In this document: piece by piece, positions 1 through 35,951 of the stretch | Layout of the letters: the number at the start of each line of letters is the position of its first letter | Position numbering within the stretch: the first letter of the stretch is position 1 | Source of the DNA: Hyphomonadaceae bacterium | GTDB lineage: Bacteria > Pseudomonadota > Alphaproteobacteria > Caulobacterales > Hyphomonadaceae | Direction of reading: 5' to 3' | DNA length: 35,951 nucleotides | Assembly (NCBI GenBank): GCA_030158285.1 | Contig: JAOATF010000181.1 | Span: 1 to 35,951, forward strand | The notes under the pieces: model-generated | The model's input: only the letters and a program-made list of their open reading frames with translations | Told to the model about the DNA's origin: nothing | Database searches by the model: none | Made by a program: the position numbers and the translations under genes

Positions 1-54
1 ACGCAGAGGACTGCAAATCCTTGCACCCCGGTTCGATTCCGGGCGAGGCCTCCA
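1..54 (+). tRNA. tRNA-Cys(GCA), 3' part only
   Basis: The window begins inside a tRNA. The anticodon loop with GCA, a T arm (27-43, five-base stem around TTCGATT), the 3' acceptor strand CGAGGCC (44-50), discriminator U at 51 and CCA at 52-54 are all visible. The U73 discriminator and GCA anticodon fit cysteine. The 5' half lies outside the window. Confidence 0.93.
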
Positions 55-181
55 ACCCCGGTTGCCCCCGGCAATCAACGAATTCCACCCTTCCGTTAAG
101 CATTAACCACTCGTTTACCGAGTCGCGCGATCTTGGCCCTGTCTTCCCTTGAAGACACCCCACCATCACCCAAACGCCTTT

Positions 182-213
182 GCGGGAGCCTCTGGCTCCC
201 GCCCTCTTCTTTT
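182..213 (+). terminator. Intrinsic terminator after tRNA-Cys
   Basis: A perfect 9-bp GC-rich stem (182-190 with 194-202) closes a 3-nt TCT loop and is followed by a pyrimidine tract ending in four Ts (203-213). It sits 128 bp beyond tRNA-Cys and 123 bp before tRNA-Asn, so it probably ends the tRNA-Cys transcript and leaves tRNA-Asn on its own promoter. I see no gene in 55-335. Confidence 0.75.
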
Positions 214-335
214 GCATTGGGATTTGGCGGCTTTTCCCTCCACCCACAACGCGTTGAAGGAAATGCGCGCAGGGACCGTCTGTCGCTATTGAACGGTCAA
301 CCTTCGGCGGCTATACCCCCCGCCTCCAACAGTGC

Positions 336-411
336 TCCCTGATAGCTCAGTTGGTAGAGCATTCGACTGTTAATCGAATGGTCGCTGGTTCGAGTCCAGC
401 TCAGGGAGCCA
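336..411 (+). tRNA. tRNA-Asn(GTT), integration target
   Basis: A complete 76-nt cloverleaf can be drawn. The acceptor stem pairs TCCCTGA (336-342) with TCAGGGA (401-407), followed by discriminator G408 and encoded CCA (409-411). The anticodon stem is 362-366/374-378 with the loop CTGTTAA, and the anticodon GTT is at 369-371. An integrase gene starts 172 bp downstream in the same direction, the usual arrangement when a tyrosine recombinase uses a tRNA 3' end as attB. The tRNA stays intact because the element restores its 3' end. Confidence 0.96.
397..411 (+). other. attL core candidate (tRNA-Asn 3' end)
   Basis: P4-type integrases usually recombine within the 3' end of a tRNA, leaving a direct repeat that ends at the CCA. 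The last 15 bases of tRNA-Asn, CAGCTCAGGGAGCCA, recur with a single-base deletion at 13119-13132. The true repeat may be longer, because flanking TCGCTG and GGTT pieces are also shared with gaps. Confidence 0.5.
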
Positions 412-425
412 GTTGCCTTTTTGGG

Positions 426-582
426 TACGGTAGTTTCGGACCCCCTCAAGGCTTCAAGTCCATAAAAATCAGGTGTTTCTCGCGTTTCCGGTGAACTCCA
501 CCGGACCCGCAGTCGCGCTACCGTCACCCGGAAGACGGTATTTCTTACGGTATCGGGTCCGATGCTTGCAGGGGATACCGTA
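426..582. repeat. Integrase arm-type site cluster, left end
   Basis: Five copies of the heptamer (G/T)ACGGTA lie between tRNA-Asn and the integrase start: 426-432 (+), 519-525 (-), 534-540 (+), 546-552 (+) and 576-582 (-). The last ends one base before the integrase ATG. Mixed orientation and position next to int fit arm-type sites bound by the integrase N-terminal domain, which could also repress int. Three exact copies recur at the other end of the element. Function is inferred; the repeats themselves are seen. Confidence 0.6.
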
Positions 583-583
583 A

Positions 584-1876
584 ATGAAGCTGACCGCAGA
601 CCAGATCAAAGCAGCCGAGAAGCGCGCGACGCCATACAAGATGGCGGACGGGCATGGGCTCTATCTCTATGTCGCGCCGGGTGGCGGGAAGCTCTGGCGT
701 CTCGACTATACCAGCAAGACCCGCACTGGCCGGATCGGACGGAACGGGAAAGCGGTGAAGTCAGGCCGAAACACCCTCAGTCTGGGGGCGGCCCATGTCG
801 CGACACTAGAAGACGCCCAACGGTCGCTGGACAAGGCCCGCGCCGACGCCACAGCCGCGCGCGAGCGGATCGCACAAAGCCGCGACCCTGCCCAAGAGCG
901 AGAGGTCGCCAAGCTGACGGCAGCCCGCGAAGCTCGAAACACCTTTGCCCATGTCGCCGCAGAGGTGGTCCGGCAAATGCGGAGGGACGGCAGGGCGCCC
1001 AGAACCGTCCGCAAGCGCCTCTGGATTTACCGCGCGCTGGCGAATGACCTTCGCAGGCGCCCAGTCGCCGACATCACGGCGCCGGAAATCAAGGCGGCCA
1101 TCAAGCGGGTTGCGGATCGCGGCACGCTGGAGTCGGCGCGTCGCCTGCGCTCCGCCATCGGGCAGGTTATGCGACACGCAATCTCCGAAGGGCTCCGTCC
1201 CGCTGGCAGCGACCCCACGCCTGCCATGAAGGGAGTCATCAAGACCGGAAAGACAAAGCACCGCGCAGCCGTCACGGCGCCAGAGGAAGCCGGTCGACTC
1301 ATGGTCGCCATGGAAGGTTACCCCTCGCCGCTCGTGCGCACCGCCCTGATGCTATCGGCCTACACGTTCGTTCGGCCATCGGAACTGCGTCTGGCGAACT
1401 GGCAGGAACTCGACCTTCGCAAGCGCCTCTGGATCATCCCGGCGGAGCGGGTGAAGGTTCGCGAAGAGCATCGCGTACCGTTGTCCAATCAAGCCCTGCG
1501 TCAGTTTCAGTTGCTCTGGCGCCTCACCGGTCGCAGCGGTGATGGGCTCTGCTTCCCCGGAGTCCGCCACGGGCGCCCGCTATCAGAGAACACCATCAAC
1601 ATGGCGCTCCGGACTCTCGGCTTCGCAGCGGATGAGCATTGCGCGCACGGCTTCCGCGCGATGGCTTCGACCATCTTGAACGAGCATAGCGACTTCGAAG
1701 GCGACGTGATTGAGCGGGCGCTAGGCCACAAAGAACCGAACGCCGTGCGCAGGGCTTACAATCGCGCCTCGCACATGGCGGAGCGTATGAAGCTCATGCA
1801 GTTCTACGCCGACTTTCTGGACGAGCAGGCGGGTGCCATCCGGAAAGAACATCAGGATCGGCGCTTCTTCGGCTGA
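584..1876 (+). CDS. int: P4-type tyrosine recombinase (integrase)
   Basis: This 430-residue site-specific recombinase integrates and excises the element at tRNA-Asn. The N-terminus (about 1-95) has the DUF4102 arm-binding pattern, with DGHGLYLYV and GGKLWRLDY. A core-binding segment follows (about 120-220), then a catalytic domain with Arg264 in FVRPSELR, His355 and Arg358 in HGFR, His382 in LGHK and nucleophile Tyr392 in RAYNR. All the expected catalytic residues are present, so the enzyme looks functional. The start is the ATG right after a GACGGTA-type site, with GGGGA about 7 nt upstream. Length is normal for the family. The gene reads away from the tRNA, as in P4 and many genomic islands. 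Confidence 0.95.
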   Translation: MKLTADQIKAAEKRATPYKMADGHGLYLYVAPGGGKLWRLDYTSKTRTGRIGRNGKAVKSGRNTLSLGAAHVATLEDAQRSLDKARADATAARERIAQSRDPAQEREVAKLTAAREARNTFAHVAAEVVRQMRRDGRAPRTVRKRLWIYRALANDLRRRPVADITAPEIKAAIKRVADRGTLESARRLRSAIGQVMRHAISEGLRPAGSDPTPAMKGVIKTGKTKHRAAVTAPEEAGRLMVAMEGYPSPLVRTALMLSAYTFVRPSELRLANWQELDLRKRLWIIPAERVKVREEHRVPLSNQALRQFQLLWRLTGRSGDGLCFPGVRHGRPLSENTINMALRTLGFAADEHCAHGFRAMASTILNEHSDFEGDVIERALGHKEPNAVRRAYNRASHMAERMKLMQFYADFLDEQAGAIRKEHQDRRFFG

Positions 1877-1969
1877 CTTCCGCTCGTCGGAATCTAGTCC
1901 GCGCTGGACTTCGCCGGGCCAAACAATCATCGTGGGGGCCGATGCAAAACCGGGAAGGGGCTTGTAGAG

Positions 1970-2320
1970 ATGTTCGGTAGATCAAGCGGCAAAGAGAACA
2001 AACCCGAGTTGGCTGGCGCCGTGCGCTACTTTTTCGAGTTTGCAGAGTTTTGTCTGGACCATGTTGATGCCCAGAACAAAGTGGCCGTCGATGTCGCCAT
2101 GGCGAGCCAATTCCGTGAGAAGTTCCTCGGTCAACCGGGGCGGCAGGACTTGGGTCTAGGCAAGATGTCGCGAATCGAAGCGGAAGCGATTTCCTTCGCG
2201 CAACACCATCTGACACAGAAGAAGACGTTCCTTATCGGTCAGGTGATGATGTCCGGCGAACCAAACATGCAGTTGCCTTTGGCGAAGGAAGTAAGCGCCC
2301 ATCTCGCGAAAATCATATAG
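1970..2320 (+). CDS. Hypothetical protein (116 aa)
   Basis: I do not recognise this protein. It is soluble-looking, with helical segments around AVRYFFEFAEFCLDHVDAQNK and a C-terminal stretch QLPLAKEVSAHLAKII. There is no signal peptide, membrane span or metal motif. The ATG has a good ribosome site (AAGGGG, 9 nt spacing). It is the only gene besides integrase that reads rightward in the element and is convergent with the zinc-ribbon membrane protein, whose end lies 6 bp away. It lies in the usual accessory slot next to int in satellites, so a helper- or host-directed function is possible, but nothing in the sequence shows it. Confidence 0.6.
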   Translation: MFGRSSGKENKPELAGAVRYFFEFAEFCLDHVDAQNKVAVDVAMASQFREKFLGQPGRQDLGLGKMSRIEAEAISFAQHHLTQKKTFLIGQVMMSGEPNMQLPLAKEVSAHLAKII

Positions 2321-2326
2321 TCTCAG

Positions 2327-2839
2327 CTAGTAAGAGACACTGGCCGCCTTGGCACCGCAGCGGGTGCATCTCATCGCATTTGCGTCCACTCGCAAAGATC
2401 GGTGCGCGGCGCTGGCTGAAGCGCCTTCGGTTGTGGAAGCACGCTTCTGCATCAAGAGTTTTAGGTCTCGATCATCCAGCGATTTTACATGCTGGCACTT
2501 GTTGCATTTGATCGTCGATCCAACGCGGACGGTAACGACTTGCGTTGGCTGAGCGGATTGCAGGGGCTTTTTGTCGAGCACTGGAACACGCGGCGGATGC
2601 GGATTTTCTAGCCCGCTGGCCTTTTCCTGGTTCGTGCGCTTCCGCCTTCCGAAGATCGAGTTTCCGATCAAGAAACCAACGGCCAATTCAATTACAGTAA
2701 CCGCCCCCCACGCGGGCCCGAACGCCGACGCAAAGGCCAGTACTGTAACGGCGCACTTCACAAGCAACGAGCGCGAAGTGAGGGCCCCGGTGACGAACCC
2801 CAGAGACAAAACGGCGACTGCATAATGCCACTGGAACAT
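2327..2839 (-). CDS. Membrane protein with C-terminal zinc ribbon
   Basis: This 170-residue protein has two or three hydrophobic helices in its first 65 residues (AVAVLSLGFVTGAL, CAVTVLAFASAF, VTVIELAVGFLIGNSIFG). A basic RRKR stop-transfer stretch, a Pro-rich linker and a cytosolic tail follow. The tail carries two CxxC pairs, CNKC and CTRC, separated by roughly 45 residues, which would make a zinc ribbon. The Met at 2839 is chosen over an upstream in-frame Met at 2944 because it has an AGGGG ribosome site 8-9 nt upstream. It is the last gene of the leftward series. No family is recognised; a sensor or effector at the membrane is a guess. Confidence 0.6.
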   Translation of the reverse strand: MFQWHYAVAVLSLGFVTGALTSRSLLVKCAVTVLAFASAFGPAWGAVTVIELAVGFLIGNSIFGRRKRTNQEKASGLENPHPPRVPVLDKKPLQSAQPTQVVTVRVGSTIKCNKCQHVKSLDDRDLKLLMQKRASTTEGASASAAHRSLRVDANAMRCTRCGAKAASVSY

Positions 2840-3020
2840 CTGAGCCGCCCCTGTCAGATCGGCAGAAACAAAACCTAAGGCAGTGAGTTCAGTCCACGCA
2901 AGGCTCCCCTGAGGTAATGGCAGTCGTCGCCCGGTGAAGAGCATGGATCAGAGCGACGCTAGCCGAGCGGATCAGGTTCTCCGAGAAGGATCGCTGGAAG
3001 CGGATGACCCGGAAGGGGGT

Positions 3021-3422
3021 CTAGGCGTCTCTTACGATCTGGGCCGAGCGATACTTCAGATACAGGGCCTTTTGTTTCTGCTGGTCGCCGCCTGCATCGG
3101 CGAAAGCCTTTGCCCAGAGCCCCGGCTGTGCGTTGCCTGACTCAACTTCCTTAGCTGCGATGGCGTACGCGTCTTCCTCGCGACGCGAACGTTCTGAGTT
3201 GCCGCGCATCTTGTGCGCTTCTGTCGTTACGGAGTCGGCGGCCTGTCTTGCGGCTTCAATTGTGGCTGCCGCAGCTTTCGTGGCAATGGCACCGGCCTTT
3301 CCCGCGTTGTTTTTGGCGAACCGAACCGAGCTTCGGGCGACTACGATACACACAGCGATGAAGCCGAATACGAGCAGCAGCGACGTTATCGTGATAAGCG
3401 CTGCCCACCCCTGTGCCGGCAT
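3021..3422 (-). CDS. Small membrane-anchored helical protein
   Basis: This 133-residue protein has one N-terminal transmembrane helix (WAALITITSLLLVFGFIAVCIVVA). A long Ala-rich charged region follows (KAGAIATKAAAATIEAARQAAD) that would form an amphipathic or coiled helix in the cytosol or periplasm. The C-terminus has WAKAFADAGGDQQKQKALYLKYR, a pattern reminiscent of short-helix repeats seen in many bacterial membrane proteins. The Met at 3422 has GAGGGG about 7 nt upstream; an upstream in-frame start at 3545 lacks this. It lies directly after terL on the same strand. No function can be assigned. Confidence 0.6.
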   Translation of the reverse strand: MPAQGWAALITITSLLLVFGFIAVCIVVARSSVRFAKNNAGKAGAIATKAAAATIEAARQAADSVTTEAHKMRGNSERSRREEDAYAIAAKEVESGNAQPGLWAKAFADAGGDQQKQKALYLKYRSAQIVRDA

Positions 3423-3605
3423 AGTTATTCCCCTCGCAAATGTGAATGTTATAGGGGAAACAAACCCGGCTCGATAGCCCTGTACCGGACGGTTGATAGC
3501 ATTGTCCAGACCGTCCTGGTCCCAGAGGTACGCAGCCCGGATCATTGAAGGCGGTGGCTGTACATCGCTCTTTCTGCCACCGCTTCAAACGCCCTTCTGG
3601 GGTGC

Positions 3606-5438
3606 TCACTGTCTCCCTCTCTGCATCCATTTCGAGTGAACCACTGTGGGAATCTTCGGCGCCGTGATGACGTTCCGAACTTCGTTTTCCCGGCGGGTGA
3701 GGTCCACACTGCAAAGTTGGCGAACGGCCATCGCCATGCAGGTCGCGTCTAACGCCTCGTTGCGAACGCCGGGGATTCTTTCCCAACGCTTCCGCACCTG
3801 CCCTGCCTTGTAGAAGGTGACGCGCCGTTCGCCGCACAACTCCTCATAGAAGCGCGTTGGCAGATCGTGGGAGAAGCGGATCAGCGTCGGCTGCCCCAGC
3901 AGGCCATAGAGCCGGCTCTTCGCTGTGTCGGCGCCCATGATGTAAAGGCCCTGCTTGCTCGACCGATCAATGAGCAGACGGTTGCCCCCGTCGCCCTTCA
4001 GGCTCACCACGCGGCGCGCAAACCGTGGCCGCGTGAAGCGATAGACGATGTCGGTATGCGAGCCGGAGCCGGAGTCGACGCCAGCCGCGTCATAGCCGAG
4101 CGATCCGCCCAATAGATGTGGGAAGGATCGCTTCAGAAGGTCATCCAGGTCGCGCCAGGTTTGGTCGGAGGTCGGCGGGCCATGCACCGTGTCATAGTCC
4201 AGCACGACGATGGCGCCGGTCGCGGTGTGGCCTAGCGTGACCACCTCTAGCCTATCGTCCTGCACGTCCACGCCCGCCGTCAGCAAGAGCACGTCCGGCG
4301 GGATAGACTGCAGTCCGCAGGGCTCTGCACGGGCTTGCAATTCGGAGTCGTTGAGTCCCTCGCCTGCCTTGTCTATCCACGCCTCTCCGATGAGGGTGTT
4401 CGTCCAGACCCGGAGCAGGTCGGGGTCTTTCCGCGCGGCCAGGAACTCGCGCGCGATCTCCGCCCAACTCGCGTTCGCCAATGTCGAGATAAGCGCCGAT
4501 GTCTTGAACCCGGCATGGCCCTTCACCTGCGGCCGGGTCGCGCGCCAACGGCCAGCTTCGACCATGGCGGGCTTGCTCGACTCGTCGATCACGCACCCAT
4601 TCGCCGGGCAGACCATGTGCGCGGTGTGCGGCAGATGTTCGCCATTCGAGTCCTTGTCGAATTTCAGATGGCGCCAGAGTGGCTCGAAGTGCTCGCCACA
4701 ATGCGGACAGGGAAGCTCGAAAATGCGCTGATCCGACTCGCCATACGCCTTCAAGATGTTCGACGACTCCGCATTGGTCGGAGTCGACGCTTGGAAAATG
4801 AGGCGGTTCGGGAAGGATAGCGTCCGCTTTTCCGCTAGTGCCGTTGCAGAACCTTCGGCGGACGGCTCATAGGCGTCCACCTCGTCCATGACCAGGATGC
4901 GGATGGTGTGGCGCCGCAGGTTGCGCGGCGATGCAGCGGCAACGCATTTGAACGAACCACCGGGGAAGCGGCGTGACAGGATGGTGTCGCGGTTCGCCTT
5001 CTCTCTCGTGAACACGCCAGCTAGCGCCGGACTGGCCGCGAAGGTCGGCTCGATTGTTCCGGTCACATAGTCGCGGCAGTCATCGAGCGTCGGCTGAAGT
5101 GCGAGGATGTTGCAGGGATCATTCTTCACATACGCGGCGATGATTGCCGTTATCAGCATCGTGGCGCCGATCCGGACGGGCTTCACGAACGAGACGCGCG
5201 AGATGCCGGGATCGTCTACCGCATCGCAGATGCCTCGCTGATAGCTGAAGAGCGCCATGGCGCCCGGAGTCGCACTCACGTCCGCAGGCAAGGTGATGTT
5301 GGACTCGATCCAGTCGGCCAGCCTGATCTTCGGCGGAGGCGCCCATTGCGCGAGGGTTTCTGCAATCGCTCCCGCAAGAGGAGAGGATGTCGAGAGTTGG
5401 CCCGTGGTGGGCGTTTCGAGTTCGAGGGCGTCAGACAT
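3606..5438 (-). CDS. terL: Terminase large subunit, GpA family
   Basis: This is the DNA-packaging motor and nuclease (610 aa). The N-terminal ATPase has a degenerate P-loop region around VKPVRIGATM (85-94), as is common in GpA-type enzymes, and a clear Walker B LVMDEVD (182-188). The conserved SFPNRLIFQASTPT (208-221) corresponds to the coupling region. A zinc-binding insert has Cys244, Cys247, Cys277 and Cys282. The C-terminal nuclease domain carries AGVDVQDDRLEV and the downstream YDAAGVDSG. Length and domain order match full-length lambda gpA-type terminases, so it looks intact. The start at 5438 overlaps the terS stop by 8 bp; longer readings into terS lack support. GpA-type terminases usually cut at cos sites. 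Confidence 0.93.
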   Translation of the reverse strand: MSDALELETPTTGQLSTSSPLAGAIAETLAQWAPPPKIRLADWIESNITLPADVSATPGAMALFSYQRGICDAVDDPGISRVSFVKPVRIGATMLITAIIAAYVKNDPCNILALQPTLDDCRDYVTGTIEPTFAASPALAGVFTREKANRDTILSRRFPGGSFKCVAAASPRNLRRHTIRILVMDEVDAYEPSAEGSATALAEKRTLSFPNRLIFQASTPTNAESSNILKAYGESDQRIFELPCPHCGEHFEPLWRHLKFDKDSNGEHLPHTAHMVCPANGCVIDESSKPAMVEAGRWRATRPQVKGHAGFKTSALISTLANASWAEIAREFLAARKDPDLLRVWTNTLIGEAWIDKAGEGLNDSELQARAEPCGLQSIPPDVLLLTAGVDVQDDRLEVVTLGHTATGAIVVLDYDTVHGPPTSDQTWRDLDDLLKRSFPHLLGGSLGYDAAGVDSGSGSHTDIVYRFTRPRFARRVVSLKGDGGNRLLIDRSSKQGLYIMGADTAKSRLYGLLGQPTLIRFSHDLPTRFYEELCGERRVTFYKAGQVRKRWERIPGVRNEALDATCMAMAVRQLCSVDLTRRENEVRNVITAPKIPTVVHSKWMQRGRQ

Positions 5439-5775
5439 CGGCGCCCCCCTTGCCGCTCGCCAGCGCCTGAAGGGCGGCCCTGATTTCCTCATCCATGGCC
5501 GCCACGGTCTGACGGGAAAGCGCGAGCTTGGCGCCGAGACGGCTCGGGATTGCCAGAAGACGTTGCCGCGCGTCCGCCACCAGGCCGGACCAGGTTGCAG
5601 CGACATCGGCGGCGGGGATCAACTCGCCACGCATCTTCGCGTTCTTCAGTTCCACCTGTTCGGCTTGCGCCAGCACGAGCTTTTGCCGGTGGTCCTCGAC
5701 AGGCCGACCCGGTGCGCGTTTCGGCGGCGCCGGTTCGCCAATGAGGTCTTCCATTGATCGACGGGAATCACGCAT
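5431..5775 (-). CDS. terS: Terminase small subunit, Nu1-like, lacking the HTH half
   Basis: The protein is 114 residues. The part from about 32 to 80 (QVELKNAKMRGELIPAADV and WSGLVADARQRLLAIPSRLG) matches the usual C-terminal, oligomerising and TerL-binding half of Nu1-type small terminases. The winged-helix DNA-binding half that Nu1 carries at its N-terminus is not visible. The first 30 residues are basic and Pro-rich instead (PPKRAPGRPVEDHRQK, an AT-hook-like GRP). It overlaps terL by 8 bp, so the two are translationally coupled. An ATG at 5775 is chosen; a GTG one codon upstream is possible. A cluster of GTGGACA iterons lies just upstream. Confidence 0.8.
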   Translation of the reverse strand: MRDSRRSMEDLIGEPAPPKRAPGRPVEDHRQKLVLAQAEQVELKNAKMRGELIPAADVAATWSGLVADARQRLLAIPSRLGAKLALSRQTVAAMDEEIRAALQALASGKGGADV

Positions 5776-5881
5776 CACGGTACTCGCCTGAAAATGTTGA
5801 ATCGGAAAATTCGGGAAAGCGGAAAAGACCGGGGCTCAGCGGACCCCCGACGCGGCGCCCCCGACAAAGTACCTTCGCCGT

Positions 5882-6085
5882 CTGTCCACCCTGTCCACCC
5901 ATGACCACCCAGACCACCCCACGCTTTCTCAGGCGCGTGTGCGTGCGCGCATACGTGTAGAGTCTAGGGTGGACAGGGTGGACAGGGTGGACAGAGGCAG
6001 AAAAGCGAGCAGCTACGGGGGATTTTCTGTCCACCCATGGCGTGTGTGATCGGTGGACAATGGGTGGACTCATGACCAGTCCACC
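5882..6085. repeat. GTGGACA / TGTCCAC iteron cluster
   Basis: The gap between the helicase stop and terS holds repeated GGGTGGACA units. Three perfect tandem copies lie at 5967-5993. Inverted copies lie at 5882-5890, 5891-5900 and 6027-6036, with degenerate copies at 5901-5920. Further copies at 6052-6059, 6062-6070 and 6078-6085 run into the helicase 3' end. An alternating purine-pyrimidine stretch (about 5932-5957) separates the inverted and direct arrays. Such an arrangement suits a replication origin bound by the helicase or an accessory protein. It also suits a cosB-like packaging site next to terS. Which one cannot be told from sequence. One related copy (AGTCCACCC) lies at 12725-12733. 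Confidence 0.75.
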
Positions 6086-7440
6086 TTGCTTCCGAGCCAT
6101 TTGGCGAACTCGCGCCTGCACTCTTCGAGCGGAGGCAGGTCATAAAACCAGGTCCGCGCACGGCCTTCGCGCCTCCGCGCATCCACGGCGCTAGGGCACA
6201 TGTCGCGAAGCTCACGGCCAAACATGTCTGCCGTGAGAATGTCGCCATGGTGGTGGCGGCCTCTCATCCACACGTCCAGCGCGCTCCGCAGATCATCCTT
6301 GCGAACGCTGACGGCCTGCTCCCGCCAGTCCGGGGGATCACTTTCGAAGCGTTCGTGGCGCTCGCAGGGATTGTCACCCGCCGCCAATACCTCGTGCCAC
6401 CATGCCTGAATGCCTCTCAGACCGGCCAGCTTCTCGACGGCCAGCGCCTCCGTCTGCGGGATGGTCCGCACGTCCACGCGCGACAGGTCGAAGTCCAGCA
6501 GGTAGCGCATCAGCGCGCGACGGCCGCCGCCTTCCATCTCATCCGCGATGGCGCCGAAGTATTCCCCGTCACGCGCGCGAGCGTCGCTCAAGTCCAGCAC
6601 GCAATAGCGCCGCTCATCGTGGCGCGCGGGGACGGTCCAGCGTTCGTTGCTGGTCATCATGTAGCGATGGAATGAGGGAAGCTCGATTGCATCGACTCCC
6701 TTCTTCTCAAGCTGGATTGTCGGGCCGGTGATGAGATGCTTCAGGGCGCCTTCGGCGGCCTTGTCGCCAGCCCAGAAGCCTTCCTCAATCTGGACCAGAA
6801 GGGCCGTCGCCATGTGAGCGTTGAACTGCCCCGTGAGGCCGCGCGGCGTGTAGACGGTCGTATAGTGGCGACGCATCAAGGCGCCGAACTCTTGCGCGAC
6901 AATCGACTTCCCGGCGCCTTGCGGGCCCTTCAGGACCAGAGCCGTTCCCGGCTTCTCCCATGGCCGTTGGATGGTATGGGCCATCCACCCCATGACCCAA
7001 TCGAAACGCTCGCCCTTGCCCCTGCAAACGTGGTCGTGGATGTGGTCCAGGTAGAGATCACATGACCCCTTGGCGCTCGGGGTGTATGAGAAGCCCTTCC
7101 ACAAGTTGAGCGCGCCCGGCGTCTTCTCGCGCGGGTCCAGAACGATGCTCGTGTATTGGCGCCGGTGCCGACTCTGCATCCAGATTTTAGCGGCGGAGGT
7201 GAATACGTCCCCGCCGCGAGTCGTGCGTGACCACACGCCATCATTGGCGAACCAATGCTCGAACTCGCGAACGGAAACGATGCTCATTGAGCCGTCGCGC
7301 TCTTCGCGCACGACGCCCTTCCCGAACACGTAGGCGTGTGTCTCGTTGATGCGCGCGACGATTGCCGCCTGCTCTTCGATCTCGTGCGGGGCCAGTTCGG
7401 ACTCGATGCCCAGAATGTCTTCCATTGATCGCCGGGTCAT
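6070..7440 (-). CDS. SF3-type replicative helicase (DUF5906-like)
   Basis: This 456-residue ATPase probably unwinds element DNA for replication. It has a Walker A motif GPQGAGKS (172-179), a Walker B-like ALLVQIEE (213-220), the SF3 motif C MMTSN (261-265) and a following basic patch with Arg273, Arg277 and Arg278 that could hold the arginine finger. This set is typical of the phage and plasmid DUF5906 or VapE-like helicases. No primase catalytic domain is visible, so priming would come from the host or helper. The ATG at 7440 overlaps the upstream stop as ATGA, indicating translational coupling. Satellites and P4-like elements commonly carry a helicase of this class. Confidence 0.85.
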   Translation of the reverse strand: MTRRSMEDILGIESELAPHEIEEQAAIVARINETHAYVFGKGVVREERDGSMSIVSVREFEHWFANDGVWSRTTRGGDVFTSAAKIWMQSRHRRQYTSIVLDPREKTPGALNLWKGFSYTPSAKGSCDLYLDHIHDHVCRGKGERFDWVMGWMAHTIQRPWEKPGTALVLKGPQGAGKSIVAQEFGALMRRHYTTVYTPRGLTGQFNAHMATALLVQIEEGFWAGDKAAEGALKHLITGPTIQLEKKGVDAIELPSFHRYMMTSNERWTVPARHDERRYCVLDLSDARARDGEYFGAIADEMEGGGRRALMRYLLDFDLSRVDVRTIPQTEALAVEKLAGLRGIQAWWHEVLAAGDNPCERHERFESDPPDWREQAVSVRKDDLRSALDVWMRGRHHHGDILTADMFGRELRDMCPSAVDARRREGRARTWFYDLPPLEECRREFAKWLGSKVDWS

Positions 7441-7964
7441 GGCATGCGCACCTTCCAGAGCAGGTCGCTGAACTGACGCCGACTCCAAATTTTGAAGATT
7501 GCCTCATCGAGCATGGCCTTGGGGATGGCAGCGAAGCCATGGCCGCCGCGCCACCTTGGCGCCTCCAGAACCAGGCGGCACGCGATGGCGGTAGGATGCT
7601 CGCCAGAGGTGACAATCGCGCTCTGGCGCCTTGCCCACGCCTCGTCTGCGATCCGTCGCCGCTCGCGCTGGGGTCGCGTCATGTTTCGGGGGTCATGCCA
7701 CGGGGGCAGCGGGCCCTTGCCATCCCGAAAGTGTTCCAGTTCCCGCATGTGTTGCCATGGGAAAAGCTCGGCAGGCCAACGCTGCCTGCCTTCGATGATG
7801 GCCTTGGCCTTGTTGCGGATGGCGCGGCGATGCTCCGGCACACGCTCGCGCGGATCGAAGCGCAATAGCTCCAGCGCAAGCAGCGCATCGGCGGGCGCCA
7901 GACGATGAGCTTTTTCTGACTTGGGGTGTTGGCTGGGGTTTCCCGCCTCAGTATCGTTTGTCAT
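7437..7964 (-). CDS. Hypothetical protein upstream of helicase (175 aa)
   Basis: I do not recognise this protein. It is Arg- and Trp-rich, soluble and mostly helical, with a middle stretch MTRPQRERRRIADEAWARR and a C-terminus AMLDEAIFKIWSRRQFSDLL. A strong GGAGG ribosome site lies 8 nt before the ATG. Its stop overlaps the helicase start (ATGA), so the two proteins are made together. Its position suggests a replication accessory or DNA-binding role for the helicase, which is inference only. The 106-bp gap upstream (7965-8070) holds nothing I can name. Confidence 0.7.
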   Translation of the reverse strand: MTNDTEAGNPSQHPKSEKAHRLAPADALLALELLRFDPRERVPEHRRAIRNKAKAIIEGRQRWPAELFPWQHMRELEHFRDGKGPLPPWHDPRNMTRPQRERRRIADEAWARRQSAIVTSGEHPTAIACRLVLEAPRWRGGHGFAAIPKAMLDEAIFKIWSRRQFSDLLWKVRMP

Positions 7965-8070
7965 TGCTTCGGCCCTCCATGGCCGGGGTATTCATCGCGG
8001 CCTTGCAGGGCCGTTTCATCATTGCGGTGTTCCCTTGGGCCCCCGGTTCGCGTCGGGGGTCCATTGGCCG

Positions 8071-8334
8071 CTACACGATGAGTCTCTTCGCTCTTGCCCA
8101 CGCCTTCACCGCTTCGGCGGAGAAGGTCGCGCGCTTTCCATCTTCCTTGACGTGGACCGGCTGAAGGTCGCCGCACTTCCACGCTCGCAGGATTGTTGAA
8201 GACGACACGCGAGCCAGACCCGCAGCCGTTTCGTGCGTGACCTCATCGAGGCAGGCGGACGCCGCACGCTTGCGAGCACGTGCAAGCGCAGCGGCGCCGC
8301 CATCAGCCTCTGAGAGGTTGAGCCGGGCAGCCAT
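8071..8334 (-). CDS. Small HTH_17/MerR-like DNA-binding protein (87 aa)
   Basis: The C-terminal two thirds (about 34-87) reads as an excisionase or MerR-like winged HTH. ETAAGLARVSSSTILRAW forms the helix-turn-helix, a basic KEDGKR wing follows, and FSAEAVKAWARAKR forms the final helix. This pattern is shared by AlpA/Xis-like proteins and by the N-terminal half of lambda Nu1. The start overlaps the upstream DUF2190 stop by one base (TGATG), so it is in the head-gene operon and not beside the integrase. It could be an excision factor, a transcription regulator, or the DNA-binding half missing from the short TerS. The sequence alone does not decide. Confidence 0.75.
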   Translation of the reverse strand: MAARLNLSEADGGAAALARARKRAASACLDEVTHETAAGLARVSSSTILRAWKCGDLQPVHVKEDGKRATFSAEAVKAWARAKRLIV

Positions 8335-8690
8335 CAGACTGCGACAGCCGGTTGCGTGAGGCGAACGCGAACGGTCGTGGCGCCGGCTCCCGCCACTGCC
8401 ACCGCGACGCCGATCCGGACGGTTCCGCCGGAGTTGGAATCCTCATCTGCGTTGCTGTGCGCGTTGCCATCCGTCGCGTTGAAGTAGACGAACGCGCCGA
8501 CGGTGAAGACGCTTGCGCTATTCTTCGCCAGAGCGAAAACGCCTTCCGTGACGAGGTCGAGGCTTTCGCCCGTCGCAGCATCGCCAGCGGCCACGCCGAA
8601 GAGCGAGCCAATCAGAACGCCATCGCCCGAGTCGACAGTGGCGGGAGCCGTCACGGTGATCGTGCGGCCGGGTTGAACAAGGTTTTTCAT
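8334..8690 (-). CDS. Capsid decoration/cement protein, DUF2190 family
   Basis: This 118-residue protein is nearly all beta-strand and Gly/Ala/Val-rich. It begins with MKNLVQPGRTITVTAPATVDSGDGVLIGSLFGVA and ends with GTVRIGVAVAVAGAGATTVRVRL, the standard pattern of DUF2190 proteins. These proteins lie beside major capsid genes and include capsid-stabilising decoration proteins. The ATG overlaps the stop of the gpW-like gene by 4 bp (ATGA). Its presence implies the element builds a mature head. It is full length for the family. Confidence 0.82.
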   Translation of the reverse strand: MKNLVQPGRTITVTAPATVDSGDGVLIGSLFGVAAGDAATGESLDLVTEGVFALAKNSASVFTVGAFVYFNATDGNAHSNADEDSNSGGTVRIGVAVAVAGAGATTVRVRLTQPAVAV

Positions 8691-8914
8691 TTGCAGTCTC
8701 CAAATTTGGAAATCTTGAAGCGGAAAGTATTCGGGGGAGCGGATTGCATGGCCGCGATCCGGCTTTCGAGCGCAGCAATTGCGCGTTGCATGGCGCCGGG
8801 AGATGCGTAGGTGATCTCCTCCTCGCCAGACTTCACTGACAGCACCCCGCGACCGAGTTGGCGGACCAACTCGTCACGAAGCGTCATCAACTCTTGAACC
8901 GTGAGCGCGGTCAT
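8687..8914 (-). CDS. gpW-like head-tail joining protein
   Basis: At 75 residues this has gpW size and pattern: an N-terminal helix (LTVQELMTLRDELVRQLGRG), a short beta hairpin (GVLSVKSGEEEITYASP) and a C-terminal helix (GAMQRAIAALESRIAAMQ). gpW fills the portal channel after packaging and forms the platform on which the tail docks. In an element without tail genes it would be the connection point for a helper tail. The ATG at 8914 is preferred, with GGGAG 10 nt upstream. A TTG at 8923 overlapping the capsid stop is possible but crowds the ribosome site. Confidence 0.78.
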   Translation of the reverse strand: MTALTVQELMTLRDELVRQLGRGVLSVKSGEEEITYASPGAMQRAIAALESRIAAMQSAPPNTFRFKISKFGDCK

Positions 8915-8919
8915 GAGGA

Positions 8920-10764
8920 TCAAGCTCCCGCGCTATTAGAGTCGTTCTCGTCGCCGTTCTGGACGCGGTACGCGCCGCGCCAGCCGATGGCCGCCGCGCC
9001 GACCACGTGGATGCAGCGGAAGCTCACGCCCCACGTATCCCACGCTTGCTGCGTCTCGATCTGCGGGCCTTCGCGGCCAGCCAGATGCGCCAGTTCGAGC
9101 ACGGGCGCCAAAGCCGGATCAGCGAACACGAACCATTGGAACGGCTCCAAACGCGGCTCGACCATGAGCGTGAGCTTGGACTGGAAGGGGTTCGTCTCGC
9201 CGAAGGTCTGGGCCTGATACTGGGCCAGGAATTTCTCGGCGTGGGTCTCCATCTCTTTCGAGACAACGAGATGCTTCGGCGCGATGTTCAGCAGAGTCGT
9301 CCCATCCAGCCCGGTGATGCTGCGCATGGATTGGCGAATATCGCTCATCAGCCCGACGCCACCGATGTCATCCAGCGTGCCCCACGCCATGGTGTTGGCG
9401 TGGTCGGCGCTGAAGAGGTTGAAGCCGTCATCCATCGCCGGGTTGGCGTTGATAACGGCAATCAGTTCGTCCGCATCACGAGCCGCCGCAGCGATGCCGA
9501 ATTGCTCGGCTGCATCAGTGAGTGCACCGAGGTTGTCGTTGAGAATCGCCTTCATGCTGTAGTCGATTCGACGTGCGAACGGCTTCACGCGGATGGTCAA
9601 CTTGGACTCCTCACGCGAAGCGTGCGTGATCTCGCCATGCTCGCCCAGTTCCTCCAGCGCGCCGAACTCGCCTGCGCGAAGCCGCTCGTTGTCGCGGAAG
9701 TCGCTGACGGTCGTCTTCTTCGCCAAGCTGACAAAGGGAGAAGGCGCCACGCCGTACTTCGCCAACGCGACGCGGTTGGCCGTACCGCCCAGAAGGTGGT
9801 TCGGCATATCGGACGTGCCCATGTAGCGAAGCGCAAGCTGCACCCTTTGCTCGCGCGACATGCCGAAGGTGCGGACGCCAGCGCGTTGAAGAACGAGGTC
9901 CAGATGCTCCGAAACCGAAAGCCCCCGGAACTCTCGCGCGTTGTCAGCCGGCGCCGTGCCCATAGCGCGAGACGTCAGCGCGTCGATCTGCCGAGACATG
10001 ATCTCGTCCGGATTGTCGTGCGAGGCGCCGACGCGAGCGGGGGGAATGCTCCGCGTGCGTTCCTGCATGATTTCATACGCGCGCGTCTTCGCATCCGCTT
10101 CGGTCCCGTCCGCGTCGATAATGACGTCGGCCTCTTCGGCCGCTCGCTCAAGATTTCCCGGCAGGGCTTTCCTGAAAATGTTGCGAATCTCCGCGCGCGT
10201 TTGCGCGACGGTGGACTCGTTCGCGGGCGTGTCGATCACGTCCGCTTCAGGCGCCGGATTGGCGCCGCTCTTCTTAGGCATGGGATTGCTCCGTACTTTG
10301 GCGCCGGGATCGGCAGGGATTGGGACGATGCTTGCCTCGTGGATTGACCACGCCAGCGCCGTCCGAAAACGCTGGCCTTTGGAGTCTGTGGAATCGGCCC
10401 AGCGCGTGACGCGGTAGCCGATTGAAATGCTGCGAAGGATGCCGTCGCGGATGTCGCCAACGATGCCCGCCACGTCATCGCGGCTGGACAGCTTCAGGCG
10501 TGCGCGGATTTCTCCGTCTTTGCGCCATGCCTTCTCGATCACACCCAGCACGGCGCGCGTGCTGCCTTGGTTGTGCGCGTCCAGAACGGGCTTGCCTTCG
10601 ATGTCGCGAAGGTCCGCGTTGGCGATGGGCAACCGCTCGATATAGCCACCGCGATTCACATCGGCGCCGGTCGAGAGAACAACCTCAACCGTGTTGGCTT
10701 CCGCGTTGAACGTGGTCGGCGCGAGCGATGCGGCGCGCAATTCGAGTTGGATGCTATTCGGCAT
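8920..10764 (-). CDS. Prohead protease-major capsid fusion protein
   Basis: This single 614-residue polypeptide makes the protease and the shell. The N-terminal 160 residues form an HK97-type (U35) prohead protease with His63 in LDAHNQG and Ser112/Ser114 in RSISIGY. A charged, Ala-rich middle region (about 165-280) resembles a scaffold or delta domain. The C-terminal 300 residues resemble the Mu gpT-like or HK97-fold capsid family, with FGALEELGEHGEI, FNLFSADHAN and VSFRCIHVVGAAAIGWRG. Fusions of this kind are known in phages and should self-cleave during maturation. The start at 10764 overlaps the portal end by 11 bp; a longer reading lies inside portal. No break is visible. Confidence 0.9.
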   Translation of the reverse strand: MPNSIQLELRAASLAPTTFNAEANTVEVVLSTGADVNRGGYIERLPIANADLRDIEGKPVLDAHNQGSTRAVLGVIEKAWRKDGEIRARLKLSSRDDVAGIVGDIRDGILRSISIGYRVTRWADSTDSKGQRFRTALAWSIHEASIVPIPADPGAKVRSNPMPKKSGANPAPEADVIDTPANESTVAQTRAEIRNIFRKALPGNLERAAEEADVIIDADGTEADAKTRAYEIMQERTRSIPPARVGASHDNPDEIMSRQIDALTSRAMGTAPADNAREFRGLSVSEHLDLVLQRAGVRTFGMSREQRVQLALRYMGTSDMPNHLLGGTANRVALAKYGVAPSPFVSLAKKTTVSDFRDNERLRAGEFGALEELGEHGEITHASREESKLTIRVKPFARRIDYSMKAILNDNLGALTDAAEQFGIAAAARDADELIAVINANPAMDDGFNLFSADHANTMAWGTLDDIGGVGLMSDIRQSMRSITGLDGTTLLNIAPKHLVVSKEMETHAEKFLAQYQAQTFGETNPFQSKLTLMVEPRLEPFQWFVFADPALAPVLELAHLAGREGPQIETQQAWDTWGVSFRCIHVVGAAAIGWRGAYRVQNGDENDSNSAGA

Positions 10765-12121
10765 TGGAGTCGTCCTCTTCGGTCTCAGGATCATCGCCAG
10801 GCGCTTGCGCGTGCGGGTCCGCTGCGATGTCTGCGTCCACGCGTTCGATGCTTTCGCCGCGCGCTGCGATGGCTTCGGCGCGGCTCATGGTCTTCATGTC
10901 CAGCGCGAGCTTGACGGCTTGCAGGGCCTTCAGCGGGTCGGCTTCAGGCATGGCGGGGAAGCGCCATTCGGCAACCTCCCCGCCATTCTCCTCGCCCTGA
11001 AGCTGCCGTGTGAGGGTCCAGCGGCGCCAGATGGGCGCGAGAAGCTGAGGAACGATGACGTTGAATTGCAGCGCCTCCAGAGACGCCTTGAACGTGATGA
11101 GCGCGGCGCGAAGGCTCGAATAGTTCGCGCGGCTCACGTTCCCAGAGACCATGAAGGCAGGAACGCCCAGCCCGGCCGCAATCTCCTCCGTGATGGCGGT
11201 CATAAACTCGACGGACTGTTGAGCCTGCGTCGGCTGATTGAACTTGATGTCCATTCCGGACGGCAGACGCCGCACGACTCCGGGCTCCAGCGACACCTCC
11301 AGCGTGTCGCCGCTCTTCTCGCCTTCGAACGGAAGCTGGGCGGCGCCGTTTGCATCCGTGAGGAATCCGGCGTGCATCGCCGCAACCTGGAAGCCCTTCA
11401 GCAGTGCATCAGAGAGGAGCCCCAAGTCTGCGAGCTTCAGCATGATCGGCGCGAACCATGAGACGCCGCGAATCTGGCCGACGCCATCAGGCCGCATCAG
11501 GTGCAGCACGTCCGCCGCATCCACGCGCACTGGCGGCGCCCACGTCTCGAACTGTTGAGTCGGCAGGAAGGGCCTTATCCAGTACGCGACGCGCTCCCCT
11601 TGCGCGTTATGTTCGATGCCCGCCGCTATGAAGGCGGCGCCGCCAAGCTCGCGAGTGACGGACTCGTCCACCTGCTCGGCAGGCAATAGCTGGAGTTTCA
11701 GGCCGTCCGCACGTTGGCGGAAGACAACGAACACCTCGCCATCAACGATGAGCGCCTGAATCGCTAGCCGGATCAGACCGCCGAAGTTTGTCCGGCCATC
11801 CGCATCGCAATTGTCCCACCATTGCAGGAAGGCTTCGGCCAGCCCCGTGTCAGCGTGAGCGGGAACGGCGCCGGCTCCCCACAAATAGGTCGCGAGCGCG
11901 TTGACGCTGGCCGAAGCGCGCGCCTCATTCGCTGCGAAGTAGCGGGCCTTGCTGCGGATCGACCCGGCGGCCTGAATGGTCTCCAGCGACGTGCGGCCAT
12001 GGCGCACCTCACGGGCGAACCGATCAAAGCGGCCAGCGTCATAGCCGCGCGTCCGCATCTCCGGCGCGATGGCGCGAGCGATGGCTTGGCGAGCCCGGCG
12101 GAAGATGGATGCGCGGGCCAT
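10754..12121 (-). CDS. Portal protein, lambda gpB family
   Basis: This 455-residue protein forms the dodecameric ring through which DNA enters and to which the tail docks. Recognisable segments are the N-terminal NEARASASVNALATYLWGAG region, the central DVLHLMRPDGVGQIRGVSWFAPIM, and the highly characteristic GVPAFMVSGNVSRANYSSLRAA at about 345-370. The acidic C-terminus ends in EEDDSNAE. Length is slightly under lambda gpB but the core is complete. The start has GGAGGG 8 nt upstream and lies 2 bp after the stop of the preceding gene. It comes before the capsid gene in transcription, while terminase lies about 5 kb further down, a rearranged order compared with lambda. Confidence 0.9.
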   Translation of the reverse strand: MARASIFRRARQAIARAIAPEMRTRGYDAGRFDRFAREVRHGRTSLETIQAAGSIRSKARYFAANEARASASVNALATYLWGAGAVPAHADTGLAEAFLQWWDNCDADGRTNFGGLIRLAIQALIVDGEVFVVFRQRADGLKLQLLPAEQVDESVTRELGGAAFIAAGIEHNAQGERVAYWIRPFLPTQQFETWAPPVRVDAADVLHLMRPDGVGQIRGVSWFAPIMLKLADLGLLSDALLKGFQVAAMHAGFLTDANGAAQLPFEGEKSGDTLEVSLEPGVVRRLPSGMDIKFNQPTQAQQSVEFMTAITEEIAAGLGVPAFMVSGNVSRANYSSLRAALITFKASLEALQFNVIVPQLLAPIWRRWTLTRQLQGEENGGEVAEWRFPAMPEADPLKALQAVKLALDMKTMSRAEAIAARGESIERVDADIAADPHAQAPGDDPETEEDDSNAE

Positions 12122-12123
12122 GG

Positions 12124-12672
12124 TCAGCCCTCCGTCCGGAGCGGCTGCACGTTGGAGTCCTTGGTCGCGAACCGCTTCAGCAGGACATGCAGGTTGATGA
12201 CGTATTCCGCGACGGGGTCATGGCGCGGCGTCGGCGATGCGATGGGCTTGTCGTATTCGTCTTCAAACCGCGTGGCGCATGTCGGCTGATATGCGCCGCT
12301 CACCTCGTCGCGCCACATGGTCATAACCAGGAAGCAGCACTCCCCCGCCGCGATGGCGTCCAGAATGTGCTCGATATGCGGACGGATGCCCTCGCCATGG
12401 GGCTCCGCAAGAAAGCGCCACATGCCGCGAAGCTGATCCTTCGCAGTGACGACTCCCGCGTCATGCAGATCGCAGAGAACCGCGAAGATGGCGCCAGTCC
12501 ACTGGGGGTAGAGGAAAGCCTTCCCGCCGGGTGCAGGGACTTCGCCATCGTGAGGGACGATGCCAAGCGTTCGCCAATAGTTGAGAGTCGATCCGGCTTG
12601 CGCCCGCGTTCTGCCGGGACGCGCCGCGAATGCAGCGACCTGCCCATTCTTGAGTTTTTCGCCCGTGTCCAT
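12124..12672 (-). CDS. First gene of head operon, putative MerR-like regulator
   Basis: The 182-residue product begins with a region (about 20-75) compatible with a MerR-type winged HTH. TRAQAGSTLNYWRTLGIVP would be the recognition part, followed by a wing with GGKAFLY and a helix DLHDAGVV. The remainder (WRFLAEPHGEGIRPHIEHIL and onward) is not recognised. The Met at 12672 is chosen because GAGG lies 5 nt upstream; an in-frame Met at 12711 lacks a good site. It heads the leftward operon and lies about 140 bp after two palindromes (12809-12847), as expected for a self-regulating or switch protein. The HTH reading is tentative. Confidence 0.6.
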   Translation of the reverse strand: MDTGEKLKNGQVAAFAARPGRTRAQAGSTLNYWRTLGIVPHDGEVPAPGGKAFLYPQWTGAIFAVLCDLHDAGVVTAKDQLRGMWRFLAEPHGEGIRPHIEHILDAIAAGECCFLVMTMWRDEVSGAYQPTCATRFEDEYDKPIASPTPRHDPVAEYVINLHVLLKRFATKDSNVQPLRTEG

Positions 12673-12808
12673 TTCAGCCTCAAAACTTAAACTTGAGACC
12701 AGCGAATCCATGAGTTTTTCTACGAGTCCACCCCCCTCCCCCTCAGCGACCCCCGCGCGAATGGCATGCTATAACTATGATTTTGCAGGACTTACGCAGC
12801 CTCGGCAG

Positions 12809-12847
12809 GTCAGAACTTTTCTGACATCGTTTAGGCGAGTTAAACTC
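12809..12847. promoter_or_regulatory. Paired palindromes, candidate operator of head operon
   Basis: A perfect inverted repeat GTCAGAA-CTT-TTCTGAC (12809-12825) is followed 11 bp later by a second palindrome GAGTT-A-AACTC (12837-12847). Both lie in a gene-free stretch upstream of the leftward operon that starts at 12672. Their size and spacing fit binding sites for a dimeric repressor or activator. I cannot fix a -10/-35 pair with confidence. Confidence 0.45.
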
Positions 12848-12992
12848 AAATACCGGGCGTTAGCCGCCCTCCGCCAAGCCGGAATGCTCCGGATTCGGAC
12901 ACGCGGAAGGGCGCCGCCGGACAGGCGGGAGCGGCCTAGAAAGCCCCTGAAAAAATTTTGCAGGCAGGTTGCGGATTCGGCGGTCGTGCCGA

Positions 12993-13070
12993 TACCGTCG
13001 CCTCCGTGGCCTCGATCCCCTCAGAAGTCGCCAGATTTCCGGTAGATCGACGGTAGCAGTGCTGACGGTA
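12993..13070. repeat. Integrase arm-type site cluster, right end
   Basis: Three exact GACGGTA heptamers, at 12993-12999 (-), 13049-13055 (+) and 13064-13070 (+), match those found beside the integrase at 426-582. The right-end copies lie 49-126 bp inside the candidate attR. Matching arm sites at both ends support the element boundaries independently of the weak core repeat. Confidence 0.55.
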
Positions 13071-13118
13071 TTCGCGAGAATGCCTGATTTTATTGACTTG
13101 GTTGGCTTCGCTGCGGTT

Positions 13119-13132
13119 CAGCTCAGGAGCCA
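13119..13132 (+). other. attR candidate, degenerate tRNA-Asn 3' end
   Basis: CAGCTCAGGAGCCA equals the last 15 bases of tRNA-Asn with one G missing. The preceding bases (TCGCTG, then GGTT) also match tRNA-Asn T-arm sequence with a short gap. The displaced host copy of a tRNA 3' end is free to decay after integration. If this is attR, the element may excise poorly. A chance match remains possible. Confidence 0.4.
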
Positions 13133-13626
13133 TTCGTCCCCCCCTTGGTAAAACGCGAATCATCCCCTTCCCCGGGGCTGCAGGCATGCGCCGAACGCTG
13201 ATGTTTGCGTTCGCAAGATAGTTGCCCTTCGGAAGCTTTCCAAAAGCTGTCAGAATTCGGGTTCCCCGCCCTGCGGGGGTATCGGTGAGACTTTCGAGAA
13301 CCGGCGGTGGCGGGGAAGGCTAGAGTTGAGCGTCCTTCAGGGTACTCGTCCGTACCCGTACAATTTGCGACAACGCGTCAGGCGTTTGTTTTCAGCCTGT
13401 TTCTGACGCGTTCTGTTAACCAGCCGCCGATTTGGGCGTCGCTGCCCGCCGCCTCGGCGCCTGCAGCAAAATGGTAATTAGAGTTGTCTCATTACCAAAT
13501 ACTCATCTGAGTGCTACGTAACATTTTACTCCCCGTTCAGTTGAAATTCATTGCCAAATTACCCCGAGAGGCGTTTGGTTCGGGAAGGTGGGCAACATAG
13601 GGTTGCGCCGTAGCTGTGGGGCTGCG
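13133..13626. other. Gene-free leader with three inverted repeats
   Basis: No convincing gene lies here. The stretch is less GC-rich than its surroundings and holds three inverted repeats: GGGTAC/GTACCC (13340-13357), a perfect 10-bp AACGCGTCAG/CTGACGCGTT with 21-nt spacer (13372-13412), and TGGTAAT/ATTACCA with 12-nt spacer (13472-13497). The last lies about 130 bp before the multicopper oxidase start and could be its operator. None has a T-run that would make it a terminator. Confidence 0.5.
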
Positions 13627-15972
<2,346 letters not shown>

Positions 15973-15993
15973 ATCGCGCGCGGCCTCCGCGGG

Positions 15994-16016
15994 CGCCGGG
16001 CTTGCAAAGCCCGGCG
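15994..16016 (+). other. Intercistronic hairpin
   Basis: A perfect 10-bp stem, CGCCGGGCTT with AAGCCCGGCG around a GCA loop, lies between the multicopper oxidase stop and the SCO-cytochrome start. No T-run follows, so it is more likely an mRNA-stabilising or attenuating hairpin within an operon than a full terminator. Confidence 0.6.
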
Positions 16017-16038
16017 TGCGTGACTCTGGAGAGTGATG

Positions 16039-17088
16039 ATGCTCGACGTGATGAAGATCGTGGCCCGACGCTGGCGCGCCTTCGCCCGCCTAGCCCTCAC
16101 CTCGCTGAGCATGGCTTTGCTGAGCATTGCCTCAACCAGCCCCGCTACGGCGCAGACGGCGTGGGGCCGCGACTACTTCCCGAACGTGACGCTCACCACG
16201 CAGGACAACAAGAAGGTCAAGTTCTACGACGACATGCTTGAGGGCAAGGTCGTGGTGATCAACTTCATCTTCACCACCTGCACCGACGTCTGCCCGCTCG
16301 ACACCGCGCAACTGCGCAAGGTGTACGACCTCCTGGGCGACCATCCGGGCAAGGACATCTTCCTCTACTCGATCTCCGTCGATCCCGAACGCGACACGCC
16401 GAAGGCTATGAAGACGTTCATGAACCAGTACGAGATCGGCAAGGGCTGGACGTTCCTCACCGGCAAACGCGAAGACATCGACCTCATCCAGAAGAAGCTC
16501 GGCATCCAGCCGGCCGGACCCAACCCGGCCGCGCACACCACATCGCTGATGCTGGCCAACGTGCCGGCCGGCTCGTGGATCAAGCGCTCGCCGTACGAAA
16601 ATCCGCAGATGATCGCCAACCTGCTGACCGGCCACCTCAATGCCGCCGGCATGCTGACGGCCGACAAGGGCACGAAGCGCTCCTACGCCGAAGCGATCTC
16701 GGTGCCCGATCCGGGCGAGGCCGGTAGCCTGTACCGCACGCGCTGCGCCGCCTGCCACACGATCGGCGCGGGTGATACGCTCGGCCCGGACCTCTACATG
16801 GTGACACAACGCCGCGATCCGAAGTGGCTGGCCCGCTGGATCAAGGCGCCAGACGTGATGATTGCGGCAAAGGATCCCGTCATCACGGCCCAGCTTGCCC
16901 AGTTCCGCAACCTCGCCATGCCGAACCTCAAACTGTCCGACAACGACGTCCAGGAAGTGATGGCCTTCATCGAGCGCGAGTCGAACTTTGTCACCGCGCA
17001 ACGCGAAGCGCAGAAAACCTCGCAACACGCGGGACATGCGGGGCACGTCATGCAGCCCGCTCCGGTTCAGGGCCACGACCACCACTAG
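16039..17088 (+). CDS. SCO-cytochrome c fusion with His-rich tail
   Basis: This exported 349-residue protein joins two copper/electron-transfer domains. After a signal peptide ending near SPATAQ, a SCO/SenC domain carries the copper-binding CTDVC (Cys81, Cys85) and its distal His (about 166, in AAHTTSLML). A class I cytochrome c domain follows, with heme motif CAACH (236-240) and a likely axial Met in NLAMPNLKL (about 292). The C-terminus is His-rich (HAGHAGHV and GHDHH), which probably binds copper. SCO proteins deliver copper or reduce cysteines for cuproenzymes. Directly after the multicopper oxidase (66 bp), this one may load or exchange electrons with it. GGAG lies just upstream; ATGs at 16036 and 16039 are both possible. 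Confidence 0.88.
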   Translation: MLDVMKIVARRWRAFARLALTSLSMALLSIASTSPATAQTAWGRDYFPNVTLTTQDNKKVKFYDDMLEGKVVVINFIFTTCTDVCPLDTAQLRKVYDLLGDHPGKDIFLYSISVDPERDTPKAMKTFMNQYEIGKGWTFLTGKREDIDLIQKKLGIQPAGPNPAAHTTSLMLANVPAGSWIKRSPYENPQMIANLLTGHLNAAGMLTADKGTKRSYAEAISVPDPGEAGSLYRTRCAACHTIGAGDTLGPDLYMVTQRRDPKWLARWIKAPDVMIAAKDPVITAQLAQFRNLAMPNLKLSDNDVQEVMAFIERESNFVTAQREAQKTSQHAGHAGHVMQPAPVQGHDHH

Positions 17089-17120
17089 GCTGAACAGAAG
17101 CTGTCGATGGGTGTCGCGCG

Positions 17121-17576
17121 CTAGTCGCGCTTGGGCCGCGGCGTCACAACGAAATCACCGAACAGGCTGCGCACTTCGCTGAGCTTTGCCTGCAGGGGAT
17201 CGTGATAGATATACCCACCCGTCGGCGGCGCCGTGAACCGCAGGGTTGTGGAGCTGCCAGCCTTGATCGGCGGCGATTTCGTGCCGGTCACGCTCATGAT
17301 CGCAAATGACCGCGTCTCGCGCGTCCGGTTCACCAGCTTGATCGTAACGGTATCGCCATCGTGCACGCGAAGCACGGGACTGACCTCCCGGGTCAGGGCG
17401 TCGCGGAAGGAGACCCTCACGCCGACATCGTTGCCCGTCTGCCGTTCGTAGATTTCCTCGATGTAGAGCTCGAAGCTGGACGCATGGGACGCGCTGGTCT
17501 GCGCAACCGCGCCGCAGACAGGCACCGCCATCGCGCTGATCGCAGCGAGTGTCGCCAGGAAGTTTCGCCGAAGCAT
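17121..17576 (-). CDS. Exported single-domain cupredoxin-like protein
   Basis: The 151-residue product has a Tat-like or Sec signal (MLRRNFLATLAAISAMAVPVCGAVAQ) and a beta-sandwich. VLRVHDGDTVTIKLVNRTRETRSFAI and GGYIYHDPLQAKLSEVRSLFGDFVV resemble the first cupredoxin domain of multicopper oxidases (YxYHxx ... LFGxFVV). The Cys and Met of a type 1 copper site are absent, so it is not an ordinary blue copper protein. It may bind copper through His, or be structural only. It is convergent with the SCO-cytochrome gene, 32 bp away, which suggests a shared copper theme but not a shared transcript. Confidence 0.7.
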   Translation of the reverse strand: MLRRNFLATLAAISAMAVPVCGAVAQTSASHASSFELYIEEIYERQTGNDVGVRVSFRDALTREVSPVLRVHDGDTVTIKLVNRTRETRSFAIMSVTGTKSPPIKAGSSTTLRFTAPPTGGYIYHDPLQAKLSEVRSLFGDFVVTPRPKRD

Positions 17577-17737
17577 CCGTCAGTCCCACCTCGAGAAGCG
17601 CAGAACGCTTCACCACGACTATAGCCCGTCTCTTGGCGAGCCCCCAGCCCGTCGCTCAGTTCAAGGCGATATGAGCAGACCGCGGTGCGATGGAACACGC
17701 CCATGCTGCACGGAACGAAAGGTAGCGAGCAATGCCC

Positions 17738-17989
17738 TCAGGCCGCGGCCTCGGTTTCGAGAGCGGCCAGCGCCCGGCGCAATCTCGCATTCTCCGCCTC
17801 GAGGCGCTTGATCACCGCAAGATGGTCGGCATCGAGACGGCCATAGCGCGCACGCCAGCGGAAATAGGTGGCTGCGGAGACGCCCGCCTGTCGAATGGCT
17901 TCCTTGACCGGAATGCCGGTCTGGAGCGTGTTGGTCACGCCATCCAGGATCTGGACGATCTCTTCAGCGGAATGCTTCTTCCAGCGCAT
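17738..17989 (-). CDS. Orphan IS3-type transposase OrfA
   Basis: The 83 residues match OrfA of IS3-group elements. An HTH_Tnp_1 domain (KHSAEEIVQILDGVTN, then GVSAATYFRWRARYG) is followed by a leucine-zipper-like tail (LAVIKRLEAENARLRRALAAL). The upstream DNA (18000-18060), with a GGGGGATGGTCC-type stretch on the minus strand, resembles the leader of such insertion sequences. The expected orfB should follow on the left, but the cupredoxin gene lies there instead and no DDE domain is found. It is probably the remnant of an insertion sequence, or an OrfA kept as a DNA-binding protein. I cannot define terminal inverted repeats. Confidence 0.78.
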   Translation of the reverse strand: MRWKKHSAEEIVQILDGVTNTLQTGIPVKEAIRQAGVSAATYFRWRARYGRLDADHLAVIKRLEAENARLRRALAALETEAAA

Positions 17990-18244
17990 GCAGTATCCCC
18001 AGTCACCTTGTTGATTCCGGGTGTCGGACCATCCCCCGCTTCGGTCCGGCGGCGCCCGGTAAGCAACGCACTGATCCTCAAACGTGCGAGCCCGGCGTAT
18101 CCTTCGCTGGAATTTGGTACTTCCCGCAAAAAAGACAGGCCGCCGCTACGGAGATCGACACGCAGGGCCTTGTGTTCAAAGCCATTTCTTATCGAGGGTG
18201 CGACGTGTTATCCCACCCCGGCCTCGCAATTCGGGTGGCGCTCG

Positions 18245-18508
18245 ATGATCCTTCCTGACGAACTCACCGCACCGGCGGCTACCGAGACCGACCTTGGCCA
18301 CTGGCGCAATCGATGGCAGGTGCCCGCCAGACACGCCCACCTCGCCCGCCAGCAGGGCGCCCTGCCTCTCGGCGACGGCACCTGGCTTGGCTACATGAAA
18401 TTCCCCACCAGTGAACAAGCAGAGCGCCATGCTCGCAAATATGTCGACTACAACATGGCGAACTTCGCGATCCGCTATCTCGGACCCGAATTCTTCCCCG
18501 ACTACTGA
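18245..18508 (+). CDS. Small hypothetical protein (87 aa)
   Basis: I do not recognise this protein. It has conserved-looking aromatic motifs (GHWRNRWQVPARHAH, DGTWLGYMKFPT, ARKYVDYNMANFAIRYLGPEFFPDY) and no signal or membrane span. The ATG at 18245 is chosen; the open frame extends far upstream, but that part is antisense to OrfA and looks spurious. Its end overlaps the histidine kinase gene end by 7 bp, tail to tail. The stretch 17990-18244 holds no other gene I can support. Confidence 0.5.
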   Translation: MILPDELTAPAATETDLGHWRNRWQVPARHAHLARQQGALPLGDGTWLGYMKFPTSEQAERHARKYVDYNMANFAIRYLGPEFFPDY

Positions 18509-20079
18509 GGCCGCGACAGCAAGCGCGTTGCTTCGGCCAGCGCACGGGCCAGGTCGGGCTCGTTGAACGGCTTTGGCAGCCTGACGGCCTTGATGGTCTC
18601 GCCCGTCGGCAGTTCGGCATAGCCCGTCGCCAGCACCACCGGCAGACCCGGCCACAGTGCCGCCATTTCACTCACCAGCTGCGCGCCGGTCATCTGCGGC
18701 ATGGCATAGTCAGTCACCACCACGTCGATGCCCGGATGCTCCGCCAGCACGGCCAGCGCTTCCTTGCCGTTCATCGCCTCGATGACGGTGTGTCCGAACT
18801 CCTGCAGCATCTCCGTCGTGTTCATCAGCACCAGCGCATCATCGTCCACCGCCAGCACCGTCAGCTGGCGAGGGCCGGCTGCTACAGCGCCCGTAGCCTC
18901 GACCTGCGCTATCGCCTCCACCGGAGCTTCCGCCACAGGCAACCACAGCTCGGCTGTCGTGCCGACATTCTTCTCGCTCCGCAGCCTCAGCCCGCCCCCA
19001 AGCTGCTCCGCGAAACCGTGCACCATGGACAGGCCGAGCCCCGTGCCACGGCCAACGCCCTTGGTCGTGAAGAAGGGTTCGGTCGCGCGCGCCAACGTCG
19101 TTGCATCCATTCCCTCGCCCGCATCGCTCAGTGACACGCACACATACGGCCCCGGTGCGAGGCCCTGATCACCGCTTTCGACACTGCGCTCGCGGATGTC
19201 GATCGTGATCGCGCCGCCGCAGGGCATCGCATCGCGCGCGTTGACGGCGAGGTTGAGAATGGCCAGTTCGAGCTGGTTGGCGTCCGCCACCGCCGGCCTG
19301 ACATCGCCTTCGGCCTGCACTGCAATGCTCACCGCCGGCCCCAGCGTGCGCTCCATCAGACCCTTGATGTCCGTCACCAGCAGCCGCACATCGACTGGCG
19401 CGGCATCGAGATCCTGCCGCCGCGCGAAGGACAGCATACGCTGTGTCAGCGCCGCGCCGCGTTCTGCGCCTTGCACCGCATTGCCCAGCAGCTGCAGAAG
19501 TTTCGGATCATCCGGCAGGCGCTTGCGCATGAGCTCGAGGCTGCTCAGCACGGCCATCAGCAGGTTGTTGAAGTCGTGCGCAATGCCGCCGGTCAGCTTG
19601 CCGAGCGCATCCATCTTCTGCGCCTGGAACAGGGCTTCGCGCGCCTGCTCCAATTTTTTCTGGGCTTCGACACGCTCGGTCAGGTCGCGGGTGATCTTGG
19701 CGAAGCCCAGCAGGCGGCCTTCAGGCGAGACAATCGGGTCGATGATGACATGGGCCCACATGCGCGAGCCATCCTTGCGCATGCGCCAGCCTTCGCCCTC
19801 GAAGCGGCCTTCCGCCTGGGCGATGGAGAGAGCGCGCCGGGGCAAGCCGGTCGCCTTGTCCTCCTCGGTATAGAACCGCGAGAAATGGTGTCCGATGATC
19901 TCGGCGCGCGAATATCCCTTGGCCCGTTCGGCGCCCGCATTCCAGCTCGCCACATGGCCCGTCGGGTCGAGCATGTAGATCGCGTAGTCCGTCACTGCCT
20001 CGACCAGCAGGCGGAAACGCGCTTCCTCGGGGATTTCGAGTTCAGGCGATACCGGGCCCGACCCTACCGCGTGCGTCAA
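18502..20079 (-). CDS. PAS hybrid sensor histidine kinase
   Basis: The 525-residue protein has no membrane segment, so it senses a cytosolic signal. Its order is a PAS domain (about 20-140, with HVASWNAGAERAKGYSRAEIIG), a short coiled linker, a histidine phosphoacceptor region with GGIAHDFNNLL (His168), an ATPase with N-box NLAVNARDAMP and G-box GRGTGLGLSMVHGF, and a C-terminal receiver domain (about 405-525) with VDDD and phosphoacceptor Asp457 in VVTDYAMP. All catalytic residues are present. The output partner is not encoded nearby. The start is uncertain: the listed end uses a TTG and no strong ribosome site was found. Confidence 0.9.
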   Translation of the reverse strand: MTHAVGSGPVSPELEIPEEARFRLLVEAVTDYAIYMLDPTGHVASWNAGAERAKGYSRAEIIGHHFSRFYTEEDKATGLPRRALSIAQAEGRFEGEGWRMRKDGSRMWAHVIIDPIVSPEGRLLGFAKITRDLTERVEAQKKLEQAREALFQAQKMDALGKLTGGIAHDFNNLLMAVLSSLELMRKRLPDDPKLLQLLGNAVQGAERGAALTQRMLSFARRQDLDAAPVDVRLLVTDIKGLMERTLGPAVSIAVQAEGDVRPAVADANQLELAILNLAVNARDAMPCGGAITIDIRERSVESGDQGLAPGPYVCVSLSDAGEGMDATTLARATEPFFTTKGVGRGTGLGLSMVHGFAEQLGGGLRLRSEKNVGTTAELWLPVAEAPVEAIAQVEATGAVAAGPRQLTVLAVDDDALVLMNTTEMLQEFGHTVIEAMNGKEALAVLAEHPGIDVVVTDYAMPQMTGAQLVSEMAALWPGLPVVLATGYAELPTGETIKAVRLPKPFNEPDLARALAEATRLLSRPQ

Positions 20080-20261
20080 CTGAAGTACCGCCCATCCTGA
20101 TCAGCCCCAATGCACAGAAACGCCGCGCGTTGCCGGCGGTTCCCATGTTCAGGACAAGGATTTTCGGTTCGCCCACCCGCGCCGCACGCCAGCAATCGAG
20201 ACATGAAAAACCCGCCGCGCGGACGCGCGGCGGGATTCCAGTCTTCAGCGCAAGAGGCCTA

Positions 20262-22301
20262 CTAGTGGCCGGTTGCGTTCTTCACCATTGCGTCCGCGCC
20301 GGCGTCCGGCTTCGCGGCGGCGGCGGGTTTCGCAGCTCCGCGCATCTTCTGCATCATGTCCATGGCGCCCTGGAACTCGACCATGTCCAGCGTGCCGTTC
20401 TTGTTCTTGTCGACCATGCCGAGATAGCCCTTGAGCGCGCCGAAGCGCGGATCATTGCGCAGCTCTTCACCGGCGAGTTCGCCGTTGCGGTCGTCGTCGA
20501 AGGCGCCGAACACGACAGAGGTCTGCAGCTGCTTCATGAGGTCGTCGCGGCGGTTAGCGACTGTCTCGTTCTTGAAGCGGAAGCGCATGAAGGTGAACAG
20601 CATCTCTTCCGAGGTCTGCTCGCCGAACGTGACCTTGTGCTTCGGATCGGGGTTGGACGGGTTCTGATCCGAGTTATCGAACACATAGTCCGCGATCATC
20701 ATGGAGCCTTTCGGCACCTGGAGCATGGGGTCGAAGTGGTATTCGCGCTGCCAGCCGAAGTCGTAGCGCGGCTGGTTGAGCAGCACTTCCTCGCGGCCGT
20801 CCGGGTAGCGGATGGTCAGCTTGGTGGAGTAGCAGCGGGAATGGCAGTGCGGCTGCGTGCCGAAGATTTCGGCATCATCCGGGAATACCAGATAGGCGGT
20901 CTCGTGCCAGCGCGACGCGCCGGCCGGGATTTCCAGCGAGAAGTCCGTGACGCTGGTCTGACGCAGCATCTTGGTCGGCGGTTCCTTGTAGAAATAGTAC
21001 CCGACCTTGGTCTTGTCGGTGATCTTCTTGCCGTTGCTGGTGTAGTGCATCTGGTAGGCGTACGAGCCGCCCGGCGCGATGTAGATGCCGGTGTCGTCCG
21101 GCGTGAGGTTCGCCTCGCCACCCGGGCCATAGCCGCCGAGCGAGGTGTTCCACGAGAAGCCTTTGCCGTCGGCGCGGACGTCCGGAATCCAGCCGGCGAG
21201 CGCGTGGTGGACGGCCGGCGAAGAGCCCGACCAGGCCGTTGCCTTCAGCCATTTGCCTTCGGTGAGCTTGGAGTCGACCGAACGCTCCTGGTAATCGATA
21301 TAGCCGCTCTCCGGAACGTCGAAGGCCGGGATTTCAACGATCGCGTCGGGCTGGCCGAGCGGCCATTCCGGCGGAACGTACTTCGTCTCGGCCAGCGGAT
21401 CGCCGCCATCGCCACGCGGGGCGCCGGCTTCGACCCAGTTCACCACCGTCTTGATCTGCGCAGACGTCAGCAGCATGTCGTTCGACCAGTTGCCCCAGTG
21501 CGCGTCCGAGTGGAACGGAGGCATGCGCTTGGTGCGCAGCGCCTCGCGGATCATCGGCGACATCGCCTTGACCGTCTGGTAATTGTCCATCGCGAACGGG
21601 CCCATGCCGCCTTCCGTGTGGCAGGCGACGCACTTGGACTGCAGGATCGGCGCGACGTCTTTCGAGTAGGAGATCTTCTTCCAGTCCGGCGCCTTGGCGC
21701 GATCCGGGAAGGCGATCGACTTGCCCTTCACCGACACTTCGGTGACTGACGGAGCCTTGCCGTCCAGCATCGAATTCAGCGCGGCTTTCACGCTCGCATT
21801 CTTGGTCGGCTTGCCGGCCAGCGATTCCAGCACCGGGCCGTGATAGGCGACCGTCCAGGTCTTCGGGTTCACGACGAAGGCTTCGCCCGTTTTCGTCACG
21901 CCGAGCGAGCGGCCAACCAGCTGCAGCTCGTCCGCCAGCATGGGCACGCCGAGGTCCTTGGCTTTCGCGATGATCTCGTCGCGGCTGTCATCGAGCGAGG
22001 AGTTGAGCATCATGAACACGACGCCCTTGGCCTCGTATTCCGCTTTCAGCTTCGCCAGCTCGGTCGCCGACTTCTTCGAGGCGTCATCGCCCAGCGCGCC
22101 GGACACGATCACCACGGCGGGGGCGTGTTTGTAGTAGTAGAGTTCGTACCCGACGCCGTTCTGGTCGGGCAGCATGAAGTTGTCGACGCGCGTGCCGGCC
22201 AGCTGGACCGTTTCCGGGGCAGCGGTGGCGCTGAGCGCGACGGCGGATACGGCCCCGGCGAGCCCGAGGGCTAGAAGGCCGAGCTTGTGCGAACGCTTCA
22301 T
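20262..22301 (-). CDS. Exported redoxin-cytochrome c-PHM-like-EF-hand protein
   Basis: A 679-residue exported protein with four parts. After a signal peptide (ends near ATAAPE) comes a thioredoxin/AhpC-like fold (about 35-190). It has no Cys, so no peroxidase or disulfide chemistry is expected. A cytochrome c motif CVACH lies at 224-228. A PHM/DBM-like copper monooxygenase core follows, with HH (365-366), QMHY (His419), HCH (485-487) and Met534/535, matching the CuA and CuB ligand order. Two EF-hand loops (DDDRNGELAGEE about 602, DKNKNGTLDMVE about 631) end the protein. GGAGGAG precedes the ATG. The heme could feed electrons to the copper centre in place of ascorbate. Substrate unknown. Confidence 0.8.
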   Translation of the reverse strand: MKRSHKLGLLALGLAGAVSAVALSATAAPETVQLAGTRVDNFMLPDQNGVGYELYYYKHAPAVVIVSGALGDDASKKSATELAKLKAEYEAKGVVFMMLNSSLDDSRDEIIAKAKDLGVPMLADELQLVGRSLGVTKTGEAFVVNPKTWTVAYHGPVLESLAGKPTKNASVKAALNSMLDGKAPSVTEVSVKGKSIAFPDRAKAPDWKKISYSKDVAPILQSKCVACHTEGGMGPFAMDNYQTVKAMSPMIREALRTKRMPPFHSDAHWGNWSNDMLLTSAQIKTVVNWVEAGAPRGDGGDPLAETKYVPPEWPLGQPDAIVEIPAFDVPESGYIDYQERSVDSKLTEGKWLKATAWSGSSPAVHHALAGWIPDVRADGKGFSWNTSLGGYGPGGEANLTPDDTGIYIAPGGSYAYQMHYTSNGKKITDKTKVGYYFYKEPPTKMLRQTSVTDFSLEIPAGASRWHETAYLVFPDDAEIFGTQPHCHSRCYSTKLTIRYPDGREEVLLNQPRYDFGWQREYHFDPMLQVPKGSMMIADYVFDNSDQNPSNPDPKHKVTFGEQTSEEMLFTFMRFRFKNETVANRRDDLMKQLQTSVVFGAFDDDRNGELAGEELRNDPRFGALKGYLGMVDKNKNGTLDMVEFQGAMDMMQKMRGAAKPAAAAKPDAGADAMVKNATGH

Positions 22302-22460
22302 GGACGTCTCCTCCGCGATGCGCGTTTATTGAACGGCGCACTATCGCGGCAGGATACTGATCCGGGTTGCCCTTTGCGGCAACTAGGCGGGACAGGGTGG
22401 ACGTTAGGTCAGGCGCCGAAAAATTCTTCACGTTAGCGGGAGGTACGCGCGCGTTTCCCG

Positions 22461-23261
22461 CTACTGGGCGATACCAAACCCTGCATCGACGAAGGCCTTC
22501 TTCGCCTCGTCCGAGCCCAGGAATTCAAGGAATGCCTTCCCCGGCCCCTCGGCCTTACCCGTCAGGCTTGCCGCCGGATAGGTGACCGGCGTGTGCGACC
22601 CGGCCGGAAACTCGCCGACTATCAGGACGCTACCTGCGGCGGCCTTGGCGTCCGTGGCGTAGACGATCCCTGCCGCCGCATCGCCTGTTTCCACGAAGCG
22701 CAGGGCGGCGCGGACGTTCTCCGCGCGCGCGACGGACTTATCCACAACCGCCCAGACGCCGAAATGCTCGAGCGCCTCCTTGGCGTACCTGCCGGCCGGC
22801 ACAGAGTCGGGGTCGGCCAGCGCGAGCTTGCCGCCCTTCAGCGATCCGGCGAGATCCATGCCGTCGCCGATGGTCAGCGTGAATGGCGCTTTGGACGGGG
22901 CAACCAGCACCAGAGTGTTGGTGAGAAGCGTGTGGCGCGTGGCGGGATCGATCAGCGACTTGCCCGCCACATAGTCCATCCACTCTTCATCGGCCGAGAC
23001 GAACACGTCGGCCACGCCCCCCTGCTCGATCTGCCGCGCCAGCGCCGAGCTGCCGGCAAAGCTGAACTTCGGCTCGGGATGACCCTCGGCGACATAGAGA
23101 TCGCCGATCGTGTGCATCACATCGGTCAGGCTCGCTGCCGCAAAGACGAGAACGGGTTGCTCCACCGCCGGCGCCGCCGTTTCAGCCGGCTTGCTCTCGC
23201 CGCATGACATCAAGGCGAGCGCCGCAGCCAGCGCAGCGGCCGCGTGAATGACAGACTTCAT
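22461..23261 (-). CDS. modA: Molybdate ABC transporter, binding lipoprotein
   Basis: This 266-residue type II solute-binding protein is a lipoprotein, with lipobox LMSC in MKSVIHAAAALAAALALMSCG. ModA hallmarks are LVFAAASLTDVM near the N-terminus, FSFAGSSALARQIEQGGVADVFVSADEEWMD and the later TDAKAAAGSVLIVGEFP. It captures molybdate (or tungstate) in the periplasm. It is last in the leftward mod operon, 11 bp after modC, while most operons put modA first. Confidence 0.93.
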   Translation of the reverse strand: MKSVIHAAAALAAALALMSCGESKPAETAAPAVEQPVLVFAAASLTDVMHTIGDLYVAEGHPEPKFSFAGSSALARQIEQGGVADVFVSADEEWMDYVAGKSLIDPATRHTLLTNTLVLVAPSKAPFTLTIGDGMDLAGSLKGGKLALADPDSVPAGRYAKEALEHFGVWAVVDKSVARAENVRAALRFVETGDAAAGIVYATDAKAAAGSVLIVGEFPAGSHTPVTYPAASLTGKAEGPGKAFLEFLGSDEAKKAFVDAGFGIAQ

Positions 23262-23272
23262 GTCTCGGTCCC

Positions 23273-24271
23273 TTACAGGGCGTGGGCCTTCACCACCGCC
23301 CAGGCTGTCGCGCCAACTTCCAGACGGAGATCGGCGAGCGCTTCAGGCGTTATACGTGATGAAATATAGCCCGCTTCCGTGGCGAGGGAAACAAGAACCG
23401 ATCCATCCGGCTCGTGAGCAATGCCGGCGACCGCACCCTTCCAGATATGCCGCGCCGAAATCCCGCGAGGCTCTTCCGATGCAAGAAGGACGCTGTCCGC
23501 CCGCACCCAGACACCCTCGGCATTGCGTCCACCGATGGCGCTGGCGGGAAGGCGCGCGCCAAGGTCTCGCCGATCAAGCATGCTGGCGAAGTCCGCCGTG
23601 GCCATCACATCAGCGGCAGCGCCGTGGCCGACGACCTGACCGCCCCGGACCGCAACGACATGGTTGGCGAGTTCGGCTGCATCATCGATGTGGTGCGTCA
23701 CAACCATCATCGGCACGCCCTGCTCGCGTGAGAGATCGCGCAGCAGCGTGAGATAATCACGGCGGCGGCGGCTATCGAGCGCGGCGAACGGCTCGTCCAG
23801 CAGCAGGAGCTCAGGTGCGGATACGATGGCCCGCGCCAGCGCCACGCGGCCGCGCTCGCCTCCGGACAGATTGCGGACGGGCCGGGACAGCAGGTGATCG
23901 AACTCCAACCGCCGCGCGATCTCCACGGCGATTGGCGCGTTGCGCGCGGCAGGCCGCCGGCGTTCGGCGTATTCGAGATTGCCCTTGACGGTCAGGTGCG
24001 GGAACAGCCGTGCATCCTGAAACACAAGCCCGATCCCGCGATCATGCGCCGGCGTGCGCACGCGCGTGGCGACATTCTCCAGAACGCGGTTCTTGAACTC
24101 GATGCGTCCCGCTTCGAGCTTGCAAAGCCCGGCAATCGTGGACAGCAGTGTCGACTTGCCCGAACCCGATGGGCCGAAAACAACGGTCACACCTTCGGCG
24201 GGTATCTCGAAATCGGCGGACAGGGTGAACCCGCCCTTCCGCACCACAACCCCGCGCAAGCTGAGCGTCAC
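23273..24271 (-). CDS. modC: Molybdate ABC transporter, ATPase
   Basis: A 332-residue ABC ATPase with Walker A FGPSGSGKST, signature LSGGERGRVALARA, Walker B LLLLDEPFAALD and switch His in VVTHHIDD. The C-terminal region (about 265-332) is a TOBE/Mop-like domain, which in ModC can bind oxyanion and control activity. The start is a GTG overlapping the modB stop by 4 bp, so the two are coupled. Length is normal. Confidence 0.94.
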   Translation of the reverse strand: MTLSLRGVVVRKGGFTLSADFEIPAEGVTVVFGPSGSGKSTLLSTIAGLCKLEAGRIEFKNRVLENVATRVRTPAHDRGIGLVFQDARLFPHLTVKGNLEYAERRRPAARNAPIAVEIARRLEFDHLLSRPVRNLSGGERGRVALARAIVSAPELLLLDEPFAALDSRRRRDYLTLLRDLSREQGVPMMVVTHHIDDAAELANHVVAVRGGQVVGHGAAADVMATADFASMLDRRDLGARLPASAIGGRNAEGVWVRADSVLLASEEPRGISARHIWKGAVAGIAHEPDGSVLVSLATEAGYISSRITPEALADLRLEVGATAWAVVKAHAL

Positions 24272-24966
24272 GCTTCCAGCCTCCGCCGGGCCCAGCGCTG
24301 CAGCGCCTCTGCCAGCACAAGACCGACAATCGCGGCCACCAGCGAGATCGACGCCAGCCGGAAGGCTTCGTCATCGCGACCGGGGCTGTTCAACGCCGCA
24401 TTGATGGCCAGTGGCAGCGTCTGTGTTTCGCCTTCGACGTTCGAGGCAAAGGTGATCACCGCACCGAACTCGCCGAGGCCTGCTGCAAACGCCGTCACCG
24501 CGCCGGCCAGCACGCCTGGCCATGCGAGCGGAAGCGTCATCGACCAGAAGCGATCCCACGGACCGGCGCGCAGCACAGACGCTGCTTCGAACAAGCCGGG
24601 CTCCGTCGCCTCGAACGACAGGCGGATGGCGCGCACCATCAGCGGAAACGCCATCACGGCAGTGGCAACCGCCGCCCCTTCCCGCGTCAGCGCAAGCTGG
24701 ATACCGAAGCTGGATTTCAGCCACGCGCCGATCGGACTCTGCACGCCAAGCCCAAGCAGCAGCAGGTAACCCACCAGCACCGGCGGCAGCACCAGCGGCA
24801 GGTGCGCGATCGTGTCGAGCACGGCCTTGCCCGGAAACCGCGGACGCGACAGCGCCCACGCAAAAGCAATCGCCACCGGCAACGAAAACAGCACGGCCCG
24901 CCCGGCAACACCGAGGCTGGTCGACAGGATCTGCAGTTCCTCGGCCGATAACATGGCGCGCACCAT
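24268..24966 (-). CDS. modB: Molybdate ABC transporter, permease
   Basis: This 232-residue inner-membrane protein has about five or six hydrophobic helices and the ABC coupling (EAA) loop EAASVLRAGPWDRFWSMTLPLAWPG. The sequence LPLVLPPVLVGYLLLLGLG is typical of ModB. It forms the channel with ModC and takes substrate from ModA. The ATG at 24966 with AGGAG 10 nt upstream is chosen; a TTG at 24990 is less likely. It is the first gene of the operon. Confidence 0.93.
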   Translation of the reverse strand: MVRAMLSAEELQILSTSLGVAGRAVLFSLPVAIAFAWALSRPRFPGKAVLDTIAHLPLVLPPVLVGYLLLLGLGVQSPIGAWLKSSFGIQLALTREGAAVATAVMAFPLMVRAIRLSFEATEPGLFEAASVLRAGPWDRFWSMTLPLAWPGVLAGAVTAFAAGLGEFGAVITFASNVEGETQTLPLAINAALNSPGRDDEAFRLASISLVAAIVGLVLAEALQRWARRRLEA

Positions 24967-25073
24967 GTCGCCTGCACTCCTGCCCCTCAAGACAATTGTT
25001 GTCGTAGCGACTGTGCGATTCCCCGACGAGGCGAGGCTGGCCTTTCAACGCGGAACCTGCTTGAAGCGCGACG

Positions 25074-26318
25074 ATGAACCCGCCGCCCGTCACGCTAACC
25101 ATCCTGCGCCTTGGAGCGCAGGGCGATGGCGTGGCCGAACATGATGGCCGGCAGGTGTTCGTGCCGCTGGCGCTGCCTGGTGAACAGGTTGAGGTAGAGC
25201 TGCAGGGTGATCGTGCGCGCGTGCTGCAGGTTGTCACTCCGGCGCTGGATCGCGCGCCTGCGCGCTGCAGCCAGTATGGTGAATGCGGGGGATGCTCCCT
25301 GCAGCATATGCCGGCTGGTGATTATCTCGCCTTCAAGCGCGGCCTTGTGACGACGGCGCTGTCGTATCAGGGGACCGACGCGAACGTGGACGAGGTGGTG
25401 AGTGTGCCGCCCTCCACGCGGCGCCGCGCCGTGCTGGCGGCGCATCGCAAGGGCCGGGAGGTTGTCATCGGCTTTCATGGCCGCCGCAGCCACCACATCA
25501 TAGACGTGCGCGACTGCGCGGTTCTGACACCGGGGCTTGTGGCGCTGATCCCGAAGCTGTCGCCGCTGGTTGCGCTTGCCGCTTCGCAGAAGGACGCCCT
25601 GACGATCACTGCCACCGAAACGCTGACGGGCTTCGACGTTGCGCTGACCGGCGCGCCAAAGACGCTGTCCGCGGATGCACGCCTGCAACTTGTGCAAGCG
25701 GCGGGCGCCATCGGTATCGCGCGCCTCTCGATCAACGGCGTGGTCGAGATGGAGCGGACGGCGCCCCTGCTGCGCATGGGAAGCGCGGACCTTTCTCCGC
25801 CGCCGGGCGGGTTTCTGCAGGCATGCCGCGAGTCCGAAGCGGCGATGACGGCGCTGGTCATGCAAGCTGTCGGCAATGCGCGGCGTGTGGTCGACCTGTT
25901 TTCGGGCGCCGGCACGTTCAGCCTGCCGCTTGCGGCGAACGCGACTGTCCATGCCGTCGAGAGCGAGGAGGCCGCCCTTGCCGCGTTTCAAACCGCAGCA
26001 CGCAAGGCGCCCGGCCTGAAGCCTGTCACCACGGAAAAGCGCGACCTGTTCCGCCGCCCGCTCACCCGCGCCGAGCTGGGCCGGTTCGATGCCGCTGTGA
26101 TCGATCCGCCGCGTGCTGGCGCCGAAGAGCAGACACGCCAGCTTGCGGCCTCGACCGTAAAGCGGATCGCGATGGTGTCCTGCAACGCCACCTCGTTCGC
26201 GCGCGACCTGAAGATCATGGTTGCGGCGGGCTGGCGCGTCACGCGCATAACGCCCGTGGACCAGTTCCTGTGGTCGTCGCATATCGAGATTGTCGCTGCG
26301 CTGGAGCGCAAGGGGTGA
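25074..26318 (+). CDS. TrmA/RlmD-family RNA (uracil-5-)methyltransferase
   Basis: The 414-residue enzyme transfers methyl from SAM to a uridine in RNA. An N-terminal TRAM domain (about 5-55, GDGVAEHDGRQVFVPLALPGE) binds RNA. The Cys cluster CSQYGECGGCSLQH (about 65-78) fits the iron-sulfur cysteines of RlmD-like enzymes. The SAM site is VVDLFSGAGTFSLPL. The motif DPPRAGAEEQ and nucleophile Cys in SCNATSFARDL lie near the end. Whether it acts on 23S rRNA or tRNA cannot be read from sequence. It is divergent from mod and followed by hrpB after about 57 bp. Confidence 0.9.
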   Translation: MNPPPVTLTILRLGAQGDGVAEHDGRQVFVPLALPGEQVEVELQGDRARVLQVVTPALDRAPARCSQYGECGGCSLQHMPAGDYLAFKRGLVTTALSYQGTDANVDEVVSVPPSTRRRAVLAAHRKGREVVIGFHGRRSHHIIDVRDCAVLTPGLVALIPKLSPLVALAASQKDALTITATETLTGFDVALTGAPKTLSADARLQLVQAAGAIGIARLSINGVVEMERTAPLLRMGSADLSPPPGGFLQACRESEAAMTALVMQAVGNARRVVDLFSGAGTFSLPLAANATVHAVESEEAALAAFQTAARKAPGLKPVTTEKRDLFRRPLTRAELGRFDAAVIDPPRAGAEEQTRQLAASTVKRIAMVSCNATSFARDLKIMVAAGWRVTRITPVDQFLWSSHIEIVAALERKG

Positions 26319-26375
26319 TGATCGGAAGCAAGGTTCCGGTCGACCATTGCGGCTTTGGCTGATACGCCCCGCTCG

Positions 26376-28823
26376 ATGCTACCGCCGTCCGATTTGCCCA
26401 TTGAAGACGTGATCCCGCAGATCATCGCTGAGCTGCGCACGCGGAGCCGTCTCGTCATCACCGCCCCGCCCGGCGCCGGCAAGACGACACGCGTGCCGCT
26501 GGCCTTGCTCGATGAAAGCTGGGCGGCGGGCCGCAGGCTTATCCTGGTCGAGCCACGCCGCATCGCGGCCCGCGCGGCCGCCGAGCGGATGGCGCAGACA
26601 CTGGGCGAGAAGGTTGGCCAGACGGTCGGCATCCGGTCGCGACTGGATGTGCGCGTCTCTCAGGCAACGCGGATCGAGGTTGTTACCGAAGGCGTGTTCA
26701 GCCGGATGGTGCTGTCCGATCCCGAACTGGATGGCATTGCGGCGGTGATGTTCGATGAATTCCACGAGCGATCGCTGGATGCGGATGAGGGCCTCGCCTT
26801 TGCCATGGATGCGCAGGCCGTGCTGCGCGACGACCTGCGCATTGTGGTGATGTCGGCGACGCTGCCCGCCAACCTGACGGCCGAGTTCTTCGATGCGCCC
26901 GTGGTTGAGAGTCTAGGCCGGGCGTGGCCGGTGGAGACGCGCTATCTCGGCTATGAGCCCCGCACGCGGCTTGAGGATCAGGTTGCCTCGGCGATCCGCA
27001 AGGCGCTGGCGGAGGAGGATGGTTCGGTGCTGGCCTTCCTGCCGGGCATCGCAGAGATCCAGCGCACGGTTGATCGGCTCACGAACCTCTCGGAGAACGT
27101 GCTGGTTACGCCTTTGCACGGGACGCTGACGCCGCAGGAGCAGACCGCCGCCATCGCTCCGGCGCCGAAGGGCACGCGCAAGATCGTTATCGCCACTGAC
27201 ATCGCGGAAAGCGCGATCACCATTGAAGGCGTGCGGGTTGTCGTGGACGGCGGCTTTGCGCGCGTACCAAGGTTTGACCCCTCGATAGGCGTGTCGCGCC
27301 TGGAGACGGTTCGGCTGTCGGTGGCCAATGCGGACCAGCGGCGCGGGCGGGCGGGGCGTACGGGGCCGGGCGTGTGTTACCGGCTCTGGCGCGAGGCGGA
27401 AATGCGCGGGTTTGCGGCCTCGCCATCACCGGAAATCGACAACGCCGATCTGACTGGGCTGGCGCTCGACCTGTCGCGCTGGGGGGCGAAGACGCCGGAT
27501 GCCCTGCGCTGGCTCAATCCGCCGCGCGAAACGGCGTGGCGGCTGGCGCGCGAACGTCTCGTCAGCAGTGGCGCACTGACGGCTGCGGGAGACATCACGC
27601 AGCTGGGCGGGCGGCTGGGCGACCTGCCCCTGCCGCCGCGCCTCGCGTTGATGGTGCTGCGGGCGGCGGAGAACGGACAGGCGATGCTCGGCGCGGAGAT
27701 TGCCGCGCTCATGAGCGAACGCGATCTTGGCGGGCGCTCGTCCGAGGTCGAACAACGCCTGTCACGCTTCCGGTCAGACAATGGTCCGCGTGCACGCGGC
27801 ATGCGCGACCTGGCGGTGCGGTGGGCGAAGCTTGCTGGCGGAAAACCTGGCGCGCCGATGTCGCCGGCTGCCGTGCTAGCGCTCGGGTTTCCGGAGCGGA
27901 TTGCGAAGCTGCGCGGACAAGCGCCGGGACGCTTTATCCTTGCGGGCGGACGCGGCGCGGTTCTCGACGAGACAGACCCGCTGGCCACGCAGCAATGGCT
28001 GGCCGTCGCAGACATGACCGGCGCGGGCCCCGATCTGCGCATCTCGCTGGCGGCGCGGCTCAGCGAGGATGAAGCCCTGAACTCGGGAGCGGTGGAGAGG
28101 CGCGAGGAGGCCCGTTACGACCCGGCGAGCCGGCGCGTCCGCGCGCGCCGCATCCGCACGCTGGGCGCCATCGTGCTGGAAGAAACGGCGATGCCGACGC
28201 CCACCGGCGAGCTCGTCCGCACGGCGCTGCTGGAAGCTATCCGCGAACAAGGTCTCGGCCTGCTCGCGCATGGTGATGCGCTCGACTCGCTGATCCGGCG
28301 GGTAGAACTGCTGGCGAAGGCCATCGGCGCGCCGTGGCCCGCGAACTTCCGCGAGCATGCGATGGCGCATCTCGAGGACTGGCTGGGCCCGATGCTGGAG
28401 GCTCCGTCGGCGCTCGACAGTCTGAGTGGCCAGCAGCTCTGCGATGCGTTGCTCACCCTGCTCGACTGGCCCTTGCCGCGCGATCTTGCGCGCCTGGCGC
28501 CGAAACACTGGACCGCGCCGGTGGGGCGCGAAGTGGATATCGACTACGCCGCCGAGGGCGGGCCGGCGGTGGAGTGCAAGGTGCAGGAGGCCTATGGGCT
28601 GTCCGTGCACCCGACCATCGCGGACGGCCGAATCGCGCTGACGGTTTCGCTGCTTTCACCCGCCATGAGGCCTGTTGCGGTGACACGTGACGTAACGTCA
28701 TTCTGGCGCGGCGGGTATCACGACATGAAAAAAGACATGAAAGGCCGCTACCCGAAGCACGATTGGCCAGAAGACCCGGCGGCCGCTACGCCAACCAGCC
28801 GGGCACGCCGTCGCGGAAGTTGA
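26376..28823 (+). CDS. hrpB: ATP-dependent RNA helicase HrpB
   Basis: An 815-residue DExH-box helicase. Motif I is APPGAGKTT, motif II DEFH (FDEFHERS), motif III SATLPA, and motif VI QRRGRAGRTGPG. The HrpB C-terminal region follows (DWPLPRDLARLAPKHWTAPVG and ending near HDWPED), which separates it from HrpA. The cellular role of HrpB is poorly defined in most bacteria. The ATG at 26376 is chosen; a TTG at 26355 gives seven more residues and neither has a clear ribosome site. Confidence 0.93.
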   Translation: MLPPSDLPIEDVIPQIIAELRTRSRLVITAPPGAGKTTRVPLALLDESWAAGRRLILVEPRRIAARAAAERMAQTLGEKVGQTVGIRSRLDVRVSQATRIEVVTEGVFSRMVLSDPELDGIAAVMFDEFHERSLDADEGLAFAMDAQAVLRDDLRIVVMSATLPANLTAEFFDAPVVESLGRAWPVETRYLGYEPRTRLEDQVASAIRKALAEEDGSVLAFLPGIAEIQRTVDRLTNLSENVLVTPLHGTLTPQEQTAAIAPAPKGTRKIVIATDIAESAITIEGVRVVVDGGFARVPRFDPSIGVSRLETVRLSVANADQRRGRAGRTGPGVCYRLWREAEMRGFAASPSPEIDNADLTGLALDLSRWGAKTPDALRWLNPPRETAWRLARERLVSSGALTAAGDITQLGGRLGDLPLPPRLALMVLRAAENGQAMLGAEIAALMSERDLGGRSSEVEQRLSRFRSDNGPRARGMRDLAVRWAKLAGGKPGAPMSPAAVLALGFPERIAKLRGQAPGRFILAGGRGAVLDETDPLATQQWLAVADMTGAGPDLRISLAARLSEDEALNSGAVERREEARYDPASRRVRARRIRTLGAIVLEETAMPTPTGELVRTALLEAIREQGLGLLAHGDALDSLIRRVELLAKAIGAPWPANFREHAMAHLEDWLGPMLEAPSALDSLSGQQLCDALLTLLDWPLPRDLARLAPKHWTAPVGREVDIDYAAEGGPAVECKVQEAYGLSVHPTIADGRIALTVSLLSPAMRPVAVTRDVTSFWRGGYHDMKKDMKGRYPKHDWPEDPAAATPTSRARRRGS

Positions 28824-29143
28824 CGTACGCGGCAAGAATTCGGATTGCAGCCGTTAACGTCTGTTTTTCGGCCTGATTTGACATACCGTACATTCGAATT
28901 TGTCGGATTGCTGCACGCGCGGCACACGCGTCCAGCGTTGCGCGGACGCGGCATTCCCCGTGTCTTTTAAGTCGAATTTCCCGAAATACGGTTTGGTCGC
29001 ACGACAACGCTGTTGACGGTTCGTAAGGCAAACCACAGTTTCAGTTCGCTTTTCCGGGCGCAAAAACGCTCGGCGAAGCCGTCGTCCAATAAAAACATAC
29101 AGGACGTCGCGGGAGCACCAATCCATCAGGGAGAACGCGTCTC
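28824..29143. other. Intergenic leader of the TonB receptor gene
   Basis: This 320-bp gap holds no gene I can support. A TTGACA hexamer (28878-28883) lacks a matching -10 at normal spacing. The ribosome site AGGGAG (29128-29133) for the receptor is clear. I see no riboswitch fold that I can name. Confidence 0.5.
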
Positions 29144-31798
29144 ATGGCGCATCAGCACCGTATTACCTTCGTCAGCCTTCTTGCGCTTAGCGTGGCCATG
29201 CCCGCTTTCGCCCAGGAAGCGTCCGAACCGCCGGCCGATAATGGCGGCGCGCGCGACGTCATCGTCATCACCGCCAACAAGCGTGAAGAGACCGTCCAGG
29301 ACGTTGCCGTGGCCGTCACGGCCATCAGCTCCGAGACCAAGCAGGAACTCGGCGTCATCACCGTCACCGACCTGACCAACGTCACGCCGGGCCTGTCCTA
29401 CACCCCCGGCAACGAGCGCGTTACGCTGCGCGGCATTGGTCGTCTGACCAACTCGTTCGGCGCCGATCCGGGCGTCGCGAACTACAATGACGGCCTCTAC
29501 ACCCCGTTCGCCGTCATGGCCGGTAAAGACGCCCAACTCATCCAGCGCGTCGAAGTGCTGCGCGGCCCGCAAGGCACGCTGTACGGCCGTAACGCCATCG
29601 GCGGCGCCATCAACACGATCTCCAAGCGCCCGACCGACGACCTGTCGGTTGACCTGAAAATCGGCGCTGGCAGCTACGGCTACAACAACATCGTCGCGGC
29701 GGTCTCCGGTCCGATCACGGACTCGGTCCGCTACCGCGTCGCCGGTCAGCGCGAACAGCGCGACGGCATCGATTTCAACTACGGCACCGGCGAGAAGCAG
29801 GGCTGGGAAATCGACGACTACTATTACGAAGGCCAGCTCGAAGGCGAAATCGGCGACCGCTTCACGTGGTGGTTGAAAGTGGCTGACTCGGGCTACGACA
29901 AGGCCGGTCCTCCGGGCGGCGCCACGGCGACGTTCTCGACCGCGCAGTTCCTGCCGAACTTCAACCTGTCGGGCGGCGTCGGCCCCAACCCGGCTTTCGC
30001 GTACAGCAACCCGTCGGTGACCGGCTACACGCAGGTCGGCACGCGCACGGACAACCCGTTCGCGACGAACGGCGAGCACGCCTACAACACCAACTACGGC
30101 GCGACGGCGAAACTCGACCAGTATGACGAAGCCATCCTCGAGGCCGTCTATTCGACCGACTGGTTCGACATCAAGTACGTCGGCGGGTACACCTTCTACG
30201 ACTACAAACTCGTCAGCGACGGCGACGGCACGCCGATCCAGTCGATCACGTACAACGCGATCAACAGCCAGATCACCGCTGGTCCCTGCGCGGCGTTCGG
30301 CGCCAACCAGCTGATCGGCTTCCCGACCTCGACGCTGACGTCGGTAGGCGGCGCTGGTTGTATCTCTGGCTCGGGTTCGCGCACGATCTATCCGAACGTG
30401 AAGAACCTTTACGCCGAGAGCCGCTCGCTGTTCTCGAACGAGATCAACCTGATCTCGACGACCGAAGGTCCGCTGCAGTGGATCGTCGGCGCGTACGCCT
30501 ATCAGGAAAACTCGAAGCAGCCCGGTCAGGTCCAGACGCTCGACAACGAGCCGCTGGCCAACACCTACTACAACCTGACGACCGGCACCTTCATCGCCAA
30601 CCCGAACCGCTACCTGCAGTACTTCGGCAACACCAGCCTGTTCAACGCCTACGGCGTCTTCGGCCAGGCTGACTACGAGTTCAACGACCAGCTGAAGTTC
30701 ACCTTCGGCCTGCGTTACTCGAAGGACCTGAAGGAATCGAAGGAAGAAGCCTTCCTTGCCTGCTACATCCTCTGCACGGCAAACGGCCTCCCGCTGTACT
30801 CCAACATCACGGCGTCCCAGTACGGCGCTGCGATCGCGGCCTCGCCAGGCGCCGCCATCGACTCGCGCGGTTTCGCCGTTCGCCGTCTCAAGGACGAATG
30901 GGAAGCTGTCACGGGAACGGCTGGCGTCGAATACCGTCCGTGGGAAGACAGCCTGATGTTCGCGAAGTACTCGCGCGGCTACAAAGCCGGCGGCTTCAAC
31001 AACCTCGGCTTCGGCGCCCTTCCGTACACGGACGCCGAGTTCGTCGACTCCTACGAAGCGGGCTGGAAACAGACCTGGGATGGTCTCAACCTGACCACCA
31101 ACGCGGCGGTGTTCCTCTACAACTACACCGATGCGCAGGCGCCGCTCAGCGTCGTCAACAACGTCGGCGGCGTGCAAAGCGTCTCGACAGAGTTCGTGAA
31201 CCTGCCGGAAGTCGAGACCACTGGCTTCGAACTCGAAGCCAATTGGAACCCGATCGATCCGCTGAACATCGGCTTCACCTACGCTTTCCTGAACGCCGAA
31301 ATCACCAAGTCGTTGACGTATCTCGACCCGTCGCGTGATTCGCGCTGCATCGGCGCTACGCCGACGTCGCGCGTGACCTGCTCGCTCGCATTCCCGACGT
31401 TTGCTGATCCGACGGCTCGCCGCTCGGTCGAGGGCAACACGCTGTCGCAAACGCCGGAGAACAAGATCTCGGCCAACGTGTCGTACCGTATCGACATGGA
31501 AGACGGCTCGTACTTCCTGCCGACGGTCAGCTACTCGTGGCGTGACGAGTTCTATGACTCGTTCTTCAACAACGACAACGAGCTGTCGCCCGCCTACGAC
31601 AACGTCGACGCGCGTCTGAACTGGAAATCGGCTGACGACCTGCTGGGTCTGACCCTCTGGGTCCGCAACCTGACGGACGAAGTGCAGAACACCAGCGTGG
31701 CGGCGAACGGCTTCCGCAACACGGACAGCGGCCGTTACCAGACCTTCTCGTACACGCCGCCGCGTATGTGGGGCGTGGACCTGCTGGTTCACTACTAG
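29144..31798 (+). CDS. TonB-dependent outer membrane receptor
   Basis: An 884-residue outer-membrane importer. After a signal peptide (MAHQHRITFVSLLALSVAMPAFAQ) comes a TonB-box region (DVIVITANKREE) and a plug domain with VEVLRGPQGTLYGRNAIGGAINTISKRP. A barrel with many aromatic-rich strands ends in the terminal aromatic signature GVDLLVHY. The plug style is that of the large alphaproteobacterial receptors, which take up siderophores, sugars or aromatics. No substrate can be read, and no siderophore or transporter gene lies nearby. A terminator follows directly. Codon use is strongly biased to C/G third positions, which suggests high expression and creates a 946-codon antisense open frame. 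Confidence 0.94.
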   Translation: MAHQHRITFVSLLALSVAMPAFAQEASEPPADNGGARDVIVITANKREETVQDVAVAVTAISSETKQELGVITVTDLTNVTPGLSYTPGNERVTLRGIGRLTNSFGADPGVANYNDGLYTPFAVMAGKDAQLIQRVEVLRGPQGTLYGRNAIGGAINTISKRPTDDLSVDLKIGAGSYGYNNIVAAVSGPITDSVRYRVAGQREQRDGIDFNYGTGEKQGWEIDDYYYEGQLEGEIGDRFTWWLKVADSGYDKAGPPGGATATFSTAQFLPNFNLSGGVGPNPAFAYSNPSVTGYTQVGTRTDNPFATNGEHAYNTNYGATAKLDQYDEAILEAVYSTDWFDIKYVGGYTFYDYKLVSDGDGTPIQSITYNAINSQITAGPCAAFGANQLIGFPTSTLTSVGGAGCISGSGSRTIYPNVKNLYAESRSLFSNEINLISTTEGPLQWIVGAYAYQENSKQPGQVQTLDNEPLANTYYNLTTGTFIANPNRYLQYFGNTSLFNAYGVFGQADYEFNDQLKFTFGLRYSKDLKESKEEAFLACYILCTANGLPLYSNITASQYGAAIAASPGAAIDSRGFAVRRLKDEWEAVTGTAGVEYRPWEDSLMFAKYSRGYKAGGFNNLGFGALPYTDAEFVDSYEAGWKQTWDGLNLTTNAAVFLYNYTDAQAPLSVVNNVGGVQSVSTEFVNLPEVETTGFELEANWNPIDPLNIGFTYAFLNAEITKSLTYLDPSRDSRCIGATPTSRVTCSLAFPTFADPTARRSVEGNTLSQTPENKISANVSYRIDMEDGSYFLPTVSYSWRDEFYDSFFNNDNELSPAYDNVDARLNWKSADDLLGLTLWVRNLTDEVQNTSVAANGFRNTDSGRYQTFSYTPPRMWGVDLLVHY

Positions 31799-31838
31799 GC
31801 GTCGTCGCTTCGACGCTCTCTGATGAGCTTCCGACTTG

Positions 31839-31871
31839 CGCCGGCCCCACAAGGGCCGGCGTTTTTCGTTT
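31839..31871 (+). terminator. Intrinsic terminator after TonB receptor
   Basis: A 9-bp stem, CGCCGGCCC (31839-31847) with GGGCCGGCG (31853-31861), closes a CACAA loop and is followed by TTTTTCGTTT. It lies about 40 bp after the receptor stop and just before the convergent lipoprotein gene end. Confidence 0.85.
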
Positions 31872-31881
31872 GAGCCGCCGG

Positions 31882-32820
31882 TCAGTCCGGGACGCGAACA
31901 AGGCGCGTGCGGTTCTCCACGCCTTCGGCGTTCTTGTAGATGAACCACACGTCCTCCCCTTCCCACTGCACGTCGATCGACTGGAACGGTCGGCCACGCA
32001 TGGTGTTGGGGTTCTGCGAGACGACAGCCGCAAGGACGAGGACGTCCTCTCTCAGTGTGAATGTTCCCGCAAAGCTGACGAAGGCATTGTAGTTTTCGCC
32101 CATGACCTCATCCGTCAGCGCCTTGCCCAAGGGAGGCCGGGGCGCGAACACCGAGACGTAGTTGCCGACGAAGGAGCGTGGCGTGAACAGGTAGAAGCCG
32201 GGTTGGGCATCATCGACATGCCTGCCTGCATCCGGTCCTGCGCCGACAATCATTTCAGCGCGCCGCCAGACGCCGGCAAGCTTTTGTGCGCCAGCCGTCG
32301 CCAGACGCGCATCGTCATCGACACGCGTGAGCCGGATCTTCGCCGTTCCGCCATTGGACGTCTTGCTGGTCAGCCAGACGTCGATGCCATCCCACGCAAG
32401 ATCGAATTCGCGCGCCGCGACACCGCCCATCTCGCCGGGGTCCTTCGTGACCAAAGGCGTGAGCGTCAGCTTGCCGTTTGAGACAGCATACGTTCCGGAC
32501 TCGCCAGAGAAGGGCGTGAAGGCCCGCCCCTGTTCGGCAACGGTGGGGTCTTCACCCAGATAGGGGCGGGGTACGAAGCCTTCAACGGCCGAGACGCCGT
32601 AGTGAGTCTTCGCGAAGATGTAGATGCTGGGCTGGACGTCGATGAGGTGCGTACCGGCATCGGGCCCGGTGTCGAGGACGATTTCGGCGCGTTGCCACAC
32701 GCCTTCGAGAACCTGCGGCACTTCCGCGACTGTGATGGACTCGGCGATTGGACTGCCGGCGTCACATGCCGCGAGCGGAAGGCCCAGCAGGCAGACAGAG
32801 CAGATCATTTTTCGAAACAT
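31882..32820 (-). CDS. Lipoprotein with two tandem lipocalin-like repeats
   Basis: The 312-residue product has a lipoprotein signal (MFRKMICSVCLLGLPLAAC). It is made of two homologous halves: LEGVWQRAEIVLDTGPDAGTH ... LTRVDDD, and LAGVWRRAEMIVGAGPDAGRH ... LVRVPD. Each starts with a GVW(Q/R)RAE motif and looks like a small beta-barrel. The internal duplication is clear by eye. No family is certain; lipocalin-like small-molecule binding at the outer membrane or periplasm is a guess. The ATG at 32820 has GGAGG upstream, while a longer frame to 32874 does not. Confidence 0.78.
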   Translation of the reverse strand: MFRKMICSVCLLGLPLAACDAGSPIAESITVAEVPQVLEGVWQRAEIVLDTGPDAGTHLIDVQPSIYIFAKTHYGVSAVEGFVPRPYLGEDPTVAEQGRAFTPFSGESGTYAVSNGKLTLTPLVTKDPGEMGGVAAREFDLAWDGIDVWLTSKTSNGGTAKIRLTRVDDDARLATAGAQKLAGVWRRAEMIVGAGPDAGRHVDDAQPGFYLFTPRSFVGNYVSVFAPRPPLGKALTDEVMGENYNAFVSFAGTFTLREDVLVLAAVVSQNPNTMRGRPFQSIDVQWEGEDVWFIYKNAEGVENRTRLVRVPD

Positions 32821-33079
32821 CGTAATCCTCCGAACGTGCAGTTCGAAACGGCTCGATGGAGCGTGGTCTAGCACTGTCCGAAGCGGATGTAATGCTGCGG
32901 CGCCGCGCAGGTTTGTTCGCGCGCAAACGGATGTCGCGCGCGGCTGTGCCGTGAAGCTCTCCGTGAAGTGACGACCTTACGCAGCGGCCCGGCCCATTCG
33001 CGCATGTTGACCGCGAGGCTGCGGCGCGTGCGAATTGTGCGTCACGTCGAACACGGCGGACATCACAGGAGGAAACGTG

Positions 33080-34084
33080 ATGAGGAAGGCGCTGCTCGGC
33101 GTTGCGATGCTTGTGTTCGGCTGTGGTGCGGCGGTAGCGCAGACGCCGCGGACGCCCGATGGCAAGCCGGACCTGCAGGGGGTCTGGACCAATGCGAGCC
33201 TGACGACGCTGGAGCGGTCGCCGCAGTTCAAGACACAGACGATACCTGCGGATCGCGCGAAGCAGATGGAGGCGGCGCGGGCGCGGATGATGGTGGCTTC
33301 CAATGCACCTACCAATCCGAGTGATGGTGCGCCTACCGATGGGAATGCCAATGCGGGTTACAATACGTTCTGGATCGACCCGGGCACGCAGTATGGCGTG
33401 GTGAAGGGCGAGACGCGGTCGTCGTGGATCGTTGATCCGCCGGACGGGCGCATCCCCTACTCTGCCGCGGCGAAGAAGCATCTGGATGACCGGCTGGCGA
33501 AAGTGCGCGGGACGTGGGACGGGCCGGAGATCAGGCCGCAGGGCGAGCGCTGCATTGTCGGGTTTGGATCGACGGCGGGGCCGCCTATGGTGAACGTGCT
33601 GTACAACAATCACTACCAGATCGTGCAGACGCCGACGCATGTGATGATCCTGGTGGAGATGATCCACGATGCGCGGATCATTCCGATCGGCGAGAAGCGC
33701 GATGTGAATAGCTTCGACCAGTGGCTCGGCAATTCGGCGGGCTGGTGGGAAGGCGACACGCTGGTGGTGCAGACGCGGAACTTCCACAAGGATATCCGCG
33801 TGCGGCCGAACATGGGCGACAGCTATTATGTCGGCGAGAACCCGATCGTGACGGAGCGGTTCTCGCGCGCCGGACCGGATGCGATCCACTATGAGTTCAC
33901 GGTGGAGGACAAGGACGCGTTCACGCGGCCGTGGCGTGGGGAGATGACGCTGAGCGCCAGCAAGGAGAGCATCTACGAATACGCGTGCCATGAAGGCAAT
34001 CACGCGCTGGAAGGCATTCTCGCGGGCGCGCGGCTGGACGATCGCGAGGGGCGCGTGACGGAGGCGGTGGGGGACGCGGAGTAG
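33080..34084 (+). CDS. Exported protein of unknown function
   Basis: A 334-residue secreted protein (signal MRKALLGVAMLVFGCGAAVAQ). It starts the mature part with TPRTPDGKPDLQGVWTNASLTTLER and has WWEGDTLVVQTRNF and TVEDKDAFTRPWRGEMTL further on. The PDLQGVW and WWEGDTLVV motifs occur in a widespread but uncharacterised family in soil and marine bacteria. It has few Cys and no visible catalytic motif. AGGAGG lies 7 nt before the ATG. The gene is divergent from the lipoprotein gene and convergent with the TetR gene. Confidence 0.75.
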   Translation: MRKALLGVAMLVFGCGAAVAQTPRTPDGKPDLQGVWTNASLTTLERSPQFKTQTIPADRAKQMEAARARMMVASNAPTNPSDGAPTDGNANAGYNTFWIDPGTQYGVVKGETRSSWIVDPPDGRIPYSAAAKKHLDDRLAKVRGTWDGPEIRPQGERCIVGFGSTAGPPMVNVLYNNHYQIVQTPTHVMILVEMIHDARIIPIGEKRDVNSFDQWLGNSAGWWEGDTLVVQTRNFHKDIRVRPNMGDSYYVGENPIVTERFSRAGPDAIHYEFTVEDKDAFTRPWRGEMTLSASKESIYEYACHEGNHALEGILAGARLDDREGRVTEAVGDAE

Positions 34085-34091
34085 GCTTGCC

Positions 34092-35354
34092 CTACTGGCG
34101 CGACAAACCACCAAAGAGCGCGTGGACGAAGCGGCCGACAATGTCGGACTCGCGCGAGATGGTGAGGATCCGCATGTCGGAGGCAACGTTTATCGCTGCG
34201 TGCAGCATCGCGCCGGCGACAGCGGGATCGACGGCGCGGGCGGACCCATCGGCGACGGCGTCGGCGATCATGGACGAGAATTGCCGGCTGACCTTGTAGG
34301 ACAGCGACATGATCTCGACCTGGTGTTCCTGCGGCATCGAGGAGAGGACTGACGTTCGCAGCAGGGGGCCTTCAGGACCGAGCTGGAAGCGGATCAGGCC
34401 GGCGACGGCGCTGACAAGGCGTTGCAGCTCGCTGCCGGGAAGATCGCGGACCTGGCGCTGGGCCTCGCGGGCGATACCGAAGCTGCGGCGGAAGCAGGCG
34501 GCGACGAGATCGTCCTTCGCTTCGTTGTGATGGTAGAACGCGCCCTTGGTGACGTTGAGCGCCGCGGAGATGCGGTCGACGGAGGCGCCGCGGTAGCCAT
34601 GCTCGTTGATCTGGCGGCTGGCGGCCATCAGGAAGCTCTCCTTGGCCGCATCCGCATGCTCGTCGGCGGAGCGCAGCTGGAGATTGCCAAGGTCGGCGCT
34701 GGCGCCGGCGGGCATCAGGCCGCTGACGACGATGTCGGTCATCCGCTGGGCGAGGCGGGGGAAATGGTCGAGGTCGTAATCGCCGAGCCAGACATTGGCC
34801 CAGAACAGCTGCTCCATCAGCACCAGCGCGCGGATGGTGCGGCCGACGCGGTCGATATGACCGAGTTCGGGTGAATCCAGCAGCGCCCGCACACGGCGGA
34901 ACATGCGCTTGTAACCCTCGACAACCCGGTCGCGGTGTTCGCCCTCGAGGGCCCGGATGGCGGCGAACGAGGACAGCGGCATCGCCTCGCCCCGGCGGAC
35001 GGCGGCGTCGCGGGCGACGAAAAGGTCGATCAGGGTGGCTATGCGAGAGGCGCCATCCGGCGCTTTTTCAGCCTGGTCGAGCAATTCGTCGAATACGGCA
35101 TAGCCGCTCTCCAGGCAGGCGACGGCCAATTCCTCCTTGCGGGGGAAGTAGTAGGTGACGCCGGTGGCCCTGAGACCGATGAGTTCTGCCACCGCTGTCA
35201 GGCGCATGCCCTTGAAACCATGGCCGTTTAGGACCGGAATGGCTGCGGCGATGATATCGGCCCGGCGGCGTTCGAACCGATCTGGCGCACTGGCCGCCTG
35301 CCCGTCGCGCTCGCCCGTGGCGGGTGTTTCATCCTGGCGCTTCCGGCTCAGCAC
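34092..35354 (-). CDS. Tandem TetR-type transcription regulator
   Basis: This 420-residue protein carries two TetR N-terminal DNA-binding domains in one chain. The first is in the first quarter (RRADIIAAAIPVLNGHGFKGMRLTAVAELIGLRATGVTYYFPRKEEL). The second is in the middle (FLMAASRQINEHGYRGASVDRISAALNVTKGAFYHHNEAKDDL). Each is followed by a ligand or dimer domain. It is roughly a duplicated TetR. The start is a GTG at 35354 with GGAG 9-11 nt upstream; a TTG at 35426 is weaker. It is convergent with the secreted-protein gene. Confidence 0.85.
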   Translation of the reverse strand: MLSRKRQDETPATGERDGQAASAPDRFERRRADIIAAAIPVLNGHGFKGMRLTAVAELIGLRATGVTYYFPRKEELAVACLESGYAVFDELLDQAEKAPDGASRIATLIDLFVARDAAVRRGEAMPLSSFAAIRALEGEHRDRVVEGYKRMFRRVRALLDSPELGHIDRVGRTIRALVLMEQLFWANVWLGDYDLDHFPRLAQRMTDIVVSGLMPAGASADLGNLQLRSADEHADAAKESFLMAASRQINEHGYRGASVDRISAALNVTKGAFYHHNEAKDDLVAACFRRSFGIAREAQRQVRDLPGSELQRLVSAVAGLIRFQLGPEGPLLRTSVLSSMPQEHQVEIMSLSYKVSRQFSSMIADAVADGSARAVDPAVAGAMLHAAINVASDMRILTISRESDIVGRFVHALFGGLSRQ

Positions 35355-35525
35355 GGGTGGTTTCTCCGCTCCCCCCGCCACTTTCCGGGAAGTCCCGACA
35401 GAATAACGCAATTCTGCACGCTGCAATCGGTCTCAGGGCCGAATTGGTAGCATGAACCCGGGATTAACGAAAAAGTCAGCTTGTTGGCTTGAGGCTTGCG
35501 TCATGGTTCGAGGAAACCATCAGGG

Positions 35526-35765
35526 ATGAACCCGATGACTAGCTATGAACAACTTGCGCGCCGCTACTGCGCGTTGATCGGCGAGGATGCCGATGATCGC
35601 ATCGATGGCGTTCCCGTCTGGCGGATTGCCATGGCCGACCTCGAAGCTGCAATGAATGCGCTCGACACTTTTGGACTTGATGTGCGGACCACGTTCCACG
35701 AAATCGCGGAAGCCACAGACGCTCCCAAGCCCAACAAGGGCTTCCACATTCGCCGCGTTGCCTGA
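35526..35765 (+). CDS. Small hypothetical protein (79 aa)
   Basis: I do not recognise this product. It starts MNPMTSYEQLARRYCALIG and ends PNKGFHIRRVA, is soluble, and is probably helical with no motif. A GAGG lies 12 nt before this ATG and an AGGG 9 nt before the next ATG at 35535, so either start is possible. After it, 35766-35951 holds only an 8-bp inverted repeat GCGCCGAA/TTCGGCGC (35898-35933) and no gene. Confidence 0.5.
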   Translation: MNPMTSYEQLARRYCALIGEDADDRIDGVPVWRIAMADLEAAMNALDTFGLDVRTTFHEIAEATDAPKPNKGFHIRRVA

Positions 35766-35951
35766 TCGCGGTCTGCTGACTGGAGTGGCTTGAGGAACGC
35801 GTCGCGCCTCGCCTGTCCGTCATGACGCTGGAGCCTGTGGGTTCGCGTTTGATCTTTCATCCTCCATTCTTTGTTTGACCTGTCGTGTGCTCCGCACGCG
35901 CCGAAAGCTTCCGCCTTCGCTGCGCTTCGGCGCGACGCGCCACTGCGGACA

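Follow-up and report, generated by a model that had tools for sequence, protein, structure and literature searches.

The window, which is the whole analysed stretch of 35,951 nucleotides, carries behind a tRNA-Asn gene of a Hyphomonadaceae relative a mobile element of about 12.7 kb (412 to ~13,135). A second copy lies near tRNA-Leu in the same genome (C154), with the same head gene order and identities of 52–56% for the major capsid protein and 84% for both portal and TerL. A third occupies the same tRNA-Asn in another genome and has a defined attR (G007), and a fourth lies on a viral contig of 13.2 kb (L033), which has the same gene complement. The 15 element frames of at least 78 aa were searched against Pfam and PHROGs with E-values up to 1, and the features are:

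336–411, plus strand: tRNA-Asn(GTT), the integration target, 3' end as attL (ARAGORN, Rfam)
584–1876, plus strand: tyrosine integrase (PF00589, 1.8e-19; PF22022; PF13356)
1970–2320, plus strand: small frame, no assigned function (ORF only; no Pfam, PHROG or PADLOC match)
2327–2944, minus strand: possible accessory protein, hydrophobic stretches and CxxC motifs by eye (ORF only, no convincing family)
3021–3545, minus strand: possible accessory protein, one hydrophobic stretch by eye (ORF, no convincing family)
3606–5438, minus strand: TerL, gpA type (PF05876, 1e-72; PF20454; phrog_15, 9e-185)
5431–5778, minus strand: TerS, Nu1-like (phrog_57, 4.5e-17; PF07471 Nu1 weak, 0.017)
5830–5849, minus strand: candidate cos site CGGGGGTCCGCTGAGCCCCG, upstream of terS (similar sequence in relatives)
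6070–7488, minus strand: DUF5906 helicase/primase (PF19263, 1.1e-21; phrog_1156 DNA primase, 1e-47)
7437–7964, minus strand: conserved protein without assigned function, ahead of the replication gene (relatives in C154, L033, L035)
8071–8334, minus strand: small helix-turn-helix protein (weak: PF12728 HTH_17, 0.016; phrog_2474, 0.005; PADLOC mad1, 0.004)
8334–8690, minus strand: cement/decoration protein, DUF2190 type (PF09956, 8.5e-25; phrog_122)
8687–8923, minus strand: gpW-type head-tail joining protein, downstream of the capsid gene (phrog_2545, 1.2e-8; NF047331 over cut-off)
8920–10764, minus strand: prohead protease/major capsid fusion (phrog_4523, 8e-138; NF045541 over cut-off; PF25209)
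10754–12121, minus strand: portal, lambda family (PF05136, 1.2e-69; TIGR01539 over cut-off)
12124–12672, minus strand: predicted MerR-like regulator, head of the capsid operon (relatives and predicted fold)
13115–13139, no strand: attR-like junction, right element end (comparison with the G007 element)

All genes named in the sequence-only reading (integrase, helicase, TerS, TerL, portal, protease-capsid fusion, gpW-like protein and DUF2190 protein) are open frames with profile matches. The gene set stands, and the order was corrected: the minus-strand operon reads regulator, portal, protease-capsid, gpW, cement, HTH, unknown protein, helicase, TerS and TerL, so the terminase genes come late in the head operon. 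Three open frames extend further upstream, for TerL to 5606 (start 5438 was taken from the lengths of relatives), for protease-capsid to 10794 and for the regulator to 12711, and the helicase/primase may start at 7425 or close by instead of 7488. The integrase shares 65% identity with that of the element in G007, likewise inserted at this tRNA, TerL 84–87% with those of C154 and G007 (dN/dS 0.13), and the helicase/primase 79% with that of L033, against which frame 7437–7964 shows a dN/dS of 0.25. A cos-like sequence occurs once per element upstream of terS in 6 of 6 aligned elements, the search pattern having been fitted to these very six; 5830–5849 may thus be only a candidate for cos function.

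No tail, lysis or CI-type repressor family was found among the 15 frames. The earlier statement that the element has no repressor is right for the CI type, but the small HTH protein and the MerR-like regulator are present. The latter prediction comes from a structure model (pLDDT 83.6) whose best PDB match is the MerR-type CvkR (E 6.6e-3, prob 1.00; no PDB match below 0.001). Its relatives are found in C154, G007 and G003, with distant ones in L033–L035; a search of 385 genomes of the class returned its own genome only, and a pattern search of viral contigs confirmed 0 relatives but was insensitive, as L033–L035 there hold distant ones. For tail and lysis, neither family was recognised, as had been claimed, and the lysis part is weakened by frames 2327–2944 and 3021–3545, which might be lysis genes because they have hydrophobic stretches and no family. 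These two frames have no match in C154, G007, G003 or L033. Frame 2327–2944 was missed by the in-house gene caller.

The right end was located through a relative. Bases 13119–13135 (17 bases) exactly match attR in G007, where empty-site sequence directly adjoins it, and the attR of the window element is imperfect; no exact direct repeat of at least 12 bases starting in 331–600 has a partner beyond base 600. The right end of the span first proposed, 397–13132, is redrawn to the attR-like junction. The site behind the same tRNA-Asn is empty in three sister genomes (G013, G004 and G006). Among ten sister loci read at a tRNA-Asn, one (G005) holds a related integrase and restriction-like genes, and some contigs stop at or near the tRNA. 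No attR was found for the C154 element even when 4 of 18 bases were allowed to differ, and the ends of L033 show no exact terminal overlap that would mark it as circular.

The head gene order is common to the window, C154, G007 and G003, and the integrase of C154 and L033 lies at the opposite end compared with the window element. Other relatives lie close to genes for tRNA-Met, -Thr, -Glu and -Gln, and one cultured carrier is Paracoccus sp. SMMA_5_TC. The prediction had been that relatives would occur at several tRNA genes, keep head and terminase genes and always be tailless; the insertions were found, but five relatives carry a tape-measure gene and many loci have no visible tRNA (none on the available stretch at 29 of 39 loci of one set, nor in L026, L028 and L033). 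The element genes are under purifying selection, with a dN/dS of 0.05–0.38 across 13 gene pairs. Split frames occur in the lineage, in the capsid of L035 and L028 and the portal of L040. Several relatives carry restriction-modification cargo, so these islands are likely phage-defence carriers.

Of 83 loci that carry this capsid family, 22 have gpW behind the capsid gene (gpW-after), 35 have it in front, and no gpW was located in the other 26; in a second scan, with 80 loci kept, the counts are 70 behind, 0 in front and 10 undecided. The window gpW gene can be aligned with gpW-position genes of tailed phages. In a capsid tree of 70 sequences, all scorable gpW-after capsids (20 of 20) fall on one side of a branch with support of 100/100, and tailed phages lie outside. 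A quick capsid tree of 147 sequences, with frames chosen by match, puts 97 of 97 group members (10 of them with gpW not located) on one side and needs 1 change for the group, and the portal tree likewise does so for 89 of 89 (SH-aLRT 97). TerL alone does not form one group (3 changes needed).

No tail module was found in any gpW-after element, although many loci are partial: 36 of 70 in the second set and 15 of 22 in the first reach at least 2 kb beyond the capsid gene. The second set was searched by tblastn; the 156 reference queries were proteins encoded behind the capsid gene in tailed relatives, together with proteins of annotated tails. This search overlooked two of the four second-set tape-measure genes later found by profiles, so a divergent single tail gene could escape elsewhere. 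Relatives running on into tail and lysis genes, which would have spoken for a deletion, were not found; tailed phages with the same capsid family fall outside the gpW-after group, and in them gpW precedes the portal. In five relatives a tape-measure gene is the only recognised tail gene, suggesting chimeric tails by analogy; some of them may set the length or identity of a borrowed tail. The window element has no recognised tape-measure gene.

The element is very probably a phage satellite that builds its own head. This interpretation, already proposed by the sequence-only reading, gains from the tailless relatives at other sites and from the tailed relatives lying outside the group. Because of the relatives, the one-sided trees, the missing tail modules and the purifying selection, it looks like a member of an old lineage of head-making satellites and not a decayed prophage. 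The argument that intact genes speak against random decay is borne out by the dN/dS values, and decay was rejected on these together with the element's own gene order and tree group.

Another explanation is that the element is a small virus in its own right, with a short tail or entry device and lysis genes that have diverged beyond recognition. Head, packaging, replication and integration functions are all encoded by the element itself, as expected of such a virus, and frames 2327–2944, 3021–3545 and 7437–7964 have no family. However, these frames are short (at most 205 codons), the first two are without a match in the four compared relatives, and a head-tail joining protein is retained, which would be senseless unless a tail follows; we consider this improbable. 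Slightly less probable still is an interference element, whose capsid and portal proteins would poison the heads of the helper or change their size, with the element's DNA carried in helper heads or mixed ones. Capsid homologues do resize helper heads in other satellites, as reported in PMC8569155 and PMC6092414, but portal, protease, capsid, cement, gpW, TerS and TerL are kept here, beyond what resizing needs, and the capsid and portal sequences have evolved as a separate group. A tailed prophage stripped of tail and lysis modules within this strain is very unlikely: the head and terminase genes do come from ordinary tailed-phage families, but elements with the same tailless arrangement sit at other sites and in other genomes and fall on one side of both the capsid and the portal tree, gpW is placed differently from tailed relatives, the genes are under purifying selection, and sequenced phages, among the best matches listed, reach only ~37% (TerL) and ~33% (capsid) identity.

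The head-making satellite most likely spreads with tails borrowed from helper phages, which would dock at gpW and the portal. In the proposed cycle, a tailed helper phage would enter or be induced, and a helper signal would act on the element's regulator. The integrase would then excise the island and the DUF5906 protein would replicate it. Portal, protease-capsid fusion and cement protein would form a small head, into which TerS and TerL, cutting at the cos site just upstream of terS, would pack ~12.7 kb. Finally, gpW would close the portal and offer a joint for the helper-supplied tail, and lysis would be provided by the helper. The markers used revealed no resident helper in this draft genome, which is 90% complete: every lambda-type portal in it belongs to one of the two satellites, and none of three tail markers was present.

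More tentatively, with the balance just short of even, there may be a single old lineage of head-making satellites across Alphaproteobacteria, distinct from the described cf-PICIs, whose founder phage would have shed its tail and relocated gpW to a position after the capsid gene. Tape-measure genes would have entered some members, on at least two occasions, giving a self-chosen chimeric tail length on helper tubes, and a cargo slot between TerL and portal would hold restriction-modification and similar systems. The gene-order mark (gpW behind the capsid) would identify a large related group, with which one could test, beyond model gut bacteria, how tail piracy arose and spread.

Satellites that make their own heads and use borrowed tails have been described only recently, and cf-PICIs were reportedly introduced by Alqurainy et al. 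in 2023. The cf-PICI set is given as capsid, head protease, portal, connector, TerS, TerL and HNH endonuclease, with helper tails used for infective particles (PMC10690885, the latter also PMC11389934) and capsids in three radiations (PMC11389934). Like them, the window element is integrated, itself encodes capsid, protease, portal, connector, TerS and TerL and has no tail module, and by analogy a helper tail is expected. Compared with cf-PICIs by description only, its protease and capsid are one protein (NF045541 family), and the one connector found is of the gpW type and follows the capsid gene. The element works like a cf-PICI, yet it is not classed as one because no HNH gene was found among the 15 scanned frames. 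As for a cf-PICI locus in EDL933, 295–330 kb there holds other prophage-like genes. A post-cement head-tail connector was rejected as a general feature: the small protein that follows cement in sister elements (L033:5851–6189) has no significant match in the window, and its model shows a weak resemblance to domains of Mfd and UvrD that bind RNA polymerase (E 0.016; no hit below 0.001), rather than to a connector.

Gram-negative PICIs are outlined in PMC6092414 as islands of ~12–15 kb, with integrase, replication module and master regulator in conserved order and an AlpA activator, at an att site said never to be used by prophages. The window element has ~12.7 kb from the tRNA to the attR-like site, with integrase, DUF5906 protein and MerR-like regulator (master role putative) and a head gene order that recurs in C154, G007 and G003; for AlpA, only frame 8071–8334 with its weak HTH_17 match is comparable. 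Phage structural genes are absent from these PICIs according to the same outline, a criterion relaxed for cf-PICIs, and the window carries head genes. The tail and lysis modules of an autonomous tailed prophage were not recognised in it. The titles and abstract openings listed contained no treatment of this lineage; the defining and survey cf-PICI papers were outside that scope, hence we make no claim of first description. The ocean element of PMC12324425 is unrelated.

The Streptomyces phage satellites MulchRoom and MiniFlayer are described in PMC10690885 with their own capsid, portal, terminase and head-tail adapter, and MulchRoom particles with tails of helper-like length. In that account they have no recognisable primase and have direct terminal repeats, whereas the window element encodes a helicase/primase and contains a candidate cos site. 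Among tailed phages with a fused protease-capsid protein, RcOceanus of Rhodobacter and S1 of Stenotrophomonas have the same kinds of TerL, gpW, portal, fused capsid and small gene in cement position. However, their order is TerL-gpW-portal-capsid, with tail and lysis genes coming next (preceded in RcOceanus by a head-tail attachment gene), and their capsids lie outside the satellite group. The tail genes of RcOceanus span ~11 kb, so 12.7 kb leaves little room for a tail module. PLEs of Vibrio cholerae are reported to place a satellite tape-measure protein in chimeric tails and to have modified capsids in their particles (PMC12987554), and to remodel the helper capsid (PMC10945586), whereas the lineage of the window element encodes its own. 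Five relatives of this element may build tails likewise, and whether a satellite that owns its head also sets the length of a stolen tail, as shown for PLEs (PMC12987554), is a testable question.

The window corresponds to contig C181 in a 4.19 Mb draft genome, and the genes of the element were assigned with Pfam, PHROGs and NCBIfam. Two features stand at its left side, and a minus-strand gene series begins near 12,672:

336-411, tRNA-Asn, integration target
just behind tRNA-Asn, plus strand, integrase

In order of transcription, the series encodes a MerR-like regulator, a lambda-type portal, a protease-capsid fusion, a gpW-type joining protein and a cement protein, followed by a small HTH protein, an unknown protein, a DUF5906 helicase/primase, TerS, TerL and two short frames without family. 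None of the 15 frames scanned matched tail, lysis or CI-type repressor families in Pfam and PHROGs. Profile matches confirm the sequence-only reading of head and packaging genes with no recognised tail or lysis gene. The regulator has no sequence family, and its predicted fold (pLDDT 83.6) best matches CvkR, a MerR-type regulator, in PDB (E 6.6e-3). PADLOC returned one weak match for five frames (mad1, 0.004, the HTH protein).

TerL is a lambda gpA-type protein, and TerS matches the packaging family phrog_57 and has a weak match to Nu1. Upstream of terS, 6 of 6 aligned elements have, once each, a 20-base sequence bearing short inverted arms; it is a candidate cos site, and the pattern was fitted to these same six elements. 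The dN/dS values are 0.05–0.38, with dS of 0.48–1.37, for 13 gene pairs (Nei-Gojobori; 12 include a window gene, one compares two relatives), and a decaying element is not expected to give such values.

The tRNA-Asn of G007, a genome from the same genus, holds a sister element at the equivalent position, whose attR is a copy of the tRNA end followed by TTCTTTCC. In G013, G004 and G006, TTCTTTCC lies directly behind the intact tRNA with no element present, and the next gene has 97–98 codons (104 in G004); the same gene adjoins the G007 element. These are the clean empty sites among ten sister loci read at tRNA-Asn (3 of 10), a set that leaves out G001, G009 and G012, which gave short matches only. 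The locus of G010 has neither the element nor the short gene of the empty sites; the contig of G011 stops some 220 bases past the tRNA, that of G003 at the tRNA itself; in G002, G014 and G008 the tRNA-Asn is more divergent, with 64–66 of 76 bases shared, and other genes follow it. In G005 (L123, G005:C169), a related integrase (70–77%) is accompanied by genes that resemble type I restriction (translations judged by eye), and the window head genes had no match in the stretch read behind this tRNA. The right end of the window element is an imperfect matching site at 13115–13139, of which 17 bases equal the G007 attR. Beyond it, about 5 kb (13140–18170; a multicopper oxidase and others) separate this attR-like site from a short gene at 18245–18508, the one directly behind the tRNA in empty-site genomes; this stretch is probably a second, separate insertion at the same tRNA.

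A capsid search of 150 genomes, including the own genome, gave a match in 6. Contig C154 of the own genome carries a second element near tRNA-Leu, with the integrase at the opposite end. Compared with the window element, its identities are 58% for the regulator, 84% for the portal, 52–56% for the capsid, 51% for gpW and 56% for the cement protein on the head side, and 37% for the helicase, 83% for TerS and 84% for TerL. The elements of G007 and G003 share the head order, and an AAA_25 protein replaces the DUF5906 protein (match made in G007; the G003 counterpart is 55% identical to it), so replication modules can be swapped. In G003 the element is spread over two contigs and also has a DNA methyltransferase. 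L033, a viral contig of 13,232 bases, has the gene set of the window and a capsid 80% identical. A relative in Paracoccus sp. SMMA_5_TC sits on a complete plasmid, with metabolic genes beyond the element, in the order integrase, hypotheticals, toprim protein, hypothetical, TerL, methyltransferase/HNH/methyltransferase, portal, capsid, small gpW-aligning gene, DUF2190 protein and one hypothetical. The expectation that relatives at several tRNA genes keep head and terminase genes was borne out, with elements at or near tRNA genes for Asn, Leu, Met, Thr, Glu and Gln (the last four from scans of 14 and 39 loci), though a tRNA was present in only 10 of the 39 loci, nine of them tRNA-Met.

Several side observations concern these relatives. 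A small protein behind the cement gene of L033 (5851–6189) has relatives in C154, G003, G007 and locus L035 and was not found in the window; its model is weakly like the RNA-polymerase-binding domains of Mfd and UvrD, and it is possibly a transcription-hijacking factor. The accessory arm of L033, the closest relative, encodes a Hypoth_Ymh protein (11640–12377), which also matches PADLOC Aga_HEPN and PD-Lambda-3_B. Capsid or portal genes are split into two frames each in L035 (2804–4637), L028 (9683–12030) and L040 (8578–10002), which we read as sequencing errors or inactive copies. L098 (NZ_OW485609.1), a 10.7 kb plasmid of Rhodovastum atsumiense, encodes a protease-capsid fusion, ParA, a toxin-antitoxin pair and a DUF3987 protein; its annotation lists no terminase, portal or tail, and it is perhaps a plasmid-borne satellite or remnant.

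In lambda, gpW acts ahead of tail attachment. In the first collection of 83 loci, all with a capsid gene and some being duplicate contigs or halves of one element, gpW follows the capsid gene in 22 and precedes it in 35; in the other 26 its position was not found. Of the 35 gpW-before loci, 21 extend 2 kb or more past the capsid; 18 of these have a tail or head-tail-attachment match, and the remaining three (L027, L072, L090) have a gene of more than 1,000 codons there. Among the 22 gpW-after loci, the 15 that extend as far gave no tail match in that stretch. After 13 short capsids were dropped, an unrooted tree of 70 rows (65 different) placed 20 of 20 gpW-after capsids on one side of a branch (100/100), one of them (G079) on a long branch. 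Named hosts of this group are Celeribacter, Paracoccus, Hyphomonadaceae and one unclassified proteobacterial MAG; its viral contigs are given no host.

Nine gpW-after capsids then served as queries, and among the best 80 of at least 596 relatives (four being first-collection contigs), gpW follows the capsid in 70, precedes it in 0 and is undecided in 10, with no tail module recognised in any of these loci (among the 70, the sequence extends 2 kb or more past the capsid in 36). In a 147-capsid tree (short row L214 left out; built by a quick search that flagged long branches), all 97 rows that are gpW-after or new lie on one side of a branch (SH-aLRT 100). The portal tree shows the same split (89 of 89; SH-aLRT 97), and the TerL tree needs 3 changes, therefore TerL does not strictly track the group. 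Because the second scan selected loci that resemble the gpW-after group, their clustering is expected; the informative outcome is zero gpW-before loci and no recognised tail module.

The expectation that relatives always lack tails held for recognised tail modules, but five elements carry a lone tape-measure gene:

L038, 5576-8566, TMP_2, 996 codons, between TerL and portal
L203, 13728-15806, PhageMin_Tail
L207, 12059-13933, PhageMin_Tail
L208, 3745-5703, PhageMin_Tail
L219, 13562-14935, PhageMin_Tail

The last four have 457–692 codons, and the best PHROG matches of all five are tape-measure families (6e-42 to 7e-73). Using tblastn with reference proteins, no further tail genes were recognised in the 14.1 of 17.6 kb covered in L038, 17.3 of 21.7 in L203, 15.9 of 18.4 in L207, 6.9 of 6.9 in L208, where the element is incomplete, and 18.9 of 19.0 in L219. 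At least 3 changes are needed on the 147-capsid tree, and the genes were probably gained at least twice, since L038 has a different family and a different slot. PLE satellites are reported to have their own tape-measure protein, which enters chimeric tails (PMC12987554); by analogy, the simplest reading is that the five carriers would likewise build chimeric tails. In some relatives the slot between TerL and portal holds cargo:

L041, 4766-6659, EcoRI-like restriction and methyltransferase
L044, 500-7164, type I system
L040, 5325-8231, N6-methyltransferase
L099, 10093-13494, restriction-modification genes
L036, DUF4062 protein
L038, TonB_C protein
L068 and L042, proteins without family

Relatives with no recognised tail module, the gpW-after grouping and low dN/dS support the proposal of a capsid-forming satellite, and the window element is very probably a phage satellite that makes its own head and, we infer, takes its tail from a helper. 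On a single old alphaproteobacterial lineage, distinct from described cf-PICIs, with tape-measure genes captured at least twice and a cargo slot, we are almost evenly divided and commit ourselves only tentatively. Both judgements are slightly lowered by the number of partial loci and by two tape-measure genes that escaped the tail search. Lambda-type portals in the own genome are confined to the two satellites, and TMP_2, PhageMin_Tail and GTA_TIM had no match there; candidate helpers are a virulent phage, a prophage elsewhere or a phage whose tail belongs to other families. In E. coli EDL933, 0 of the strain's 17 prophages are reported to have mobilised its cf-PICI at detectable frequency (PMC11389934). 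Judged by its genes, the window element would work like a cf-PICI. However, by published accounts of cf-PICIs and PICIs, it differs from them in its fused protease, in that an HNH gene was not found in it and in an unclear AlpA, and for these reasons we do not class it as a cf-PICI.

Follow-up and report, generated by a model that had tools for sequence, protein, structure and literature searches.

Iterons abutting a probable lambda-type cos block are the likely replication origin of a putative capsid-encoding satellite in a Hyphomonadaceae bacterium

Between a helicase gene and the small-terminase gene (terS) of a Hyphomonadaceae bacterium lies a dense array of short repeats, which raises the question of whether the repeats serve as a replication origin, as a packaging site, or as both. 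The whole 35,951-bp stretch of DNA around the array (the window) was analyzed. A sequence-only reading had described about nine 7- to 9-bp units in both orientations, including three perfect 9-bp tandem copies, with inverted arrays around an alternating purine-pyrimidine stretch, and counts and shuffles bore this description out. The unit GGTGGACA has seven exact copies in the window, all of them at 5883-6059 (expected, 0.9; largest of 100 shuffles, 4), and the core GGTGGAC has nine copies within 5884-6085, in both orientations, versus at most five copies of any 7-mer per 210 bp in 100 dinucleotide shuffles of the window. Once degenerate copies are counted, there are 11 iteron sites in about 5882-6086, and paired adjacent GGTGGACA units are unique to this array in the whole host assembly. 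The purine-pyrimidine run of 27 bp was reached in 0 of 500 shuffles. The same reading had the site touching both the helicase end and the terS start; the former stood, with the outermost iteron (6078-6085) falling within the final codons of the helicase gene rep (stop at 6070-6072), whereas the latter did not, the nearest iteron being ~104 bp from the terS start (5778) with a separate conserved block in between.

The array is part of an island of ~12.7 kb at tRNA-Asn that carries an integrase, a lambda-type terminase, a helicase, and cement, protease-capsid, portal, and adaptor-like genes (Table 1). An exact 14-mer search for att sites gave no match, and a shorter imperfect match turned up subsequently; attL and this near-copy differ at a single base, and the chromosomal genes past attR include a multicopper oxidase and SCO1. 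Repeats of GACGGTAT occur near both island ends (534-541, 12992-12999, and 13064-13071) and are possibly arm-binding sites of the integrase. No tail genes were recognized in the island by profile matches, and several island ORFs lacked any match and may include an unrecognized tail gene. In being integrated, with head and packaging genes of its own and no recognized tail genes, the island agrees with the definition of capsid-forming PICIs (cf-PICIs), and by its gene content it looks like a capsid-forming satellite. The reported average size of cf-PICIs is 14 kb (PMC10803314); as in those elements, integrase, replication, terminase, portal, and capsid genes are combined in an integrated island (~13 kb here) with no recognized tail genes, whereas the alphaproteobacterial host and the lambda gpA-type terminase set our island apart from them, the reported hosts being mainly Enterobacteriaceae, Pasteurella, and Firmicutes. 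An 87-aa HTH protein encoded at 8071-8334 is weakly MerR-like (PHROG 2474, E 0.005) and absent at that place in close relatives; it could be an AlpA-like regulator.

Table 1. Positions of the island genes, attachment sites, iteron sets, and packaging elements in the 35,951-bp window
Feature	Position	Strand	Basis or remark
attL, 3' end of tRNA-Asn (336-411), CAGCTCAGGGAGCCA	397..411	+	tRNA detected
Probable attR, imperfect copy of tRNA-Asn 3' end, CAGCTCAGGAGCCA	13119..13132	+	Near-copy; ordinary chromosomal genes beyond
Tyrosine integrase	584..1876	+	Pfam PF00589, PHROG 1
Terminase large subunit (TerL), lambda gpA type (ATPase and nuclease)	3606..5606	-	Pfam PF05876, PF20454; PHROG 15
Terminase small subunit (TerS), 115 aa, short form	5431..5778	-	PHROG 57
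Probable lambda-type cos block (cosQ-cosN), ~54 bp	5821..5874	-	PWM; arranged like the ends of lambda, BZS1, and VP58.5
Predicted 12-nt cohesive overhang GTCCGCTGAGCC	5833..5844	-	Lambda 30-nt cosQ-to-end spacing and TTTTC anchor; uncertain by ~2 nt
cosQ-like AGGTACT	5868..5874	-	2 mismatches to GGGTCCT (most relatives and lambda)
cos-proximal iteron set	5882..5919	-	GGTGGACA at 5883-5890 and 5892-5899; degenerate GGTGGTCA/GGTGGTCT at 5902-5918
Alternating purine-pyrimidine center, 27 bp	5933..5959	.	Between two inverted iteron sets
Three perfect tandem 9-bp iterons (GGTGGACAG)	5966..5994	+	AGGGTGGACAG starting at 5966, 5975, and 5984
rep-proximal scattered iterons	6028..6085	.	6028-6035 (-), 6052-6059 (+), 6063-6070 (+), 6078-6085 (-)
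Rep, replication initiator helicase (DUF5906, P4/SaPI-like), 472 aa	6070..7488	-	Pfam PF19263; PHROG 1156 'DNA primase'
Predicted C-terminal winged-helix domain of Rep, residues ~390-466, proposed iteron reader	6091..6321	-	AlphaFold2
Head decoration (cement) protein	8334..8690	-	Pfam PF09956, PHROG 122
Head-tail adaptor, Ad1-like	8687..8923	-	PHROG 2545, 1e-8
Prohead protease/major capsid fusion	8920..10794	-	NCBIfam NF045541 above cut-off; Pfam PF25209
Portal protein, lambda family	10754..12121	-	Pfam PF05136

Relatives of the island were collected by TerL searches and comprised a paralog in the same genome, several genomes of the same order or class, a GTDB record from Hyphomonadaceae (L004), and 80 IMG/VR contigs, many of them 11 to 14 kb long. 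A position weight matrix (PWM) trained on 60 relatives, with the window's clade left out, placed 5820-5879 (minus strand) at the top of the entire window with 17.7 bits, while the next independent site scored 0.8. In most loci, the conserved block captured before terS by the PWM consists of GGGTCCTTCC, ~20 nt, a GC-rich GGGG...CCCC, and then, in many loci, TTTTC. Comparable arrangements are found at phage ends: the right end of the lambda record closes with GGGTCCTTTCCGGTGATCCGACAGGTTACG and the left end opens with GGGCGGCGACCTCGCGGGTTTTCGC, and in the records of BZS1 and the linear VP58.5, GGGTCCTTCC stands 29 to 31 nt ahead of the end and terS ~75 nt beyond it, with a 12-base left cohesive end annotated in BZS1. 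Given the top rank under clade-free training and the match to the ends of related phages, the block at 5821-5874 is very probably cos. In lambda-like cos sites, the conserved parts are cosQ, cosN, and their spacing (PMC4669245, PMC9026076); likewise, the window's cosQ lies beside terS at a fixed distance from cosN, and the spacing fits lambda, BZS1, and VP58.5, with cosQ ~29 to 31 nt before a 12-base 5' overhang (predicted here), terS soon after, and a gpA-type terminase. Unlike in lambda, cosQ reads AGGTACT and origin iterons lie directly to its left, an arrangement absent from the full phages examined. The cosQ of the window thus departs from the exact heptamer GGGTCCT, and cosQ varies in the window's clade too (AGGTTCT, AGCTACC). 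The suspected packaging site thus very probably lies close by, but just outside the array and not in the iterons, and the idea that one site might serve both origin and packaging gives way to two adjacent sites, the iterons and the cos block.

A literal search for GTGGACA in the relatives was nearly empty, and it was misleading because the unit letters vary between islands. Absence of the iterons from otherwise conserved relatives had been named as grounds for rejecting their role, and these particular letters are indeed absent, yet arrays with other letters occupy the same place. In the five loci read first, arrays with different unit sequences were located upstream of terS in that position. 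Within the 330 bp before cosQ, a repeated 7-mer reached p<=0.01 in 55 of 69 loci, compared with 4 of 69 downstream of cosQ and 9 of 67 further upstream; this 7-mer measure is crude, and the 14 of 69 loci that miss p<=0.01 in the fixed interval include some with an array further upstream. The arrays fall between the rep stop and cosQ: where the sequence extended far enough (66 loci), an ORF resembling Rep and no shorter than 250 aa terminates 66 to 800 bp upstream of cosQ. The Rep types among the relatives include PriCT_2 with AAA_25, DUF5906, Prim-Pol, and VapE.

Iteron sequences followed Rep and not the terminase. Across 50 non-redundant loci, iteron similarity correlated with Rep (Mantel r=0.36, p=0.0005) and best with the last 130 aa of Rep (r=0.43, p=0.0005), whereas no tracking was detected for TerL (r=0.04, p=0.21) or TerS (r=0.04, p=0.26), in a permutation that ignores phylogeny. 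A natural swap illustrates this pattern: the window island, its paralog L042, and L004 have TerS and TerL 80 to 86% identical, but their iterons are GGTGGACA, TGGACCA, and CGAACG, respectively, those of L042 and L004 being unrelated to the window's even though their TerS proteins are 82 to 86% identical to the window's. The paralog lies in the same genome (contig C154, ~1244-11760), with TerL 80%, TerS 82%, and helicase 38% identical. The two co-resident islands are of one kind, near-identical in terminase and portal and different in Rep and iterons, and would be two satellites with distinct origins.

These results bear on whether TerS might bind the iterons as cosB-like sites and so initiate packaging. 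The array is near terS and the cos block, and lambda cosB likewise holds repeated sites in both orientations (PMC4669245). However, cosB lies between cosN and terS, whereas the iterons are on the opposite side, past cosQ, and their unit sequence tracks neither TerS nor TerL. Moreover, phiAP1, phiNP, VHML, BZS1, and VP58.5 have cosQ beside terS without iterons; this control rests on these phages, because in 6 of 10 full phages the search pattern matched nothing like cosQ beside terS. The window TerS also seems to be without the winged helix by which cosB is recognized in lambda. With the array on the wrong side of the cos block, no tracking of TerS or TerL, and complete phages of the same terminase type devoid of iterons at that place, the cosB proposal of the sequence-only reading is not supported, and we consider it very improbable. 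The TerS proteins of the window, L004, L042, L044, L045, L086, and L087 are short (mostly 115 to 150 aa) and, judging from their sequences, seem to be without the N-terminal winged helix present in most relatives' TerS (~165 to 180 aa). A split TerS with the 87-aa HTH protein as its DNA-binding part was rejected as a general rule, since other short-TerS islands are without such a gene there.

The layout of the array, in contrast to its letters, is shared. In the window, L042, L044, and L087, scattered iterons after rep are followed by three tandem 9-bp units, a purine-pyrimidine center, and inverted units that end 2 to 9 bp from cosQ by the 7-mer measure; the respective units are TGTCCACCC, GGTGGTCCA, GTTCCTAGT, and TGTCTCCAG, and the center, in the same position throughout, measures 27 bp in the window and 40 to 49 bp in the other three. 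Such a center is not general, being significant in 9 of 66 loci, including the four closest helicases. Long alternating purine-pyrimidine runs were also observed in the rep-cosQ interval of L108, L109, L121, and L148. The Rep C-termini of these four loci are unlike the window's (that of L148 resembles those of L108 and L109), so the center may have several origins or have spread repeatedly. A closer pair, L143 and L153, has Rep 86% identical and arrays at nearly equal offsets. When the arrays are aligned, eight of the 10 iterons in L143 share one G-to-T change in L153 (GGGTCAC to GGTTCAC); L153 keeps a ninth, shifted by one base in register, and lacks the remaining one. Residues that differ between the two Rep proteins are overrepresented among the last 20 (8/20 versus 88/667, p=0.003), a cut picked after viewing the alignment, with p=0.05 for 30 residues and no significance for 100. 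The origin layout appears fixed across relatives, while the letters seem to vary in step with the C-terminal domain of Rep.

Rep itself resembles known initiator helicases, matching the NrS-1 helicase both in sequence (6k9c, 1e-21) and in fold (Foldseek, 6.8e-10) and SaPI PriRep1 in fold (7pds, 7.8e-5). The full AlphaFold model is poor (mean pLDDT 57) and well predicted only in the C-terminal domain, where residues ~390-466 have pLDDT mostly 80 to 92, with one dip near 60, and the predicted order strand-helix-helix-strand-strand-helix. SaPI Rep uses its C-terminal domain to bind iterons directly downstream of its own gene (PMC7581432). In Gram-negative PICIs, the origin comprises two sets of iterons on the 3' side of pri-rep, pri-ori having been tested in a plasmid, with the region between the sets reported to be AT-rich (PMC6092414). 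The window site shares with these origins (EcCICFT073 pri-ori, SaPI rep-ori) iterons that adjoin the 3' end of the initiator helicase gene, the arrangement of two sets around a center, and the helicase match, and the winged helix predicted at the C terminus of Rep may correspond to their origin-binding domain. The site differs in that the center is alternating purine-pyrimidine and GC-rich rather than AT-rich, and in that the iterons abut a lambda-type cos in an element with its own terminase and head genes. The AT-rich region typical of PICI/SaPI origins was not found in the rep-cosQ interval, which is 62% GC, the highest AT content of any 30 bp being 0.50. No strong low-stability region was evident in a stability scan, and the center was ruled out as an obvious melting site, the minima of the least-stable-region scan falling off center. 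On this comparison, the window site would work like a PICI/SaPI origin with a variant center.

Position and strand might instead fit operators for terS-terL transcription, bound by Rep or another regulator: the iterons lie a short way upstream of terS, on its strand, and initiators often repress neighboring promoters too. Nevertheless, the arrays are on the far side of the cos block, rep in this island is itself preceded by head genes on its strand, and known satellite origins have the same fixed layout of two inverted sets and a long center (PMC6092414). Rep would still be required as the binder, and we regard a purely regulatory role as improbable. Satellite P4 offers another comparison, as repeats of ~8 bp at a 9-bp spacing, in both orientations, likewise follow the 3' end of its primase-helicase gene; the P4 unit TGTTCACC is one base off TGTCCACC here, a resemblance that may be coincidence because units vary freely in this island family. 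P4 requires both ori and crr, which lie apart from each other and each contain TGTTCACC-type repeats, and its crr is the region 3' of the alpha gene, as the iterons are to rep, so that the array could be imagined as an accessory element like crr, replication actually starting at another place in the island. However, the island has a single cluster, every exact GGTGGACA copy sitting in 5883-6059, whereas P4 has a second, distant ori, and alpha has a primase domain, which was not found in the 472-aa Rep. The island is accordingly not of the P4 type, with its alpha-like primase-helicase and separate ori and crr, and there is very little chance that the array is such an accessory element.

We consider it very likely that the iterons are the origin of a capsid-encoding satellite, read by its own Rep, with a lambda-type cos adjoining. 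This proposal, which was one of those in the sequence-only reading, is supported by arrays in relatives that occupy the same place and track Rep but not the terminase, and by the PICI/SaPI layout (PMC6092414, PMC7581432). With a predicted winged helix in Rep and the SaPI/PICI and P4 crr parallels, the simplest account is that Rep starts replication at the iterons and the terminase cuts the neighboring cos. In the sequence of events that we infer, Rep would bind the iterons through its C-terminal winged helix and assemble on both inverted sets, the DNA would open between or beside them, and the excised circle would begin replicating. The replicated DNA would then be the substrate for packaging: the island's own TerS-TerL would cut at the cos block, the resulting genome would begin at the cos/terS end and carry the origin at its opposite end, and tails would be supplied by a helper.

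In a more far-reaching version, origin and packaging site would form a composite: because iterons bound by Rep abut cosQ, initiation and packaging termination would affect each other, and iteron letters and the Rep winged helix would switch jointly, forming a compatibility code by which same-terminase islands could coexist in a cell (the window island and its C154 paralog do so); we hold this version to be rather doubtful. The window island has the sequence of a putative PICI-type origin next to a very probable lambda-type cos. Its relatives amount to a natural series with a constant origin layout and changing recognition letters, and the DNA code of a winged-helix initiator is thereby open to testing by simple swaps. 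Moreover, the order Rep, iterons, cosQ-cosN, terS is a sequence rule that locates and orients satellites in Alphaproteobacteria and metagenomes, and the changing iterons could explain how satellites that share one packaging system avoid replication interference.
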